A stretch of 64,000 nt of DNA, taken from contig JAIMBT010000007.1 in assembly GCA_023511295.1 (NCBI GenBank), forward strand, positions 62,001 through 126,000. The letters are read 5' to 3'. The notes beneath the pieces were generated by a model. The model had not been told where the DNA came from. It made no database searches and saw only the letters and a program-made list of their open reading frames with translations. Numbering within the stretch: position 1 is the stretch's first letter; each line of letters begins with the position of its first letter. This document shows positions 1 to 64,000 of this stretch, one piece after another. This stretch comes from Alicyclobacillus sp. GTDB lineage: Bacteria; Bacillota; Bacilli; Alicyclobacillales; Alicyclobacillaceae. The position numbers were made by a program, and so were the translations under genes.

Positions 1-252
1 GGCGGCGGCCGCCGCCGTCCCGGTCGCAATCGTCTCCTTGTGCTCGAATCCGGGCTCCCGCAGGTGGACGTGCACGTCGATGAAGCCAGGGAGCAGGACG
101 GCTCCACGCACGTCGTGCTGTTCGTCCGCTTCCGGAAGTTCCCGGCCGATAGCGAGGACCGTCCCAGCGTCCGCGTCGACCAGCACGTCCACCGCTGTCA
201 GGCTGCCGTCCACCAGGTCGAGCAGGCGGCCCCCCACCAGTTTCCGTCTCAT
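1..252 (-). CDS. pyrC: Dihydroorotase, N-terminal part (cut by window start)
   Basis: Dihydroorotase closes N-carbamoyl-aspartate to dihydroorotate in pyrimidine synthesis. Reading the minus strand from ATG at 252 gives a protein starting [16 protein letters not shown]. Around residue 55 it contains [14 protein letters not shown], the metal-binding HxH motif of the amidohydrolase family; the HLREPG form is typical of dihydroorotases. The rest lies outside the window. The start ATG overlaps the pyrB stop (ATGA), so translation is probably coupled. It belongs to the pyrR-pyrB-pyrC operon. Confidence 0.9.
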
Positions 253-1229
253 ACCATCCCGCCTTCCCCAAACGTCTCCGTGAGCATTCGATCCAACACC
301 GCCATGCGCAGGAACAAGCCGTTTTCGACCTGCCGAAAATAGGCAGCTCGAGGGTCCGTGTCAATCGCCGGATCAAGCTCGTCCACACGCGGCAGCGGAT
401 GCAAAATTCGCGCGTGCGCCGGCAACTGTGCCAGCTCCGCCGGGCCAATCCGCACGGGACCTGCGGTCGGGCGCTGGTCCGCGGGCAAGCGTTCCGCCTG
501 CACCCGGGTCTGGTACACGACATCCGCATCCGCCAGCGCCTCGGTGAGCGAATCGGCGGCCCAGAGGGTGATGCCGGCCGCCCGCACCTCCCGAACCAAC
601 GTCTCCGGCAATTCCAGACCCGCGGGCGCCAGCATGCAGACCTCCACACCCCGAAACTTGGTCAGCAGGCGCACCAGGGAGTGAACCGTCCGCCCGTAGC
701 GGAGGTCTCCGAACAGGCTCACCCGCAGTCCATCTACATGCCCGAACTCGCGCTGGAGTGTGTAGACGTCGAGCAGGGCCTGCGTCGGGTGCTCTCCTGA
801 CCCCGTGCCGGCACTGACCACAGGCACGCGGCTGCAGGCAGCCGCCGCTTCAAGGGCGTCGTCTTCGTGGTGCCGGACGACGAGCAGGTCCACGTAGCTG
901 CTCACCACCCGAAGCGTGTCGGACAGGCGCTCGCCCTTTTTTGCAGAGGAGTGCTCGCGTGCGTTCTCCGCTCCGACGACGTGCAGGCCGAGCCGGAGGG
1001 CAGCAGCTTCAAAGGACATCCGCGTCCGCGTGCTCGGCTCGTAGAACAGACTCCCCATCACCGCGCCGCGCCACCGTTGAGCGGTCTCCGCCCGCGGCGC
1101 GTGTCGGAGCGCTTCGGCTTGTTCAAATAAGGTCTCGACGTGCGCGCGCGTCAAGCGGTCGGCGCTCACCAGATGGCGTGGGAACGGAGCCGTCGTGACT
1201 GGCGTGGAAGCGGCCCATTCAGTGGACAA
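249..1229 (-). CDS. pyrB: Aspartate carbamoyltransferase catalytic subunit
   Basis: PyrB makes carbamoyl-aspartate from aspartate and carbamoyl phosphate, the committed pyrimidine step. The carbamoyl-phosphate motif FYEPSTRTR sits near residue 66, [14 protein letters not shown] in the middle, and HPLPRVDEL near the C-terminus. Length (about 326 aa) is normal. The open frame extends upstream, but the homologous part begins with [15 protein letters not shown]. There is no ATG there, so I chose TTG at 1229, which overlaps the end of pyrR and has GGAGAGG about 12 nt upstream. No regulatory pyrI chain is seen. The exact start is the main doubt. Confidence 0.93.
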
Positions 1230-1740
1230 TCCAGACACCGTCCTCTCCGTCCCTTTCCGTGAAATGTACCGAGATTGACTCGTCACGTGCAGTCGGCACG
1301 TTCTTGCCGACGAAATCGGCGCGAATCGGCAGTTCGCGGTGTCCGCGGTCAATCAGCGCCGCCAACTGGACGTTGCGGGCTCTCCCCGTCGAGAGCAGGG
1401 CGTCCAATGCGGCGCGGACGGTACGCCCGGTGTACAGCACGTCGTCGACCAAGACCACGCGCTTGTCGACGATGTCGAGGCCGGGTACCGGGTCCCGCGT
1501 GGGGGTTCCGGCCACATCGTCCCGGTAGGGCCGAGCGTCGAGGTGAAACACGGACACCGCGCCCCCTTCAATCTCTCGCAGCCGTCGTGCAAGGCGGTCT
1601 GCCAGCACAGCGCCCCGCGTCAAGATGCCGACGACGACCACGTCGTCGAGCCCCTTGTTGCGCTCGAGTACCTCGTGGGCCATCCGCGTCACCGACCGGC
1701 GCATGGCTGTGTCGTCCATGATCTGCGTCTTTCGATCCAC
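1219..1740 (-). CDS. pyrR: Bifunctional pyr operon attenuator / uracil phosphoribosyltransferase
   Basis: PyrR binds UMP and the pyr leader RNA and promotes termination; it also has weak UPRTase activity. The 173 aa length fits the family. The PRPP loop VLVDDVLYTGRTVRAAL lies near residues 95-111, and the N-terminal DDxAMRRSVTRMAHEVLERN is typical. Start is GTG at 1740 with AGAGGAAGGG upstream. It is the first gene after the attenuator at 1799-1905, so it probably regulates its own operon. pyrB follows at once with overlapping ends; the uracil permease gene pyrP, often found here, is absent. Confidence 0.95.
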   Translation of the reverse strand: MDRKTQIMDDTAMRRSVTRMAHEVLERNKGLDDVVVVGILTRGAVLADRLARRLREIEGGAVSVFHLDARPYRDDVAGTPTRDPVPGLDIVDKRVVLVDDVLYTGRTVRAALDALLSTGRARNVQLAALIDRGHRELPIRADFVGKNVPTARDESISVHFTERDGEDGVWIVH

Positions 1741-1798
1741 GTTTCCCTTCCTCTCCCGGGTTCATGTGAGTCCCCAAAAGCGGTGTTGGAATCCGCAC

Positions 1799-1905
1799 AA
1801 AAAAGCGCGGCGCCTCCGGGACGGAAGCAGCCGCGCTGCAGGCAGCCCCGCTCCACAGGGCCGCCTGTTTCGTATGCCGACTCCTTACCAATCTCACGGG
1901 ACTGG
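1799..1905 (-). promoter_or_regulatory. PyrR-dependent attenuator in pyr leader
   Basis: In minus-strand sense, positions 1903-1883 read AGTCCCGTGAGATTGGTAAG followed by G. This matches the known PyrR-binding loop consensus AGUCCnGnGAG..U..AAGG. Downstream, at 1837-1804, the complementary arms AGCGCGGC and GCCGCGCT form a hairpin followed by six T (1804-1799), an intrinsic terminator. The arrangement (binding loop, terminator, then pyrR) is the classic UMP-responsive attenuator. Family knowledge gives the function; the sequence shows the motif and hairpin. Confidence 0.88.
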
Positions 1906-1956
1906 TTTAAAGGCAGTGCAAGTTGTTGCGCCCGCAGGCGCCGAACCTTCTCTGCA

Positions 1957-1985
1957 ACACTAACAGGTTTCGGTCAGCCGGTCAA
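1957..1985 (-). promoter_or_regulatory. Likely sigma-A promoter of the pyr operon
   Basis: On the minus strand TTGACC (1985-1980) is followed after 17 bp by TAGTGT (1962-1957), preceded by TGT, giving an extended -10. It lies just after the rluD stop and upstream of the PyrR attenuator, where the pyr promoter should be. The -10 is only a partial match. Confidence 0.5.
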
Positions 1986-2002
1986 GAGTGGGTAGTCCAG
2001 TG

Positions 2003-2965
2003 TCAGCCGGCCCCCCGCCCTTCCGCCGCCTCCGTCAGTTGGTGCAACAGCGCCACCATGTCATCCGGCAGCGGTGCTTCAAACGTCAGCGTCTCCCCGC
2101 TGCGAGGGTGGACGAATCCGAGGGTCGCTGCGTGCAACGCCTGCCCGTCGATGGGGAGCGTGTGCCGCGGGCCGTACACCGGATCTCCAGCCAGAGGGTG
2201 GCCGATGTACGCCATATGCACCCGGATTTGATGCGTCCGGCCGGTTTCCAGCCGCAGCTCCAGGTCGCTGTACGCCGGAAAGCGGTGCAGCACGCGAAAG
2301 TGGGTCACCGCCGGTTTGCCCGAAGGCCGAACCGCCATCCGCTGGCGATGGTTCGGGTCCCGCCCAATCGGTGCGTCGACCGTACCGTGGTCGTGCGCCA
2401 AGGCGCCGTGGACGATGGCGCGATACTGCCGAGTCATCGTGTGCAGCCGCAATTGCTCGGCGAGCTTGTGGTACGCAAGGTCGGTCTTCGCGAACACCAG
2501 GAGCCCCGAGGTATCCTTGTCGATCCGGTGCACGACACCGGGGCGCACGCCACCCCCGAGAGGAGACAGTGGCACACCCCGCCCCAACAGCCCGGCGACG
2601 AGCGTACCGCGATGATGACCCGCCCCCGGATGCACCACGACGCCACGCGCCTTGTTCACCACAATCACGTCCGCGTCCTCGTAAACGATGTCGAGATCCA
2701 TCGATTCCGGCTCCATGACAACCGGTTCCGGTTCTGGCACGCAGACGACGTAGACCTCGCCAGAGACGACCTTGTCGCTCGCCTTCACCGCCAAACGGGG
2801 TCCGCTCACTCGCCCATCGCGAAGCCAAGACTGGACCTGACTCCGCGACACGTCAAACCCCTCATCCTCGAGGGCTTGCGTCAGCCACAGATCCAGCCGC
2901 AGCCCTTCGTCATCCGCACCCGCTTCGACCGTCCACCGCGTTTGCATCTGCTGTGATCTCCCCAT
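2003..2965 (-). CDS. rluD: RluD-type 23S rRNA pseudouridine synthase
   Basis: Converts uridines in 23S rRNA to pseudouridine. The N-terminal S4 RNA-binding domain covers about residues 17-80 (DEGLRLDLWL..SRSQVQSWLRDGRV). The catalytic domain carries HRIDKDTSGLLVFAKT with the catalytic aspartate, and later RLETGRTHQIRVH. Start ATG at 2965 overlaps the lspA stop (TGATG), giving 320 aa; a second ATG at 2947 is possible. Gene order lspA-rluD-pyrR matches lspA-ylyB-pyrR of B. subtilis, so this is the YlyB orthologue; which uridines it modifies is not known from sequence. Confidence 0.94.
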   Translation of the reverse strand: MGRSQQMQTRWTVEAGADDEGLRLDLWLTQALEDEGFDVSRSQVQSWLRDGRVSGPRLAVKASDKVVSGEVYVVCVPEPEPVVMEPESMDLDIVYEDADVIVVNKARGVVVHPGAGHHRGTLVAGLLGRGVPLSPLGGGVRPGVVHRIDKDTSGLLVFAKTDLAYHKLAEQLRLHTMTRQYRAIVHGALAHDHGTVDAPIGRDPNHRQRMAVRPSGKPAVTHFRVLHRFPAYSDLELRLETGRTHQIRVHMAYIGHPLAGDPVYGPRHTLPIDGQALHAATLGFVHPRSGETLTFEAPLPDDMVALLHQLTEAAEGRGAG

Positions 2966-3459
2966 CAGAGATCTTGTCCGTTCCGTTGCTCCACGTCCGC
3001 GCCGCCCTGCTTTCGTCCGGAACCGAACAAATTGCGGACCAGAATCAACAGGACGCCAACCACAATCGCACTGTCCGCCAGGTTGAACACGGGATAGTGA
3101 ATGGCCACCACGTAGACGTAATCGACAACGGTGCCCCAGACCATCCGGTCGGTCAGGTTCCCGAGCGCGCCGCCGAGCAACAGACCGAGCCCCACTTGCG
3201 TCGTCCAGTTCAAACGGTAGCGCGACTTCACGAAGACCACCGCAGCGACCACGACGACGGCAATCAGCACCAGCAACCAGCGAGATCCACCCAGTAGTCC
3301 CCATGCTGCACCGGGATTGCGGATGTAGTTGAGGACCACGACGTGGGGAATGACCGGAATCACCTCCCCCACGTACATGTGTTGCCGGACCACCCATTTG
3401 ATCCATTGATCCAGCGCATAGACGACAACCGCCAATCCGTAGACCAACACGAAGGGCAC
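2965..3459 (-). CDS. lspA: Lipoprotein signal peptidase (signal peptidase II)
   Basis: Aspartic membrane protease that removes signal peptides from diacylglyceryl-modified prolipoproteins. The 164 aa sequence has about four membrane segments. It contains the two conserved aspartate motifs, GNLTDRM near residue 112 and FNLADSAI near residue 135, and the NxGAAW motif NPGAAWGLL. Start is GTG at 3459 with a GGCGGGGG ribosome site. A substrate in this window is the GerC-like lipoprotein. Confidence 0.95.
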   Translation of the reverse strand: MPFVLVYGLAVVVYALDQWIKWVVRQHMYVGEVIPVIPHVVVLNYIRNPGAAWGLLGGSRWLLVLIAVVVVAAVVFVKSRYRLNWTTQVGLGLLLGGALGNLTDRMVWGTVVDYVYVVAIHYPVFNLADSAIVVGVLLILVRNLFGSGRKQGGADVEQRNGQDL

Positions 3460-3535
3460 ACCCCCGCCACGTATTCTGTGTCAGTCTACCACAACCGCGG
3501 GCTGCTTGCCGGCCGACGGCGCGTGACCACCTCCG

Positions 3536-4150
3536 CTACGGACGCTGCGCTCGGTACATCTCATTGGAAATGGAATCGACGGGATCGACAATGCCCTCGT
3601 TGTCGTCCAGATAACTGCGCTCCAGGTGGGGTTCCACGTCCTGGTCGTAACCTGGGCGCTGGTTGAAGCGGGCAACGGCTTGCCACGCGTCCTCGCCGTC
3701 AAAGCCCGTCTGGTCTTGGCCGTCGAGGTCCGTCCGACCGAATCCTGGCCAGAGCACGTGCTCTTCAATCGGACGCTGGAGGTCCGTCCAGCGGGCCTCC
3801 TGCCGTCGCCGACAGTCGATACACAGGCGCGCCAGAGGGTTCGCTTCCAGGCGCTCCTCCGGAATCGTCTGCCCGCATTCGACGCATCGGCCGTAGGTGC
3901 CGTCCGCCAACGCCTGAAGGGCGAGGTTGACCTCGTTCAAGCGCACGTGGTCCAAATGGCGCAAGCCGAAGTCCTTCTCTCGCTCAAACAGTTCCGAAGC
4001 CACGTCGGCTGGGTGGTTGTCGGCGAGTGACAGCTCACTGGTCTGGTCCCGCATGGCATCGTTCAATCCGTACGAATCCGTATCTTCGAGTCGGTGCTCC
4101 AAGTCGCGCTTGATGCGCATCAATTCCGCTCTGACCGCCTCGCTATCCAT
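3536..4150 (-). CDS. TraR/DksA-type C4 zinc-finger protein (YlyA/YteA family)
   Basis: Members of this family resemble DksA and are thought to bind RNA polymerase. The N-terminal part is helical (MDSEAVRAELMRIKRDLEHRL). The zinc finger is CVECGQTIPEERLEANPLARLCIDC (two CxxC pairs), near residues 88-112. An acidic C-terminal tail includes a YDQDVEPHLERSYLDDNEG stretch. I chose ATG at 4150 (204 aa), preceded by AGAGGAGA; the open frame runs 11 codons further. Position next to lspA matches ylyA of B. subtilis. Confidence 0.85.
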   Translation of the reverse strand: MDSEAVRAELMRIKRDLEHRLEDTDSYGLNDAMRDQTSELSLADNHPADVASELFEREKDFGLRHLDHVRLNEVNLALQALADGTYGRCVECGQTIPEERLEANPLARLCIDCRRRQEARWTDLQRPIEEHVLWPGFGRTDLDGQDQTGFDGEDAWQAVARFNQRPGYDQDVEPHLERSYLDDNEGIVDPVDSISNEMYRAQRP

Positions 4151-4347
4151 CTCTGCATCCCATCTCCTCTGCATCGCGTGCATCGCTCATCGTTGGCCTC
4201 GGCGCGCCGACGGCGGATATGGTTAGACTCCACCCAGGTCGCGACCGGCATACACCACTCGGTGTGGCAATAGAGGCCAGCCAAGAACCAACTTTTCAAA
4301 GGTCTGTCACGCCTTTCCCTCGCGGGAACCGGTATGATAGAGGAGGA

Positions 4348-4377
4348 GTCGCCGGGCGGCAGACGCCGCCCGGCGAC
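4348..4377. repeat. Perfect 13-bp inverted repeat upstream of a small membrane ORF
   Basis: GTCGCCGGGCGGC (4348-4360) and GCCGCCCGGCGAC (4365-4377) are exact complements around a 4-nt AGAC loop. No T-run follows on either strand, so it is not a typical terminator. It sits between a TATGAT -10-like box (4333-4338) and the small plus-strand ORF at 4404, so it would lie in that gene's 5' UTR or act as an operator. Confidence 0.6.
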
Positions 4378-4403
4378 AGACTGCGAGAACGGGGCGAACC
4401 AGG

Positions 4404-4580
4404 TTGAAGCGGTATCACGTGCAGGCGCTGTCGCTGGTGCTGATGTGGATTGGTGGGTTAGAGGTCATTTCCAGCTTCCTGGTGCACAACTGGTTTCAGT
4501 TCAACATCCCGTACACCCCTGTATTTTTCCTATCGCTCCTCGTCGGACTCGGGTTATACCTCGTGACGCGGGTCTTTTAG
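4404..4580 (+). CDS. Small two-helix membrane protein, unknown function
   Basis: A 58-codon ORF starting TTG at 4404 (alternative GTG at 4419) encodes a very hydrophobic protein. It starts with KRYHVQALSLVLMWIGGLEV, then continues through a short polar turn with VHNWFQFNIPY into a second hydrophobic helix ending LYLVTRVF. It would be a hairpin with two membrane helices. It is transcribed against its neighbours and occupies the place where B. subtilis has ileS. A weak GGGG site precedes the start, and a strong inverted repeat follows at 4597-4644. I do not recognise the family. The clean alternation of hydrophobic helices supports coding. Confidence 0.6.
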   Translation: MKRYHVQALSLVLMWIGGLEVISSFLVHNWFQFNIPYTPVFFLSLLVGLGLYLVTRVF

Positions 4581-4596
4581 AATCCCTGCCAGATAG

Positions 4597-4644
4597 ACGC
4601 CAAGCGGTGCCCCGTCCGAACCCGGCCGGGACACCGCTTGGCGT
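4597..4644. terminator. Bidirectional terminator-like hairpin
   Basis: ACGCCAAGCGGTG (4597-4609) pairs exactly with CACCGCTTGGCGT (4632-4644). It lies between the plus-strand small ORF and the end of minus-strand divIVA, a convergent junction. The T-runs are weak (TTCCTT on the plus side). Confidence 0.65.
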
Positions 4645-4693
4645 TCCTTGCATCTTCACGTGCGCGCTGAACCCCCGTCTCGAACGGTCCCGC

Positions 4694-5218
4694 TCAGCCC
4701 TCCTGGGAAGCGTACTCGCGACCGAAACCCGTTTCAGTTCGCGACACGGGTGAGAGGTCGCGGTCAAACTTCTCCCATTCGCCCGATTCCAGCATTTCCA
4801 GCTGCGCTTGAATCAGCGAGCGGAAGCGGGCGCGGAAAATCGCTGCGTGCTTCTGAACCTCTTCCACCTCGAGTGCAATCTTGCGCGACTTGTTCAGCGC
4901 TTCCGAGACGATGCGGTCCGCGTTCTTCTCCGCTTCCTTGATGATGAGCTGGGCCTCTTTACGCGCGTTGTTCTTCACTTCTTCCGCCGTCTCCTGTGCC
5001 ACGATGATGGACTTGCTGAGGCTCTCCTCGATATTGCTGAAGTGCCGGAGCTTCTCCGTCAGCTCTTCAATGCGCTCCTCGAGCTCCTTGTTTTGACGAA
5101 TCAATCCCTCGTAGTCTTGGATGACCCGTTCCAGAAAATCGTCCACCTCATCTTCGTCGTACCCGCGAAACGAGCGGCTGAACTCCTTGTTATGAATATC
5201 CAATGGGGATAATGGCAT
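4694..5218 (-). CDS. divIVA: Cell-division initiation/polarity protein DivIVA
   Basis: DivIVA binds negatively curved membrane at septa and poles and recruits partners in division and sporulation. The N-terminal membrane-binding part MPLSPLDIHNKEFSRSFRGY followed by DEDEVDDFLE is typical. A long coiled coil runs from about residue 40 to 135. Start ATG at 5218 has AGGAGG at the right distance (174 aa); an upstream in-frame ATG at 5251 is unlikely. It lies after ylmH, as in B. subtilis, but ileS does not follow it. Confidence 0.95.
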   Translation of the reverse strand: MPLSPLDIHNKEFSRSFRGYDEDEVDDFLERVIQDYEGLIRQNKELEERIEELTEKLRHFSNIEESLSKSIIVAQETAEEVKNNARKEAQLIIKEAEKNADRIVSEALNKSRKIALEVEEVQKHAAIFRARFRSLIQAQLEMLESGEWEKFDRDLSPVSRTETGFGREYASQEG

Positions 5219-5350
5219 GAACTTCGCCTCCTCTCGCACTGCGAAACGCAACGGACATCTGGCTCATCTCGCACAAAACCCGATCCGTCGACAAAATCCG
5301 CTGTACCCATTCGACGCGGGCGCGGCGAATCCTGCAAACGCAGCCGTGAT

Positions 5351-6121
5351 TTACCGGTTGGATTTGAGAACCCCGACGTGCAACCGCAACCGCCCCTTGC
5401 GCGAGATACCGTCCTCCGCGGCAATCCGCAGGCGGCCAAACCGCCGGACGGAGATCACGTCACCGACGGCGACCTCGGCATCTGGATGCGTCTCTTCGGC
5501 GTGATTGAGCATCACCCTGCCGGTCTCCACCGCGGCCTTCGCCTCGGCGCGCGACAGATGGCAACACGCGGCGAGCACCGCGTCCAAGCGCAGCGATGCA
5601 ACCTGGACATCGGCCCACTGGTAGGTGGGGCCGTGAAAGGCCGCGCGCTCCACGACCTGAAGGGACACCGGATACCTTCCCACGTGGGTCCAGTGACCCT
5701 GGAGGAACGGGAGGATGTCTTGGCACACCGCAATCGTGACACTGGATCTGCCCACCTCAATGTCCCCGATTTTCCGCCGCGCGATTCCCGTGCCGAGCAA
5801 GGACCCGAGCACCGCGCCGTGTGCCGGCAATTCACCAGCGACCTCCGCCAGGAGCACCCGAACTTCAAAATCAGCTGGCTCTGGCTGCCAGTCGTCCGGC
5901 ATGACCAAGGCTCGCATCCGCTCTGCACCTGAACCTCCGCCGTCGAAGGCCACCACGCACGCCCCCTCGCGCGCGACCGAAGTCAGCAACAGCTGCTCCC
6001 GAGGTCCGAGAAAGTCAGTTCTCCGCCACGTCCCGCCGCGGATAACGGATTCCACCCAATCCCGCGCCTGACGGACAAACGCCTGCTCCGAAGGGCGAAC
6101 CCAGGACGCATCGCCGCTCAT
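5351..6121 (-). CDS. ylmH: YlmH-type RNA-binding protein with S4 domain
   Basis: YlmH/RqcP-like proteins carry a C-terminal S4 domain and are linked to ribosome quality control and septum genes. The 256 aa sequence has the S4 segment near residues 178-245 (LRLDAVLAACCHLSRAEAKAAVETGRVMLN, then GDVISVRRFGRLRI). The N-terminal half contains GSLLGTGIARRKIGDIEV, a YlmH signature. Start ATG overlaps the ylmG stop (ATGA), which suggests coupling. Confidence 0.9.
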   Translation of the reverse strand: MSGDASWVRPSEQAFVRQARDWVESVIRGGTWRRTDFLGPREQLLLTSVAREGACVVAFDGGGSGAERMRALVMPDDWQPEPADFEVRVLLAEVAGELPAHGAVLGSLLGTGIARRKIGDIEVGRSSVTIAVCQDILPFLQGHWTHVGRYPVSLQVVERAAFHGPTYQWADVQVASLRLDAVLAACCHLSRAEAKAAVETGRVMLNHAEETHPDAEVAVGDVISVRRFGRLRIAAEDGISRKGRLRLHVGVLKSNR

Positions 6122-6417
6122 GCCGACAACCGCCCCAACACGGCGAAGAGGACCGACAACACACCTTCGCGCAGGAAAAAGTAGACGACCACAGCGACGA
6201 TGAACGACACGTCGAGCAGCAGACCGCCGAGGTGCAGCGGCGGAATGAAGCGCCGAAAGAGCCGCAGGTACGGGTCCGTGATGCTGTCGAGGATGCGGCC
6301 CAGTTGAGAGTTCGCAAGGTCCGGCACCCAGGACAGGATGGCCGTCGCAATCAAGATGTACCCGTACACTGCGAGCAGTGCGTCAATGAGGTTGTATAAG
6401 GTGATATAAAAAGCCAT
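6118..6417 (-). CDS. ylmG: YggT/YlmG family membrane protein
   Basis: This 99 aa protein has two membrane helices separated by the family motif DPYLRLFRRFIPPLHLGGLLLDVSF. YggT proteins sit in division gene clusters across bacteria and plastids; their exact role is unsettled. The start ATG at 6417 is preceded by GGGGCGGACGG. Only 48 bp separate it from ylmE, so sepF, which sits here in B. subtilis, is missing. Confidence 0.9.
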   Translation of the reverse strand: MAFYITLYNLIDALLAVYGYILIATAILSWVPDLANSQLGRILDSITDPYLRLFRRFIPPLHLGGLLLDVSFIVAVVVYFFLREGVLSVLFAVLGRLSA

Positions 6418-6465
6418 CCGTCCGCCCCGTTTCTCCGTATCCGTCCGTTCAACCGAGCGACACCT

Positions 6466-7149
6466 TCAGCCCACCAAGCGGCGGCCGATGCGCACCATGG
6501 TCGCGCCTTCCTCCACCGCGATGGGGAAGTCGTCCGACATGCCCATCGACAACTCGCGAAAGTCTTCGATGCCGAGCGTATCGCGAACCTCGTCCCGCAA
6601 CACGCGCAACCCGCCAAAGACTGCACGCAGCGTGGCTTCATCGGCACCGGCGGGCGCCATCGTCATCAGTCCGCACAGGTGCAGGTGGGGACACGATTGT
6701 AACCGTCGGCAGACCTCGAGCACGTCATCCGGCCGAATCCCGCCCTTGCTGACCTCGCCGGAGACGTTGACCTGCAACAGTGCCCGCGGGCGAACGCCCG
6801 TCCGAGCGGCCACCTCATCCACCAGCAAGCCCAGGTTCACCGAGTCGATGGAGTGAATATAGGAAAACCGCGGCACGACATAGCGCACTTTGTTCGACTG
6901 CAGGCGGCCGATGAAATGCCATACGGCGCCCCCCGCTGCCGGCGAGGCCAGCATCTCGCGCGCGTGTTGCCACCGGTTTTCGCCGAGATCTGTCAACCCC
7001 GCCTTCAGGATGGCCGGGATTTCCTCCGGACCGACCGTCTTTGTCACTGCAACCACGCGGACGGCCCGCTCCGTATCGCCCGCAGCCGCCAGCGCTCGAC
7101 CGATTTCCTGCTGCACCTGCTGCCGCGAAACCGCGTAATCCGCCGTCAT
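6466..7149 (-). CDS. ylmE: YggS-type pyridoxal phosphate homeostasis protein
   Basis: PLP-binding protein that keeps vitamin B6 pools in balance, with an alanine racemase N-terminal (type III) fold. Visible motifs include VAVTKTVGPEEI with the PLP lysine (near residue 36), GENRWQ, HFIGRLQSNKVR, and GMSDDFPIAVEEGATMVRIGRRLVG at the C-terminus, which carries the phosphate-binding loop. Length 227 aa is normal. Start ATG at 7149 follows GGGAAGGGAG. Confidence 0.93.
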   Translation of the reverse strand: MTADYAVSRQQVQQEIGRALAAAGDTERAVRVVAVTKTVGPEEIPAILKAGLTDLGENRWQHAREMLASPAAGGAVWHFIGRLQSNKVRYVVPRFSYIHSIDSVNLGLLVDEVAARTGVRPRALLQVNVSGEVSKGGIRPDDVLEVCRRLQSCPHLHLCGLMTMAPAGADEATLRAVFGGLRVLRDEVRDTLGIEDFRELSMGMSDDFPIAVEEGATMVRIGRRLVG

Positions 7150-7177
7150 CCCTACTCACACTCCCTTCCCGCCGTCG

Positions 7178-8005
7178 TCAGGGCGGAGACAGCACAATCG
7201 CGCCGCACTGACGGCCGGTCTTCCCTGCCTCAGCGCGGTGGGAGAATAGATGCTCCCTGTGACACGCCGTGCACACGCCCACGTCGTCGATGTGCGCGTC
7301 CAAGACGCTTGCGTTGAGCAGGTCCATCCGGATGCACGCCTGCAGACTGAGCCAGTACCGCTCCTCTGACCCGTGCCGCGCAACCAACGGTTTTTCCCCA
7401 AAGGCCGCGCGGACCGGCCCAGCGACGGCCTCGTCGACCTCATAGCAACAACGTCGAATGGAAGGGCCGAGCGCAACCCGAAGGTCTTCCGGCCGGCTGC
7501 CGAATTCGGCGGACATCCGCTCGACGACCTTTACGGCGATGTGCGACACGGTCCCCCGCCAACCGGAATGCGCAGCAGCGACCACGCGCCGGACGGGGTC
7601 ATGGAAGAGTATCGGAACGCAATCTGCGGTGAGTACGACCAATGTCAGCCCTGGCTCGTTCGTGACCAACGCGTCGCACCCCGCGATGGGCGCATGATCC
7701 GTTGTGGATCCCGCCCCGCGGTGACGCCTGTCGACCACGGCCACCTGGTTCCCATGTACCTGTTCCCCGACCACCCAGTCGGCGAGATCGCCAAAGCCGC
7801 GTTCGCTCCAACGCCGGCGATTCTCTTCTACGCGCGCTGGGTCGTCGCCCACGTGGTACCCGAGGTTCAGGCTCTGCCATGGGGCTTTGCTTACACCGCC
7901 CGTACGAAAGGAGAACGACGCCCGAACCCCGGCCTTGGACCACGCGGCCGCAACCTCCATGATGCCCGCAGGCGAACGCTGAGACCAGCGATGCAGCACA
8001 AACAT
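7178..8005 (-). CDS. ylmD: YlmD/YfiH-type polyphenol oxidase family protein (PgeF)
   Basis: Former DUF152 (laccase-domain) family; the E. coli homologue PgeF corrects wrong peptides in peptidoglycan precursors. The 275 aa sequence shows the metal-site motifs VVGEQVHGN, LTADCVPIL, AAAHSGWRGT and GPSIRRCCYEV. Start ATG at 8005 has AAGGGGGC upstream. It opens the ylmD-ylmE-ylmG-ylmH-divIVA row. Substrate here is not known from sequence. Confidence 0.9.
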   Translation of the reverse strand: MFVLHRWSQRSPAGIMEVAAAWSKAGVRASFSFRTGGVSKAPWQSLNLGYHVGDDPARVEENRRRWSERGFGDLADWVVGEQVHGNQVAVVDRRHRGAGSTTDHAPIAGCDALVTNEPGLTLVVLTADCVPILFHDPVRRVVAAAHSGWRGTVSHIAVKVVERMSAEFGSRPEDLRVALGPSIRRCCYEVDEAVAGPVRAAFGEKPLVARHGSEERYWLSLQACIRMDLLNASVLDAHIDDVGVCTACHREHLFSHRAEAGKTGRQCGAIVLSPP

Positions 8006-8086
8006 GCCCCCTTCGAGCCGCTTGCTTACAAGCTTACGACACGAGGGGGCACGCTGACAATGCGCCGTCTCTGCGCACCGGCGCTT

Positions 8087-8389
8087 CTAATACCCGCCGG
8101 TTCCCTGCTTTCCAGACTTTCCGGATTGGGGTGGGATGTAGTAGCCGCTCTCGCGGAGGGGCCGTAGATCCACCAAGATGACGTCCGACCCAATTTTAAC
8201 AATCTGGTTCCACGGGACCACGTAATCCTGCCCGCCACCGACCAGTCCGAACAGCCGTGTTTGCCCGGGAATCACCAGTGCGTGAATCAGGCCGCTGTCC
8301 GGATCAATCTCGAGGTCGCCGATGGTGCCGAGGCGCTTGCCGTCACCGACGCTGACAACGTCCTTGGCTTGGAGATCTGAGATACGCAT
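8087..8389 (-). CDS. ylmC: YlmC/YmxH family sporulation protein (PRC-barrel)
   Basis: A 100 aa PRC-barrel protein starting MRISDLQAKDVVSVGDGKRLG. It contains GDLEIDPDSGLIHALVIPG and the WNQIVKIGSDVILVD strand, as in B. subtilis YlmC and YmxH. Its neighbour is sigG. I took ATG at 8389 (GGGGCGACCTCG before it) rather than an ATG 24 bp upstream. Function is unknown, although the family is associated with sporulation. Confidence 0.88.
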   Translation of the reverse strand: MRISDLQAKDVVSVGDGKRLGTIGDLEIDPDSGLIHALVIPGQTRLFGLVGGGQDYVVPWNQIVKIGSDVILVDLRPLRESGYYIPPQSGKSGKQGTGGY

Positions 8390-8479
8390 CGAGGTCGCCC
8401 CCCGTCGTGCCATCCTCCCACAATGTATATGTGAGCCGGGCGGGCAACTTGCCCCAAAATCGCGGGCTGGCGCGTCGCG

Positions 8480-9265
8480 TCAGATGTCCGCCTGGACGTG
8501 CTTTTGCATCCTGCCGATTGCCGCTTTCTCCAGGCGGGACACCTGTGCCTGCGAGATGCCGATCTCTTCAGCCACTTCCATCTGCGTCTTCCCCTCAAAG
8601 AAGCGCATCGATAAAATCTTCTTCTCGCGGTCGTTGAGTCTGCGCATCGCCTCTCGGATGGCAATCTCTTCGACCCACGTCTTGTCCAAGTTTTTGTCGT
8701 CGTGAATCTGGTCCATCACGTAGATGGGGTCGCCACCGTCATGGTAAATCGGTTCGAACAAGGAGACTGGATCTTGAATGGCGTCGAGCGCGAACACCAC
8801 GTCCTCCTTGGGGAGGTTTAGCTCGGCCGAGATCTCCTGAATCGTCGGCTCGCGGAGGTTTTGGTTCGTCAGCTGGTCGCGAACCTGCAGGGCCTTGTAC
8901 GCGATGTCGCGCAGCGACCGACTGACGCGAATGGGATTGTTGTCGCGAAGGTAACGGCGGATTTCGCCGATGATCATCGGCACCGCGTAGGTGGAGAAGC
9001 GTACGTTCTGTGCGAGATCAAAATTGTCGATAGCCTTCATCAAGCCGATGCAGCCGACTTGAAACAGGTCGTCCACGTACTCGCCGCGGTTGTTAAAGCG
9101 TTGTATGACGGAAAGCACGAGGCGCAGGTTTCCGTTGACCAGTTTCTCGCGGGCTTCCCGATCTCCGGTCTGCAGCGCCGCAAACAGTTCTCGCATCTCC
9201 GCATTCGTGAGCACCGGGAGTTGAGACGTGTTGACGCCACAAATCTCGACCTTCGTACGCTTCAC
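8480..9265 (-). CDS. sigG: RNA polymerase sporulation sigma factor SigG
   Basis: Late forespore sigma factor. The 261 aa sequence begins KRTKVEICGVNTSQLPVL, the SigG N-terminal signature. Region 2 follows (ARGKL-like LVNGNLRLVLSVIQRFNNRG, DDLFQVGCIGLMKAIDNFDL), and then region 4 (LNDREKKILSMRFFEGKTQMEVAEEIGISQAQVSRLEKAA). Start is GTG at 9265 with GGGGGGAAC before it. A SigF/SigG-like promoter lies 64 bp upstream. sigE precedes it, as in B. subtilis. Confidence 0.97.
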   Translation of the reverse strand: MKRTKVEICGVNTSQLPVLTNAEMRELFAALQTGDREAREKLVNGNLRLVLSVIQRFNNRGEYVDDLFQVGCIGLMKAIDNFDLAQNVRFSTYAVPMIIGEIRRYLRDNNPIRVSRSLRDIAYKALQVRDQLTNQNLREPTIQEISAELNLPKEDVVFALDAIQDPVSLFEPIYHDGGDPIYVMDQIHDDKNLDKTWVEEIAIREAMRRLNDREKKILSMRFFEGKTQMEVAEEIGISQAQVSRLEKAAIGRMQKHVQADI

Positions 9266-9328
9266 TGTGAGTTCCCCCCATGCTGACTGACAAGTGGCGG
9301 CGGTACGGTCGCGGCGAATGTCGTCAAC

Positions 9329-9356
9329 AGTATGTCCGAGGGGGGGATTCTTATGC
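9329..9356 (-). promoter_or_regulatory. SigF/SigG-type promoter of sigG
   Basis: On the minus strand GCATA (9356-9352) and CATACT (9334-9329) are 17 bp apart, with GG just before the CATACT box. This resembles the -35 GYATA and -10 GG..ATA.T forms used by forespore sigma factors, and the known spoIIIG promoter has the same layout. Placement between sigE and sigG supports it. Confidence 0.6.
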
Positions 9357-9366
9357 AGTGCTGGAA

Positions 9367-9405
9367 GGCCCGCGAAACGCCGGCAGCGGTCGGGCGCCGC
9401 GGGCC
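9367..9405 (-). terminator. Hairpin after sigE
   Basis: GGCCCGCG (9367-9374) pairs with CGCGGGCC (9398-9405), and an internal GC-rich part may extend the stem. It follows the sigE stop by a few bases and precedes the sigG promoter. No T-run is present, so it may reduce rather than end read-through. Confidence 0.45.
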
Positions 9406-9413
9406 TGGCCAGG

Positions 9414-10163
9414 TCACATCATGCGGTTGAACTCGCGGCGCAGGCGCTTGATGATCCGCTTCTCCAGCCGGGAGATGTAGGACTGCGAGATGCCGAGCAG
9501 GTCGGCAACGTCTTTCTGGGTCATCTCCCCGGTCCCGCCGAGGCCAAAACGCAGTTCCATAATGGTCCGCTCGCGCTCTGTGAGTTTATCGAGCGCGTCG
9601 TAAAGAAGCGACTTGTCAACCTCCTCTTCCAGGTTGCGGTAGATGGTATCGGCCTCCGTCCCAAGGACATCCGACAGCAGCAGTTCATTTCCGTCCCAAT
9701 CGACGTTCAGGGGTTCGTCGAACGAGACCTCCGATTTCAACTTGTTGTTGCGGCGCAGGAACATCAAAATTTCATTCTCGATACAGCGGGACGCGTACGT
9801 CGCCAGCTTGATCTTCTTTGCGGGGTCAAACGTGTTGACGGCCTTGATTAAACCGATGGTGCCGATGGAGACGAGGTCCTCGATGTGCAAGCCCGTATTC
9901 TCGAATTTCCGGGCAATATACACGACCAGCCGCAGGTTTCGTTCAATCAACATACTGCGGACCGCGGCGTCTCCATCCGGCAGCTTGCTGAGCAGGTACG
10001 CCTCTTCGTCTCGCGTCAACGGCGGCGGCAGCGCTTCACTGCCGCCGACGTAGTAGACCTCTTCAGCGCCCCCCTGGAGCCGAAGTCGAATGCGAATCCA
10101 CAGAAGTTGCAGCCGAATCCGGAGTGCGAGACTGCGGCGGCTGGTACGTGATGGGTTCTTCAT
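9414..10163 (-). CDS. sigE: RNA polymerase sporulation sigma factor SigE (pro-form)
   Basis: Mother-cell sigma factor made as an inactive precursor. An N-terminal pro-sequence ([20 protein letters not shown] and beyond) leads to [16 protein letters not shown], the conserved junction cut by SpoIIGA. Region 2 ([34 protein letters not shown]) and region 4 ([23 protein letters not shown]) are complete. I chose ATG at 10163 (249 aa); an ATG three codons upstream is also possible. The start lies inside the 3' end of spoIIGA, a long overlap. Confidence 0.96.
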
Positions 10164-11094
10164 ATCGCTCATCCCCCGCCATCAAATCTGTATGCAGCAC
10201 CGCTTGAAAGCGGCCGTCCACGGCCAGCGGCGCCGCGTGAAGTGCAAGCAGACAAGGGCCGACCGAGCGCTCCCGTCCATCGGACAGTTGCAGCGTCAGC
10301 GCATCGGGCCGGACCGCGACGGTGACCTTCTGGACCCCGCCCGCGCCCCGAAACGGCACCAGGGACAATCTCGGCACAGATTCGGATGCGACCTGTTGCA
10401 ACTGCGCCAGCATGTCGTCTTCCGGAACGTCCGCCAAAGCCCCGAGTGGGCCGGGAACCAACTGGCGCCAGACAGCCGCATCGACGAGGCAGACCGGGGT
10501 GTGGGACAGCGGATCGCGCAACTGATTGCCGGTGTCCAGGAGGCCGGTGAATCCGACCGTCCGGTCGCCCAACACGGCCGTGACGGAGCACAGAGCCGCC
10601 TGTGCACGAACCACCGTGCGGATGCGCCCGATGGCGACGTGAAGTAACCAAAGCCCAATGGGGATGGCCAGAACAACGGCGAAACCGCCGATGGAGGTGG
10701 CAAAGGCGAGCCGTCCGCCGTGCACGACGGTTCCTTGCATCAGGGTCATCGCAGGTACGGCGAAGTGCATGGCCAGTGCAGCGCCGGCGACCAGAAACGT
10801 AACGCAGTAGAACACGGCGACGTTTCGGGCGAGATCGAGCCAGTTCCGAAAGGGAATCGCCACCACAACCATCGCGAGGGACGACAGAGCCTTTCCGAAC
10901 CACGTGGTGAACAGTGCAGCGTGGGGAACGAACATCGCCAGGCCGTAGACGGCTCCGAACAGCGACCCGCAAAGCAGCCGCCACGGGCGAATGCGGCGGC
11001 GCACCGTCCAGCAGGTCGCAGCTAAAATCACGCCATCCATCGCGAGGTTGACGACAAATACGATGTCCACGTAGATGACTGGCACCAGGCCCAC
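10063..11094 (-). CDS. spoIIGA: Sporulation sigma-E processing peptidase SpoIIGA
   Basis: Septal aspartic protease that activates pro-SigE. The N-terminal half has about five membrane segments, starting [20 protein letters not shown]. The C-terminal half carries [13 protein letters not shown] near residue 185, the retroviral-protease-like active-site DTGN. At 343 aa it is longer than B. subtilis SpoIIGA (about 309 aa). The extra C-terminal part is encoded in DNA shared with the first 101 bp of sigE. The tail ([20 protein letters not shown]) has low complexity. Confidence 0.92.
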
Positions 11095-11117
11095 CTCGTT
11101 GCTGGCGGATGGGCACA

Positions 11118-11182
11118 GTATAGTACATCTCTATTTCAAACCCTGTCGGAACTTGACTGCGAAATCGTAGACATTTTGTCGC
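11118..11182 (-). promoter_or_regulatory. Possible Spo0A-controlled promoter of spoIIGA-sigE
   Basis: The plus strand shows TTTTGTCGC (11174-11182) and TGTCGGA (11144-11150), each one mismatch from the Spo0A box TTTTGTCGA / TGTCGAA. On the minus strand TATACT (11123-11118) is a good -10, and no normal -35 lies 17 bp upstream. This resembles the B. subtilis spoIIG promoter, where Spo0A boxes overlap the -35 zone. Function is inferred. Confidence 0.42.
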
Positions 11183-11256
11183 ACAAAAACGGCAGAGGGG
11201 AAGGAGTGCCCGGGGAAGCCAGGGCGACGGGGGTCATCTCGCCGTTCGGATGCACG

Positions 11257-11285
11257 AAAAAAGCCCCGGGGACACTGCCCGAGGC
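11257..11285 (-). terminator. Intrinsic terminator of the dcw operon after ftsZ
   Basis: In minus-strand sense GCCTCGGG and CCCGGGGC form an 8-bp stem (one G-T pair) with a 6-8 nt loop, followed by TTTTTT. It lies 86-114 bp after the ftsZ stop and before the spoIIGA promoter region. Confidence 0.85.
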
Positions 11286-11370
11286 CCTGTCGGTAAAGTT
11301 CAGGCTTCCGCGACCATTGGGAGGATGCGGCCGCATCTATCCGGTGGTGGTGCCGCGCCACCTTCGGCGC

Positions 11371-12501
11371 TTACCGATCTCGCGATAGTCGGCCGTCCCG
11401 CCGCCGCATGAACGCCGGAATGTCCCACGCGTTGCCTGTGTTCGGCACGTTTGGGTAATCTTCCGCGATGGGTCCCGTCGTGCGCGGCTTGGTCGCCGCC
11501 ACCTGAGCCGCCGCGGAGCTCGCCACAGGAGCCGAGTGGGGCTTGGCTGTATTCTCGAACCCCGTTGCAATCACCGTGACGACAATCTCCTCGCCGAGCT
11601 CCGGGTCGATATGCGCCCCGAAAATCATGTTGACCTCAGGGTCCGCTGCGGTCGAGACGATATCCGCTGCTTCGTTGACTTCCCACAAACTCAGGTCGGA
11701 CCCTCCTGCGATGTGCATCAGTACGCCCATCGCGCCGTCGATGGAGGTCTCGAGCAGCGGGCTGCTGATGGCGTTTTTCGCCGCTTCCGTGGCGCGGTTC
11801 TCGCCGCGGGCCACGCCGATTCCCATCAGGGCAGACCCGCGTTCCGCCATAATCGCCTTCACGTCGGCGAAATCTACGTTGATAAGCCCAGGAACGGCAA
11901 TCAAATCCGAGATACCCGATACACCTTGGCGCAACACGTTATCCGCCTCGCGAAACGCCTCCAGCATCGGCGTGTTGCGGTCCACAATCTCCAGCAGTCG
12001 GTCGTTCGGGATGACAATCAGGGTATCGACCTTCTCCTTGAGATTGGTCACCCCGGTCTCGGCTTGGGCCATACGGCGCTTTTGTTCAAAGCGGAACGGC
12101 TTCGTGACGACGCCGACAGTCAGAGCCCCCAGTTCCTTCGCAATCTCCGCAATCACCGGTGCAGCCCCGGTGCCCGTTCCGCCACCCATGCCCGCCGTGA
12201 CGAACACCAAGTCCGCACCCTGTAGTGCGTTGACGAGGATTTCGCGACTTTCCTCGGCCGCCTTCTTGCCGATTTCCGGATTCGCACCGGCACCGAGGCC
12301 GCGCGTCAGTTTCTCGCCAATCTGCAGTTTCACAGACGCCTTCGACAACTGCAGCGCCTGCGCATCCGTGTTGACGACGATGAACTCAACGCCGGCGATG
12401 CCGGATTCAATCATCCGGTTGACGGCGTTGCAGCCGCCGCCCCCGACGCCAATCACCTTGATTTTCGCAAGCGGCTCATAATCTACGTCGAACTCAAGCA
12501 T
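11371..12501 (-). CDS. ftsZ: Cell division protein FtsZ
   Basis: Tubulin-like GTPase that forms the Z ring. Visible are the N-terminal [17 protein letters not shown], the GTP-binding [18 protein letters not shown] (near residue 104), and the T7 loop [10 protein letters not shown]. After a short variable linker comes the C-terminal peptide [10 protein letters not shown], which binds FtsA, SepF and other partners. Length 376 aa is normal. ATG at 12501 has GGAGGAG upstream. Last gene of the dcw operon. Confidence 0.98.
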
Positions 12502-12564
12502 TGCTGCTCCTCCTTGGAAGTGGATACGCGGGCCGACCGCGGTTGGTCGCGGGCGTTGCAGGCG

Positions 12565-13794
12565 TTAGATGAAGTCTCTCAGCCAGTCCTTGAAACGGGC
12601 GAACACGCCGCCTCCAGTTTTGACGGGTCTGGATGTAGTCACGGTCTCCAGTTGCGTGATGCGCACCTGGGAGCGAAGCGCATGGCTGATGATGCCAACC
12701 CCGTTCACGAACGAGGGGTCGCGGACGCCCAAGAACTCGGGAACGGCGACGCGAACCGGCGCCTGCAGCTCCGCTGCAGCGAGTTCTCCCGCAGCTTGCA
12801 TGGACATCACGCCGCCGTGCAACACATAGCCGCTCGGCAGGTCGTGCAGGTAACCCATCTTTTCAATCTCTTTCCGTACCAAGGAGAAGATCTCCTGCAT
12901 GCGCGGTTCAATGATGGTTGCGAGGTCGTACTGCGTGTACTCCACTTCCTGATGGCTTCCAATTCGGGGAATCTGGAAGCGTTCCGCGTCCGACGCTGCA
13001 TCTACGGATGCGCACCCGTGTCGAATTTTCACCTGTTCCGCCGTCGCGGTCTGCGTGCGCAACCCGATGGCGATATCGTGGGTCACGTAGTCGCCACCCA
13101 TCGGAATGATGCTGGTTCCGACCATGACGCCGTGCTCGAATACGGTGACCGACGTCGCGCCGGCGCCGACGTCCACCAAGGCGACGCCAAGTTTTCGCTC
13201 GTCGGCAGACAGCGCCACGGTGCTGGCCGCCATCGGCAGAAGCACCAGGTTCGCTACTTCGATACCCGCTCGTTCGACGCAGCGAACCACATTGTGAATC
13301 GCGGTTCGGCTCCCGGTGATGAGGTAGGCGTCCACTTCCAGGCGAACGCCGAGCATCCCGCGCGGGTCCATGATACCCCGCAATCCGTCGACGATGTATT
13401 CCTTCGCAACGACGTCGATGATCTCGCGCTCCGGCTTCAACGCGACCACGCGGGCCTGCTGCAGGACTCGGTCGATATCTTCTTCACCAATCTCACGGTC
13501 TTGGGAGGAAACCGCGACGACTCCGTGGCTGCTCTGAAGTTCAATGTGGTTGCCGGAGATGCCCACGTAGGCGGAAGCGATGTGAATGCCAACCATGCGC
13601 TCCGCATGGTCGACAGCCTCGCGGATGGACTGAACCGTTTGATCTATATCTACGATGGCGCCGTGACGAATCCCTTCACCCTCGGCCGAACCGACACCAA
13701 TCACGTTGATGGAATTCCCATTGAGTTCACCGATAATCGCGCGAACTTTAGAAGTGCCGATGTCGAGACTGACGATGTACTCTCCTTTGGCCAA
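12565..13794 (-). CDS. ftsA: Cell division protein FtsA
   Basis: Actin-like protein tethering FtsZ to the membrane. The nucleotide-binding motifs are YIVSLDIGTSKVRAIIGE at the N-terminus, VALVDVGAGATSVTVFEHG in the middle and YVLHGGVM later. The C-terminal FARFKDWLRDFI is the amphipathic membrane helix. I chose TTG at 13794 (409 aa) because GGGAGGTG lies about 10 nt upstream, and the homologous region begins AKGEYIVSLD. With no sepF in its usual place, FtsA may be the main anchor. Confidence 0.96.
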   Translation of the reverse strand: MAKGEYIVSLDIGTSKVRAIIGELNGNSINVIGVGSAEGEGIRHGAIVDIDQTVQSIREAVDHAERMVGIHIASAYVGISGNHIELQSSHGVVAVSSQDREIGEEDIDRVLQQARVVALKPEREIIDVVAKEYIVDGLRGIMDPRGMLGVRLEVDAYLITGSRTAIHNVVRCVERAGIEVANLVLLPMAASTVALSADERKLGVALVDVGAGATSVTVFEHGVMVGTSIIPMGGDYVTHDIAIGLRTQTATAEQVKIRHGCASVDAASDAERFQIPRIGSHQEVEYTQYDLATIIEPRMQEIFSLVRKEIEKMGYLHDLPSGYVLHGGVMSMQAAGELAAAELQAPVRVAVPEFLGVRDPSFVNGVGIISHALRSQVRITQLETVTTSRPVKTGGGVFARFKDWLRDFI

Positions 13795-13890
13795 ACGCGT
13801 GGCACCTCCCTTACCGCGACAAGAACGCAAATTGACACATTGCTAATTCTGCAAGGCTGTCGACATTCCTCTTTTTCTGTAAAACTTTTT

Positions 13891-14259
13891 TCACGCCACA
13901 GGAGGTGCCGGACGCTTGCGCCGGCTCGATTTGGCGAAGACATGTCGGCGGATGACGGCGATGTTTTGGAACAGCCGGACGCCGAACGCAACCACGGCCG
14001 CCAGGTACAGGTCCACGCCGAGTTGGTTACCGATGTAGGCCAGCAGCGCCGCGACCAGTGTGTTGAAGAAGAATCCGGAGAGAAAGACGGTACTGTCGAA
14101 GGACCGCTCCAAACTCGCCCGAACACCGCCCATCACCGTGTCGATGGCAGCCAGGATGGCAATCGACAGATAGCTGGAGTACATCACCGGAATGTGGACG
14201 TTGGCCACGTATCCGACGGCGACACCGACCAGGAGACCGAGCACCGGTAACCAGATCAT
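13891..14259 (-). CDS. sbp: Small basic protein Sbp (DUF1290)
   Basis: A 122 aa protein with about three membrane helices. It starts MIWLPVLGLLVGVAVGYV and contains YSSYLSIAILAAIDTVMGGVR, the DUF1290 core. The C-terminal tail is basic (RRHVFAKSSRRKR). It is encoded between the DUF881 gene and ftsA, as in many Bacillota. Its start overlaps the previous stop (ATGA). The role is unknown. Confidence 0.9.
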   Translation of the reverse strand: MIWLPVLGLLVGVAVGYVANVHIPVMYSSYLSIAILAAIDTVMGGVRASLERSFDSTVFLSGFFFNTLVAALLAYIGNQLGVDLYLAAVVAFGVRLFQNIAVIRRHVFAKSSRRKRPAPPVA

Positions 14260-14999
14260 CCGTTGTGCACCTCTTTCGCGAAATTGCCAGGGAGCGGACC
14301 CTGGTATCCGGCTACCGTAACGCCCTCCGCCCCCGTGTGCGGGGTAATGGTGCAGCGCTCCTGCATCAGCGCCAGCTCCGTCACCACGTCATTCAGCGTG
14401 AGAATCGCCTGCATGCGCTGGATATCCCCCACAGCCGTGATGACATAGGGCGACTCGATGGGCACGGTGTTCACCTGCAGATCGCTCGTTCCGCCGAGAC
14501 CGGCGACCAGGCGGATGGACGACGTCGTGACCAGGCGCTGGCCGTTGATGCTGATGGCCTGCGCGCCGTTCGCAAACAGGTCGTTGACAATCAGCCCGAG
14601 CTCTTGATCTGCATCTTGGTCGAACAGCCCGGCGGTACTCGCGTTGTAGGGAAGGCTCGGGTCAAAAGAGATGGCGATGGTGATGCCTGGTCCTGTGACA
14701 CTCGTCAGTCCCGCCTCCTTCGCCACCGTGGCGGCATCCTGCTGCAGGGCCTCCATCATCGCAGCCTGGTGGCCCTTGGCGTTCTTGTACGCCTGCACCT
14801 GCGACTCGGCCTTGGCAATCTGCTGCAACAGTTGCACGTGTTCCTGGGCCTGCTCCTCCACCTCTGTCTTCAGGTCGATGTAGCTGGAGAGGCTGCCCGA
14901 ATCCGGCGCCGGGGCCGCTGACGTCAACTGAACCGTCAGGAGAAAACCGAGCACTGCGGCGACCCCTGTCAAGGACCAGATGAGTCGATTGCGCTTCAT
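14256..14999 (-). CDS. DUF881 family membrane-anchored protein (YlxX-like)
   Basis: One N-terminal membrane anchor (residues about 6-28), a coiled coil (ELKTEVEEQ-like, residues 40-85), then the DUF881 domain with LIVNDLFANGAQAISINGQRLV. It is the second of two tandem paralogues between divIB and sbp, matching ylxW-ylxX of B. subtilis. ATG at 14999 follows GGGAGGGGGG. The job is unknown, probably a cell-envelope or division accessory. Confidence 0.88.
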   Translation of the reverse strand: MKRNRLIWSLTGVAAVLGFLLTVQLTSAAPAPDSGSLSSYIDLKTEVEEQAQEHVQLLQQIAKAESQVQAYKNAKGHQAAMMEALQQDAATVAKEAGLTSVTGPGITIAISFDPSLPYNASTAGLFDQDADQELGLIVNDLFANGAQAISINGQRLVTTSSIRLVAGLGGTSDLQVNTVPIESPYVITAVGDIQRMQAILTLNDVVTELALMQERCTITPHTGAEGVTVAGYQGPLPGNFAKEVHNG

Positions 15000-15063
15000 A
15001 CCATCCCCCCTCCCGTCCATTCGCGTCCGGCGGTGCGCCGCAACCACCAGACGAGCAAACGAC

Positions 15064-15783
15064 CTACGGGTTGTTGCCAGCCATCAAGGTGCCGACGTAG
15101 GCCGGCATCGTGATGTTCGACAGCGTCTTCGGCGTGCTCACGTTCACCCCGCGTGCGCGCAGGCTATCCAGCACGCCGCCTTGAATCTCCAGCGCCGACT
15201 GCAGCGCCTGCGGATCTCCGATGGCCGTGATGGTGAACGGCGCCCCAATCCGGTGGTCGTTCACCTCGACCACCGGCCCCGTGCAAAAGATGCCGGACGT
15301 CGCCACCACGCGGTATCCGTTGATGGAGACCGCCTCTGCGCCGGCTGTAAACAGCTCGTTGACCACGCTGCGGATATCCCAGTCGTGCGTCAGCACACTC
15401 TCGACGTCCGATCCGGTGGCCAGACCGTCCATCAGGGTGACGCTGACCCCGGGGCCTTCAACCGGCGTCACCCCGGCGAGGATGCGCTCGTCTTGAAGGC
15501 GTTCCTGCAGACTTTGCAGCGCTTGGTCCTTGCCCGCAGACGCCTGCTCGTAGTTGGACAGCTCGCTCGTGAGCTGGGACAGTTCCTGTTGCGCTTTCGC
15601 GTTACTCGCCTGCAAGTCCGCCAGTTGGGACGCCAGTTGGCGCTGTTGCGGGTCGTGCGTGGTCAAAGCGAGGCCCGCCGGGTGTTGGGCGACCTGCTGT
15701 TTGTACTGCACGGCGACCATGAACCCGAGAACCACCGACACCGCGCTGAGTGACAGCGACAACCGTAGTCGAGCCGATGTCAT
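15064..15783 (-). CDS. DUF881 family membrane-anchored protein (YlxW-like)
   Basis: A 239 aa paralogue of the next gene. It has a membrane segment (residues 8-27), then a coiled coil rich in Gln and Leu, then VVNELFTAGAEAVSINGYRVVATSGI and ITAIGDPQALQSALEIQGGVLD of DUF881. The start ATG overlaps the divIB stop (ATGA) and has GGGGGGGCAGGG upstream. Both copies keep the same domain layout, so it is an old tandem duplication. Confidence 0.88.
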   Translation of the reverse strand: MTSARLRLSLSLSAVSVVLGFMVAVQYKQQVAQHPAGLALTTHDPQQRQLASQLADLQASNAKAQQELSQLTSELSNYEQASAGKDQALQSLQERLQDERILAGVTPVEGPGVSVTLMDGLATGSDVESVLTHDWDIRSVVNELFTAGAEAVSINGYRVVATSGIFCTGPVVEVNDHRIGAPFTITAIGDPQALQSALEIQGGVLDSLRARGVNVSTPKTLSNITMPAYVGTLMAGNNP

Positions 15784-16562
15784 TTTCCCTGCCCCCCCGA
15801 CTGCCGGTACGGCGTGTAGCGGTACGGTGCTGGCCCCGTCAGGTCAATCAGGCCGGGGCCGTATCCGTGTTGCACGAAGTAGTTCATGACGTCTGGCACA
15901 TCCGACATCCACGTGGCAAAGTCACTCGCCTTGCCGGCGACGGCGAAGCCGTTGTCGAGGTAGACGGTGGCCTCGCCGTAGGACTTCAACTCAATCTGCG
16001 ACACGTTCGCCAGCTCGTTTGGCTGTACCTTCTCCAGTTGGCGACACAACGCGCTCCAACCGCCGACGTGCAGTGCCACACCCGGTGCTGCGTGCTCGAC
16101 GCCGTCGACGACCAGCAGCGGGACCGCTGTGGAAGCTGGCACCTGGGAAATTTGTGCGTAGACCGTCCCGTCGTCCAACACCTGATAGTTCAATCCCCCA
16201 GCTTGCAAGATCCCAATCACCGCCTTCTGGCGCACGTCCATCTGCACGCGCCCCGTCCACACGTCGGTATGTACCGCCACCGCCTGGACGAGCGGCTGCT
16301 TGTCCATCACGCGAGCTGAAATCGCGCCCGCGTTGACCTGCCAGATGCTCATTCCGGTCCGAAGACCGGCATCGCCAATCAGTGTTTCGCTGGAGATGCC
16401 GCGATTTCCGGTCACCACAATCTGGCGAACGCGCATCAGCGGTGACTCCAAGAGGACGACGAGTCCGATGAAAACAAAAAAGGCGAACACGATCCGCTGC
16501 GTCCACACGTGCGACTTCCGTTTCGTTCCAACCCGTCCCTTGACGGTTTTGGTCTTTGGCAA
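15780..16562 (-). CDS. divIB: Cell division protein DivIB/FtsQ
   Basis: Bitopic divisome protein of the DivIB-DivIC-FtsL complex. A basic N-terminus is followed by one membrane helix (IVFAFFVFIGLVVLLESPL, about residues 24-43). Next come the POTRA domain starting VRQIVVTGNRGISSETLI and a beta domain. I chose TTG at 16562, which has GGAGGG at 9 nt and gives 260 aa, close to B. subtilis DivIB. ATGs at 16589, 16652 and 16694 lack ribosome sites. The last of these lies inside the inverted repeat. Confidence 0.9.
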   Translation of the reverse strand: MPKTKTVKGRVGTKRKSHVWTQRIVFAFFVFIGLVVLLESPLMRVRQIVVTGNRGISSETLIGDAGLRTGMSIWQVNAGAISARVMDKQPLVQAVAVHTDVWTGRVQMDVRQKAVIGILQAGGLNYQVLDDGTVYAQISQVPASTAVPLLVVDGVEHAAPGVALHVGGWSALCRQLEKVQPNELANVSQIELKSYGEATVYLDNGFAVAGKASDFATWMSDVPDVMNYFVQHGYGPGLIDLTGPAPYRYTPYRQSGGQGK

Positions 16563-16689
16563 CGGAACTGTCCCTCCATCGAAACCCATGTGCCGGATGG
16601 CTCTACCGCCGCGTTCACCATATCCCGACTGCCGGACCACTACCGCAGCCATACCAGCGTTCTCCGGAATCACCATTGTATCGGTATAC

Positions 16690-16725
16690 GTCATTCGGAC
16701 GGACGACCACGTCCGTCCGAATGAC
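16690..16725. repeat. Perfect 15-bp inverted repeat between murA and divIB
   Basis: GTCATTCGGACGGAC (16690-16704) and GTCCGTCCGAATGAC (16711-16725) are exact complements around GACCAC. It starts 7 bp after the murA stop and lies about 130 bp before the divIB start. No T-run follows. It could fold in the operon mRNA (partial attenuation or RNA processing) or be an operator for a dimeric regulator. Confidence 0.7.
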
Positions 16726-16731
16726 GTCCGC

Positions 16732-17985
16732 CTACACCGCGCGGCGGACGATGTCTGCACCGAGGTCTCGGAGATGGGTATCCAGCTGCTCATAACCTCG
16801 GTCGATGTGGTGCAGCCCTTCCACCCGCGTCGTCCCTTCTGCAGCCAAGCCTGCCACCACCAAGGCCGCGCCGCCGCGCAGGTCGCTCGCTTCCACCGTC
16901 GCGCCGGACAGTCGCGGGACACCGTGGACCACCGCCGTCTGGCCGTCGACAGAGATGTTTGCGCCCATCCGGTTCAGCTCATCCACATGCTTAAACCGCG
17001 CCTCAAACACGCTCTCGCGGACGACACTCGTGCCGCGGAGAATCGTCATCAGGGCCATGAACGGGGCCTGCAGGTCGGTCGGAAAGCCAGGATACGGTGC
17101 CGTCCGAATATCCACCGCACGACCGGGCTCGGCCTGAGTCACACGAATTATATCACGTTCCACTTGGACCTGTGCACCCGTTTCCCGGATCTTCGCAATC
17201 ACAGCCCCGAGGTGATGCGGATCTGCGCGTTCCAGCGTCACGTCTCCGCCGACGGCCGCCGCCGCAATCATCATCGTTCCGGCAACAATCCGATCCGGTA
17301 TCACCCGGTGGCGAGCGCCCCCCAGGTGATGGACGCCAGTGACGGTGATGGTGCCGTCACCCGCGTTCTCGATGCGCGCTCCGCAGCGCTGCAGGAACTG
17401 CGCCAGGTCCACAATCTCCGGCTCTCGCGCGACGTTTTCGAGCACCGTCACCCCGTCCGACAGCACGGCCGCCATCATCAGGTTTTCCGTCGCACCGACG
17501 CTCGGGTAGTCGAGGGTGATGTGATCTCCGTACAGGCGGTTGGCGGTGCACCGCACGTAACCGTGCGACTGTTCAATGCGCGCTCCCAGCGCCCGCATCC
17601 CCCGCAGGTGAAAATCAATCGGGCGCTGACCAATCACGCAGCCGCCGGGGCGCGAGACCCGAACTTCGCCAAACCGCGCCAACAGAGGTCCCATGAGGAA
17701 CACCGACGACCGCATACGCCGCATCAGGTGCGATGGGACATCGGTACTGCTGATGTTTCTCGGGTCGACCGACACGGTGTCGCCTTGCCAGTCGACCTGC
17801 GCCCCGAGGGCGCGCAAAATTTCGACCATCACGCGCACATCCTCGAGGTGCGGGACCCCTTCAATCACGCACACGTCCTCTGCCATCACGGTGGCCGCGA
17901 GAATCGGCAGGGCCGCGTTTTTCGACCCGCAAACCCGAACGGTTCCGTTCAGCTGCCGACCTCCGGTTACCTCGAAGACTTCCAC
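16732..17985 (-). CDS. murA: UDP-N-acetylglucosamine 1-carboxyvinyltransferase
   Basis: First committed peptidoglycan step: transfer of enolpyruvate to UDP-GlcNAc. The active-site lysine is in CGSKNAALPIL (near residue 22). The catalytic cysteine is in RPGGCVIGQRPIDFH (near residue 117), so fosfomycin sensitivity is expected from family knowledge. GTG at 17985 (417 aa) has GGGAGGTGA upstream. In B. subtilis murA is not in this cluster; here it sits between murB and divIB. Confidence 0.97.
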   Translation of the reverse strand: MEVFEVTGGRQLNGTVRVCGSKNAALPILAATVMAEDVCVIEGVPHLEDVRVMVEILRALGAQVDWQGDTVSVDPRNISSTDVPSHLMRRMRSSVFLMGPLLARFGEVRVSRPGGCVIGQRPIDFHLRGMRALGARIEQSHGYVRCTANRLYGDHITLDYPSVGATENLMMAAVLSDGVTVLENVAREPEIVDLAQFLQRCGARIENAGDGTITVTGVHHLGGARHRVIPDRIVAGTMMIAAAAVGGDVTLERADPHHLGAVIAKIRETGAQVQVERDIIRVTQAEPGRAVDIRTAPYPGFPTDLQAPFMALMTILRGTSVVRESVFEARFKHVDELNRMGANISVDGQTAVVHGVPRLSGATVEASDLRGGAALVVAGLAAEGTTRVEGLHHIDRGYEQLDTHLRDLGADIVRRAV

Positions 17986-17989
17986 ACCG

Positions 17990-18910
17990 TCACCTCCCTG
18001 AGGCCGGCTCCCCAATCATCCGGACCTCAGTTTCCAGCGCAATCCCGAACTGCGCCGCAACGGTTTCCTGGACGTGATGCATCAGCCACAGAACCTCTTC
18101 AGCGCGGGCGGCCCCCAGGTTGACGATGAAGTTTGCGTGCTTTTCGCTGATTTGCGCGTTGCCGCACCGCAGCCCTTTGAGGCCCGCCGCTTCAATCAAC
18201 CGAGCCGCGTGGGTGCCCGGTGGATTTCGAAATACCGAGCCACAGTTGGGCTGCGACAGGGGTTGGGTCTGGGCCCGTCGTTGAGACCACGCGCGAATCT
18301 GCTGCAGCGACGCGTCGCGATCACCGGGTCGGAGTTGGAATGTGGCTGCGACGACGATACCGGGGTGGTCCTTCAGCCAACTGTACCGGTAGGCGAATCG
18401 AAGGTCGCCGTGCGTCATCCTTCGAATCTCGCCGGTAAAATCCATCACGTCCGCGTACAGGAGGACGTCCTTGACCTCGCCGCCGTGCGCACCCGCGTTC
18501 ATCATCACCGCACCCCCGACCGTCCCAGGGATGCCGGAGGCGAATTCCAGTCCCGTAAGTCCGTGCTTCACCGAGATGGCAGCGGCGGACACAAAGGACC
18601 GACCGGCTTGTGCCACCAGCCGCTCCTCCTCGACGCCGATGTCGCCAAATCCATCGTGGAGCTGCACGACCAGGCCCCGGACCCCGCCGTCCAGCACCAA
18701 CAAGTTGGACCCTCGCCCAATCACCGTGACCGGCACGCGAAACGCATGCGCGCTGGCCACTGCCTGTTGCAGCTCCCGCACAGTCCGCGGCGACACAAAC
18801 AGGTCTGCCGGCCCGCCGATTCGCCACGTCGTATGGTGCGCCAACGGCTCGCACTCGGAAACCGCGATACCGTGTTTCGTCAGGTCGGCGTACAGTGCCC
18901 TTGTGTCCAT
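17990..18910 (-). CDS. murB: UDP-N-acetylenolpyruvoylglucosamine reductase
   Basis: FAD enzyme reducing the MurA product to UDP-MurNAc. Motifs include HHTTWRIGGPADLF (FAD/substrate contact) and VIGRGSNLLV. GIPGTVGGAVMMNAGAHGGE follows, then NCGSVFRNPPG with the catalytic serine and a C-terminal SEKHANFIVN. Type II MurB (no insertion), 306 aa. ATG at 18910 with GAGGGAAGAAG. murA follows 4 bp later. Confidence 0.97.
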   Translation of the reverse strand: MDTRALYADLTKHGIAVSECEPLAHHTTWRIGGPADLFVSPRTVRELQQAVASAHAFRVPVTVIGRGSNLLVLDGGVRGLVVQLHDGFGDIGVEEERLVAQAGRSFVSAAAISVKHGLTGLEFASGIPGTVGGAVMMNAGAHGGEVKDVLLYADVMDFTGEIRRMTHGDLRFAYRYSWLKDHPGIVVAATFQLRPGDRDASLQQIRAWSQRRAQTQPLSQPNCGSVFRNPPGTHAARLIEAAGLKGLRCGNAQISEKHANFIVNLGAARAEEVLWLMHHVQETVAAQFGIALETEVRMIGEPASGR

Positions 18911-19038
18911 CTTCTTCCCTCCGCGGCTCCTCGTTCTGCGGGCTTATGCGCTCGCCCAGGTCCGTATGGCATTGTATGGGGCGGGTGCGAGATCGGTGCA
19001 GCGCCACATCGGGCAGCGCATGGCGAGCCGCGGGCTCA

Positions 19039-20148
19039 TCATCGCCGGCGAGCCTCCGCAGCCTCCAACACGAGGTCACAGAGGCTCGCGACCGCCTGCG
19101 GTGTCGCGAGCCGGAGCGCGTGACTGCGGAGTTCGTCGCCGAAACTCGTCTCCAGCACGCGGTCCAACTGCGCCCAGAGCGCATCGGGGCTGAGCTCTGC
19201 TTCGCGCAGCATGACCGCCGCCTGTTCGGCTGCCAGGCGCTTGGCGTTCTCCTCCTGGTGGTTGGCCGTGACGTACGGCGACGGGATGAGAATGGACGCC
19301 AATCCAAGGGCGCAAATTTCCGACAGCGTGGCGCCACCGGCTCGCGTCACCACCGCCGACGCACACCGCAGCACGCTCGGCATGTCGTGCAGAAAGGGTA
19401 CGACAGCCACGTTGTGCGGAAGCTTCGGCAACGCCTCACAAAACGACTGGTAGTGCGCCTCTCCCGTCACGTAGAGCAGTCGCCAGCCCGGCCGGTGGGC
19501 GAAGCGCGGAACAATCTCGCGGACGGCCGCGTTGACTGTCTCGGAACCGCGGCTACCCATGTAACCGACAATCAACTTTTGCTCCGGGCGAATACCATAG
19601 CGGTGCCGCGCGTCCGCCACGGCCTCGTCGGACACCGCGAGCACTTCGCTGCCGCGCGGATTGCCGGTCAGCACGAGGCGCGTGCCGGCTGGGAACCAGC
19701 GTTCTCCGCCGGAAAAACAGACCGCCACGGCGTAGGCTCGCCGGGCCGCCAACTGATTCGTCAGTCCGGGCCGGGCATTCGCCTCCCAGATGACCACGGG
19801 GACGCCCAACCGACTGGCGGCGTACACGACGGGCAATGTGACATACCCACCTGTCCCCAACACAATATCCGGTTGATACCGGTGTACAATGCGCTTCGCA
19901 GCGCGGTATCCGCGATACGTCTCCCACGCCGTTGCGACCGCCCGAAGGCTCACCTCGCGGCGAAGCGGCGCTGCGGGAATCGTCTCGAACGGAAGCCCTG
20001 CGTGCCCGACGATGCCGCGTTCCAGTCCTCGTTCCGAGCCAATGTACAACACCTGCGCATCTGGGCGACGCTCGTAAAGGTAGTTCCACAGCGACAAGCC
20101 CGGGTAGATATGCCCCCCCGTGCCGCCGCCGGTCAGCAGTATGCGCAC
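19039..20148 (-). CDS. murG: MurG, lipid II-forming N-acetylglucosaminyltransferase
   Basis: Adds GlcNAc to lipid I on the inner membrane face. The G loop GGGTGGHIYPGLSL is at the N-terminus. EANARPGLTN is in the middle, and TRAGGATLSEICALGLASILIPSPY followed by ANHQEENAKRL in the UDP-GlcNAc site. GTG at 20148 has GGGG at 8 nt (369 aa); GTG at 20157 is an alternative. The open frame runs further upstream but without homology. A 128-bp gap to murB shows no feature. Confidence 0.96.
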   Translation of the reverse strand: MRILLTGGGTGGHIYPGLSLWNYLYERRPDAQVLYIGSERGLERGIVGHAGLPFETIPAAPLRREVSLRAVATAWETYRGYRAAKRIVHRYQPDIVLGTGGYVTLPVVYAASRLGVPVVIWEANARPGLTNQLAARRAYAVAVCFSGGERWFPAGTRLVLTGNPRGSEVLAVSDEAVADARHRYGIRPEQKLIVGYMGSRGSETVNAAVREIVPRFAHRPGWRLLYVTGEAHYQSFCEALPKLPHNVAVVPFLHDMPSVLRCASAVVTRAGGATLSEICALGLASILIPSPYVTANHQEENAKRLAAEQAAVMLREAELSPDALWAQLDRVLETSFGDELRSHALRLATPQAVASLCDLVLEAAEARRR

Positions 20149-20299
20149 TCGCCACACCCCGTTTCCCAGGGCAGGCCAACGCGTGGCCCCGCCTTCCAGG
20201 AGACTCCCGGCGCGGTTCGCGCCACCCGCCGATGGACGGCAGGGCAGCTCGCGGCCGGGCCGGGAGCCATTGAGTCGATGATAGCAGAGGATGGCCCGC

Positions 20300-21409
20300 T
20301 CAGGCCACCCAGTCAACGGACTGTCGGGAAATGTTCAGGAGGATGCCGACCCCAGTCAGCATGAGCGTGAGGGAGGAGCCGCCAAAGCTGATAAACGGAA
20401 GCGTCACGCCGGTCGCGGGCATCGAGCCCGTCACGACGCCGACGTTGATGAGGACCTGAACGGCAATCATCCCGGTGATACCTGCGGCGAGCAGGCAGCC
20501 GAAGGTATCCTTGGCCAGGATGGCGGTGCGAAACCCTCGCCAAATGAGAACCGCGAACAGCAAGAGCACCGTCACCGTGCCGAGTAGTCCGAGCTCTTCA
20601 CCGATGATGGAGAAGATGAAATCGGTCTGCGGTTCAGGAAGGTAGAGGAACTTCTGCTGGCTGTTCCCGAGCCCCAAGCCCAGCAGTCCACCAGACCCCA
20701 GGGCGTACAGCGACTGAATCACCTGGTACCCGCTCCCGAGCGGATCCTTCCAGGGGTCCAGGAAGGCGACCACCCGCGTGATCCGGTACGGCGCCATCGC
20801 CACGAGTACGGCGAACCCCGCCAGCCCCGCCGCAACCAAACCGAACATGTGCCGCCAGCGGGCCCCGGCCGCGACCAAGAGCACGGCGGCCGTTCCCGCA
20901 ATCACCACGCTCTGGCCCAAGTCGGGTTCCAGCATGATGAGGCTGATAGCGACCAGTGCCATGGCAAGCGGCGGCAGGAAACCTCGCCAGAACGACTCAA
21001 TCCGATCCTGCGCGTCCGCGAGGTAGTGCGCGAGAAACAAGATCAACGCGAGTTTCGCGAACTCGGACGGTTGAATGCCGAAGGAACCGACGCCGAGCCA
21101 CGCCTGAGACCCGTTGACGTTCCGTCCGACGCCCGGAATCAGAACGATGGCGAGGAATGCGAATGCGGCAATCACCAGTTTCGGCGCCCACGCGCGCAGG
21201 CGGTGGTAGTCCAGGTTGGCCATCCAGATCATCGCAATCGTCCCCAAGCCGGCCCACATCAACTGGCGCTTGGCGTAATAGAAGGGATCTCCGAAGTTTT
21301 GCGCCGACAACACCGTGCTGGCGCTGTGGACCATGACCAGCCCGATACACAAGAGCACGATGGTTGCCGCCATGATCACCCAGTCGACCTGAATTCGCCT
21401 GGCCAACAC
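20300..21409 (-). CDS. spoVE: SEDS-family peptidoglycan polymerase (SpoVE/FtsW)
   Basis: Polytopic glycosyltransferase that polymerises lipid II together with a class B PBP. About ten membrane helices. Conserved SEDS motifs are IQPSEFAKLALILFLA, DPWKDPLGSGYQVIQSLYALG, GLGNSQQKFLYLPEPQTDFIF and IGEELGLLG. GTG at 21409 has GGAGGTGA 8 nt upstream (369 aa). Position between murD and murG equals B. subtilis spoVE. A separate FtsW may exist elsewhere, so the split between spore cortex and division roles is uncertain. Confidence 0.92.
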   Translation of the reverse strand: MLARRIQVDWVIMAATIVLLCIGLVMVHSASTVLSAQNFGDPFYYAKRQLMWAGLGTIAMIWMANLDYHRLRAWAPKLVIAAFAFLAIVLIPGVGRNVNGSQAWLGVGSFGIQPSEFAKLALILFLAHYLADAQDRIESFWRGFLPPLAMALVAISLIMLEPDLGQSVVIAGTAAVLLVAAGARWRHMFGLVAAGLAGFAVLVAMAPYRITRVVAFLDPWKDPLGSGYQVIQSLYALGSGGLLGLGLGNSQQKFLYLPEPQTDFIFSIIGEELGLLGTVTVLLLFAVLIWRGFRTAILAKDTFGCLLAAGITGMIAVQVLINVGVVTGSMPATGVTLPFISFGGSSLTLMLTGVGILLNISRQSVDWVA

Positions 21410-21481
21410 TGCTTGCGTCACCTCCGGCTGACGGGCTCGCGCGCGGCAGAGCGCCGCACGGGCTGTCCAACCTCGTGGACG

Positions 21482-22858
21482 TTACAGTCTATGCACGAGT
21501 TCTTTGAACATGCTCCCTCGGACCTCGTACGAGGCGAACATGTCCCAGCTCGCGCAGGCCGGGGAGAGCAGCACGACGTCGCCCGGGCGACTCACCGACT
21601 TCGCCCACGCGACGGCTGCCGGCAGGTCCGTGACGGCCGCAACCTGCGGAACGCCCGCCTCCGTGCACAGTTCTGCGAGGCGCGCTTGGGTCTGTCCGTA
21701 CACCGCAGCCGCCCGCACGCGTTGCCGGACCTCCGGCAACAGCACGGAGAAGTCGTCCTGCCGTTCAAGGCCGCCCGCAATCCACACGATATTCCCCGGC
21801 ATCGACCGCAACGCCTGCAGCGCCGCCGTTGGATTCGTCGACTTGGAGTCGTTGTAATAGGCGACCCCGTCGACGTCGCGAACCCACTCCAACCGGTGCT
21901 CTACGCCGCGAAAACGGGACAACACTGTGCGGATAGCCTGCCAATCCGCCCCTGCCAACCGGCTGATCTGCGCCGCAGCAGCCGCGTTCTGGAGGTTGTG
22001 CCGACCCTTGAGGGCCATCTCCTCCACCGCCATCAGCGGCACGCGGGCGCCGTCTTCATAGGCCACCAACTGCTCCGCCTCGACGCACACACCGTGAAAC
22101 GGCCCGTTCACTGAGTCGGCCGGGCCTGTCGAGAACCACCGAACGCGGCACGGTAAACCCTGGGCGCGGCGGACCAGTTCCGCGTCTTCGGCGTTCAACA
22201 CCGCCCAGTCCTCCGGTTGGTGGTTCTGAAACAACTGCCACTTGGCGTCGCGGTACGCTTCGAAGCTGCCGTGATAGTCGAGATGCGCCGGATAGATGTT
22301 GAGAATACAGCCAATCCGCGGGTGAAAACGCTCCGTCCCGAGCAGCTGGAAGCTCGACACCTCCAGGACCACGGGCCGGTCTTCGCGCGTGCTGGCCACA
22401 ACGCTCGAGAACGCGCGACCGATGTTGCCGGCGACCAGCGGATCCAATCCGGCTTCCGTCAAAATCTCCCCGACCAGCGTGGTGGTGGTCGTCTTTCCGT
22501 TCGATCCGGTGATGGCGATGAGCGGCCCCTGCGCGTACCACGACGCCACCTCAATCTCCGTCAACACCTTCACCCCGCGCTCGATCGCGGCCTGCACAAA
22601 CGGCACGTCGTACCGAATCCCCGGGTTTTTTACGAGAAACGCGGGTGGTGGGTCCAGCAGCGACAACGGATGTCCTCCACCCACCAGCTGAACGCCGCGT
22701 TCTGCCAATGCAGCCAGTTCGTCGTCCAGCGGATCAGGCAGCGGCTCCCGGTCGTTTGCGACCACGGTGTATCCGCAATCTGCCAACAGGCGGGCAACGG
22801 CCCGCCCACTGCGGGCGAGCCCCATCACCAGTACGCGGTGGTTCGGTTCGACAGCCAT
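21482..22858 (-). CDS. murD: UDP-N-acetylmuramoylalanine--D-glutamate ligase
   Basis: Adds D-Glu to UDP-MurNAc-L-Ala. An N-terminal Rossmann-like part (LVMGLARSGRAVARLL), the ATP loop ITGSNGKTTTTTLVGEI near residue 120, the NIYPAHLDYHGSFEAY segment and YNDSKSTNPTAALQAL are present. ATG at 22858 follows GGGAGGGG, giving 458 aa. A further upstream ATG adds an unlikely leader. Confidence 0.96.
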   Translation of the reverse strand: MAVEPNHRVLVMGLARSGRAVARLLADCGYTVVANDREPLPDPLDDELAALAERGVQLVGGGHPLSLLDPPPAFLVKNPGIRYDVPFVQAAIERGVKVLTEIEVASWYAQGPLIAITGSNGKTTTTTLVGEILTEAGLDPLVAGNIGRAFSSVVASTREDRPVVLEVSSFQLLGTERFHPRIGCILNIYPAHLDYHGSFEAYRDAKWQLFQNHQPEDWAVLNAEDAELVRRAQGLPCRVRWFSTGPADSVNGPFHGVCVEAEQLVAYEDGARVPLMAVEEMALKGRHNLQNAAAAAQISRLAGADWQAIRTVLSRFRGVEHRLEWVRDVDGVAYYNDSKSTNPTAALQALRSMPGNIVWIAGGLERQDDFSVLLPEVRQRVRAAAVYGQTQARLAELCTEAGVPQVAAVTDLPAAVAWAKSVSRPGDVVLLSPACASWDMFASYEVRGSMFKELVHRL

Positions 22859-22952
22859 ACCGGCCCCTCCCTCGCAACGATGCCATCTCGCAGGCGCAGT
22901 GAGCCGCCTCGTTGGCAGCCCACCGTGGGGTGCATCCAACCCGTGACGCCCG

Positions 22953-23924
22953 CTACCGCGACAACAGAATCAATGAGCCAAACGCCGACAAGAATGCGGC
23001 GAGCCAAAACGCGAGCACCACTTCCCATTCCGACCAGCCGGACAGCTCGAAGTGGTGGTGCAGCGGGCTCATCCGCAGCACGCGGCGACCAAAGACCTGG
23101 AACGAGAATACCTGAATGATAACGGAAAGCGCCTCGAGGACAAAGACGAGGCCGAACAAGATGAGACCCAGTTCACTGTGCGTCAACACGCCGACCATCG
23201 CCAGGGCGCCGCCGATGGCGAGTGATCCGGTATCCCCCATGAACACCTTCGCCGGATGTCGATTGTAATACAGAAAACCGAGCAACGCCCCCACCATCGC
23301 CGCCGAGAACAGGGCGACATCGTACTCCGTATGCTGGTAAGCGTAGAAGGCGTAGGCGGCGAAGACAATGGCTGCACAGCCGCTGAGCAGCCCGTCGAGG
23401 CCGTCGGTCAGGTTCACTGCGTTCGTCGAGCCGAGCAGCACCAGCATGAGAAACAAGATGTAGAATACACCGAGCGGCACGACGACGTGCGTGAATGGCA
23501 CCGCTACGCTGAACGTCTGCCCCAGCTCGTCGCGGTGCCACCAGAGGAGCCCGAACAGCGCCACCGTGACGACCGCCTGCCAGAACAGCTTCTGCTTCGC
23601 GCGCAGACCGAGGTTCCGCTTTTTCACCACTTTGATGAAGTCGTCCGCAAACCCAATCAGTCCGAATCCAACCGTGCCCACGAGCAGGATGACGACGTCG
23701 GTGCTGGCAATCGCGAACTTCAGCGTCGCCAAGAGCAGGGCGACCACGATGATGATACCGCCCATCGTCGGTGTCCCGGCCTTCTTCTGGTGGTGCTGCG
23801 GCCCCTCTTCGCGAATCCGCTGGCCGAACTTCAGCCGATGCAGGAGCGGGATGCAGATGGGGCCGAGCAACAGCGCGACGGCCAGGGCCGCCGCCGCCGT
23901 GAGCAACAGTGCCTGCAAGTCCAT
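22953..23924 (-). CDS. mraY: Phospho-N-acetylmuramoyl-pentapeptide transferase
   Basis: Integral membrane enzyme making lipid I. Conserved motifs are GTPTMGG near residue 51, FADDFIKVVKKRNLGL with the Asp pair, STNAVNLTDGLDGL, FMGDTGSLAIGG, and SPLHHHFELSGWSE with the histidine triplet. Length 323 aa with about ten helices. ATG at 23924 has GAGAGGAG upstream. Confidence 0.97.
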   Translation of the reverse strand: MDLQALLLTAAAALAVALLLGPICIPLLHRLKFGQRIREEGPQHHQKKAGTPTMGGIIIVVALLLATLKFAIASTDVVILLVGTVGFGLIGFADDFIKVVKKRNLGLRAKQKLFWQAVVTVALFGLLWWHRDELGQTFSVAVPFTHVVVPLGVFYILFLMLVLLGSTNAVNLTDGLDGLLSGCAAIVFAAYAFYAYQHTEYDVALFSAAMVGALLGFLYYNRHPAKVFMGDTGSLAIGGALAMVGVLTHSELGLILFGLVFVLEALSVIIQVFSFQVFGRRVLRMSPLHHHFELSGWSEWEVVLAFWLAAFLSAFGSLILLSR

Positions 23925-24007
23925 TGCAACGAATCTCCTCTCGCCATACAATCCTGTGGGACCTTGCGCAAAGCCGCCACCCCGTGCGTTGGACAAATCA
24001 GCCCAAG

Positions 24008-25492
24008 CTACGCGAACCGTTCGCGCAAAGCCGCCGCCGCCACTGCGCGGTCGTCAAACGGGTGCTTCGTGCGGCCGACGATTTGGTAGGTCTCGTGCCC
24101 CTTCCCGGCCACCAGCACGACGTCGCCCGGCTGCGCCGCGCCAATCAACCACCGAATGGCCTCCGCGCGGTCGACGATGCGCACGTAGTTGTCGGCCTGC
24201 CCGCGCACGCCCGCTTCCATGTCGTCGAGAATCTGGACCGGGTCCTCCGACCGCGGGTTGTCGCTGGTCAGCGCCACCTGGTCCGCGAGGCTGCAGGCAA
24301 TCCGAGCCATCTGCGGCCGTTTGCCCTTGTCCCGGTCCCCACCGCAGCCAATCAGGCACAGGACGCGGCCCGCCGCGAACTCCCGGACGGTCCTCAGGGC
24401 GTTCTCGAGGCTGTCCGGGGTGTGCGCGTAGTCCACGAGCACCGTCACCGGGGCTTCGACTGGCACCCGCTCGAGGCGCCCAGGAACGCCAGCCACCTGC
24501 CCAAGGGAAGCCACTGCTGCTTCGAGCGGCACACCCTCCACCAATCCGACGGCAATGGCCGCGAGCGCGTTCGATACGTTGAATCGGCCGGTCAGAGACA
24601 ACTTCGCTTGGGCCCGCTCCCCACGCCAGGTGGTGACCATAAACTGCACGCCGTCCGCCGTCATCTGCAACGCGGACGCCTGGACGTCCGCTGCCGTCTC
24701 GATGCCGTATGTCACGCACTCGGCGACCGTCTGTGCCGCCATGTAGGCGCTGGCGGGGTCGTCCGCATTCAGTACCGCGTACGGCGTCTCTGCTCGGCTG
24801 TCGCCGTATGCGTTGCCGAGGCGGGAAAACAGCTTGCCCTTCGCCGCGCGGTACGCCTCCATGGTCCCGTGGTAGTCGAGGTGGTCCTGCGTGAGGTTGG
24901 TGAACACGGCGATTCCATATGGGATGCCCGCCGTCTGGCGCCGATCCAGCGCGTGCGAGGAAACCTCCATCACCCCGTGCGTACAGCCGGCTTCGACCAT
25001 ACGGTGCAAGATCTGCTGCAGGTCCACCGGAAACGGCGTGGTGTTCGCCGTCTCCATCACCTCTCCGCCGATGCGCGCGCCGAGCGTCCCGCACACGCCA
25101 GGGCGCTGACCCGCGTCCTGCAGCACCCGCTCAATCAAGTGCGTGACCGTGCTCTTGCCGTTCGTCCCGGTCACGCCAATCATCCGCATGCGGCGGCCGG
25201 GGTGCCCGTAAAAGGCCGCAGCCAGCACGGCCGATGCGAACAGGCTGTCCGGGACCACCACCTGCGGGATGGGGATCTCCGCGACCGGGCGCTCGACGAC
25301 GACGGCAACGGCACCCTGCTGCACGCTGTCCACAACAAAGTCGTGTCCGTCGACGTGGTGCCCCGGAATCGCGATGAACAGACAACCAGGTCCAACCTGG
25401 CGCGAATCGGCCGCAATCTGCGTCACCTCAACGGGCCTATCCGATACAATCTCACAATGCAACAGCACCTGAGTCAACTCGTGCAGATTCAC
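24008..25492 (-). CDS. murE: UDP-MurNAc-tripeptide ligase, meso-diaminopimelate adding
   Basis: Adds the third residue of the stem peptide. The ATP loop is GVTGTNGKSTVTHLIERVL (near residue 112), followed by EVSSHALDRRQTAGI and TNLTQDHLDYHGTMEAY with the carbamylated-lysine zone. The DNPRSEDP motif near residue 408 is the mark of meso-DAP-specific enzymes, so the wall is predicted to be of the DAP type. GTG at 25492 follows GGGAGG. 494 aa. Confidence 0.96.
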   Translation of the reverse strand: MNLHELTQVLLHCEIVSDRPVEVTQIAADSRQVGPGCLFIAIPGHHVDGHDFVVDSVQQGAVAVVVERPVAEIPIPQVVVPDSLFASAVLAAAFYGHPGRRMRMIGVTGTNGKSTVTHLIERVLQDAGQRPGVCGTLGARIGGEVMETANTTPFPVDLQQILHRMVEAGCTHGVMEVSSHALDRRQTAGIPYGIAVFTNLTQDHLDYHGTMEAYRAAKGKLFSRLGNAYGDSRAETPYAVLNADDPASAYMAAQTVAECVTYGIETAADVQASALQMTADGVQFMVTTWRGERAQAKLSLTGRFNVSNALAAIAVGLVEGVPLEAAVASLGQVAGVPGRLERVPVEAPVTVLVDYAHTPDSLENALRTVREFAAGRVLCLIGCGGDRDKGKRPQMARIACSLADQVALTSDNPRSEDPVQILDDMEAGVRGQADNYVRIVDRAEAIRWLIGAAQPGDVVLVAGKGHETYQIVGRTKHPFDDRAVAAAALRERFA

Positions 25493-25516
25493 AGGCGCAT
25501 CCTCCCATCGTCTCTG

Positions 25517-27448
25517 TCAACCCTGGGTCTGCGGTGGCGTATCGCCCAAGTACAGCCGAACCGTGCTGTTTGGCGCGAGCGCCGTCCCCGGGGCCGGCGA
25601 CTGTGCCACCACGTACTTGCCCTGACCACTCACAGCCGCGCGCCACATCCCGCTGCTCTGTATCGCGGCACGCTGCGCGTCGGCGTAGGTCATGCCGACG
25701 AAGTTTGGCACCGGCAGGTTGACCGTGTCGCCCCATTTGTACTTCTTCGGAATCCCGTCGTTGCTCGGCGGCACGCCGAGGTAGTTCAGGCTGTCGTACA
25801 GGATTCGCCCGACAATCGGGGCCGCAATCACACCGCCGAAGATGACCCCCTGCTTCGGGCGCGGGTAGTCGATGGCGACGTACGCCACCAGCTTCGGGTC
25901 GTTCGCGGGCGCCATGCCGATGAACGAAACGATGTAGTGCCCGCTCGCGTAGTGGCCGTTCACCGCCACCTGCGCCGTACCCGTCTTGCCGGCCACCCGA
26001 TACCCCGGCAAGTACGCGTTCGATCCGCTCCCCTGCGCCACCACGCTCTCCAACGCCTGCCGGACCTGCGCATCCGTGGACGCGGAGATGACGCGGCGCA
26101 CCGCCTGCGGCTGAACCGTTTCCACAATCTGTCCCGTCTCGTGGTTTCGCACCGCCTTCAGCACGTGCGGCTTCATCAGCACACCGCCGTTCGCAATCGC
26201 CCCCATGGCCATGACCTGTTGAATCGGGGTCACCGAAACCCCTTGGCCGAACGCCGTCGTCGCAAGTTCCAGCGGACCGACGTTTTTCAGGTTGAACAAG
26301 ATGCCGGTCCCTTCCCCAGGCAGGTCGATCCCGGTTTTCGCCCCAAACCCAAACTTTTTAATGTAGGAGAACAGCGTCTCCTTGCCCAGTCGCTCCCCGA
26401 GGGCGATGAATCCCGGGTTGCACGAGTTCTCGACCACGTTCAGGAACGACTCTGATCCGTGACCGCCCGCCTTCCAGCAGCGGATCTTATGCCCGGCTAC
26501 CTCATAATACCCTGGATCAAAAAACTGGTCGTTCAATTTTACCTGATTCTCCTGCAAAGCGGCGGACAAGGTGACAATCTTGAACGTGGAACCCGGTTCG
26601 AACGTCTGCCAAATCGCCAGATTGTGATTGTAAGTCGCAGGTGGGTAGTTCCGCCAGTCCGCCGGGTTGAAACTGGGGTAATTGGCCATGGCCAGGATGG
26701 CCCCGGTCTTCGGGTCTTCCACGATGGCGGTCACGTGGTCGGGATTGTACTCCGCGACCGCTGCCTCCACTTCGCGCTCGACAAACTGTTGAATCACGGC
26801 GTCGATGGTCAGCTCGACGTCGTCCCCGGGCGGCGCCGGCTGCGACTGCTCGCCGGTTCCGGGCACCTTCTGCCCCTTCGCGTTCGTGTTGAGCGTGATG
26901 TAGCCTCGGCCGCCCCGCAGGATGCTGTCGTATTGCTTCTCGATCCCGGTGAGTCCCTGGTTGTCCGATCCCGTGATGCCGAGCACCGACGCCGCGAGCG
27001 ACCCGTAGGGATAGGCGCGGGTCCCCCGGTCCGTGATGTAGATCCCCGGCAGGTGCAGGTTCCGCAACTTCGTCTCCTGCTCCGCCGTCAACCGCATACT
27101 CCCCGTCGTGACCCACACCGACGACTGGCGCAGCCGCAGGCGCTGCAGCACCTTGTCCGGCTGCATCCCGAGGATACGCGCAATCTGCTGTGCCGCCGCC
27201 GGCTTGTCCGTCACCTGCGCTGGAATCGCCATCACGCCAGGCGCCGTCGCGGTGTACACCAGCGTCTTGCCGTTCGTGTCGTAGATGGTGCCGCGCACGC
27301 CCTCCACCGGTATGGTGCGGCTGTGCAGGTCATCCGCCTGCTGCTTCAGCCACGGTGCCTGCACGCCCTGAACAATCCCGAGGCGGACGATTAAACCGCC
27401 AATCGCGGTGACCAGGCACAACAGGAGCAGCACCAACCTCCGTCTCAT
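25517..27448 (-). CDS. spoVD: Class B penicillin-binding protein, SpoVD type (one PASTA)
   Basis: Transpeptidase for peptidoglycan cross-linking. It has a short cytoplasmic start and one membrane helix (LVLLLLCLVTAIGGLIVRLG), then a dimerisation domain. The transpeptidase motifs are STFK (near residue 291), SCN and KTGTAQ. One PASTA domain follows at the C-terminus (VPNFVGMTYADAQRAAIQSSG). ATG at 27448 follows AGGACGG, giving 643 aa. The place next to murE and the single PASTA match SpoVD of B. subtilis, which makes spore cortex with SpoVE. Confidence 0.9.
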   Translation of the reverse strand: MRRRLVLLLLCLVTAIGGLIVRLGIVQGVQAPWLKQQADDLHSRTIPVEGVRGTIYDTNGKTLVYTATAPGVMAIPAQVTDKPAAAQQIARILGMQPDKVLQRLRLRQSSVWVTTGSMRLTAEQETKLRNLHLPGIYITDRGTRAYPYGSLAASVLGITGSDNQGLTGIEKQYDSILRGGRGYITLNTNAKGQKVPGTGEQSQPAPPGDDVELTIDAVIQQFVEREVEAAVAEYNPDHVTAIVEDPKTGAILAMANYPSFNPADWRNYPPATYNHNLAIWQTFEPGSTFKIVTLSAALQENQVKLNDQFFDPGYYEVAGHKIRCWKAGGHGSESFLNVVENSCNPGFIALGERLGKETLFSYIKKFGFGAKTGIDLPGEGTGILFNLKNVGPLELATTAFGQGVSVTPIQQVMAMGAIANGGVLMKPHVLKAVRNHETGQIVETVQPQAVRRVISASTDAQVRQALESVVAQGSGSNAYLPGYRVAGKTGTAQVAVNGHYASGHYIVSFIGMAPANDPKLVAYVAIDYPRPKQGVIFGGVIAAPIVGRILYDSLNYLGVPPSNDGIPKKYKWGDTVNLPVPNFVGMTYADAQRAAIQSSGMWRAAVSGQGKYVVAQSPAPGTALAPNSTVRLYLGDTPPQTQG

Positions 27449-27641
27449 CGTCCGTCCTGTCACGCGCACCTGACGACCCCTCCGAGTCAGGCTGCACCGG
27501 TCGCAGCCCACCGCCACGCAGGACGCGCGTGCTGCCGCCGGACAGCCTAGTCAATTCTCAGTGGAGTCTATGCGGACAATCTGCCTGATAGACCGAGAGG
27601 GGCCGGCAGCATCCCGCCGGTACCTCTGACGGTGAACGGCG

Positions 27642-29897
27642 TTACCCCGCCGAATTCCCTTGCGCTCTGGCGCTGCTCGACGCACTCGTCGCCCCACCGA
27701 ACGGGACCGGAGGCTGGCAGGTCAGCGTCACCTTCGCCGGCAGCGACTGACCCGGTGCGACAGACTGCGCCTGAACAGACCCGGCACCGTGCACCGTGAC
27801 CTGAACGCCGAGCGTCGACAGAAGGTCGATGGCCTCGCGCAGCGGAACGCCGACCAGGTTCGGCATGGACGGTTTGGCGCTCCCGCCCGGCGCCAACAAC
27901 AATACGGTCCCGCCCTTCGCCAGCGGATCTCCGCTGCTGGGCCACTGCGCCGTAACCGACCCACCGCCCCCCACCACCTGGGGTGTGAACCCAGCTTGTT
28001 GCAAGCGAGATCTCGCCTGCTGCGGCGCCAGTCCGACCACACTCGGGACGGTCCGCATGGCCGCCGCGCCGTTCCCAGCGTTACCGGCCCCGGAGTTGCC
28101 CGACGTGGTACGCGACTGGCTGGCCACCGGCAGGGAACTCGGGTCGTCTGGCGGGACGTGGCCGTACTGCAGGCATTCCTCCAAAATCTGTTTGGCCGCC
28201 GGAGCCGCAATCGTGCTCCCCCAAGTGCTTCCGATGGGCGTCTTGGGCCAATCGACCGTGACGTAGACCTCATACTTCGGCCGTGTGGCAGGAGCGTACC
28301 CAATGAAAGACACAATAAACCGGTTTGCGTAGTACTTCCCCGTCTTAGGGTCGACCTTGTTGGCCGTTCCCGTCTTCCCGGCCACGTAGTACCCCGGGAT
28401 CTGCGCGACTTGGTCAATCCCGTCTTTGGAATCGACGTCGAGCACCAAGGTGTGATTCACCGCGGCAATGACGTCCGGAGGCACGACCTGCTGGTTCTCC
28501 ACCACCGGCTTGAAGGTCTCGACAACCTTGCCGGTTTTCGGGTCAATCAGGGCCTTGGCCAGGTGCGGGCGGATGAGCTTGCCGCCGTTGGCAATCGCGC
28601 CGATGGCCGCGACCTGCTGCAGCGGCGTCACGGAAATACCCTGACCGAACCCGGACGTGGCCAATTCCACGGTATGCCGTTCATCAGGCGGGAAGATCTG
28701 CGACGTCGCTTCCCCGGGCAAATCGATGCCCGTTGGATTCAAGTAGCCAAACACCTGCATATAGTGCAACAGGTTTGGCCATCCCAAAGCCAGTGCAATC
28801 TTGGCAAACCCTACGTTGCTCGACTTCTCGAGCGCCATCTGGTACGTGATGTCGCCCCAACCCTTGATGTTCCAATCGTAGATGGTCTGCCCGTCAATGG
28901 TCGTATGGCCCGACATGAACGTCTGATTGAGCGAGATGGAGTGCGTGGCGAGCGCCGCCGCCAGCGTGAGCGGTTTGAACGTGGACCCGGGCTCGAAGGA
29001 CGCGTCGACCGCCCAGTTGTCGTTCAGCGCCTCACTGGAGGCCTGCGCATAATCGTTGGGGTTAAACGTGGGCCGACTGGCCATCGCAAGCACGCTGCCT
29101 GTGTTGGGGTCGGTGACGATGATGGCCGCGTGCGCCGGGTTGTACTTTTGCACCAGCTGGTTCATCGCCTGTTCGACGAATCCCTGGATGGTGCTGTCGA
29201 TGGTCGTCTCCAGGTCTTCTCCAGGGATGGCCGGCTTCACCACTTGGACCGTGCTCTGAATCGGAAATCCCCAGCGGTCCTGCGTGTAGCGAAGCTCTCC
29301 ATTGGTTCCCTGAAGAACTTGGTTGTATTCCGCCTCGAGCCCGTTCACCGCCTGACCCATGTGGTTGACAAACCCGATGGTGTTCGCCGCAAAGTCGCCA
29401 AACGGGTAAAACCGTTCCTCCGTGGGGGTGAACGTCACATCCTGACTGTGATCTTTCCCAACCGCCGCCTGGACCGCCGCCTGTTGCGTGGCCAACACCG
29501 GGTTCGGCCAACGCACCCAGTGACCATTTCCGGATTGCAGCACTTTCAGAACCTGACTCGCGGGCTGACCCAGTGGCTGTGCCAGTTCGTCGGCCAATTG
29601 TGACAGATCTGAGAATCCATCGGTCTTGATGTCGAGCATGTAGGCAGGTACGTCATAGGCGAGCACCTGCCCATTCCTGTCCAGGATGGAACCGCGCTGT
29701 GCCAACACCACATGGCTGTTGTCTTCCACCTTCGCGGCTGCCGAGACCAGGCTTGGCCCGAACGCCGAATCGACAATCACCATTCGGCCGACCACGAGAC
29801 CCAAGGCTCCCAGCAACCCCACCTGCACCCAAAACATCCGCCGCCGGAATCGCGGTACCCGACGCGTCTGCTGGTTTCCTTGTCGCGGACTCAACAA
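27642..29897 (-). CDS. pbpB: Class B penicillin-binding protein, PBP 2B type (two PASTA)
   Basis: Divisome transpeptidase. It has one membrane helix (VQVGLLGALGLVVGRMVIV), a dimerisation domain and the motifs STFK, SSN (EKSSNVGFAK) and KTGTAN. Two PASTA domains follow (VPSVVGLAPQQARSRLQQAG and MPNLVGVPLREAIDLLSTLG), joined by a Gly/Ala/Asn-rich linker. At 751 aa it is longer than SpoVD. The start is uncertain: TTG at 29897 has GGATGG upstream, and ATG at 29837 is an alternative. ftsL lies directly upstream. Confidence 0.92.
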   Translation of the reverse strand: MLSPRQGNQQTRRVPRFRRRMFWVQVGLLGALGLVVGRMVIVDSAFGPSLVSAAAKVEDNSHVVLAQRGSILDRNGQVLAYDVPAYMLDIKTDGFSDLSQLADELAQPLGQPASQVLKVLQSGNGHWVRWPNPVLATQQAAVQAAVGKDHSQDVTFTPTEERFYPFGDFAANTIGFVNHMGQAVNGLEAEYNQVLQGTNGELRYTQDRWGFPIQSTVQVVKPAIPGEDLETTIDSTIQGFVEQAMNQLVQKYNPAHAAIIVTDPNTGSVLAMASRPTFNPNDYAQASSEALNDNWAVDASFEPGSTFKPLTLAAALATHSISLNQTFMSGHTTIDGQTIYDWNIKGWGDITYQMALEKSSNVGFAKIALALGWPNLLHYMQVFGYLNPTGIDLPGEATSQIFPPDERHTVELATSGFGQGISVTPLQQVAAIGAIANGGKLIRPHLAKALIDPKTGKVVETFKPVVENQQVVPPDVIAAVNHTLVLDVDSKDGIDQVAQIPGYYVAGKTGTANKVDPKTGKYYANRFIVSFIGYAPATRPKYEVYVTVDWPKTPIGSTWGSTIAAPAAKQILEECLQYGHVPPDDPSSLPVASQSRTTSGNSGAGNAGNGAAAMRTVPSVVGLAPQQARSRLQQAGFTPQVVGGGGSVTAQWPSSGDPLAKGGTVLLLAPGGSAKPSMPNLVGVPLREAIDLLSTLGVQVTVHGAGSVQAQSVAPGQSLPAKVTLTCQPPVPFGGATSASSSARAQGNSAG

Positions 29898-29933
29898 CCT
29901 TCACCATCCGTTTGCGGGATCCATCCCGGTGCT

Positions 29934-30308
29934 TCAGTATTTCGATTGAACCTGAATGGTCGTTGGCGACTCGTACTTCCCGCCCATTTGCGTGGCAATC
30001 TGCAGAATCCGGGCTGGCGCCTCGAGGCTGTTCACCTGCGTCGTGAGAGATGCATTCTCCGCCTGTTGCTGTGCAATCTGTGACTGCAAGCGGTCAATCC
30101 GGTAGTTCGCAGAGTCCATCTTGGCACCTTGACCCGCCAGCCACCAGAATACCGCTGCGCACAACAAGATGCATCCCCACAAGGACACTGCGTTCAACCG
30201 CACGCGCGCAGGCGCATGGTGTCTGGCGCGGACGCGCTCTACCTGCGACTCCGACGCCGCAGGGTTTGTCAAGGCTCGTGCCAGATTGTCTCGTGTCGCC
30301 AACGTCAA
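29934..30308 (-). CDS. ftsL: Cell division protein FtsL
   Basis: A 124 aa bitopic protein with a basic cytoplasmic part, one membrane helix (VSLWGCILLCAAVFWWLAG, residues about 41-59) and a leucine-zipper-like coiled coil (YRIDRLQSQIAQQQAENASL). FtsL pairs with DivIC and DivIB to activate the septal synthase. Sequence identity in this family is low, so the call rests on topology and on position between rsmH and pbpB. Confidence 0.88.
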   Translation of the reverse strand: MTLATRDNLARALTNPAASESQVERVRARHHAPARVRLNAVSLWGCILLCAAVFWWLAGQGAKMDSANYRIDRLQSQIAQQQAENASLTTQVNSLEAPARILQIATQMGGKYESPTTIQVQSKY

Positions 30309-30414
30309 CCAACCTCCTCAGCGTATTTCAACTGTCTGTCTGACCGCCCCATCCAACGAAGCGGGGGTACAGACCCCACGGTCCCATGCCACTTGCCGGA
30401 GACGCCAGCCCATC

Positions 30415-31362
30415 TTACGCGTCCACGCACTTGCGCACAGCCCGCAAACGCGCCGACCTGGACCGCGGATTGCGACGCACTTCGACATCCGAAGGCGACA
30501 CCGATTTGCGCAGCGCTGGTTCGGCGCGCGCCGTCTTGCCGCAGACACAGACCGGAAACTCCGGTGGACAAGTGCAACCTGTACACCACTCGGCAAACGT
30601 GCGCTTCACAATCCGGTCTTCCAACGAGTGAAAAGTGATGACGGCAATGCAGCCACCCGCTCGCACCACCTCGAACGCTTGCGCCAGACCCTCGCGCAAC
30701 GCGCCGATCTCGTCGTTCACGGCAATGCGAAGCGCTTGAAATACCCGCCGTGCCGGGTGCGGACCGGTTCGACGGGCCGCAGCCGGAATCGCCGATTTCA
30801 CAATCTCGGCCAGTTGCCCCGTCGTCTCGATGGGTCCCGCCTCGCGCGCCCGCACAATCCGCCGCGCGATGGTCCGGCTGAACTTCTCCTCGCCGTACTC
30901 AAAGAAGAGGTTCGCCAGGGCGGTTTCGTCGAGCGTGGCCAGGAGTTCCGCTGCGGTCCGGTCAGAACCCCGGTCCATCCGCATGTCCAGCGGTGCGTCC
31001 TGCCGGTAGCTGAAGCCGCGTTCCCCGATGTCGAACTGCGGAGAGGACACGCCGAGGTCGAACACCACGCCGTCCGCACCTTCAAACCCGTGTGCCGCCG
31101 CAGATGCAGCCAGGTGGCGAAAGTTTGCATGAACCAACTGCACGCGGCTTCCAAACCGCGCCAACCTCGCCCTTGCGTGGGCGAGCGCGGATTCGTCTTG
31201 GTCCAGTCCGAGAACGCGCCCGGTGGGACTGCTCTGCTCCAGCAGTCGCTCGGTATGCCCGCCGCCCCCAACCGTGCAATCGATGTAACGTCCTCCGTCT
31301 CGAGGTTGAAGGCTGGCGACCGTCTCCTCCAGCAACACCGTTTCGTGAACAAAGGCTTCCAC
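30415..31362 (-). CDS. rsmH: 16S rRNA (cytosine-1402 N4) methyltransferase
   Basis: Methylates N4 of C1402 in the 16S rRNA P site. The start FVHETVLLEETVASL and SAM-binding DCTVGGGGHTERLL are clear, followed by GLDQDESAL, VFDLGVSSPQFD and DAPLDMRMD. It ends with ITFHSLEDRIVK and NPRSRSARLRA. GTG at 31362 has GGGGG at about 8 nt (315 aa); ATG at 31404 would add 14 residues. mraZ precedes it by 84 bp. Confidence 0.96.
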   Translation of the reverse strand: MEAFVHETVLLEETVASLQPRDGGRYIDCTVGGGGHTERLLEQSSPTGRVLGLDQDESALAHARARLARFGSRVQLVHANFRHLAASAAAHGFEGADGVVFDLGVSSPQFDIGERGFSYRQDAPLDMRMDRGSDRTAAELLATLDETALANLFFEYGEEKFSRTIARRIVRAREAGPIETTGQLAEIVKSAIPAAARRTGPHPARRVFQALRIAVNDEIGALREGLAQAFEVVRAGGCIAVITFHSLEDRIVKRTFAEWCTGCTCPPEFPVCVCGKTARAEPALRKSVSPSDVEVRRNPRSRSARLRAVRKCVDA

Positions 31363-31446
31363 GGCGCACCCCCATCCCGTCGCCTCTGCAAGCGCCGATT
31401 CCATGACGGGTTCCCGGCGCGCTGCGACCGCACCGCTTGACACAGG

Positions 31447-31878
31447 TCAGAAGGACAGGTCCACCAGCTTCTCCGCCGTCTCGACAAACGACTCCGCCGC
31501 ATCGACGGCGTACGCCTGCCAGCGTTCTCGACTCCAAATCTCGACCCGATTCGACACCCCGAGGACGACAATATCCTTCTCCAAGTGTGCGTATTCCCGC
31601 AGCAAGGTCGGGATGACCACTCGGCCTTGCCGGTCCAATTCGCACTCCGTGGCACCGGAAAAGAAAAACCGCACAAACGACCTGGCGTCCGCCCGCGTCA
31701 TCGGGAGCCCCTTGAGTTTGGACTCTAGCATCTCCCACTCCGACCGGGGGTATACGAACAGGCATTGGTCGAGTCCGCGCGTCATCACGAAGGTTTCGCC
31801 CAAGCCTTCGCGGAATTTGGAGGGCACAATCACGCGTCCCTTGTCATCCAAGGTGTGTTGATACTCCCCCATGAACAC
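31447..31878 (-). CDS. mraZ: Transcriptional regulator MraZ
   Basis: Conserved first gene of dcw clusters, an AbrB-like double-SpoVT fold that forms rings and binds direct repeats in its own promoter. It starts [20 protein letters not shown] and has a second copy of the fold at [21 protein letters not shown]. Length 143 aa. Start GTG at 31878 gives the same MFMGEYQH start as B. subtilis; ATG at 31872 is possible. TGG repeats lie just upstream. Confidence 0.96.
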
Positions 31879-31897
31879 GCTCGCTCACCAACCCTGC

Positions 31898-31961
31898 GCC
31901 ATTCTACTCCACTTCACTCCACTTTCCACCACGATGTATGCATTCGCTCCCACGCCAACAA
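31898..31961 (-). promoter_or_regulatory. mraZ promoter region with MraZ-type repeats
   Basis: On the minus strand GTGGA repeats occur at 31929-31925, 31922-31918 and 31912-31908, with ATGGC at 31902-31898. The last three are spaced by 10 bp. MraZ proteins bind 10-bp-spaced TGG repeats near their own start site. A weak sigma-A-like promoter, TTGTTG (31961-31956) and TACATC (31938-31933) with 17 bp between, lies just upstream. Confidence 0.6.
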
Positions 31962-32003
31962 TTCCTTCTTTGCGAGCAAAAAGAATTTTGTCCCGTACAC
32001 AAA

Positions 32004-32044
32004 CGGGCAGCTGCAGCGCGTGTGACACGCGCTGCAGCTGCCCG
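32004..32044 (-). terminator. 41-bp near-perfect palindrome between bshC and mraZ
   Basis: CGGGCAGCTGCAGCGCGTGT (32004-32023) is the exact complement of ACACGCGCTGCAGCTGCCCG (32025-32044), with one centre base. It begins 31 bp after the bshC stop, and in bshC sense TTTGTG follows. The hairpin is very stable, so it most likely ends bshC transcription before the mraZ promoter, though the T-run is poor. An operator role is possible. Confidence 0.7.
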
Positions 32045-32075
32045 CCGGTTCTGTTCCGGTTCATAGCCGCCCGTG

Positions 32076-33716
32076 CTATGCGAGATCAACGTAGTAGTGC
32101 GTCCCCGGCCGATCATACTGCCCCCACAGCGGCAAATCGCGGAGCCAATCCAGCCCGTGTTGCGCCCAGAGGTTCAGCGGACACAGCCGACGTTCCTGCG
32201 GGTGCCCATCCACCCATATCCACCGCTCAATGTGGCGCAACTGGCGAACCTCCACGTCGTGCGCCTGTTGGAGCAAGAACTTGGCCTTCGCCGTGGTCCG
32301 GGCAATCCCCGCCTGCTCTCGGCGAACTTGGGTCTCCGCCAACCGCGCGACCTGAGGTCCCAAATGTGCCCAGGACTGCGCCCACGCATCCCACCGCGCC
32401 CGGCTCTCGGCCGACATCCGCTCACAAGCCGCATCCAGGTCCAGGGCGCCAAACGCGCGAGCTCCCTGGTCGCGCAAGCCAGACAGGGAAAGCACGGCAT
32501 CCCGCGACAGCCCCCACTTCTCCATGTTGCGCAGCACCGATGGCACAAATACCGTCAAACGGTCGCGCAACACGAGCGGCGGCATCGTCCGCTGGAGGGT
32601 TTCGAACACAGCCCCCGCCAACGCGTGGTAGGCAATCTCGGACGGTCCCCCGACAAACGCCACCGTCGGGAGCAGGAAGTCCTGTACCACCGGCCGCAAC
32701 AGGACGTTCGAACTGAAGGCGGTCGGGTCGGCTTCGGCGGTGGCCACCCACTCGGCCACAGACCGTTCCATCCCGAGCCCCCGCACGCGCAACCGGTTGG
32801 GGTCATCCGTTCGCTCAAGAACATAGCGGCGTCCGGCGGCAACGTGGAACAGCGTTGTGTTGACTGGGTCAAACACGACGGCCGGATGGTACCCTCTGGC
32901 TTCGACAGCCCGATACCGCTCCGTGAGTCGGGCGGCCAGCTCGCCCTGCTGTTGCAACACGGCCGCCCACACGCCGCGAGCCAGTTGCCGCAAGCCAGGC
33001 AAACAAGGGTCCAGCAACACCAGACCGGTCTCCCCCAGCATCCGGTAGAGCAAACGCGCGAACCACACGGCGAGGGTATCGCCCGGCTGCCACGTATCGT
33101 GTACCGCCGCCAACACCTCCGTGCGCCACGGACCACTCGGCAGGACCTCTTCCAGCTCGCGTAGGACGCCGGCGACCGCCGTCTGCGGAAGCGGGAAGTG
33201 GTGGACCATGCGGTGTAGCTCCGGCGCTTCCGGTATGCGCAACCGCCGAACCCCGTCCTGGTCATCGAGGACGTACGCGTGGTCCACCTCGCCCCAGTCG
33301 TGGTCTTCCGACGCAATCCAAAACACCGGAACCACGGGGCGTTGGAGTTCTTGCTCCAACCGACGCGCCAATCCGATGGCCGACAGCGCCTTGTACAAGG
33401 AGTAGAGGGGCCCCGTGAAGAGCCCCGCCTGCTGCCCTGCCACCACGACGACCGAATCTGGATTTGCCAGTCGTTCCAGTTGGGCCATCGCCGATCTCGG
33501 CGCGTGGATCTCCTCGAGAAACGGGCGCAGGGCCGCGACGAGCGCCTGCCGGTGCTCCACACAGAAGCGGTTGCGAAGCTCGTCTGCCCGCTGCCGGTAG
33601 GTCTGCAACCGACTTGGGTCCTGGTTGTGGTACAGCTCGGCCACACGGGAGAAGGACTGCTGGTGGTCGTCGGTGATTGGCTGGCCCGTGGGTGCAGCAG
33701 CTGCGGTACATCGCAT
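32076..33716 (-). CDS. bshC: Bacillithiol synthase (cysteine-adding enzyme) BshC
   Basis: Last step of bacillithiol synthesis, adding cysteine to GlcN-malate. It matches the YllA family: VVVVAGQQAGLFTGPLYSLYKALSAIGLAR near residue 90, PVFWIASEDHDWGEVDHAY, FSSNVLLRPVVQDFLLPTVAFVGGPSEIAYHAL, a C-terminal coiled coil, and the final NLWAQHGLDWL. ATG at 33716 has AAGAGG at 9 nt (546 aa, near the 539 of B. subtilis); a GTG seven codons earlier is weaker. It lies upstream of mraZ, as yllA does in B. subtilis. Confidence 0.95.
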   Translation of the reverse strand: MRCTAAAAPTGQPITDDHQQSFSRVAELYHNQDPSRLQTYRQRADELRNRFCVEHRQALVAALRPFLEEIHAPRSAMAQLERLANPDSVVVVAGQQAGLFTGPLYSLYKALSAIGLARRLEQELQRPVVPVFWIASEDHDWGEVDHAYVLDDQDGVRRLRIPEAPELHRMVHHFPLPQTAVAGVLRELEEVLPSGPWRTEVLAAVHDTWQPGDTLAVWFARLLYRMLGETGLVLLDPCLPGLRQLARGVWAAVLQQQGELAARLTERYRAVEARGYHPAVVFDPVNTTLFHVAAGRRYVLERTDDPNRLRVRGLGMERSVAEWVATAEADPTAFSSNVLLRPVVQDFLLPTVAFVGGPSEIAYHALAGAVFETLQRTMPPLVLRDRLTVFVPSVLRNMEKWGLSRDAVLSLSGLRDQGARAFGALDLDAACERMSAESRARWDAWAQSWAHLGPQVARLAETQVRREQAGIARTTAKAKFLLQQAHDVEVRQLRHIERWIWVDGHPQERRLCPLNLWAQHGLDWLRDLPLWGQYDRPGTHYYVDLA

Positions 33717-33892
33717 CGACTCAAGCCTCTTTTCCACTATCTATGGTTCAAAATCCCGTCTCATCGACACCACCTCGGCCCGGGGCGACAATGCGCGCCC
33801 CCGCACAGGCGCGCGGCACGACGGCATCGCTGGACGCGTTCACCCTTGACCCGGTGCGACACATTGCAGCCCCTACACCCGCGTAAACGACA

Positions 33893-35419
33893 TTATACGG
33901 GATAAACGGGGTGCTTGCGCCGACCAAACACCATGTGCTTGGTCGCGTAGATGGCGAGGCGCCGGCACAGTTCCTCTCGGAGTCGGTCGGGTTCAACGAT
34001 ACCGTCGACGACGAGTTCAGACGCCAGCCGGAAGACGTCGATGTCCTCCCGGTACTCGGCCCGCTTCGCTTCTACAAACGCCTGCCGCTCGGATTCCGGG
34101 AGTTCCTGGATGTGATTGCTGTACACGGCGTTCACGGCTGCTTCCGGACCCATGACCGCGATTTGAGCGTTCGGAAACGCGAGGCAACAGTCCGGCTCGA
34201 ACGCCGGACCGGCCATCGCGTACAGACCGGCTCCGTACGCCTTGCGGACAATCACGCTGATCTTGGGAACGGTCGCCTCGGACATCGCGGCAATCAGTTT
34301 GGCGCCGTGCCGAATGATGCCGGCGCGCTCCACCTTGGTGCCAATCATGAAGCCCGGAACATCCGCAAGGAACAGCAGCGGGATGGAAAAGGCGTCGCAC
34401 AAGGTGATGAAACGCGCCGCCTTGTCCGCCGAATCGACGAACAGGACACCGCCTTTCACGCGCGGCTGATTGGCCACAATGCCAACGGCGCGCCCGTCCA
34501 CGCGGGCGAACCCAGTCAGGATTTCCGGAGCGAACAGCTTCTTGACCTCGTACCAAGACCCTTCGTCAATCACGCGCTCAATCAGGTCGAGCATGTTGAA
34601 CGGTGCGTTCTGGTTCTCCGGCACCACGGCCGACAGCGGTTTATCGAACGACCGCGGCAACGCGGGCGCCGCATCTGGTGCGGGAAGGCCGGTGTGGTCG
34701 GGAAAGTAACTGAGGTACCGGCGCGCGGACGCGATGGCACTCTGCTCGTCCGGTGCGAGCACATCGCCGCAACCGCTCACGCTGCAGTGCATGCGAGCAC
34801 CGCCCATCTCCTCGAGCGTCACCTTTTCCCCGATGACCATCTCCGCCATGCGCGGCGAACCCAGGTACATACTCGCGTTCTTGTCGACCATGATGACGAT
34901 ATCACAAAACGCTGGGATGTAGGCACCCCCCGCCGCCGACGGTCCGAACAACACGCAGACCTGGGGAATCATTCCGGAGAGGCGGACCTGGTTGTAGAAA
35001 ATGCGGCCCGCGCCGCGTCGACCGGGAAACATTTCAACCTGGTCCGTGATACGGGCTCCTGCCGAGTCGACCAGGTAGACGAGCGGAATCTGCAAACGCT
35101 CGGCGGTCTCTTGGATGCGGATGATTTTCTCCACCGTTCGGGACCCCCAGCTCCCCGCCTTCACGGTGCTATCGTTGGCCATCACCGCCACCGGTCGTCC
35201 GTGCACTCGGCCGACGCCAGTAACCACGCCGTCCGCAGGCAGCCCGTCGGCCATGCAGTTCGCGAACAGCCCGTCCTCCAATTCGACGTCTTCGTCAAAC
35301 AACAGGCGCAGTCGATCTCGCACGAACAGCTTGCCGACGGATGCGTTCTTCTCGTGGTATTTGGCCGGTCCACCCGACATCGCGCGCCGCTGCCGCTCCG
35401 CAAACCCCTCAGCTGTCAT
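33893..35419 (-). CDS. yngE: Acyl-CoA carboxylase carboxyltransferase subunit (YngE-like, likely methylcrotonyl-CoA)
   Basis: Biotin-dependent carboxyltransferase (crotonase-like fold), 508 aa. The acyl-CoA site shows VDSAGARITDQVEMFPGRRGAGRIFYNQ and GPSAAGGAYIPAFCD. The carboxybiotin part contains VVANQPRVKGGVLFVDSADKAARFI, DVPGFMIGTKVERAGIIRHGAKLI and RKAYGAGLYAMAG. Gene order with an enoyl-CoA hydratase, HMG-CoA lyase, small biotin carrier and biotin carboxylase matches the yng operon. The substrate is therefore probably 3-methylcrotonyl-CoA (leucine breakdown) rather than propionyl-CoA. Last gene of the module. ATG at 35419. Confidence 0.88.
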   Translation of the reverse strand: MTAEGFAERQRRAMSGGPAKYHEKNASVGKLFVRDRLRLLFDEDVELEDGLFANCMADGLPADGVVTGVGRVHGRPVAVMANDSTVKAGSWGSRTVEKIIRIQETAERLQIPLVYLVDSAGARITDQVEMFPGRRGAGRIFYNQVRLSGMIPQVCVLFGPSAAGGAYIPAFCDIVIMVDKNASMYLGSPRMAEMVIGEKVTLEEMGGARMHCSVSGCGDVLAPDEQSAIASARRYLSYFPDHTGLPAPDAAPALPRSFDKPLSAVVPENQNAPFNMLDLIERVIDEGSWYEVKKLFAPEILTGFARVDGRAVGIVANQPRVKGGVLFVDSADKAARFITLCDAFSIPLLFLADVPGFMIGTKVERAGIIRHGAKLIAAMSEATVPKISVIVRKAYGAGLYAMAGPAFEPDCCLAFPNAQIAVMGPEAAVNAVYSNHIQELPESERQAFVEAKRAEYREDIDVFRLASELVVDGIVEPDRLREELCRRLAIYATKHMVFGRRKHPVYPV

Positions 35420-35464
35420 CCTGTTTCCGCCCCCTGTGTGTGAACTACCGCCGTAGGTCGCAAA

Positions 35465-36247
35465 CTACTTCCCTTTATACAGCGGCTTTCGTTTTTCCGC
35501 AAATGCCGCGAGTCCCTCCAACCGGTCTTCAGTCGGAATCGTCCGCTCGTACGCCACCCACTCGACCTGCAACCCGGACGCCAGGTCGTGTCCGTATCCG
35601 CGGTCGATGGCGAATTTCGCTGCGCGGACGGCAATCGGTCCGTTCGCCGCAATCTCCCGCGCCAGTTCCAAGGCTCGTTTCTGCAGGTCAGCGCCGTCCA
35701 CCACTTCGTTCACCAGGCCCATCCGCCAGGCGCCCTCGGCATCGATGCGACGCGCCGTGAAGATGAGTTCCTTCGCTTTCGCCAAACCGACAATCCGCGC
35801 CAACCGCTGCGTACCGCCGGCCCCTGGAATGATCGCCAAGCTGGTCTCGGTCAATCCAAGCTGCGCGTGCCTGGCGGCAATCCGTAGATCCGCCGCCAGG
35901 GCGAGTTCCGTCCCTCCGCCAAAGGCCACACCGTTCACGGCTGCAATCACCGGTTGCGGTAGGGAAGCGACGCGTTCGACCATCTCGCGAATCAATCCGA
36001 CCGCCTGCCGCACTTGGTTCTCGTCCATACCGCGGCGTTCCTTCAGGTCGGCGCCGGCGCAAAACGCTTTGTCCCCGGCGCCCGTCATACACACCACGCG
36101 AACGGCGGAGTCTGCTGCAACGTCGCGCAGGTGGCCAATCATCTCGCGCAGCAGCGCCTGCGACAAAGCGTTCGCGCTGTCCGCGCGGTTCAAGGTCAGT
36201 GTCACCACGCCTGCGTCGTCCGCACGCAGTACCAACGGGTCAGGCAT
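35465..36247 (-). CDS. yngF: Enoyl-CoA hydratase family, likely methylglutaconyl-CoA hydratase
   Basis: 260 aa crotonase. The oxyanion-hole segments AGDKAFCAGADLKERRG and VNGVAFGGGTELALAADLRIA are visible. LGLTETSLAIIPGAGGTQRLARIVG follows, containing the catalytic glutamate zone. The C-terminal AFAEKRKPLYKGK is the usual ending. Its start overlaps the HMG-CoA lyase stop by 8 nt. From context it would hydrate 3-methylglutaconyl-CoA to HMG-CoA; other short enoyl-CoA substrates cannot be excluded. Confidence 0.85.
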   Translation of the reverse strand: MPDPLVLRADDAGVVTLTLNRADSANALSQALLREMIGHLRDVAADSAVRVVCMTGAGDKAFCAGADLKERRGMDENQVRQAVGLIREMVERVASLPQPVIAAVNGVAFGGGTELALAADLRIAARHAQLGLTETSLAIIPGAGGTQRLARIVGLAKAKELIFTARRIDAEGAWRMGLVNEVVDGADLQKRALELAREIAANGPIAVRAAKFAIDRGYGHDLASGLQVEWVAYERTIPTEDRLEGLAAFAEKRKPLYKGK

Positions 36248-37154
36248 CGCGTTCAGCCTCCTTCCGGCAGATGGACATCGCGTGGCTCTGTAGGCGTAGA
36301 CCGCTCGCCCGCTCGAACCAAGCGGCCGTACCGAGCGTCTGCTCCCGGTCCACGCCGGTCTCGACGTTCAACTGCTCGAACAAGTAGAGGAGATCATCCG
36401 TCGCCACATTGCCAGAAGCACCGGGCGCGTACGGGCAGCCGCCCAGGCCGCCGAGGGAGCCGTCGAACTTGCGCACCCCCGCGCCGTACCCGGCCCAGAC
36501 GTTCGCCACCGCCATGCCGTAGGTATCGTGAAAATGCAAGGCGATCCGCTCCAGCCCAAACCGCCATGCGAGGTGCCCGACCAGTTCCTGGACCTGCCGC
36601 GGTACCGCGACCCCGATGGTATCTCCCACCGACAGCTCATCGATCCCCATCTCAAACAGTCGGTCCACCACTTTCAACACCTGGTCCACCGAGATGCGCC
36701 CTTCGTACGGACAGCCGAACGCCGTCGACACGTATCCACGCACAAAAAGTCCCTCCGCCTTCGCTGCAGAGACCACCGGCTGGAGTACAGGGAATGTTTC
36801 GTCGATGGATTTGTTGATATTCTTGCGGTTGTGGGTCTCACTCGCCGACATGAACACGTTCACGCCGTCCACTCGCGCCCTCAGCGCCCGTTCCAGGCCG
36901 CGTTCGTTTGGTACCAGCGCACTGTAGCAGACCCCTGGTCTGCGCTCGATGGCCGCAAACACTTCCTCCGCGTCCGCGAGCTGGGGTATCCAACGCGGGT
37001 GCACAAACGAGCTGACCTCGATGTGGCGGAAGCCCGCCTGTGCCAGTCGATTGACGAGTTCAACCTTCACTTCCGTCGGAACTGGCTGATGTTCGTTTTG
37101 CAGGCCGTCGCGCGGCCCAACCTCCGTGAGCACAACCGTGTCCGCGAGACTCAT
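36240..37154 (-). CDS. yngG: Hydroxymethylglutaryl-CoA lyase
   Basis: Cleaves HMG-CoA to acetyl-CoA and acetoacetate, the last step of leucine degradation. TIM-barrel signature motifs are VGPRDGLQNEHQPVPTEVK at the N-terminus, SVGDTIGVAVPRQVQ, LHFHDTYGMAVANV with metal histidines, and GGLGGCPYAPGASGNVATDDL with the catalytic cysteine near residue 240. Length 304 aa. ATG at 37154 with GGAGGAG. Confidence 0.94.
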   Translation of the reverse strand: MSLADTVVLTEVGPRDGLQNEHQPVPTEVKVELVNRLAQAGFRHIEVSSFVHPRWIPQLADAEEVFAAIERRPGVCYSALVPNERGLERALRARVDGVNVFMSASETHNRKNINKSIDETFPVLQPVVSAAKAEGLFVRGYVSTAFGCPYEGRISVDQVLKVVDRLFEMGIDELSVGDTIGVAVPRQVQELVGHLAWRFGLERIALHFHDTYGMAVANVWAGYGAGVRKFDGSLGGLGGCPYAPGASGNVATDDLLYLFEQLNVETGVDREQTLGTAAWFERASGLRLQSHAMSICRKEAERDA

Positions 37155-37192
37155 CCGGTTCTCCTCCCCCTCGGCAGACGGTCCTCCGCGGA

Positions 37193-37402
37193 TTACTCCA
37201 CTTCGATTAAGACGTCGCCTTCATTCACAAAGTCCCCGACCTGTACGTTCACCACGCGCACCGTGCCCGCGACCTCCGACTGGATGGGAACCTCCATCTT
37301 CATCGATTCCAACACAATCACGTCCTGTCCTTCCGAAACCGCTTCACCGACCGCGACAGGGATAGACAAGACCGTACCGGCCATGGTTGCTGTGATCTGC
37401 AT
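37193..37402 (-). CDS. yngHB: Small biotin carrier protein (YngHB-like)
   Basis: A 69 aa single biotinyl domain with the biotinylation motif VLESMKMEVPI (target lysine near residue 36) and mirrored half-repeats SIPVAVGEAVSEGQDV and NVQVGDFVNEGDVLIEVE. It is a free-standing carrier rather than fused to the carboxylase, as in B. subtilis. It lies 3 bp after the biotin carboxylase stop, so the two are probably co-translated. Confidence 0.93.
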   Translation of the reverse strand: MQITATMAGTVLSIPVAVGEAVSEGQDVIVLESMKMEVPIQSEVAGTVRVVNVQVGDFVNEGDVLIEVE

Positions 37403-37405
37403 CCT

Positions 37406-38758
37406 TCAGGACTCCTTCCGATTCTGTACGTATTGGCGGATAAAGTCTGTGGTGGTGGCGCCCGCTTGGAACTGTGGGTGGGCCACAATCTGCGCGAGCA
37501 GTGGCAGGTTGGTTTTGATCCCCTCCACCCGATACTCGGCGAGCGCCTGGGCCATCTTTGCAATCGCCGCCTCTCGTGTCGGGGCGTGGACGATGAGCTT
37601 GCCAATCATCGGATCATAATACGGCGTGACCACCGACCCGCTCTCCACGCCCACGTCGTTGCGAACCCCCTCACCCGTCGGCAACTCGAGCACCTGAATG
37701 GTACCGGGTGAGGGCAGCATGCGAACGGGATCCTCCGCGTAGATGCGGCACTCGATGGCGTGACCGTTCAAGGCGACACCAGCTTGATCAAACGGCAGCG
37801 GTTCGCCCGCAGCGACCCGGAGCTGCAACTCGACCAGGTCGAGTCCCGTCACGGCTTCCGTCACGGGATGCTCCACCTGCAGGCGCGTATTCATCTCGAG
37901 GAAGTAGAAGTGACCGGCCCCGTCGACGATGAACTCGACCGTCCCCGCGTTCGTGTACCCGATGGCCCGTCCGGCTGCGAGGGCGGCCTCTCCCATCCGC
38001 TTCCGCAAGCCCGCGTCTCCGAGCGCGGATGGCGCCTCCTCGATGACCTTCTGGTGCCGCCGCTGGATGGAGCACTCCCGTTCCCAGAGGTAGACGCCGT
38101 GACCGTGGGTGTCGAACAACAGTTGGATCTCGATGTGCCTTGGCGCCTCCAAGTACTTCTCGAGAAACATCGCGCCGCTCCCGAAATAGGATTTGGCGCG
38201 TTGCTGATTCGCCGCAAACGCTTTCTCGAGCTGTGCGTCAGACTCCACGACCTGCATGCCAATCCCGCCGCCACCGCCGGAAGCCTTCAGCATCACCGGA
38301 TACCCGATGTCCCGCGCGGTTTGCAGGGCTGCGGTCAAATCAGCGACCTCGCCGTCTGACCCCGGGACAATCGGCACGCCGGCCTCGCGCATCAACTGCC
38401 GTGCGCGAATCTTGCTGCCCATCTCGCGAATCGCGTGTGCTGGAGGGCCGATGAACGTCACGCCCGCATCCGCGCACGCTTCGGCCAAGGCCGGGTTCTC
38501 ACTGAGCAGCCCATATCCCGGGTGGAGTGCGTCCGCTTGGGTCTGGCGCGCCGCTTCCATCACGGCGTCCACCTGCAGATAGCTCGCTGCGACCGGCGGC
38601 GGACCGATTCGGACCGCTTCGTCCGCTTCGCGGACGTGAAGGGCGTTGGCGTCCGCGTCCGAGTACACCGCCACCGTCGCGATTCCCATCGCGCGGCACG
38701 TTCGGATGACGCGCCGGGCAATCTCGCCCCGGTTGGCAATCAACACCTTGCGAAACAC
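37406..38758 (-). CDS. yngH: Biotin carboxylase subunit (YngH/AccC type)
   Basis: ATP-grasp enzyme that carboxylates biotin. It starts FRKVLIANRGEIARRVIRTC. The ATP-binding KASGGGGGIGMQVV is near residue 159, RHIEIQLLFDTHGH and EECSIQRRHQK-like region in the middle, and EMNTRLQVEHPVTEAVTG near residue 288. GTG at 38758 follows GGAGAGGAGGGG (450 aa). It is the first gene of the leucine-type module; a separate AccC for fatty acid synthesis probably exists elsewhere. Confidence 0.92.
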   Translation of the reverse strand: MFRKVLIANRGEIARRVIRTCRAMGIATVAVYSDADANALHVREADEAVRIGPPPVAASYLQVDAVMEAARQTQADALHPGYGLLSENPALAEACADAGVTFIGPPAHAIREMGSKIRARQLMREAGVPIVPGSDGEVADLTAALQTARDIGYPVMLKASGGGGGIGMQVVESDAQLEKAFAANQQRAKSYFGSGAMFLEKYLEAPRHIEIQLLFDTHGHGVYLWERECSIQRRHQKVIEEAPSALGDAGLRKRMGEAALAAGRAIGYTNAGTVEFIVDGAGHFYFLEMNTRLQVEHPVTEAVTGLDLVELQLRVAAGEPLPFDQAGVALNGHAIECRIYAEDPVRMLPSPGTIQVLELPTGEGVRNDVGVESGSVVTPYYDPMIGKLIVHAPTREAAIAKMAQALAEYRVEGIKTNLPLLAQIVAHPQFQAGATTTDFIRQYVQNRKES

Positions 38759-38885
38759 AGGTTTCCCCTCCTCTCCAAACTCCCACTTCAGGTTAGCAGG
38801 AAGGACGGGGGTTTGCAAAAGGATTGCAGGGGTCTGGGCCACACCCGTGCGGCGCGCGGCCAATGCTGCACGGGAGGGTGCACGA

Positions 38886-38915
38886 TTCGGACGGGCGGAC
38901 GCCTTGTGCTACAAT
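38886..38915 (+). promoter_or_regulatory. Probable promoter of the SDR gene
   Basis: TGCTACAAT (38907-38915) is an extended -10 box. The best -35 candidate, TTCGGA at 38886-38891, is weak (18 bp spacing). It lies about 80 bp before the GTG start at 38997, in the divergent gap with the biotin carboxylase gene. Confidence 0.45.
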
Positions 38916-38996
38916 GGTGCAACGTGTTTGGTGCCCCGTTGCGTGGGTGTTGGGGCAAGGACGAAGCGGAGCAACGACGAAAAGGGAGGGAGCCGT

Positions 38997-39773
38997 GTGG
39001 AGGACCAAAGCAGCGAGACGTACTCCACCACTCGGCCACTGTTCGGGCAAACGGCCGTCGTCACGGGCGCCGCGCGCGGCATCGGGCGGGCCATCGCCAT
39101 TGCGCTCGGACGGGCGGGTGCGAACGTGATCGTCAACTACCTTCAATCGGAAACCGCGGCGCACGAGGTGGTTGCCCAGATTCGCGGCCTGGGCAGCAAG
39201 GCGGACGCCGTGCAGGCGGACGTGCGAGATCCCGCAGACGTGAGCCGTCTGTTCACGGCAGCGACTCAGTTTGGCCTGCCGAGGATTCTGGTCAACAACG
39301 CAGGTGTCGCGCATGCGCAGTGTTTCGACGAAACGACGCTCGACGACTGGCAACGGCTGCTGGAAAGCAACCTCACTGCGCCCTTCTTGTGCACGAAAGC
39401 TGCACTGCCATACCTGCGCCGCTCGGGGGCGGGGCGCATCATCAACATCGCGTCTGTGTGGGGTCTCACCGGGGGTGCGCACGAGGTGGCCTACTCGGCG
39501 GCCAAAGGGGGGCTCATCGCCTTCACGAAGGCGCTCGCGAAGGAGGTCAGCGCCACCGGGATCACGGTGAACGCCGTCGCACCCGGCGCCATCGACACGG
39601 AGATGTTGGGAAACCTCGACGAAACGGACCGGGCCGTGGTGACAGCCGAAACTCCCGTTGGGCGACTGGGCCGACCCGAGGACGTCGCGCATGCCGTCCT
39701 GTTCCTCGCGTCTCCGGCTGCTTCCTTTATCACGGGACAGGTGATCAGCCCAAACGGCGGACTTGTGACGTGA
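38997..39773 (+). CDS. Short-chain dehydrogenase/reductase (FabG-like)
   Basis: NAD(P)H-dependent oxidoreductase of 258 aa. The cofactor loop is VVTGAARGIGRAIAIALGRAG, followed by ILVNNAGV. The catalytic serine lies in IINIASVWGL and the Tyr-Lys pair in YSAAKGGLIAFTKALAKE. VNAVAPGAIDTEML and the C-terminal ASFITGQVISPNGGLVT resemble 3-oxoacyl-ACP reductases. It stands alone rather than in a fab operon, so the substrate is open. GTG at 38997 has GGGAGG at 8 nt; the open frame runs further upstream without homology. Confidence 0.88.
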   Translation: MEDQSSETYSTTRPLFGQTAVVTGAARGIGRAIAIALGRAGANVIVNYLQSETAAHEVVAQIRGLGSKADAVQADVRDPADVSRLFTAATQFGLPRILVNNAGVAHAQCFDETTLDDWQRLLESNLTAPFLCTKAALPYLRRSGAGRIINIASVWGLTGGAHEVAYSAAKGGLIAFTKALAKEVSATGITVNAVAPGAIDTEMLGNLDETDRAVVTAETPVGRLGRPEDVAHAVLFLASPAASFITGQVISPNGGLVT

Positions 39774-39849
39774 CCCGAGGGCACCTGCCCTGCCCCTTCA
39801 GCCCGCCCTGACATCCGATGGTAGAGGACATCGGAGAGGAGGGTCCGCA

Positions 39850-40407
39850 TTGCCGAAGCAGAGCGGTCGGCGGCCACGCCGAGCGCGCAACGAATGGTGC
39901 ACGCCGCGGATGCGGCGACGGATTGCCCGCGAGGCGGCGAAGTTGGGACTTTCCCCGGAAAAATTCGTCGCGTTGGCGCTCACGGTGTCCTCCGCCCTAC
40001 GCGAGGCAGCAGGGGCAGATCACGCCATCAACCTGAAGGCCTTCTCTCAGTGGATGGACAGTCCGTTCTGGCCGGTGCTGGTGAAGTGGATCACCCAGGC
40101 CGCTGCCGCCATCGCGCAGTCCGGCGAAGGCGCGGACGATGCACCGTCCGCGGACGCGGCGGCCGGCGATGCGGCGCCGAACCCCGCGGCGCCGCGTCCG
40201 CAAGCACCCCTTGGCGCACACGGGGCGCCGGAAGGCCCGCCTTCGGGCGGCTTCCAGCCAGGCGCCGAACCCCCGTCGCAGAGACCCCAGGGCCAAGTGC
40301 GCGCGTTTCCACAACCGCGGCACGAGACGGGAGCGCAGCCTCCTCCCATCCAGCCGCCACAGGTCGTCGAATGGGTGGACCCGCTCGCAGCCGGCTGGTT
40401 TTTCTAA
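39850..40407 (+). CDS. Hypothetical protein with Pro/Ala-rich C-terminal half
   Basis: A 185 aa ORF starting TTG at 39850 behind GGAGAGGAGGG. The N-terminal 35 residues are strongly basic (KQSGRRPRRARNEW, RMRRRIAREAAKLGL). Residues 35-90 look like an amphipathic helical domain (LSPEKFVALALTVSSALREAAG, FSQWMDSPFWPVLVKWITQ). The rest is low-complexity Pro/Ala/Gly/Gln, ending in VVEWVDPLAAGWFF. I recognise no family. A terminator hairpin follows, which supports it as a gene. Confidence 0.65.
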   Translation: MPKQSGRRPRRARNEWCTPRMRRRIAREAAKLGLSPEKFVALALTVSSALREAAGADHAINLKAFSQWMDSPFWPVLVKWITQAAAAIAQSGEGADDAPSADAAAGDAAPNPAAPRPQAPLGAHGAPEGPPSGGFQPGAEPPSQRPQGQVRAFPQPRHETGAQPPPIQPPQVVEWVDPLAAGWFF

Positions 40408-40428
40408 ACGGGCGGCGTACTGGAGGGA

Positions 40429-40464
40429 AAAGACGGCGAGGAGGAAGCCCCCTTCGCCGTCTTT
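40429..40464. terminator. Bidirectional intrinsic terminator
   Basis: AAAGACGGCGA (40429-40439) pairs with TCGCCGTCTTT (40454-40464). It lies between the convergent ends of the hypothetical gene (plus) and the GerC-like gene (minus). Confidence 0.8.
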
Positions 40465-40477
40465 CGGCGAAACCGCT

Positions 40478-41710
40478 CTACTTCTCCGTGAGGGGAACCA
40501 TTTGCACGCCGTAGCGCCGGATACTCAGGTCCATATTCACCCGAATTTGCGCACGGTCGAGGTTCTCCTCCCACGGGTACTGGACGAACGCCTGGTGATT
40601 CGGAAAGTCGTGGCGAATGCCGGCCGAAACGGGAATGACATCAGCCTTGTCCTTCATCAACAAGCGCTGGAGAACCGCCTGCAACTGCTTCCCCAACTGT
40701 GTATCGACCGCCCGTTGCAAACGCAACCGGGCCCCGGAATCGGAGTAGTCCACACTGTCCTCCGTGGTTTGAATATCGCCTTCGAGCGGCACGTCCACGG
40801 AGACCTGCAAGGGAGACCCCAGCGCGACGTGGAAGCGCGGTGGATGCTCCGCCCGCAGGGACAGGCCGATGCGCTCGGCCGGATGCAGTGGATCTTGGAC
40901 GTTCAGCGTGACGCGTCTGGCATTCCCGCAAAGGATGTCGACGGCTTGCATCTGTTTGTCATCCAACACGTCGACCATTTTCCCGCCGCGAAAGACAGCT
41001 GCGCCGCCCCATTCCACCGGATTTCCACCCGCACGGGCCAGGTGACCCGTCTGTTGGCTTGGACGTTCCTTCTCCGGAATCCCCTGCTCTCCTTTCGGGT
41101 CCTGCTCCACCATCGGATTGATGGCGAACATCGGCAGCAAGGTGCCTACGTGGTGCGTCTGCAAGTTGCGCAGGAGGTCGTGAAGATACGTCGGCGGGAG
41201 CGTGCCCTCCTCCTGCCCGACCATGGCCACACCTTCGGCCGCTCGAGACGGGGACTTCTCCAAGACCGGTTGAAACGCGGCCATCGTCTTCGCCGCCGTA
41301 TCCTCGGTGACCCCGACCAGGGTCGTTCCGCGAAACTGCCGATAGCGAGACACCGTTTCTGCAATGTCCGACAGCCCGCGCTTCGCCATCTCCTGTCCAA
41401 ACAAGAGCAGCGTCAGGTGCGTCAGGGTCAAGGTGCGTTCGACACTGCTGTTCGCCGTCGTCATGGCTTCCGTGATGGTGCGTGCGCGCACGGTGATCTG
41501 GGGGCCGGAAGACTTGCTCTCCGTGTCGCTGCCGGACCCGGATGCCTGCGGAGCGGCGATGTCAAAGGTAACGTCCATCATGCCCCCCGGAGCGGCATCG
41601 ACGCCCATGACGGTCACGAACGCCTGTTGCTCCAACTCCTTTCGGTCATAGCAACCACACAGTAGAAGCGGAGCCATCGCGATACTGAAACAGCAGACCG
41701 CACGTCTCAT
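40478..41710 (-). CDS. Ger(x)C family spore germination lipoprotein
   Basis: Lipoprotein subunit of spore nutrient receptors, 410 aa. The signal peptide ends in a lipobox, MAPLLLCGC, and the mature part starts CYDRKELEQQAFVTVMGVD, the standard GerC start. Central TLTHLTLLLFGQEMAKRGL and the C-terminal LQRLLMKDKADVIPVS fit the family. ATG at 41710 follows AAGGGGG. The usual partners gerA and gerB are not adjacent, so it is an orphan C subunit here. It should be processed by LspA and Lgt. Confidence 0.88.
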   Translation of the reverse strand: MRRAVCCFSIAMAPLLLCGCYDRKELEQQAFVTVMGVDAAPGGMMDVTFDIAAPQASGSGSDTESKSSGPQITVRARTITEAMTTANSSVERTLTLTHLTLLLFGQEMAKRGLSDIAETVSRYRQFRGTTLVGVTEDTAAKTMAAFQPVLEKSPSRAAEGVAMVGQEEGTLPPTYLHDLLRNLQTHHVGTLLPMFAINPMVEQDPKGEQGIPEKERPSQQTGHLARAGGNPVEWGGAAVFRGGKMVDVLDDKQMQAVDILCGNARRVTLNVQDPLHPAERIGLSLRAEHPPRFHVALGSPLQVSVDVPLEGDIQTTEDSVDYSDSGARLRLQRAVDTQLGKQLQAVLQRLLMKDKADVIPVSAGIRHDFPNHQAFVQYPWEENLDRAQIRVNMDLSIRRYGVQMVPLTEK

Positions 41711-41919
41711 GCAGCCGGTCCCCCTTGGCGTACAACTGCCGATAGCCTGCCCGGAACACCTCAGTTCGTATGCGCTTTCTCGCCTACGAGACAACGGATC
41801 GTGGTAGGATGGATGCAGGTACGCGGAGAAACCGTCGCATGGGGCGAAGGCTGTGTGAAACCCTGTGCAAAGCTGAGTCCCGCGACTTCGTGCCGTGCCG
41901 AGCGAATGAGGTGAAGCGC

Positions 41920-43065
41920 ATGCAGAATACCGGGTATGGATTGATCCGGCCCGAATCCCCGCCGTTCGTCCCCTCGTCTGTCTACACCTTCCCAGACCTT
42001 GAGGCTATCCGCGCCTATTACGCCGGGTCCGCACCTGGATACCTGTATCGGCGCAACGGCAACCCCAACACGGACCAACTCGAAGAGGCCCTCTGCCAAC
42101 TCACAGGGGCCGCGGCCGCTGTATTCGCTGCGTCCGGGATGGCGGCCATCGCCCAGGCGTGTTTCAGTCTCCTCAAACCCGGCGACCACCTCGTCGCAAC
42201 CCGCCACCTCTACGGTGGAACGTACGCGTTGTTCGAACAAGTGCTTCGGCCCTGGGGCATCTCGGTGGATTACGTGGACATGGACGACGGCGACTCGTTG
42301 GCTGCAGCGCTTCGCCCGAACACGGCGCTGTTGTACGTCGAGACCATCGCCAACCCCCTCCTGCAAGTGGCGGACCTCGAAGCCATCGGGCGTTTTGCCG
42401 CCGCGCATAGCCTCCGGTGGATGGTGGATAACACCTTCGCCAGCCCGTACCTGGCTCGGCCACACACGTTCGGGGCGGACGTGGTGGTCGAGAGCCTGAC
42501 CAAGTTCCTCGGCGGACACAGCGACGTGATGGGCGGCGTGTGCTACGGTTCGGCAGACGTCATGACACCGATTCGAACCTTGACCGTGACGGTTGGCGGC
42601 GTGCTGTCTGCGTTCGATGCCTGGATGACGCAGCGAAGCCTGCAGACCTTCCATCTGCGCATGCCTCAACACTGCCGCAACGCACTGGCGCTCGCCGAAT
42701 TCCTGCGCGGACACCCGGCCGTGGAACAAGTGTTCTACCCCGGACTTCCCGACAGTCCATGGCACGCCATCGCACGCAGAGTCCTCTTCGACGGCTTCGG
42801 CGCGATGGTGTCCATCCACCTGCGTGGCGGAGAGGAAGCTGTAAACCGCCTGCTGCGGGCATGCCGCCACGTGGCCCTGGCCCCGTCGCTCGGCGGAACG
42901 CGAACCACGGTCTCACACCCTGCGTTGACCTCCCACCGGGCCTTCTCACCCGCCGAGCGCGCCCAACTGGACATCCGCGACGGCACGGTTCGGATTTCCG
43001 TTGGGACAGAGCCCTTCGAGGTTATTCTGGAAGACCTGCGGCACGCGTTGGACGAAGCGCGGTAA
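41920..43065 (+). CDS. Trans-sulfuration PLP enzyme (cystathionine gamma-synthase / gamma-lyase family)
   Basis: PLP fold type I, Cys/Met metabolism family, 381 aa. The active-site lysine is in SLTKFLGGHSDVMGG (near residue 195). Other contacts are YRRNGNPNTDQLEEAL near residue 45, FAASGMAAIAQA and DNTFASPYLARP. The C-terminal SLGGTRTTVSHPAL followed by IRISVGTE-like VRISVGTEPFE is standard. Gamma-synthase, gamma-lyase and methionine gamma-lyase cannot be told apart by eye. ATG at 41920 has GAGGTGA at 7 nt; the frame is open upstream to 41770. Confidence 0.88.
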   Translation: MQNTGYGLIRPESPPFVPSSVYTFPDLEAIRAYYAGSAPGYLYRRNGNPNTDQLEEALCQLTGAAAAVFAASGMAAIAQACFSLLKPGDHLVATRHLYGGTYALFEQVLRPWGISVDYVDMDDGDSLAAALRPNTALLYVETIANPLLQVADLEAIGRFAAAHSLRWMVDNTFASPYLARPHTFGADVVVESLTKFLGGHSDVMGGVCYGSADVMTPIRTLTVTVGGVLSAFDAWMTQRSLQTFHLRMPQHCRNALALAEFLRGHPAVEQVFYPGLPDSPWHAIARRVLFDGFGAMVSIHLRGGEEAVNRLLRACRHVALAPSLGGTRTTVSHPALTSHRAFSPAERAQLDIRDGTVRISVGTEPFEVILEDLRHALDEAR

Positions 43066-43097
43066 TCCATCGCCGGCCCCTCGCCCCCAAACGCATC

Positions 43098-43133
43098 CAG
43101 CCCGGCCATCTCCGTAAAGGGGACGCCGGGCCG
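43098..43133. terminator. Hairpin between convergent genes
   Basis: CCAGCCCGGC (43098-43106 area) and GCCGGGCCGG (43125-43133 area) form a GC-rich stem with one weak pair between the PLP enzyme gene and the rsfA-like gene. No T-run is seen. Confidence 0.5.
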
Positions 43134-43142
43134 GCGTGGTCT

Positions 43143-43790
43143 TCACTCCGCCTGTTGCTCGGCAGGCGGGTCTGGGTTCACGCGCTCGAGGTTGCCGTGT
43201 TCGTCAATCCGGTAGATGAAGCCGGTCGAGTTTTCGTCGCCGTCGAGGAACGCGGCCTTCCGAGCCCGCTCGACGATGTCGACCAGGGACCGGTAGTCCT
43301 CCATAACGGCAGCATAGTCGCTTCGCAAGGTTCGCAGCTCCTCGCGCATGCTCGCCGCTTCTTTGCTCAGGCGCTCGTACTTCGCTTTCCACTCGTTGCA
43401 CTCGCGCTCCGCACTGCGCCAACGCGAGGCCCATTGCTGCGCCGTGTTTTTTTCCTGGCGCAAAAAGCGCAGTACCTGCGCCCAGCTCATGAGCGTCGCC
43501 GTCGGATGGTCGTAGTCGCCGCCTTCCATCTGCGCTTGGATTTTCTGCGACTTGCGCTCCTTGCGCTCCTCTTTCGCCATCTCTATCTGCTTGCGAAACT
43601 GCTTGCGCACGCACGCGTTCCACCGAAACCCACACGCGGCAGCCGTCCGCCCGAGGCGCCTGCTGGCTTCGTTGAATCCCGCCAATTGCGTACTGCCGTC
43701 GCGGATGTGCTTGAGGACCACTTCGGCCAACACCGAATCGTCCTCCGTCGTCCACGCGTCTTGTCTCATGGTGCGTATCTGTTGTGACAT
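43143..43790 (-). CDS. rsfA: RsfA-family prespore transcription factor
   Basis: RsfA tunes SigF-dependent forespore genes in B. subtilis. The N-terminal Myb/SANT-like domain RQDAWTTEDDSVLAEVVLKH and RLGRTAAACGFRWNACVRKQ is a close match to the family. A basic linker, a long coiled coil (residues about 108-165) and a C-terminal FIYRIDEHGNLERVN follow. Length 215 aa. ATG at 43790 has GGGAGG at 8 nt. The gene stands alone. Confidence 0.9.
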   Translation of the reverse strand: MSQQIRTMRQDAWTTEDDSVLAEVVLKHIRDGSTQLAGFNEASRRLGRTAAACGFRWNACVRKQFRKQIEMAKEERKERKSQKIQAQMEGGDYDHPTATLMSWAQVLRFLRQEKNTAQQWASRWRSAERECNEWKAKYERLSKEAASMREELRTLRSDYAAVMEDYRSLVDIVERARKAAFLDGDENSTGFIYRIDEHGNLERVNPDPPAEQQAE

Positions 43791-44022
43791 GTTGACGGCC
43801 TCCCGCAGATCCTTTGCTCGTTCCGATTGTGGATTCGCATCAGGACGAAACTATCTACCAGCATTTCCAACAAAATGAGTGTTTAAACATGTAAAACCCT
43901 GCCGGCAGATGCCTGAAGACAAGGAACTGGGGTTTCGCATCGCGTGCGCCGCTGCTTTCGATGAGTGGACCAAGGACCGGTGTGAGGCTGCCATTCGGGG
44001 AAAGTGGCCTGGGCCACGCGGA

Positions 44023-44058
44023 AGCGGCGGGTCCCGGGGAATGGAGGAACCCGCCGCT
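44023..44058 (-). terminator. Hairpin after the secreted repeat protein gene
   Basis: AGCGGCGGGT (44023-44032) pairs with ACCCGCCGCT (44049-44058), with extra CCC/GGG pairs inside. It begins 6 bp after the stop of the gene ending at 44064. T-run absent. Confidence 0.6.
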
Positions 44059-44063
44059 CTGCA

Positions 44064-44771
44064 CTAGTGGGTTGCGTCGGGTGAAGTCGAACGCGCAAAC
44101 CAATCCGTCTTGTTGAACCAGGTTTCGACCTTCGCGTTCACCTGGGCATCCAGCTTTTGCTCGACGGCGCCTTGCAGCGTCGTCGCCGAAACGCCGTGTT
44201 GCGCTGCAATCTGATGGATGGACGCACCGCCTTTCAGCTGACTCACAAGTTGCTGTCGCGTGATGTGCAACTGCGAAGCGACGAAGTTCAACACGTCCAT
44301 ACTGGCAACATATCGGGTTGGTGCATGCATCACGTGACGGTTCGCCATCCACTGCGGCAATCGTTGCTCGAGGTTGGCGAGGAGGTGGGCCTCGCGTGCG
44401 GCCGTCATGTGACCCGACGACACCCGCGCCTGCAGGTCGTTCTGAAGCAGCGTCTGCAGCTCGCTCTGCAACTGAGATGTGGACACGTTCTCCTTCTGTG
44501 CGATGTCGTCCAAGGACTGACCGGACTGTAAGTCGTGAACGAGCTGCGGTTTCGTCAGGTGCAAGTCACTTGCCACCTCGTCCGCATTTCGCTGCAGCAT
44601 CGACCGCAACCACTGCGAAGCCGGGTGCTGCCGGGTTGATGTGGTCGACGTGTTTGTGGAAGGCGGACTCGAACTGGCGAATGCGGGAATGGCGTAGGTC
44701 AAGATGCCGCCTACCGCAAGCCCAGCGATGGCACTCGACAGCACGGCCAGTTTCGTCCCACGGTGTTTCAT
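44064..44771 (-). CDS. Secreted protein with two copies of a helical repeat
   Basis: A 235 aa exported protein with a basic start MKHRGTKLAV, a hydrophobic signal segment and a likely cleavage near AFASS. A Ser/Thr-rich stretch follows. Two similar blocks come next: LHLTKPQLVHDLQSGQSLDD (with IAQKENVSTSQLQSEL after it) near residue 70, and LHITRQQLVSQLKGGASIHQ (with IAAQHGVSATTLQGAV) near residue 180. Such repeats are found in Bacillota and Actinobacteria surface proteins. The function is unknown. ATG at 44771 follows AAGGGTGG. Confidence 0.8.
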   Translation of the reverse strand: MKHRGTKLAVLSSAIAGLAVGGILTYAIPAFASSSPPSTNTSTTSTRQHPASQWLRSMLQRNADEVASDLHLTKPQLVHDLQSGQSLDDIAQKENVSTSQLQSELQTLLQNDLQARVSSGHMTAAREAHLLANLEQRLPQWMANRHVMHAPTRYVASMDVLNFVASQLHITRQQLVSQLKGGASIHQIAAQHGVSATTLQGAVEQKLDAQVNAKVETWFNKTDWFARSTSPDATH

Positions 44772-44878
44772 CAAAACCACCCTTTCCAAGTTATGGACTG
44801 CATGGCCTGACGCCATCATTATCGACGCGACTTGTCAAGTGGAGATTGAACCCTTGTGGAGATTCGTTGGTCATGGGC

Positions 44879-44908
44879 AAAAAAAATCCGAGCCTCCATG
44901 GCTCGGAT
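44879..44908 (-). terminator. Intrinsic terminator
   Basis: In minus-strand sense ATCCGAGCC and GGCTCGGAT (44908-44900 and 44894-44886) form a 9-bp stem with a 5-nt loop followed by eight T. It sits 5 bp after the stop of the small gene ending at 44913. Confidence 0.9.
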
Positions 44909-44912
44909 ACAC

Positions 44913-45161
44913 TCATTTGTCCGGCGTCATCTCGCGAATGGGAATCCTCCGCCACCCGGCGCGGCGGTAGATGGCGGGTTCACTGCCATCGACGAACTGG
45001 AACGCCGCAACCCGGCGCGCCGGGCGCAGGCGCCGTTTCGCCAGCATCCGCAGCATCGCCAAGAGCACCGCGAACCAGCGGCTCCGCAGTACGGCATTGA
45101 CAAACCCGTACGCCAACAACCCCCACCGAATCAGTCGGTAGACGGTCCGAAGGGTCCTCAT
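44913..45161 (-). CDS. Small hypothetical protein with hydrophobic N-terminal half
   Basis: 82 aa from ATG at 45161 (GGGGAGTG upstream; GTGs at 45170 and 45167 also possible). It has two hydrophobic stretches, LIRWGLLAYGFVNAVL and WFAVLLAMLRMLA, then a basic and polar C-terminus with VAAFQFVDGSEPAIYRR. No family is recognised. The perfectly placed intrinsic terminator right after its stop supports it as a real transcript, either alone or with thiI upstream. Confidence 0.6.
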   Translation of the reverse strand: MRTLRTVYRLIRWGLLAYGFVNAVLRSRWFAVLLAMLRMLAKRRLRPARRVAAFQFVDGSEPAIYRRAGWRRIPIREMTPDK

Positions 45162-45238
45162 CTGCACCACTCCCCGTGTCGATTAGGGTGCCCACAGACC
45201 GAACCCCTGATGCTGCCGCGAGCGCCGCGTCCCGCTCG

Positions 45239-46438
45239 TCATCCCACCGGGGATCTGCGGCTGAAGACCTTCGTCTCCGTGCGCGCCACGGCCTCGGACA
45301 CCAGCCGCTCGACGTCCAAGTCTTGTTCCGCGCGCTCGGTCTCCGCCAAGCCCGGTTTCGTTCGCGGCTGCTTGGGAACAAAGATGGTGCAGCAATCTTC
45401 GTACGGCAGGATGGACGTCTCGTAGGTGCCAATCTGCCGCGCCAGGCGAATGATGGACACCTTGTCTTCGGCAATCAACGGTCGCAAAACCGGAAGGCGC
45501 GTCACCGCGTTGATCACCCGCAGACTCTCCAGCGTCTGGCTGGCCACCTGGCCGAGGCTCTCGCCCGTCACCAGTGCCAACAGCGCGTTTTGTTCGGCAA
45601 TGCGCTCCGAGATCCGCATCATCATCCGCCGCATCACCGTGATTGTCAAGTTTTCCGGACAATGCTTGCGAATCTCCGTCTGGACATCGGTGAAATGCAC
45701 GGTGTGCAGGCGGACCCGCCCGCCCCAGTTCGCCAGCGTCTGAGCTAACGTCTCCACCTTGTCCAGGGCGCGTTGGCTGGTGAACGGGAAACTGTGAAAG
45801 TGGATGGCGTCCAGCTCCACCCCGCGTTTGAGCGCCAACCATCCCGCCACCGGACTGTCGATCCCGCCGGAGAGCAGCAGCCCCACACGCCCAGAGGTGC
45901 CTACGGGGAGGCCTCCCAGAGCCGGCACCTTGACCCCGTACACGAGGGCCTCTTCGTCGCGCACCTCCACGAATACCGTCACGGCGGGATGGTGGACGTC
46001 GACGGTCCATCCCGTCTCCGCCGCCAACAGTTGGCCGCCGACCTCCGATGCCACCTCCATCGAGGTCAGCGGGTACCGTTTGTTGACGCGCTTCGCCTCA
46101 ACCTTGAACGACCGCTCTGCGGCCGACAGTCCGAGTCGACGGGCTTCTTCGCCTCGGACGCGCAGCGCTGCCTGTACCATCTCTTCGAGTGCCAGCCCCG
46201 TGACCTCGACCGGGCTCAACGAGACGATACCAAACACGTTCTTGAGCCGGGAGATGACGACATCCACCGGAGCGTCATCGAGGGTGATGAGGACGCGCCC
46301 GTTCTGGCGCGCAATTCGAACGCCAGGGACGTCGGCAACCACCCGCCGCATGTTCCCGACCAGTCGCTCCTCGAACTGGTGCCGGTTCTTGCCTTTCAGA
46401 CTGAGCTCCCCGTAGCGCGCAATCACCTGCCGAATCAT
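45239..46438 (-). CDS. thiI: tRNA 4-thiouridine synthase ThiI
   Basis: Adenylates U8 of tRNA for thiolation and can serve thiamine synthesis. A ferredoxin-like and THUMP part occupies residues 1-165 (RYGELSLKGKNRHQFEERL). The PP-loop LLSGGIDSPVAGWLALKRG is near residue 189, and CENL-like HCPENLTITVMRRMM and LVTGESLGQVASQTLESL follow. The C-terminal EDCCTIFVPKQPRTKP lacks a rhodanese domain, as in Bacillus, so a partner desulfurase must supply sulfur directly. That gene lies just upstream and overlaps by 4 nt. Confidence 0.95.
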   Translation of the reverse strand: MIRQVIARYGELSLKGKNRHQFEERLVGNMRRVVADVPGVRIARQNGRVLITLDDAPVDVVISRLKNVFGIVSLSPVEVTGLALEEMVQAALRVRGEEARRLGLSAAERSFKVEAKRVNKRYPLTSMEVASEVGGQLLAAETGWTVDVHHPAVTVFVEVRDEEALVYGVKVPALGGLPVGTSGRVGLLLSGGIDSPVAGWLALKRGVELDAIHFHSFPFTSQRALDKVETLAQTLANWGGRVRLHTVHFTDVQTEIRKHCPENLTITVMRRMMMRISERIAEQNALLALVTGESLGQVASQTLESLRVINAVTRLPVLRPLIAEDKVSIIRLARQIGTYETSILPYEDCCTIFVPKQPRTKPGLAETERAEQDLDVERLVSEAVARTETKVFSRRSPVG

Positions 46439-47598
46439 CGAGATGTGCCCCCTTTCCGCGCCACCGAGTACAACCAGCGGACCTGTCGGTCGACCACCTC
46501 AGCCGCCGCCTCCAGTGCCGACGCAGGGGTCCAGCGCGCGAACGACAAACGCAGCGTCCCCGTGACCATCTCGGGGGCGCAGCCCATGGCTTCCAACACG
46601 TGACTGGCTTTGCTGTGTCCGCCTTTGGTGGAGCAGGCCGATCCGGTCGAGACGTAGACACCCTCCGCCTCCAGCGCGTGCACCAGCACCTCCCCCTTTA
46701 ACCCGGGGAAGGATACGCTGACGATGTAGGGCGAAACCACGGGCGGCGCGTGTACGACCGCTCCGGGGATCTGCTGCAGACGCTCCACCAGCAAGGCGCG
46801 CTTGCGGTGCGCCTCCGCGAAGTCGTGCTCGATGTCACGGTAAGCAGCGGTAGCCGATTCTGCCAATGCGACAATCCCGAGCAGGTTCTCCGTCCCGGAG
46901 CGTAGGCCGTACTCTTGGCCACCGCCGTACAGTAGCGGATGAATCTCGAGCCCCTCCCGCATCACCAGTGCGCCGACGCCTTTTGGCGCACCGAGCTTGT
47001 GGCCAGAGATCGTGTAGAGGTCAACGGGCACGTCGGCGAGACCATTGGGGAGCTTGCCAAACGCCTGAATTCCGTCGACGTGAAACAAGGTCTTCGGAAA
47101 GTCGCGCAGTCGGCGCCCTATCTCTCCCACGTCCGCGACGGCCCCCGTCTCGTTGTTCACGTGCATCACGCTGACGAGGACGGTGTCCGCTGTGACCGCG
47201 TCGAGGACATCCTCCACGCGCACGTGTCCGTCCGGCTGGGGGGCGACGTACGTGACGCGCCAGCCCTCCCGCTCGAGCGCGCGATACGCTTCGAGTACCG
47301 AGGGATGTTCAATGCGCGTCGTCACCAGGTGACGACCTCGGTTGTGGTACCTCCGGACAACGCCGAAAATCGCGAGGTTGTTTGCCTCGGTTCCGCCGCC
47401 CGTGAAGACAATGCGCGCCCGTGGACGGCCGAGACAGGTGAGGATGGCCCGCCGCGCTTCACTCAGCAGGCGTTCCGCTTCAACGCCCTTCGCGTGCAGG
47501 GAAGAAGGGTTTCCGTAGATATCCAAAGACCGCACAACCGCCTCCCGCACCTCGGGCAAAATGGGTGCGGTGGCGGCGTTGTCGAGGTAAACGTCCAT
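46435..47598 (-). CDS. Cysteine desulfurase (IscS/NifZ type)
   Basis: PLP enzyme releasing sulfur from cysteine. It starts VYLDNAATAPILPEVREAV. It contains FTGGGTEANNLAIFG, HVNNETGAV, the PLP lysine in YTISGHKLGAPKGVGAL near residue 200, and the active cysteine loop GSACSTKGGHSKASHVL near residue 320. 387 aa. The pairing with thiI equals nifZ-thiI of B. subtilis, so it probably feeds tRNA thiolation. ATG at 47598 with AAGGAG. Confidence 0.94.
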   Translation of the reverse strand: MDVYLDNAATAPILPEVREAVVRSLDIYGNPSSLHAKGVEAERLLSEARRAILTCLGRPRARIVFTGGGTEANNLAIFGVVRRYHNRGRHLVTTRIEHPSVLEAYRALEREGWRVTYVAPQPDGHVRVEDVLDAVTADTVLVSVMHVNNETGAVADVGEIGRRLRDFPKTLFHVDGIQAFGKLPNGLADVPVDLYTISGHKLGAPKGVGALVMREGLEIHPLLYGGGQEYGLRSGTENLLGIVALAESATAAYRDIEHDFAEAHRKRALLVERLQQIPGAVVHAPPVVSPYIVSVSFPGLKGEVLVHALEAEGVYVSTGSACSTKGGHSKASHVLEAMGCAPEMVTGTLRLSFARWTPASALEAAAEVVDRQVRWLYSVARKGGTSR

Positions 47599-47677
47599 CC
47601 AGTTGATGCTCCTTTACCTGGCGCCCGTGCGGGACCGATGGCGAACGGACCATCCGGTCTCGACAGTACACCGGCGG

Positions 47678-48781
47678 CTAGCGGTGAGCCGCAACACTCA
47701 CCTCCGCCGCATCCTGAGTTCGGGCTTGCGCCACTTTGTCCGTCCACTCCAGGGAGGACAGACCCTCGTCGCGCTGGCTGGCCACGTGTTTGGCCAAGTC
47801 GACGACGCGGCAGGAATAGCCCCATTCGTTATCGTACCACGCCAGCACCTTCACTGTACGGTCTGCGAGGACTTGCGTGCATAGACCGTCCACCACTGCC
47901 GACCGCGGGTCACCGTTGAAATCGACCGATACCAGCGGCTCTTCCGTGTAGCCCAAGATGCCGTCGAGGGACGATGCCGACGCGGACGCCAGTGCTGCGT
48001 TCACCGCATCCGGCGTGACGTCGGAATTCAGTTGCGCCACCAGGTCCACCAGCGACACGTTCGGCGTCGGCACGCGGAGCGCGACTCCATTCAGTCTACC
48101 AGCCAGCTGCGGCAAGACCAAGCCTATCGCCTTCGCGGCACCGGTGCTGGTGGGGATGATGGACTCGCCGCAAGCTCGAGCGCGGCGCAGGTCCTTGTGC
48201 GGGTTGTCCAGATTTTTCTGGTCATTGGTGTACGAGTGGACCGTCGTGACCATGCCCGTGACCAGTCCGAACGCCTCATGAAGTACCTTCACGACGGGCG
48301 CCAGGCAGTTGGTCGTGCAGGAGGCAGCGGAGAGGAGGTGGTGCGACGTGGCGTCGTAGAGGTGCTCGTTGACGCCCATCACAACGGTCAGGTCCACGTC
48401 TGTTGCCGTTTTCGCTGGAGCCGTGAGAATCACCTTGCGGGCGCCATTCGATAGATGCACACCGGCTGTCTCGCGTGTCCGGAAGGCACCCGTCGCCTCG
48501 ACGACGACGTCCACGTCCAGGTCTCCCCACGCCAGCTCTGCCGGATTCCGTGTCGAGAAGCAGCGGGTCACCTGGTCGCCCGCGCGAAAACCGTCCGCGG
48601 TCACCGCCGTCGGCTGCTGCCACACGCCGTGGACGGAGTCGTACCGGAGCAAGTGAACCAGTGTGTCCTTGTCAGCCGTGCCGTTGACGGCCACGATTTC
48701 AATCCCGCCGACCTCCGCGGCCCGCCGGTAGACCATGCGGCCAATCCGTCCGAATCCGTTGATGGCCATCCGCAGTGTCAT
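47678..48781 (-). CDS. gapB: Glyceraldehyde-3-phosphate dehydrogenase, GapB-like
   Basis: Oxidises or forms glyceraldehyde-3-phosphate. It begins with MAINGFGRIGRMVYRRA, and the catalytic cysteine is in SAASCTTNCLAPVV near residue 155. The cofactor region reads AVNGTADKDTLVHLLRYDS, without the Asp of NAD-specific GapA (ND.TD). That suggests NADP use and a gluconeogenic GapB role, which is inference. Length 367 aa, with a C-terminal tail of about 25 residues beyond the usual end. ATG at 48781 with AGGAGG. It is not in a glycolytic operon. Confidence 0.88.
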   Translation of the reverse strand: MTLRMAINGFGRIGRMVYRRAAEVGGIEIVAVNGTADKDTLVHLLRYDSVHGVWQQPTAVTADGFRAGDQVTRCFSTRNPAELAWGDLDVDVVVEATGAFRTRETAGVHLSNGARKVILTAPAKTATDVDLTVVMGVNEHLYDATSHHLLSAASCTTNCLAPVVKVLHEAFGLVTGMVTTVHSYTNDQKNLDNPHKDLRRARACGESIIPTSTGAAKAIGLVLPQLAGRLNGVALRVPTPNVSLVDLVAQLNSDVTPDAVNAALASASASSLDGILGYTEEPLVSVDFNGDPRSAVVDGLCTQVLADRTVKVLAWYDNEWGYSCRVVDLAKHVASQRDEGLSSLEWTDKVAQARTQDAAEVSVAAHR

Positions 48782-48845
48782 CGAGTCAACGCCTCCTGTG
48801 CAATCCATTCAACCTCTGCGGAACCCGAGGTCGCTTCCACCTCAA

Positions 48846-48856
48846 TATATACCACA
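48846..48856 (-). promoter_or_regulatory. Possible extended -10 promoter of gapB
   Basis: Minus strand TGGTATATA (48854-48846) is an extended -10 box about 65 bp before the gapB start. No clear -35 is present 17 bp upstream. Confidence 0.35.
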
Positions 48857-48907
48857 CGGCGGACGGATTGTTCCATACAGTTTTGCGTATCCCCGGCAAT
48901 TAGTATG

Positions 48908-48997
48908 TCATATTTTTGTGTGCATCGTGAAACGGATACCGAGCACGAGGAACACAAGACCCGCTACCAGGCAGACAATTGCGAGCCGTCTCAGCAT
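48908..48997 (-). CDS. 29-residue single-helix membrane peptide
   Basis: ATG at 48997 has GGGAGG 10 nt upstream, and that ribosome site overlaps the stop of the methyltransferase gene. The peptide starts MLRRLAIVCLVAGLVFLVLG and ends IRFTMHTKI, a basic start with one membrane helix. It would be co-transcribed with clpP and the methyltransferase, or with gapB downstream. No family is recognised. The strong site and clear helix are the evidence; ORFs this short can occur by chance. Confidence 0.5.
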   Translation of the reverse strand: MLRRLAIVCLVAGLVFLVLGIRFTMHTKI

Positions 48998-49012
48998 TGA
49001 CCGGCAACCTCC

Positions 49013-50185
49013 CTATCCGAGGGATGTCAAGAACCCACCCGAACCAGCTTCACACGCGAGCACAGAGAAGCGCTCTCCCATCCCGCCTGGCAGGACCAGC
49101 GTCTTCAGGGCCTGCGCCTGCGACGGCTCTACATCGGCCGACGCCTTCGGGTCTACCGTCCGTGCGAACGGCCTGGTTGCCAGTTCCGCGATACCAGCCT
49201 GCATCAGGAACGACCCTTGCGATTGCAGCCGACCGACCTGAAATCCCGCAGCCTGCGCGGCGGCGGCAGCGTGGGTCCAGTTCACGTCCGCCGTGATGTC
49301 GACCTGGCCCGGAGTCGTGAGCGGATCGGCAAACTGGTGGTTCGCGTAGGCGCGAAGCGTGCCCTCTGGTCGGATACCGGCCTCCCACTCTTCGCGCACA
49401 ATGCCGTAGTCCACGAAGATTGCGTGCACGGTCCTGGCCACGCGGCGGCACGCGGCAAAGAACGGTTCCAGGGTTTCGCAAACCTCTGCACAGTGGCCTA
49501 CGGGCACAGGCGTGTAGCGCTCCGCCAGCTCCGCGATGCCCGCGGCCGCGCGGCGCCAAATCCAGTGCAGCACCGAGGTTCCGGGACGAAGGGCGACGTA
49601 CGCCTGTTGCCAGCCCCGCGGTGCCCGCCGGACCCGCTCGACCGGCAGTGCGTCGAGCACCTCGTTTGCAAGGATATACGCCCGAGGGCGGACGTTGTCC
49701 TCGGCATCTTCCAGCCGCTCGCACCACTGAAAGGTCACACGGGGTCGGCGGACCAGCCGCGCCTGCTGTAGCTCGCGCAATCGTTTGGCCGGCTCGACAA
49801 GGGTGTACGAGATGGACACGTCTGGTGACAAGACGGAACACAGGTATTCCGTGATGGACGCTGCCAAGTCCCCTTCTCCCGGGCCGATTTCACAGATCTC
49901 GAGAACCAACGGCCGGGTGGAGACGTGCCGCCGCCAGTCCGCCCATATGTATCGACCCAGCGTCCGTCCGAACAGCGGGAACTGGGCACTGGTGTAGAAG
50001 TCAGCACCCACGCCGCCGATTTGCACCCGACGCTGATAGTATCCGTCCGAACCGTACAGCGCCTCCGCCATGAACGCGGAAAACGGCACCCCGTCCGTTG
50101 TCAAATCACGGCCCTCCCGTCGTGCGCTCGCGCGCAGCCGGTCCAGGAAGGCCGTCCCATCCACCTCAAGCTCTTCGGATGACAT
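49013..50185 (-). CDS. SAM-dependent methyltransferase, MidA/NDUFAF7 family
   Basis: COG1565 family; the eukaryotic homologue methylates an arginine of complex I, and bacterial targets are unknown. It contains [17 protein letters not shown] near residue 40, [19 protein letters not shown], the SAM motif [13 protein letters not shown] near residue 100, and [14 protein letters not shown]. The later [12 protein letters not shown] and [19 protein letters not shown] complete the signature. Start is uncertain: ATG at 50185 overlaps clpP by 20 nt, and GTG at 50164 begins just after the clpP stop; neither has a strong ribosome site. Confidence 0.85.
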
Positions 50186-50747
50186 CGTCAATCAAGCCGT
50201 ACGACTTCGCTTCGTCCGCCGTCATGAACCGGTCCCGATCTGTGTCCCGCTCCACTTGCTCCAGCGGTTGCCCGGAGCGTTCACTGAGGATCTGGTTCAG
50301 CCGCTGGCGCGTCCGAAGGATATGCTCTGCATGAATCTGGATGTCCGACGCCTGTCCGCGCGCCCCGCCGAGCGGTTGGTGAATCATGACCTCCGCGTTC
50401 GGAAGTGCGAAGCGCTTCCCCTTCTCACCCGCGGCGAGCAACACGGCTCCCATACTCGCCGCCAAACCCACACAGATGGTGGAGACCGCCGGTTTTACGT
50501 GCTGCATGGTGTCGTAGATGGCCAATCCGGCGGACACGGAACCGCCCGGGGAGTTGATGTACATTTGGATATCTTTGTCCGGGTCTTCGGCCGAAAGGAA
50601 GAGCAACTGAGCGACCACTGCGTTCGCCACCTCGGCGTCGATGGCTGTCCCGAGGAAAATGATGCGGTCCTTCAGCAACCGCGAGTAGATGTCGTAACTG
50701 CGCTCACCGCGGCTCGTCTGTTCGACGACAATCGGCACTAAACTCAT
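50166..50747 (-). CDS. clpP: ATP-dependent Clp protease proteolytic subunit
   Basis: Serine peptidase of Clp complexes. The catalytic triad is in [14 protein letters not shown] (Ser near 97), [15 protein letters not shown] (His near 122) and [18 protein letters not shown] (Asp near 171). The N-terminal [20 protein letters not shown] fits. I chose the second ATG (50747), since AGGAGGG abuts the first at 50753. This may be a second ClpP paralogue; the window cannot tell. The next gene overlaps its 3' end. Confidence 0.96.
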
Positions 50748-50768
50748 ATTCATCCCTCCTGCCCTCCA

Positions 50769-50797
50769 TCATAGACGAACCGACGCCGGACATACTA
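50769..50797 (+). promoter_or_regulatory. Possible SigF/SigG-type promoter
   Basis: TCATA (50769-50773) and CATACTA (50791-50797), 17 bp apart and with GGA before the -10, repeat the layout seen before sigG. It lies 55 bp upstream of the plus-strand DUF2892-like gene. It suggests forespore expression, by motif only. Confidence 0.42.
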
Positions 50798-50851
50798 GGA
50801 GCGTGTTGGAGTCCGGCCCTGTATGCCGGACCTGCAGGGAGGTCGATCTCG

Positions 50852-51277
50852 ATGCAAAACCACAACATCCGCACCTCCGACCGGTACGTGCGACTGGCTG
50901 GCGGGCTGTTTCTCATGGCGAGTGCACTCACACAGCGAAAGCAGACGTTGGCATCGCGCTTGCTGTTGGGTTTCGGCGCCATGAAGGTCGCGGAAGGCAT
51001 CATGGGCTGGTGCCCGCTCATGCATGCGCTCGGCGTGACGGATGCCGACACCGATGAACCGCGGAAGGAGACGTCAACCCGCCCGAACACGGACGCCAGC
51101 CCTAGGGCCGAAACCGATGACAGGAAGACCGCCCACGCTGGCGACAGCGATGTCCGCCAGAAGGCGTCCGCCGCATCGGCAAGCGCGCTGCCACAACAGT
51201 CAGAGGTCGTTCCGGAAGACAGCTGGCGTACGCTCGATAGAGAGGCGGAGGACGCCATCGGCAGCACGTATCACTGA
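50852..51277 (+). CDS. DUF2892-like small membrane protein with acidic tail
   Basis: 141 aa. Residues 1-65 start MQNHNIRTSDRYVRLAGGLF and form two short membrane helices separated by RKQTLASRL, ending CPLMHALGV. This resembles the DUF2892 (YgaP C-terminal type) inner membrane domain. Residues 66-141 are polar, rich in Asp, Glu, Thr and Ala, likely disordered. ATG at 50852 has GGGAGG. It is divergent from clpP. The role is unknown. Confidence 0.75.
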   Translation: MQNHNIRTSDRYVRLAGGLFLMASALTQRKQTLASRLLLGFGAMKVAEGIMGWCPLMHALGVTDADTDEPRKETSTRPNTDASPRAETDDRKTAHAGDSDVRQKASAASASALPQQSEVVPEDSWRTLDREAEDAIGSTYH

Positions 51278-51336
51278 GCTCCGACCCCGTTTTGGGCGTT
51301 CGAGCTTGCGTCAGCGCCCCTGCATTCATAGGAAAA

Positions 51337-51362
51337 CCGTCCAGCGACCGGCCGCTGGACGG
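51337..51362 (+). terminator. Hairpin after the DUF2892-like gene
   Basis: CCGTCCAGCG (51337-51346) pairs with CGCTGGACGG (51353-51362) around ACCGGC. It lies between convergent genes ending at 51277 and 51410. No T-run. Confidence 0.55.
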
Positions 51363-51409
51363 GTGAAGGTGCAACCCATGCAGATGTTCCTCGCCGCCAG
51401 AAGCTGGGC

Positions 51410-51610
51410 CTACCCGTGGACCTGCCGAACGGCGGATTCCGGCGCCTGGCGGAACCGGACGCCGTATTTCCCACGGCGGGTTTGATACACCTGAACCTCC
51501 ATGGGCAGGGCGCAACCGCGGATACGCTCATCGGCCTCAATCCACATCACAGCGCAGTACGCTTCGAATTTTGAACCATACAGCCCAGCGAAGTACACCC
51601 AGTTCTGCAT
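51410..51610 (-). CDS. Small hypothetical protein
   Basis: 66 aa from ATG at 51610, preceded by GGGGGTGTGG. It reads MQNWVYFAGLYGSKFEAYCA, then VMWIEADERIRGCALPMEVQ, and ends VRFRQAPESAVRQVHG. Aromatic-rich and mixed, it looks like a small folded beta protein rather than a chance frame. No family is recognised. It lies 57 bp downstream of the cysteine-hydrolase-like gene on the same strand. Confidence 0.5.
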   Translation of the reverse strand: MQNWVYFAGLYGSKFEAYCAVMWIEADERIRGCALPMEVQVYQTRRGKYGVRFRQAPESAVRQVHG

Positions 51611-51667
51611 CGCCACACCCCCGTGCACGTAGTATGTGCGCTCGGGGGTCGCGCACGCGGGCAATGA

Positions 51668-52144
51668 TTACACGTACACGCGGTCGCCGCCAATGTTCAC
51701 AACGTTTTCCGGACCGAGGATGTGCCGCGCAATCATCATCGACTCCCAGTTTCGCCCGTGGTACGAGGTCACCAACCGTTCCAGTATCTGCACCTTGTAG
51801 CCCGCGTCGACACAGGCGAACATGGTGGCCAACACCGCTCCTTCGGAATCCACGCCGGCGATGTGGACTTCGTCGATGCCGTGCTGGTCAAACAACGCTT
51901 TGGTTTCCGCGGTGAACCCGGAATATCCGCGTTTTTCCACCACGACGGCGCGGGGATGGGTGACGAGCAATTGGCTCTTGCCCTCAGCTTCTGGGTACAC
52001 CCAGTGCGTTGTGACGATGAGCTCGTATTCGTCCCCACTCCGACGTACGTACCGCTGGCACAGCGGTGCGATGTAATCGAGGGTGTTACCCAAGAACTCG
52101 CTTTGCACGTCTAAAATGACGAGCGCCTTCTTCACAGAATTCAC
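51668..52144 (-). CDS. Isochorismatase-fold cysteine hydrolase lacking the catalytic Cys
   Basis: 158 aa. The fold is recognisable: ALVILDVQSEFLG (catalytic Asp near 12), VVVEKRGYSGFTAE (catalytic Lys near 71), and VHIAGVDSEGAVLATMFACVDAGYKV. In active members the last motif reads G..T..CV.AT; here the position before VLAT is Ala. The nearest Cys is seven residues later. It may be a non-catalytic relative, or use another residue. GTG at 52144 (or 52135) has GAGGGGG. Confidence 0.78.
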   Translation of the reverse strand: MNSVKKALVILDVQSEFLGNTLDYIAPLCQRYVRRSGDEYELIVTTHWVYPEAEGKSQLLVTHPRAVVVEKRGYSGFTAETKALFDQHGIDEVHIAGVDSEGAVLATMFACVDAGYKVQILERLVTSYHGRNWESMMIARHILGPENVVNIGGDRVYV

Positions 52145-52247
52145 GCCCCCTCACGTGCGCGCCCGAATGCCCATGTCAATCGGACAATCTCTTACAACGA
52201 TTCAGAACTCATGGTACCATCCGACGACGGAATTGGGAAGTGTCCTC

Positions 52248-52277
52248 ACCTTCAATAAACCTCGCGCCTCTGTTAAA
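52248..52277 (+). promoter_or_regulatory. Possible promoter and small hairpin before the IDEAL-domain gene
   Basis: TTCAAT (52249-52254 area) and TAAAAT (52272-52277), about 17 bp apart, resemble a sigma-A promoter with a weak -35. CGCCTCT (52265-52271) and AGAGGCG (52280-52286) flank the -10, so a dyad covers it and may be an operator. Confidence 0.4.
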
Positions 52278-52397
52278 ATAGAGGCGTATAGACCGTTGGC
52301 CCGCAGCACCTGGCCGGTGCACGCATACCGTACAGTAGCAGGGTGATCTCAATGGCACTGGCTGAGACAACAGGCCGTGCGTGAGGAGGTCAGACGA

Positions 52398-52880
52398 ATG
52401 ATTGCACGAGAAGAACTGATGCTTCTGAAAACGAAAATCCTTCCTCCGGGGGCCGATACGGTGTTGGACTTCCTGGCTCTGCGCCATCAACAAGTGGAAT
52501 TCACCAACATCGTGTTGGAGAACGTCCCCTTGTTGATCATCGGCCGACACGGCATGATTGCGCGTCTTCCGGTCGGAGGTTCTGTACAGAAGGTCAGCAA
52601 GCCGGCCGACATCCTCGAGCAGCTGCGTTCGTTTTTCAATCACCAGGAGACCCTGTACCTGTTCGTCAACCTGCCGGACCTGCCGGTCCCGAATGAAGTG
52701 ACGGAGTTATTAGAGGAGATTGACCGGCGCCACATGCGCAAGCAGCACCTTCGGGACCAAATTGACGAAGCGCTGGAGCGGCGGGACAAGGAAGCCTTTC
52801 TCCGCGCGACGAACGAACTGAAGCGCCTCATGGCCGAAGGGCGAATGGAGATTCCCGAATCCGGGAGGTCCCGCTTCTGA
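52398..52880 (+). CDS. IDEAL-domain protein, YpiB-like
   Basis: 160 aa. The C-terminus HLRDQIDEALERRDKEAFLRATNELKRLM is the IDEAL motif (IDxALxxxDxxxFxxL). The N-terminal 100 residues (REELMLLKTKILPPGADTVL, FFNHQETLYLFVNLPDLPV) only loosely recall YpiB/UPF0302. YpiB of Bacillus is linked to wall and lipid A-type regulation in recent work; equivalence here is uncertain. ATG at 52398 has GAGGAGGT; a GTG seven codons earlier is unlikely. Confidence 0.68.
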   Translation: MIAREELMLLKTKILPPGADTVLDFLALRHQQVEFTNIVLENVPLLIIGRHGMIARLPVGGSVQKVSKPADILEQLRSFFNHQETLYLFVNLPDLPVPNEVTELLEEIDRRHMRKQHLRDQIDEALERRDKEAFLRATNELKRLMAEGRMEIPESGRSRF

Positions 52881-53017
52881 CCACGCTCAGCGGTGGGCTT
52901 CCCTCGTCGATTTGGAACCTTCGAATGCCGGTCGTTCGGCGTGAATCGGAACCTGTGAGGACAGCGGATGAACGCGGCCGACGCCTGGCCGGCGCTGCTG
53001 ACAAGGAGCGGATACCC

Positions 53018-53287
53018 GTGAACGATTTCATTCTGTACGACGATACGGAACAAACCAGTACGCGATTTGTCGGTTACGCCGGCGAGCACAGCCGTTTCGA
53101 CGTCGCCATTACGACCACCGACCACTTCTATGGAAAGAAGTTGGTGACGGTCATTCAAACGGGGCGCACAGCCATCCTCGGGGACGACGAAGCAGAAGAT
53201 GTCGCGTACATCGCCCACGCCTTTCACGTCTCCGATGAGGCAGAGGCGCGCGAGTTGTCCCGATTTCTCTGTGAGAACCTGTTCTAA
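53018..53287 (+). CDS. DUF3055 family protein
   Basis: 89 aa, starting NDFILYDDTEQTSTRFVGYA and continuing with GEHSRFDVAITTTDHFYGKK and QTGRTAILGDDEAEDVAYIAHAF. This matches the Bacillota DUF3055 family along its whole length. The function is unknown. GTG at 53018 follows AAGGAGCGG. It lies 137 bp after the IDEAL-domain gene, and a terminator follows. Confidence 0.85.
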   Translation: MNDFILYDDTEQTSTRFVGYAGEHSRFDVAITTTDHFYGKKLVTVIQTGRTAILGDDEAEDVAYIAHAFHVSDEAEARELSRFLCENLF

Positions 53288-53312
53288 GCGGACCCTCGTT
53301 CCGCTCCTATTT
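53286..53312 (+). terminator. Intrinsic terminator after the DUF3055 gene
   Basis: AGCGGA (53286-53291) pairs with TCCGCT (53299-53304) and CCTATTTT follows. A short stem with a modest T-run. Confidence 0.55.
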
Positions 53313-53347
53313 TCATCCGGGTGAGGCAGATCCTTCACGAGACGGGG

Positions 53348-53785
53348 TCACGCGTATTGCTCCAGGAAATACGCCGCTACACGGGCGTATTCTTCTCCCT
53401 CGAGCGGGATGAGGTCCGATTCTGGCGAACGGCCCCTGATGCGAAACAGGACGACATCGGGTGACTCGCCACTCCGGTCGTAATAGGCGCCGTAGGCCGC
53501 ACCCTGCAGCGTAAAATAGCATCCGAGGATATACGAGCGCGGCGCCGCACCGTGGGTCTCCTCGACCTCAATGAAGAAGATACGCTCCACGGTGTCGAGT
53601 ACGCGGTTGGTGAAGGTTTCCCCTGGATAATCGAGCAACCATTCCTCAGGGCCCTGCTCCCGAACCAAAAAGAGAAACCTCGCGTCGTCGCGTGTCCACG
53701 TCAACAACACCAACTGGGCGTGTTCAAAATAGAATGTATACGGTGTGGCACCAGCAAACCGAACGGGCGGAGTTGGAAATTCCAT
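53348..53785 (-). CDS. Conserved hypothetical protein, possibly DUF1292-related
   Basis: 145 aa from ATG at 53785 (GGAGGGG at 8 nt). Beta-rich, with FEHAQLVLLTWTRDDARFLF, then VERIFFIEVEETHGAAPRSY. The last 45 residues, with DVVLFRIRGRSPESDLIPLE and EEYARVAAYFLEQY, resemble the C-terminal half of DUF1292 proteins (compare the protein at 55064). The longer frame upstream lacks support. The function is unknown. Confidence 0.65.
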   Translation of the reverse strand: MEFPTPPVRFAGATPYTFYFEHAQLVLLTWTRDDARFLFLVREQGPEEWLLDYPGETFTNRVLDTVERIFFIEVEETHGAAPRSYILGCYFTLQGAAYGAYYDRSGESPDVVLFRIRGRSPESDLIPLEGEEYARVAAYFLEQYA

Positions 53786-53885
53786 CGGGTGCCCCTCCCC
53801 TCCTGGTCGCTGAACAGGCCGCTGCGGCGGACGGCCGCTGGCCGCCCGCCGTCTGCCCAACCCGTGATTCGCCTGCCAGACGGCG

Positions 53886-54023
53886 TCACACCTCTTCGAC
53901 GTCTCCGCTCTCGTTGGCCAACGCCCGGTCGAAGTTTTGCTTGGTCTCCGATGCGCAGGTCACGAGCATCCAGATTAAGCCCAACGCAGCCACTGCCATT
54001 CCTATCAGTCCATTGCTGAACAC
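53886..54023 (-). CDS. 45-residue small membrane protein
   Basis: Starts GTG at 54023 with GGGGGGAGGG upstream, a very strong site. The peptide starts MFSNGLIGMAVAALGLIWML, goes on VTCASETKQNFDRALANESG and ends DVEEV. It has one N-terminal membrane helix and an acidic, helical cytoplasmic tail. It lies 100 bp upstream of, and on the same strand as, the DUF1292-related gene at 53785, so the two may form an operon. No family is recognised. Confidence 0.6.
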   Translation of the reverse strand: MFSNGLIGMAVAALGLIWMLVTCASETKQNFDRALANESGDVEEV

Positions 54024-54219
54024 GGGCGTTCCCTCCCCCCGATGGATGGATGTACGCGCCCGCCGGCAGAGTCCGGCGGCGGTTCCACTCGGATACAGCG
54101 CGAGCCGACCATGACACTGTCCGCAGAACGACTCAACTTAAGAGTAAGAATGTTTTACCAGGGGGTCAAGGGTCAATGCGAATTTTTCTACGACGGGTCC
54201 TCAGCTCCGCGGATTCAGG

Positions 54220-54225
54220 TATAAT
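54220..54225 (+). promoter_or_regulatory. Consensus -10 box
   Basis: TATAAT at 54220-54225 lies 58 bp before the GTG start at 54283. No good -35 is seen 17 bp upstream. Confidence 0.45.
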
Positions 54226-54282
54226 GAAGGGGCGCCGCGACACGGCTGTGACGGATACCGAATGCGAAAAGGGGTTTTGACC

Positions 54283-54510
54283 GTGAACCATAAAACGCGC
54301 TACATCTGGTTTGGCTTGCTGTTTGCGCTGGTGGCCGCAGGTCTCGCCGCACACTCGTACGTGCTCCTAGCTGTATTCGCCATCGCGGGCATTCTCGCCG
54401 CGGTCGTCGGCGACCGACTGGAGAACCGGCTGAGCCAGCCGTACAAGCAATACAATCGCATGCATCACCGCGGGCATGCCGGGTCCCACCCGACGGACGA
54501 AGCGCATTGA
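54283..54510 (+). CDS. Small membrane protein, unknown
   Basis: 75 aa from GTG at 54283 (AAGGGG 9 nt upstream; ATG at 54262 would add 7 residues). A start MNHKTRY is followed by two membrane helices, IWFGLLFALVAAGLAAHSYV and LLAVFAIAGILAAVVG. A basic and His-rich tail follows (NRMHHRGHAGSHP). It is the first gene of a likely ylbF-containing transcript. Family not recognised. Confidence 0.7.
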   Translation: MNHKTRYIWFGLLFALVAAGLAAHSYVLLAVFAIAGILAAVVGDRLENRLSQPYKQYNRMHHRGHAGSHPTDEAH

Positions 54511-54532
54511 CGAAAGGGGTTTCGTTGGTGCG

Positions 54533-54973
54533 ATGCAGACAGAAGACTGGATGCGCGAGAGCGAGGATGTGACCTTGGACCGGAATGAGTTGTGGGCAGA
54601 GACCGAAGAACTGGCGGACCTCATCATGCAGGCCCCCGAGATCCAGGCGTTTCACGATGCGGAAGCCAGACTGAAAGCGAATCCACAAGCGTTGTCGATG
54701 ATGAACCGCCTGCGCGAGCTGCAGGAGCAGATTGGCGAGTTTCGAGCGCGGAACGTGCCACCGATGCACTTCGTGCACCTCATGCAGGAATCCGAATCGC
54801 TGCTGGAAAAGCTGGAGACCCTACCGGAAGTGGCGGCGTTTCAGCGCGCGCAGACGGATGTCAATGACCTGTTGCAGTCGGTCACATCCCGGCTTGCCCA
54901 GGCCGTCTTGCAACGGGTGGACGGGAACGACGTCTCGGCGGCCCATGCGGGCGAGGACACGGACGCCAGTTAG
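54533..54973 (+). CDS. ylbF: YlbF/YmcA family protein
   Basis: YlbF-type proteins act with YmcA and YaaT in the Y-complex that promotes RNase Y maturation and, in Bacillus, sporulation and competence. 146 aa, all helical: ETEELADLIMQAPEIQAFHD, ARLKANPQALSMMNRLRELQ, and LPEVAAFQRAQTDVNDLLQSV carry the DUF964 pattern. Start ATG at 54533 has only a distant AAAGGGG. Which paralogue it is (YlbF or YmcA) cannot be decided from sequence by eye. Confidence 0.75.
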   Translation: MQTEDWMRESEDVTLDRNELWAETEELADLIMQAPEIQAFHDAEARLKANPQALSMMNRLRELQEQIGEFRARNVPPMHFVHLMQESESLLEKLETLPEVAAFQRAQTDVNDLLQSVTSRLAQAVLQRVDGNDVSAAHAGEDTDAS

Positions 54974-54995
54974 GTGTCTTAGCGTGGACGGAAGA

Positions 54996-55024
54996 TTGAC
55001 ACGCGTTCCGCCCCGTGGTAAAGT
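54996..55024 (+). promoter_or_regulatory. Sigma-A promoter of the DUF1292 gene
   Basis: TTGACA (54996-55001) and TAAAGT (55019-55024) with 17 bp between them, 40 bp before the start at 55064. A consensus -35 and good spacing. Confidence 0.75.
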
Positions 55025-55063
55025 GGCCCAGTTCATGATTTTGACGAGAAAGAAGGGTTGACC

Positions 55064-55381
55064 ATGGCGGAGCACGACCACAACCATGACCACGACCATA
55101 ATCACGACGTGGAAGACGAAGTGATTGTGTTGGAGGATGAGGACGGAGCCGAGCATCGCTTTATCCTCGGGGATGTCATCACGGTCGAAGAGCAGGACTA
55201 CGCCATCCTCCTGCCCATCGACGACGACTTGGAGGAAGGCGTCATCTTCCGGATTGACGGCGAAGAGGACGAGCAAATGGTCCTTGCAGACATTGAGTCT
55301 GACGAAGAGTGGCAGAAGGTCGTAGACGCGTACAACGCGTACATGGACGAATTGGAAGGCGAAGACGACGACGAGGAGTAA
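55064..55381 (+). CDS. DUF1292 family protein with His/Asp-rich start
   Basis: 105 aa, very acidic. The first 20 residues contain an HDHNHDHDHNHD run that could bind metal. The DUF1292 core follows: DEVIVLEDEDGAEHRFILGD, EEQDYAILLPIDDDLEEGVI, then ADIESDEEWQKVVDAYNAYM. B. subtilis YrzB is a homologue of unknown role. ATG at 55064 follows GAAGGG. It has its own promoter and a terminator after the stop. Confidence 0.85.
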   Translation: MAEHDHNHDHDHNHDVEDEVIVLEDEDGAEHRFILGDVITVEEQDYAILLPIDDDLEEGVIFRIDGEEDEQMVLADIESDEEWQKVVDAYNAYMDELEGEDDDEE

Positions 55382-55410
55382 CTTCCTCTGCGCGGTAAAC
55401 GACAACACCA

Positions 55411-55461
55411 AGGGCTGTGGGATATCGGAACGGCTGGCCGTCCGACAGGTCCCACAGCCCT
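55411..55461. terminator. Bidirectional terminator-like hairpin
   Basis: AGGGCTGTGGGA (55411-55422) pairs exactly with TCCCACAGCCCT (55450-55461). It lies between the convergent DUF1292 gene and dedA-like gene. Confidence 0.7.
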
Positions 55462-55498
55462 CTGTTTGCGAGGTGCGCCCCCACCCGGCCTCCGTCTC

Positions 55499-56134
55499 TC
55501 ACAGAGCCCGAGTGGTGTCGTCGGACCGGGTTTCCTGCCGCTTCCGCCGATGCACCTGAATCTTTCTCCATACGTACAGCGCCACCAAGACCACCGCGAT
55601 GGCGATGGCGTACCAGAGATCGTGAAGAATCAACGCGTGGTACTGGCGCCACAAGGCCCCAATCGTGCTCCCGAGCAGAACGAACGTCAACACCCACAGG
55701 ATGGCGCTCACGCTGTTGACGATGGTGAACCGGATGAACGGCATCGCGTTCAGGCCCGCCAGGTACGGAATCAACACGCGAACCCCCGCGATGAACTTGC
55801 CGACGACCAAAATCGCCCACTGGTATTTCTGGAAGAGCACTTCCGCGTGATTCAAGCGTGGCTCCGTGATCCCAACGTAGCGTCCGTAGCGCAAAATCAC
55901 CGTCCGACCCAGGTACTTCCCGATGAAGTATGCAACCGTGGAACCGACGATGTTGCCGAGCGCCGCCATCAGGACAAGGGGTACCAACCGGAACGTACCA
56001 GCCGTCCACGCAATGCCCGTCAGCGTCAACGTGGTCTCTGCCGGAAACGGGATTCCAACGACTTCACACGCGAGGATGAGGAACACGCCCACGTAGCCGT
56101 AGTGCTGTATCAGTGTGCCTACGTCTAGGTGCAC
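55499..56134 (-). CDS. DedA family membrane protein
   Basis: 211 aa with about five membrane segments. DedA signature pieces are EVVGIPFPAETTLTLTG, GNIVGSTVAYFIGKYLGR and FQKYQWAILVVGKFIAGVRVLIPYLAGLN with the conserved Arg/Gly motif. Relatives transport undecaprenyl phosphate or phospholipids across the membrane; the substrate here is unknown. GTG at 56134 follows GGAAGGTGG. The undecaprenyl-phosphate flippase role would suit the wall-rich window, but that is speculation. Confidence 0.88.
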   Translation of the reverse strand: MHLDVGTLIQHYGYVGVFLILACEVVGIPFPAETTLTLTGIAWTAGTFRLVPLVLMAALGNIVGSTVAYFIGKYLGRTVILRYGRYVGITEPRLNHAEVLFQKYQWAILVVGKFIAGVRVLIPYLAGLNAMPFIRFTIVNSVSAILWVLTFVLLGSTIGALWRQYHALILHDLWYAIAIAVVLVALYVWRKIQVHRRKRQETRSDDTTRAL

Positions 56135-56211
56135 ACAACCACCTTCCTTTCCGTCGACCGGGTGACATCTTCAGCTACCGCCCGATGCGCGGGCGTTTGT
56201 CACCGTCCCGT

Positions 56212-56337
56212 TCACCACACTGTCGGCATCGCCCTCACGGTCGAATAGACGGCATCACCGGGAGAAAGTTCACTGGTGGTGATAAACAAAACGTCCATCG
56301 CGCGACGCCGTCCCGGGTGAGCCGCTTCGGGCCGCAT
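56212..56337 (-). CDS. Possible 41-residue ORF downstream of tRNAs
   Basis: ATG at 56337 has GGAGGAG at 9 nt. The product begins MRPEAAHPGRRRAMDVLFIT and ends VYSTVRAMPTVW; a second ATG at 56298 is possible. Nothing recognisable in it. The ribosome site is the only strong support, so it may be a chance frame. It is the only candidate in the 278-bp gap between dedA and tRNA-Met. Confidence 0.3.
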   Translation of the reverse strand: MRPEAAHPGRRRAMDVLFITTSELSPGDAVYSTVRAMPTVW

Positions 56338-56376
56338 GGGCACAGTCTCCTCCACTCCATACGTTCATAAATGAAT

Positions 56377-56400
56377 AGCCAAGGCATCACCGCCTTGGCT
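56377..56400 (-). terminator. Hairpin after the tRNA pair
   Basis: AGCCAAGGC (56377-56385) pairs with GCCTTGGCT (56392-56400). In minus sense ATTCATTTATG follows, a weak T-rich tail. It lies 13 bp after tRNA-Met. Confidence 0.65.
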
Positions 56401-56412
56401 ACTGGCTTCGGA

Positions 56413-56489
56413 TGGTGGCGGCGAGTGGATTCGAACCACTGACGCCACGGGTATGAACCGTGTGCTCTGACCAACTGAGCTACGCCGCC
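56413..56489 (-). tRNA. tRNA-Met (anticodon CAT)
   Basis: Minus-strand cloverleaf: acceptor arms GGCGGCG and CGCCGCC, D arm TAGCTCAGTTGG, anticodon loop TTCATAC with stem ACGGG-type pairs, T arm GGTTCGAATCC. The CCA end is encoded. Sequence is close to the elongator tRNA-Met of Bacillus; initiator or Ile2 identity is less likely (the first pair is G-C). Confidence 0.95.
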
Positions 56490-56492
56490 ACG

Positions 56493-56586
56493 TGGCGGAG
56501 AGAGAGGGATTCGAACCCTCGAGACGGGTTTAAACCGCCTACACGATTTCCAGTCGTGCTCCTTCGACCAACTCGGACATCTCTCC
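56493..56586 (-). tRNA. tRNA-Ser (anticodon GGA)
   Basis: Minus-strand class II tRNA with a long variable arm. Acceptor arms GGAGAGA and TCTCTCC, D arm GTCCGAGTTGGTCGAAGG, anticodon loop CTGGAAA, variable arm with GGCGGTTTAAACCGTC, and T loop GGTTCGAATCC. CCA is encoded. It is 3 nt upstream of tRNA-Met, so both are cut from one transcript. Confidence 0.95.
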
Positions 56587-56734
56587 ACGCGACTCATCTC
56601 GACAGCGACAAGCCTTATGTTACCACGACTCGCAAGGTCCCGCAAGACCCTCTCCGCCCGCCGGAGCCGGAAAGATCCGCCACCCTCTGCCGGCGCCGCC
56701 CTGGTGACGCCGGCAGGCGGTCGAGTGGCCGGCC

Positions 56735-57964
56735 CTACGAGTTGGCGGCGACTCGCGCTTCGCTCTCCAGGAACTCCGCGTGTAACCGCAGCACAGATGC
56801 TTCCATGTGCGCTGCCGGGATGATACACGACACCTTGATCTCGGAAGTACTCACCATGCGGATGGGGATGTCGAGGTCCGCAAGCGCTTGGAACATCTGC
56901 GCGGCGACGCCTGGATTGCTGATCATACCGGCGCCTACGATGGAGACCTTGGCGAGGCCCGATTCACACACCAGGTCCCGGTACCCGAGTTCGTCCCGAA
57001 GGCCGCGCACAATGCCAAGGGTGAGATCGGCGTCTTCTTCCTTGACCGTGAACGAGACGTCCACTTCGGCGGACTGCACGACGCTCTGCACAATCACGTC
57101 CACGTTCACCCCTGCCCGCGCGAGCGCCGTAAACACCGCCGCCAAGCCGTGTCGCTGCACCGCAACACCAATCAGAGCCACGCGCGCCACCTCCGGTTCG
57201 AAGGCGATCCCGGTAACCACGTGCCGCTGCTCCAAGTTGTTTCCGTCCACGATGACCGTCCCCTCCTCGTCCGTGAAACTCGACCGCACCACCAACGGCA
57301 CCCCGAACTGCTTTGCATTTTCCACTGCGCGCGGGTGCAAGACCTGGGCCCCGAGGTTCGCCAACTCCAACATCTCGTCGTACGAAACCTGAGGCAGCTT
57401 GCGCGCGGCGGCAACCAGTCGCGGGTCGGTTGTAAAGACGCCTGTGACATCCGTGTAGATCTCACACAGATCCGCCTTCAGCACCGCCGCCAGGGCGACA
57501 GCCGACGTATCGGAACCACCTCTGCCCAAGGTCGTAATCTCGCCGCCGGCAATTCCTTGGAACCCGGTGACGACCGGAACTTCCCCGTCCGCCAACACCT
57601 GCTCCAGCTTCTCGGCCGCAATCGACGACACCCGGGCGGCGCCATGAACCGGCTCCGTCGCCACGCCCGCCTGCCAACCGGTCAGCGAGCGTGCCTTTAT
57701 CGCCCGCTTCTGCAGCGCAATCGCCACCAGGGCGGCCGACACCTGTTCACCTGTCGCCATCAGTGCGTCCAGCTCCCGCGCACTTGGGCGGGGGTCAATC
57801 TGGTGCGCCAATGCAATCAACTCGTCCGTGGTATCCCCCATCGCAGACACGACGACGACCACTTCGTGACACAACTCCGTCGCCTTCCGGACGATGTCCG
57901 CCACAGCCTCGATACGCTCCGGGGACCCGACGGACGTTCCGCCGAACTTCTGTACAATGCGCAT
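56735..57964 (-). CDS. lysC: Aspartate kinase (LysC/aspartokinase II type)
   Basis: First step to lysine, threonine, methionine and diaminopimelate. The N-terminal VQKFGGTSVGSPERIEAV and GGSDTSAVALAA form the kinase site, with TDVTGVFTTDPRLV. Two ACT domains follow (RVALIGVAVQRHGLAAVF and KVSIVGAGMISNPGVAAQMF), which sense end products. 409 aa. In B. subtilis the homologous gene also makes a beta subunit from an internal start. ATG at 57964 with GTGGAGAG. Confidence 0.94.
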   Translation of the reverse strand: MRIVQKFGGTSVGSPERIEAVADIVRKATELCHEVVVVVSAMGDTTDELIALAHQIDPRPSARELDALMATGEQVSAALVAIALQKRAIKARSLTGWQAGVATEPVHGAARVSSIAAEKLEQVLADGEVPVVTGFQGIAGGEITTLGRGGSDTSAVALAAVLKADLCEIYTDVTGVFTTDPRLVAAARKLPQVSYDEMLELANLGAQVLHPRAVENAKQFGVPLVVRSSFTDEEGTVIVDGNNLEQRHVVTGIAFEPEVARVALIGVAVQRHGLAAVFTALARAGVNVDVIVQSVVQSAEVDVSFTVKEEDADLTLGIVRGLRDELGYRDLVCESGLAKVSIVGAGMISNPGVAAQMFQALADLDIPIRMVSTSEIKVSCIIPAAHMEASVLRLHAEFLESEARVAANS

Positions 57965-58100
57965 CTCTCTCCACTCCGTTCACGCACCGCGTCCTCTGAA
58001 CGAGCGCAAAGGCGGAACCGCGCTCCGCCTCGTCACCATTTTCTTATTCAATACCTTTTCATCTCTCCGGACAAGTCCCCGCAGCGTGGAAATTTCGGCC

Positions 58101-59486
58101 TCACTCGGCATCGGTGGACGCGAGCAGTCGCTTGGCCAGCGCCAACTGCTCGGCGACCGCCCCCGACCCCGTTCCCCCGCGCACCTGCCTCGCGTTCACC
58201 ACCGCGAGGGGCTGCAGGCGGTCGTAGATGTCCGTTGCAAACAGCGGGGAACTCTCTTGGTAGACCGCAAACGGCAACCCGGCCAGGTTGGTCCCAGACT
58301 CGATGGCCCGAAGCACAAGCCGGCCCACGACGGCGTGCGCCTCTCGGAACGGCAGACCCTTCCCCGCGAGGTAGTCCGCCACGTCCGTCGCGTTGGAGAA
58401 GTCGTGCAGAAAGACGTTCGCAATGCGGTCCCGGCGCACGCGAAGTGTTCGCACCATACCGGCAAACAACTGCAGGGCCGGGAGGAGCGTATCGAGGGTG
58501 TCGAAGACCCCTTCTTTGTCCTCCTGCAGATCTTTGTTGTACGCGAGCGGCAAACCCTTCATGACCGTGAGCAGACCCAGCAGGTGCCCGTACACCCGGC
58601 CGGTTTTCCCCCTCACGACTTCGGCGACGTCCGGATTCTTCTTCTGCGGCATGATGCTGGACCCCGTGCAGTACGCGTCGGCCAGCTCCACCCACCCGAA
58701 CTCTTCGCTCGTCCACAGGATGAGTTCCTCTGCGAGGCGCGACAGGTGACTCATGGCAATGCTCGCCGCCGCCAAAAACTCCAGAAGGTAATCCCGGTCC
58801 GATACGGCGTCCAGCGAGTTCTCATACATCCCCGCAAAACCGAGCGCCTGCTGCACCCACTCCCGGTCAATCGGGAACGTCACCCCAGCCAGTGCCCCTG
58901 CTCCGAGCGGCGACACGTTGGTTCGGCCCGCTGCATCGAGAAAGCGCCCCACATCCCGCTCCAACATCCAGAAATAGGCAAGTAGATGGTGGGACAGCAA
59001 GATGGGTTGTGCCCGCTGCAGGTGCGTAAACCCGGGGACCACCACGTCTTGGTTCGCTTCCGCCGTCTCCACCAGCGCCAGCTGCAACCCGCGAACCGCG
59101 GCGACGACGGCGCCGATGGAATCCCGCATATAGAGGTGCATGTCGAGCGCAACTTGGTCGTTGCGGCTGCGCGCGGTGTGCAGTTTGCCGGCGACCGGGC
59201 CAATCCGCTCGTGCAGCAACCGCTCCACGTTCATGTGGATGTCTTCATCATCGACCGAGAACTCGAGGCGCCCCGCCCGCAGGTCGTCCAAGAGCGCGGT
59301 CAGACCGGCCACCAGTTGCTCCGCTTCGGCCGGAGAGATGATGCCGGTGCGGCCGAGCATCTGCGCGTGGACGATGCTCCCCTCGAGGTCCACCTCGGCC
59401 AACCGCACGTCGAAGCCGATGGACGCCGTGTACGCGAGGGCCAACTGGTCCGTGTCTTCGGTGAACCGCCCACCCCACAGCTTCAC
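58101..59486 (-). CDS. argH: Argininosuccinate lyase
   Basis: Last step of arginine synthesis, releasing fumarate. 461 aa. The start [20 protein letters not shown] is typical. [33 protein letters not shown] and the family signature [20 protein letters not shown] with the catalytic serine are all present. GTG at 59486 overlaps the argG stop (GTGA) and has GGAGGCGG upstream. Confidence 0.97.
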
Positions 59487-60751
59487 GCGTTCACCGCCTC
59501 CAGCACGTGCGCGGCGACGTCGTCCGGCAGTGTGCCGGTCCCCTGGCTGTTCGGCTCCACCTGCTGAACCAGTTCCGCATGCACCGTCGTCGGTAGGCCC
59601 CACAGCGAGATGAAGCCCACAGCGTCCTGATGGTGGAAGGCGTCGCCCGCCGAGTACGTGGCGAGGTCATGCCGGTACAGCGAATACGTCGACTTGCGGC
59701 CGACCGCTTGGAATCCGCCTTTGTAGAGCTTCACCCGCACATCGCCGGTCACATGCTTCTGCGTCTCCCCGATGAACGCATCGAGGGCTTGCTTGAGCGG
59801 TGAGAACCAGAGGCCGTTGTAAATCAACTGACTGTACTCGAGCTCGATGCCCGCCTTGAACTGCGCAACCTCCCGCGTGAGGGTCAGGCTCTCCAACTCC
59901 TTGTGGGCGTGAACCAACACCAGTCCGGCCGGCGATTCGTACAGTTCCCGGGACTTGATGCCGACGAGGCGGTTCTCCACGTGGTCAATCCGCCCGACAC
60001 CGTGCGCCCCCGCCTTCTTGTTGAGCGCGGCAATCAACTCATGCAGTTGCATCACTTCGCCGTTGAGGGCGACAGGAACCCCTTCGTCGAAGCTGATCTC
60101 GACGTACTCCGGGTCTGCCGGTGCCCGCTCCGGGCTGACGGTCCACTCAAACGCGTCCTCGGGCGCCTCCACCCACGGGTCCTCCAGGACGCCGCACTCA
60201 ATCGCCCGACCCCACAGGTTTGCGTCGATGCTGTATGGGCTATCCAGCGTGATGGGAATTGGAATCCCCTTGTCGCGCGCGTAGGCAATCTCTTCGTCGC
60301 GGGTCCAGCTCCATTCGCGCACCGGTGCAATCACCCGCAGGTGCGGGTTCAACGCTTTGACCGACACCTCGAAGCGCACCTGGTCGTTTCCCTTTCCGGT
60401 ACAACCGTGCGCCACGGCGACGGCACCTTCAGCGGCCGCCACCTCCACCAACAACTGCGAGATGAGCGGACGCGACAGCGCAGACGCCAGCGGATACTTG
60501 CCTTCATAGAGGGCGTTCGCTTGCAACGCCGGGAGGATGAACTGCTGGGCGAACCGCGCCACGGCATCCAGCCGATACGACTTCACGGCGCCAACCGAGA
60601 TGGCCTTTTGTTGGACGAAATCGAGGTCCTTGCCTTCCCCGACGTCCACGCACATCGCCACGACATCCACCCCGTACTTCTCTTTCAACCACGAAATGGC
60701 GACCGATGTATCGAGTCCACCTGAGTACGCCAACACCAGTTTGTCGCTCAC
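59483..60751 (-). CDS. argG: Argininosuccinate synthase
   Basis: Joins citrulline and aspartate with ATP. 422 aa. The P-loop-like [21 protein letters not shown] is at the N-terminus; [41 protein letters not shown] and [22 protein letters not shown] follow. GTG at 60751 overlaps the argF stop (GTGA) and has GGGGAGGGAC upstream. The longer open frame upstream is antisense-like leader and is not used. Confidence 0.97.
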
Positions 60752-61815
60752 GCCAGTCCCTCCCCAAATGCCGTCGCATCCGCCATCAGCGCGGCCAACA
60801 CCGCCTTCTGCGTATGCAGTCGGTTTTCCGCCTCGTCGTACACCACCGAATGCGGACTGTCCATCACGTCGGCGGTCACCTCTTCCCCGCGGTGCGCCGG
60901 CAGGCAGTGCAAAAACAGGTAGTTGTCGGCGGCCAGTCTGGCCAGCGACTCGTTGACCTGGTAGTCTTGGAATACCAGTTTGCGAACATTTGCTTCGTCC
61001 TCGTCGCCCATGCTGGCCCAGACATCCGTCGTGAGTACGTCGGCGCCGTCGGCCGCGCGGAGCGGATCGGTCGTGACCAACAACTCCGTCCCAGCCTTCA
61101 CAGCGGACTTCTTGGCCTCCTCCACGACGGCCGGGTCCGGCTGGTAGCCGGGCGGGGTCGCAACGCGGATGTTCATGCCGAGCTTCGGCGCCATCTGCAA
61201 CCAGGAGTGGGCCATGTTGTTGCCGTCTCCGATGAAGGCAACCGTGACTCCAGCCAAGGTGCCCTTGTGTTCCTGGATGGTGAGGGCGTCGGCCAGTAGT
61301 TGACACGGGTGGTGCTCGTTCGTCAACCCGTTGATGACCGGGACGGAGGCGTACTTCGCCAGCTCCTGGACAATCTCATGCCCGAAGGTGCGAATCATGA
61401 TGCCGTCGACGTAGCGGGAGAGCACCTGGGCTGTGTCCGAAATGGGTTCTCCACGACCCATCTGCGTGTTGCCGCTGTGCAGAAAGAGGGCGTGGCCACC
61501 CAACTGCAGCATCCCAACCTCGAACGACACGCGCGTGCGCGTGGAGGCCTTCTCAAACACCATGGCCAACGTCTTCCCCGCCAGCAGCCGGTGTGTGAAC
61601 CCAGTCTTCTGGGCTTCCTTCAGACACGCGGCCAAGGCCAGAAGCGCCTGCAGTTCCTCCGGTGAATAGTCGGAGAAGTCGAGCAGGTCGCGGCCGTGGA
61701 GGAGCCGGTGCGCGCTCATCAGCGCGTTCTGCAATCGCACAGACAGGTAACCCGCACCCAAGGGAACCACCGTCGTCTGCACCCGCCCGGTCGGGCTTAT
61801 CACATGCACGCTCAC
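60748..61815 (-). CDS. argF: Ornithine carbamoyltransferase with N-terminal extension
   Basis: Makes citrulline from ornithine and carbamoyl phosphate. Motifs are [15 protein letters not shown] near residue 93, [12 protein letters not shown], and [14 protein letters not shown] for ornithine. GTG at 61815 has AGGAGG at 8 nt and gives 355 aa. That is about 35-40 more than usual, with an extra N-terminal part [20 protein letters not shown] before [15 protein letters not shown]. An ATG at 61722 would give the normal length but lacks a ribosome site. First gene of argFGH. Confidence 0.95.
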
Positions 61816-61920
61816 GTGTCCATCCTCCTGTCTCCCAGCGCCGGATTTGCCCTGACGTCCAAACCGCGGCGGCCGGAGGAATCTGCGAGGGCTGATCGCT
61901 GAGGAACTATCACATGGATT

Positions 61921-61948
61921 ATTATACACGTTGCTGCATGTTTATCAA
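61921..61948 (-). promoter_or_regulatory. Sigma-A promoter of argFGH
   Basis: On the minus strand TTGATA (61948-61943) and TATAAT (61926-61921) are 16 bp apart, 105 bp before the argF start. An A/T-rich stretch over the -35, TTGATAAACATGCA, weakly resembles an ArgR/AhrC box, which would fit arginine repression; that part is tentative. Confidence 0.7.
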
Positions 61949-62014
61949 TAGCACGGCTCGTATCTTTTTTGCCAGGAACCCGCGACCGTCGCAACAGCCG
62001 CGGATTGTCACCCT

Positions 62015-64000
62015 TTATTCCGTCGCAACGTCTTGGTCCGTCTGCGCCGCAGCCGGCTGCACCATGAGGAAGTGGTCCATCGGATTTCGCAGCAACGGCG
62101 CCAACCGTCGCGCCGCCGCGGCTTGGCCGGTGTGCCGCAGCTCGCGGTGGAGGGCGAGCAGCAAGTCGACCACATCCAGCTCACCCTGTCGGTCGAGCGG
62201 CGTGAGCGCGACCTTCGCCCCTTTCGCCAGCCGGTGCCGAAGCGCGGCCTCCGTCAGGCCCAGAGCCGGGTTGAGGCGCAGGTACACCCGCCCTCCGGTC
62301 ATACCGGAGCAGATCCACGGCCCGGGGTCACCGAGCACCAGGGCCCGCCCGGCCGTCATGTACTCGAAGGCGAACCCCTTGATGTTCGCTTCCGCGCCGA
62401 GAAACGCGCCCCGCTCCCGGACCGGCTGGCGCGGTTCGCCGGCAATCACCAGGTCCGCACCCGACAGTCGAACACCCGCTCGCGCGTCGGCGTCCCCTTG
62501 GACCACAATCAGTCCGTGCTGTGCGCCGTAGCCGGTGCTCTTGCCGACCGCACCGCCGAGCCACGCTCCGCGCCCGACCGGTATCTTGACGACGACGGCC
62601 CGTCCGCCAAACATGCCTTTCGCGACCCCGTCCTGCGCACCGCCGCGGGCCAGGCTGTGCACCGATGCGCCCTGGTACGCCGCGAACCCGTTACCTGCGA
62701 CGCCCTCGACGACGGGCTCCATTCGTTCATATGGCACCTGACGGCGCACCGCGCGCCCGCTCGCCGCAGTCCCGACGGCGCGGGGCACGCGGCTGGCGCC
62801 CGCCTGGTCGAAGGCGCGCCACGGATGCACCTCCGGCCCAGGGACACGTTCCCGCACGTCGGCAACCCGGTCCATCTCGGCACCATCCAGGCTTGGTTCC
62901 GCTCCGTCGAAGGCTTCCGGCGCGAACCGCGCACCGGGTCCCTCCGCGCCGACCGCATCGGCCGCCGCGATGGCCTCCGTCGCTGCCGCTGCCTGTGCCG
63001 GTGACCCGTACAGCTCCCGGTAAGTCCGATAGACGACGCGCCTGCCGAGGCCGGCGTGAAGCGCGGCATCTCGGAGAAGACCCGTGAGGTCGAGCTGCTG
63101 CTGGCCCGCCGTCTGCTCCAGCAGGTCCACGCGGCCGACGAGATCCTGCGTGCGGGTCGCGCCAAGCCGGGACGTCAAACGGGCCAGGTGCGCCCCAAGC
63201 GCGCTGAAGAATCGAACCAGGTGTTCCACCGCCGACTCCCACTCCTGCGGTGCGAACTTCGGCAACCCCTTCTCCGCCGCTTCCTCGACCGACTGGATCT
63301 GCGTCGCAATGCCCACGTGGCACGTGTCTTTGTGGCACGCCCGACAGGCCGTGCAGCCGAGCGCGACCATCGCCATCGTGCCGAAGCCCACCCGATTGGC
63401 GCCGAGCAGGATGGCCTTCATCACGTCCGTGGCTGTCTTCATGCCGCCGTCCGCCCAAATCTCGATCCGCTCCCGCAGCCCCGCCTCACACAAAGCCACG
63501 TGGGCGGCGCGGATGCCGATCTCCACCGGGAGCCCCACCCGCTGCAGCGCGTGCGCCCGCGCTGCTCCGGTACCGCCGTCGAACCCGCTCATCACAATCA
63601 CATCCGCTCCAGCCTTCGCGATACCGACAGAGATGGTTCCGATGTTCGGCACCACTGGCACCTTCACCGCAATCCGCGCTTCCGGGTTCGCCGTGCGCAG
63701 CTCGAAGATGACCTGCGCCAGGTCTTCGATCGAGTAGATGTCGTGATGGTTGGACGGCGAGATGAGGTCCGTCCCCGGCGTCGCGTGGCGGGCGCTCGCC
63801 ACCGCTTCCGTCACCTTGGAACCAGGCAGGTGTCCGCCTTCGCCGGGTTTCGCCCCCTGGCCAATCTTGATCTCCAACACGTAGGCGTGGTTGCAAAGCG
63901 CTGAGTTCACGCCAAACCGTCCGGACGCAATCTGCCGACCTCGGTGGCGCGGGTAGGCCGTGAGCAAGTCCTTCAGTTCTCCGCCTTCCCCGTTCATCGC
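62015..64000 (-). CDS. gltB: Glutamate synthase large-subunit-type protein, C-terminal part (cut by window end)
   Basis: About 660 codons are visible, and the frame stays open to the window edge. The FMN domain shows KIGQGAKPGEGGHLPGSKV, LISPSNHHDIYSIEDLAQVI, and VMSGFDGGTGAAR. The 3Fe-4S cysteines lie in ALGCTACRACHKDTCHVG, with C-x5-C-x4-C spacing plus one extra Cys. After it comes a GXGXG-type beta-helix region (GNGFAAYQGASVHSLARGGA, GMFGGRAVVVKIP, and later GMTGGRVYLRL). Whether an N-terminal glutaminase domain exists lies outside the window. It makes glutamate from 2-oxoglutarate and glutamine. Confidence 0.88.
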   Translation of the reverse strand, partial: AMNGEGGELKDLLTAYPRHRGRQIASGRFGVNSALCNHAYVLEIKIGQGAKPGEGGHLPGSKVTEAVASARHATPGTDLISPSNHHDIYSIEDLAQVIFELRTANPEARIAVKVPVVPNIGTISVGIAKAGADVIVMSGFDGGTGAARAHALQRVGLPVEIGIRAAHVALCEAGLRERIEIWADGGMKTATDVMKAILLGANRVGFGTMAMVALGCTACRACHKDTCHVGIATQIQSVEEAAEKGLPKFAPQEWESAVEHLVRFFSALGAHLARLTSRLGATRTQDLVGRVDLLEQTAGQQQLDLTGLLRDAALHAGLGRRVVYRTYRELYGSPAQAAAATEAIAAADAVGAEGPGARFAPEAFDGAEPSLDGAEMDRVADVRERVPGPEVHPWRAFDQAGASRVPRAVGTAASGRAVRRQVPYERMEPVVEGVAGNGFAAYQGASVHSLARGGAQDGVAKGMFGGRAVVVKIPVGRGAWLGGAVGKSTGYGAQHGLIVVQGDADARAGVRLSGADLVIAGEPRQPVRERGAFLGAEANIKGFAFEYMTAGRALVLGDPGPWICSGMTGGRVYLRLNPALGLTEAALRHRLAKGAKVALTPLDRQGELDVVDLLLALHRELRHTGQAAAARRLAPLLRNPMDHFLMVQPAAAQTDQDVATE

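Follow-up and report, generated by a model that had tools for sequence, protein, structure and literature searches.

A predicted small membrane-protein gene in the divIVA–lspA region of Alicyclobacillus and the probable loss of type-1 ileS beside it

Three minus-strand genes frame the locus studied here, which lies in the window, that is, the whole 64,000-nucleotide stretch of Alicyclobacillus sp. DNA that was analysed: divIVA (4694–5251; PF05103, 170.7 bits; probable ATG start at 5218), a yteA-family gene for a DksA/TraR zinc-finger protein (3536–4183; TIGR02890, 176.7 bits, above the cut-off of 134.4) and lspA, encoding signal peptidase II (2965–3459; TIGR00077, above its cut-off). We take the B. 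subtilis order to be divIVA-ileS-ylyA-lspA and the yteA-family gene to occupy the position of ylyA. The divIVA–yteA interval in the window measures 510 bp and lacks ileS, an essential gene for tRNA charging. A sequence-only reading of the locus had reported this absence, and it holds with PF05103 and TIGR02890 identifying the flanks. The same reading placed in the gap a 58-codon plus-strand ORF with two predicted membrane helices, and we could confirm this: the ORF (4404–4580) starts with TTG, stops with TAG and encodes a product with two hydropathy maxima. The inverted repeats described around it are both present. The first, in the leader of the small gene, is perfect (4348–4360/4365–4377; 13-bp arms, 4-nt loop, 100% complementary, −33.4 kcal/mol); the second (4597–4618/4623–4644), a hairpin where the small gene and divIVA converge, is longer than had been described, with 22-nt arms that are 91% complementary and perfect in their outer 13 bp.

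Homologous ORFs, one line of evidence by which the sequence-only reading proposed to judge the small gene, proved to be widespread. A search with the single sequence (E≤0.1) found homologues in 48 of 60 relatives, the weakest rows probably being chance matches, and a 42-row profile matched 51 of the 59 genomes of the order, its own included, at E≤0.01, with no internal stop in any matched stretch listed. All but one of 43 homologues are 58–64 codons long, the remaining one being a 190-codon frame. Their starts align and are mostly TTG (ACG at the aligned position in one), often preceded by a GGAG-type Shine–Dalgarno sequence; that of the window, GGGGCGAA, is weaker than those of its relatives, such as GGGGAGAG. 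Among 31 ungapped sequences pN was smaller than pS in all 465 pairs, substitutions thus being biased to synonymous sites. Judged by these comparisons, the small ORF is a genuine gene under protein-level selection. It occurs once per genome in the order, with a weak partial second match in one genome only (G025). In a class-wide sample the profile matched 52 of 398 genomes (E≤1e-4); 17 of the 52 belong to six families beyond the order. The hosts found all belong to the Bacilli, and a phylum-wide sample of 299 gave a single match, the window's own genome. Both figures come from scoring part of the first-look candidates in many genomes (16 in the class-wide search, 21 in the phylum-wide one), and absences in them are not proof. 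The profile had no match in five genomes of the window's family (G005, G010, G011, G015 and G020) and three of the sister family (G037, G049 and G053, the last 65% complete), and on this distribution the gene is dispensable over evolution.

Upstream of the ORF, on the plus strand, lies a −10-like element, TATGAT (4333–4338), 71 nt before the start codon. It is accompanied by a conserved upstream promoter element (4293–4309, plus strand; GTTCAAAAGAnTGTCA in many relatives), whose TGTCA (4305–4309) stands exactly 23 nt before the −10, a spacing that is fixed in relatives. The layout TGTCA-N23-TATSAT/TAAGAT, with a −10 of TATGAT, TATCAT or TAAGAT, was found in 25 of the 29 upstream regions from the window's family and in none of 200 mononucleotide shuffles; the regions without the full layout are L014, L024 (TTTCA instead), L027 and L035. 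Another family, f37, has TTGAGR-N17/18-TATSAT in all six of its loci. A sigma-70 consensus scan of 4100–4760 reported no promoter, since no −35 hexamer is present there. Together these features suggest that the small gene probably has its own sigma-A-like promoter, one that is probably activator-assisted; expression in growing cells is predicted. The upstream element may be a response-regulator box or a Spo0A box. A pattern made from this element gave nine exact matches across 37 genomes, all nine at the small gene; it gave 12 matches with one mismatch, all elsewhere, against six for a reversed-pattern control, which is not clearly above control, and we therefore claim no regulon. The window's own copy carries too many mismatches to be caught by this pattern. 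In many sister-family loci the element reads CTGTCAAAGGATGTTCA, by eye the same two half-boxes in the other order. In genome G020 (locus L237), where the small gene is gone, TGTATGATGG is still readable, as is a decayed upstream element that lacks TGTCA.

The leader of the window's gene is longer than those of its family relatives. The 71 nt between −10 and start codon compare with 36–61 nt in 27 of 28 family relatives and 32 nt in the other (L036). Because the 30 bp of the upstream repeat account for this difference and occur once in the genome, even with up to three mismatches allowed, the repeat is probably an insertion, specific to this lineage, in the stretch from promoter to start codon; leaders in f37 range from 36 to 79 nt, so leader length alone is not proof of one. 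At the other end of the gene, the downstream hairpin has a folding energy of −40.9 kcal/mol for the plus strand and −46.2 for the minus strand, and just a weak T-run follows it. A terminator consensus scan did not report it, its sole terminator-like site being at 4560–4572. When small gene–divIVA junctions were scanned for hairpins, 10 of 28 sequences exceeded all 20 of their shuffles; the window is among the 28 and not among the 10, the mismatch limit of the scan missing its hairpin. A junction hairpin thus appears, by this count, to be common, not general. Lying between convergent genes, the window's copy fits a terminator, and it is probably a bidirectional one shared by the small gene and divIVA.

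An alternative to a gene of growing cells is one that serves sporulation, with a promoter active in the forespore or mother cell and a link to its ylyA-type neighbour. The neighbour is indeed a yteA-family gene, the hosts found are all Bacilli, and PMC6568419 describes B. subtilis YlyA as a transcription factor of gerA, a germination operon. The promoter itself argues otherwise, its −10 (TATGAT/TATCAT) being sigma-A-like and the f37 loci uniformly carrying the TTGAGR −35. A sigma-G-like motif was found on the yteA side in 4 of 44 regions, against a mean of 0.47 and a maximum of 2 in shuffled sequence; it concerns yteA and not the small gene. On balance we consider a sporulation gene unlikely.

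Hydropathy of the 58-aa product, averaged over 17 residues, peaks at residues 11–27 and 38–55 (2.04 and 2.11), and an AF2 model, of low confidence (pLDDT 69.5, pTM 0.38), has helices at 3–34 and 38–57. Besides the start, W15 and G48 are invariant. The window's protein matched no Pfam or NCBIfam family at E≤10. The 42 members together gave only scattered matches to these two collections (best E 0.013 and 0.0075; no more than 4 and 3 members per family, respectively), and there were no profile matches among PDB sequences at E≤10. We infer that the protein is a two-helix membrane hairpin, most likely one that modulates a larger membrane protein or serves it as a small auxiliary subunit. Its gene is short, hydrophobic in product and monocistronic, with hairpins nearby, as would also befit the hydrophobic toxin in a toxin–antitoxin pair of type I or similar kind. 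Such a toxin is very improbable: there is one match per genome (the partial second in G025 apart), synteny is fixed across families, the promoter is conserved, window positions 1–20000 gave no Rfam match, and the protein matches neither Pfam nor NCBIfam.

The gap without ileS recurs in the family. In 22 loci of the window's family with matches to both genes, divIVA and yteA are 416–1218 bp apart, too short for a 2.8-kb ileS. Named loci were collected with DivIVA as anchor, so that loci without the small gene are included; among the best 80 of 554 confirmed stretches, all 11 loci of the window's family (10 Alicyclobacillus and one Bacillota MAG) lack ileS at the site, and nine of them have the small gene. 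Genome G010 (L236:1241–4226) has some 3 kb of other sequence between divIVA and DUF5665/yteA, with neither the small gene nor ileS at the divIVA site.

In the sister family, type-1 ileS (ileS1) stands between divIVA and yteA/lspA in all 14 loci that span the site, and in 12 of these the small gene, on the opposite strand, lies between ileS1 and yteA, or lspA where yteA gave no match. One further ileS1 locus, L042, ends before divIVA and is otherwise of the same order. The ileS1 frames (13 loci) encode 917–971 aa with HLGH or HIGH and KMSKS motifs. In three further families, f14, f36 and f44, all six loci show this order, with ileS1 and the small gene together. In other loci yteA is no more than about 1 kb from the small gene and the sequence fetched contains no ileS (six loci of f37, one of f29), or the small gene and yteA are about 2.3–4.5 kb apart (four loci of f22).

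The steadiest neighbour of the small gene is a gene for a DUF5665 protein (PF18910). A scan of 71 sequences located it among or next to these genes in 45 (E≤1e-3, counting the locus that supplied the query), including all 17 loci outside the order; three of the 45 loci (L236, L241 and L242) lack the small gene. We read the two genes as adjacent and divergent wherever both occur: in each of the 27 genomes of the order that have both, the matches are 218–338 bp apart, and in f22 DUF5665 still adjoins the small gene though yteA has moved. We had at first favoured yteA as the fixed partner, and the neighbour scan put DUF5665 in its place. The window's whole genome has no DUF5665 match, hence none at 4184–4403, so the small gene persists without it. 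DUF5665 proteins resemble the small protein in being short and hydrophobic and in coming from the same ileS–yteA interval, but the small protein has no Pfam match and is encoded on the opposite strand; PF18910 was absent among the 24 Pfam families listed for the 42 members. A literature search found no paper mentioning DUF5665.

Since ileS1 and the small gene are neighbours in the sister family and in three others (f14, f36 and f44), the small gene is older than the gap and not a replacement of ileS. The sequence-only reading had proposed just such a replacement, and a local rearrangement. Spelled out, the small ORF would have arrived in a recombinational or mobile-element event, bracketed by the inverted repeats, with ileS removed in the process. 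The opposite strand and the flanking repeats invite that idea. The coexistence of the two genes in other families contradicts it, the two repeats are dissimilar, the upstream one is single-copy in the genome and no such repeat was seen in the leaders of the listed relatives, and one repeat fits a terminator between convergent genes while the other sits in a leader. An origin of this kind is barely credible. The sequence-only reading was right that the local order differs from the inferred ancestral one; the rearrangement would, however, consist of losses, of ileS1 and DUF5665, and not of an inserted gene. By its synteny the gap itself reflects the loss of ileS1 only, and the small gene is an old conserved neighbour. 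Least plausible of all is a spurious ORF, with the conserved element serving only as regulatory DNA or RNA of the divergent yteA/DUF5665 genes, for strong intergenic conservation and the window's weak Shine–Dalgarno sequence are outweighed by protein-level selection in 465 of 465 pairs, a length of 58–64 codons in 42 of 43 homologues and a conserved start position.

The sequence-only reading had also called for a search of the whole genome for ileS. One full gene was found, elsewhere (G000:C42:763–3897, minus strand; 1045 aa). Residues 10–1023 of its product align to PDB chain 8c8u (1032 aa) at 1127 bits, the best match, against 362 bits for 8c9e and 369 bits for 1ffy, whose IleRS type we assume, and the translation carries HPGH and KMSKS signature motifs. 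PMC10485003 reports structures of P. megaterium IleRS1 and IleRS2, and from this and from chain length 8c8u would be IleRS2 and 8c9e IleRS1. By full-length similarity, which is greater to IleRS2 than to IleRS1, and by its place in the type-2 clade, the enzyme of the window's genome is of type 2, the eukaryote-like kind.

The two families separate by ileS type. With the type-2 query (E≤1e-60), the window's family gave matches in 36 of its 37 genomes, at 1378–2482 bits, the one without a match being 72% complete, and all 18 sister-family genomes matched at 359–415 bits, which we read as type 1 only. No type-1-level second match was seen in the 37 genomes, second matches staying at or below 242 bits save for pieces of split genes (G005, G012 and G020), and none of the 37 was seen to carry both types. 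In a tree of 92 IleRS sequences, all 60 of type 2 form one clade, and the 27 from the window's family form one clade (support 0.996). The 92 come from 114 loci, the others having been dropped by a length and motif filter that biases the following motif census: the x of HxGH is P in 24 and S in 3 of the 27 family sequences (L001:760–3897, L060–L088) and I in all 33 other type-2 sequences. PMC10485003 describes this position as hydrophobic; in the family it is P or S. IleRS2 as sole IleRS is already known from the same source, and the window's genome resembles those cases in that type 2 is its one full IleRS. Type-2 IleRS among Gram-positives has been placed predominantly in firmicutes and actinobacteria (PMC4861432); a literature search found no paper linking IleRS2 with Alicyclobacillus.

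Of the best 80 of the 554 DivIVA-anchored loci (L104, L105 and L126 among them), 35 have an ileS closer to type 2 at the divIVA site, 30 have one closer to type 1 and 15 have neither. Within this set, type-2 ileS at the divIVA site belongs mostly to Paenibacillus and Cohnella. Their swap resembles that of the window's family in that type 2 has displaced type 1; the difference is that their type-2 gene usually stands at the divIVA site, whereas the window's family has an empty site and carries the type-2 gene elsewhere. No T-box was found in window positions 1–20000. This is weak evidence, because only four of nine loci that have ileS at the divIVA site showed one at the gathering threshold (L043, L099, L126 and L184, as against L040, L045, L046, L049 and L181); none of three family type-2 loci did (L059, L063 and L080). 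In L126 the T-box precedes a type-2 ileS.

These comparisons point to the following history. The ancestral order would have been divIVA - ileS1 - [small gene, opposite strand] - DUF5665 - yteA - lspA. The charging of Ile-tRNA would have passed, in the ancestor of the Alicyclobacillaceae, to a type-2 ileS at another locus, and in that same ancestor ileS1 would have been deleted from the divIVA site; in the lineage of the window the DUF5665 gene would have been lost as well. The small gene would have stayed because it was a separate unit, with its own promoter, its own product and a hairpin terminator shared with divIVA. We hold this history, from displacement by type 2 through the loss of ileS1 and DUF5665 to retention of the small gene as its own unit, to be highly probable.

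The small-protein family appears to be unnamed, the literature having been searched by general words only. Rather more tentatively, we suggest that it may be an undescribed single-copy family of 58–64-aa two-helix proteins, present in eight sampled families of Bacilli, with an activator-like element at a fixed 23 nt in the window's family, whose members could be small partners of a cell-envelope complex in growing cells and, in the window's lineage, have outlived both ileS1 and DUF5665; as a whole this proposal falls somewhat short of even chances. The analysis adds a well-supported small-protein family to the divIVA–lspA region, a region studied for division and sporulation, with a promoter clear enough for testing. 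It also provides a clean, family-wide case of one type of aminoacyl-tRNA synthetase displacing another, in which the former ileS1 position is visible in both states, occupied and vacant. Finally, it corrects a tempting idea, in that an opposite-strand gene found in a synteny gap need not have caused the gap.
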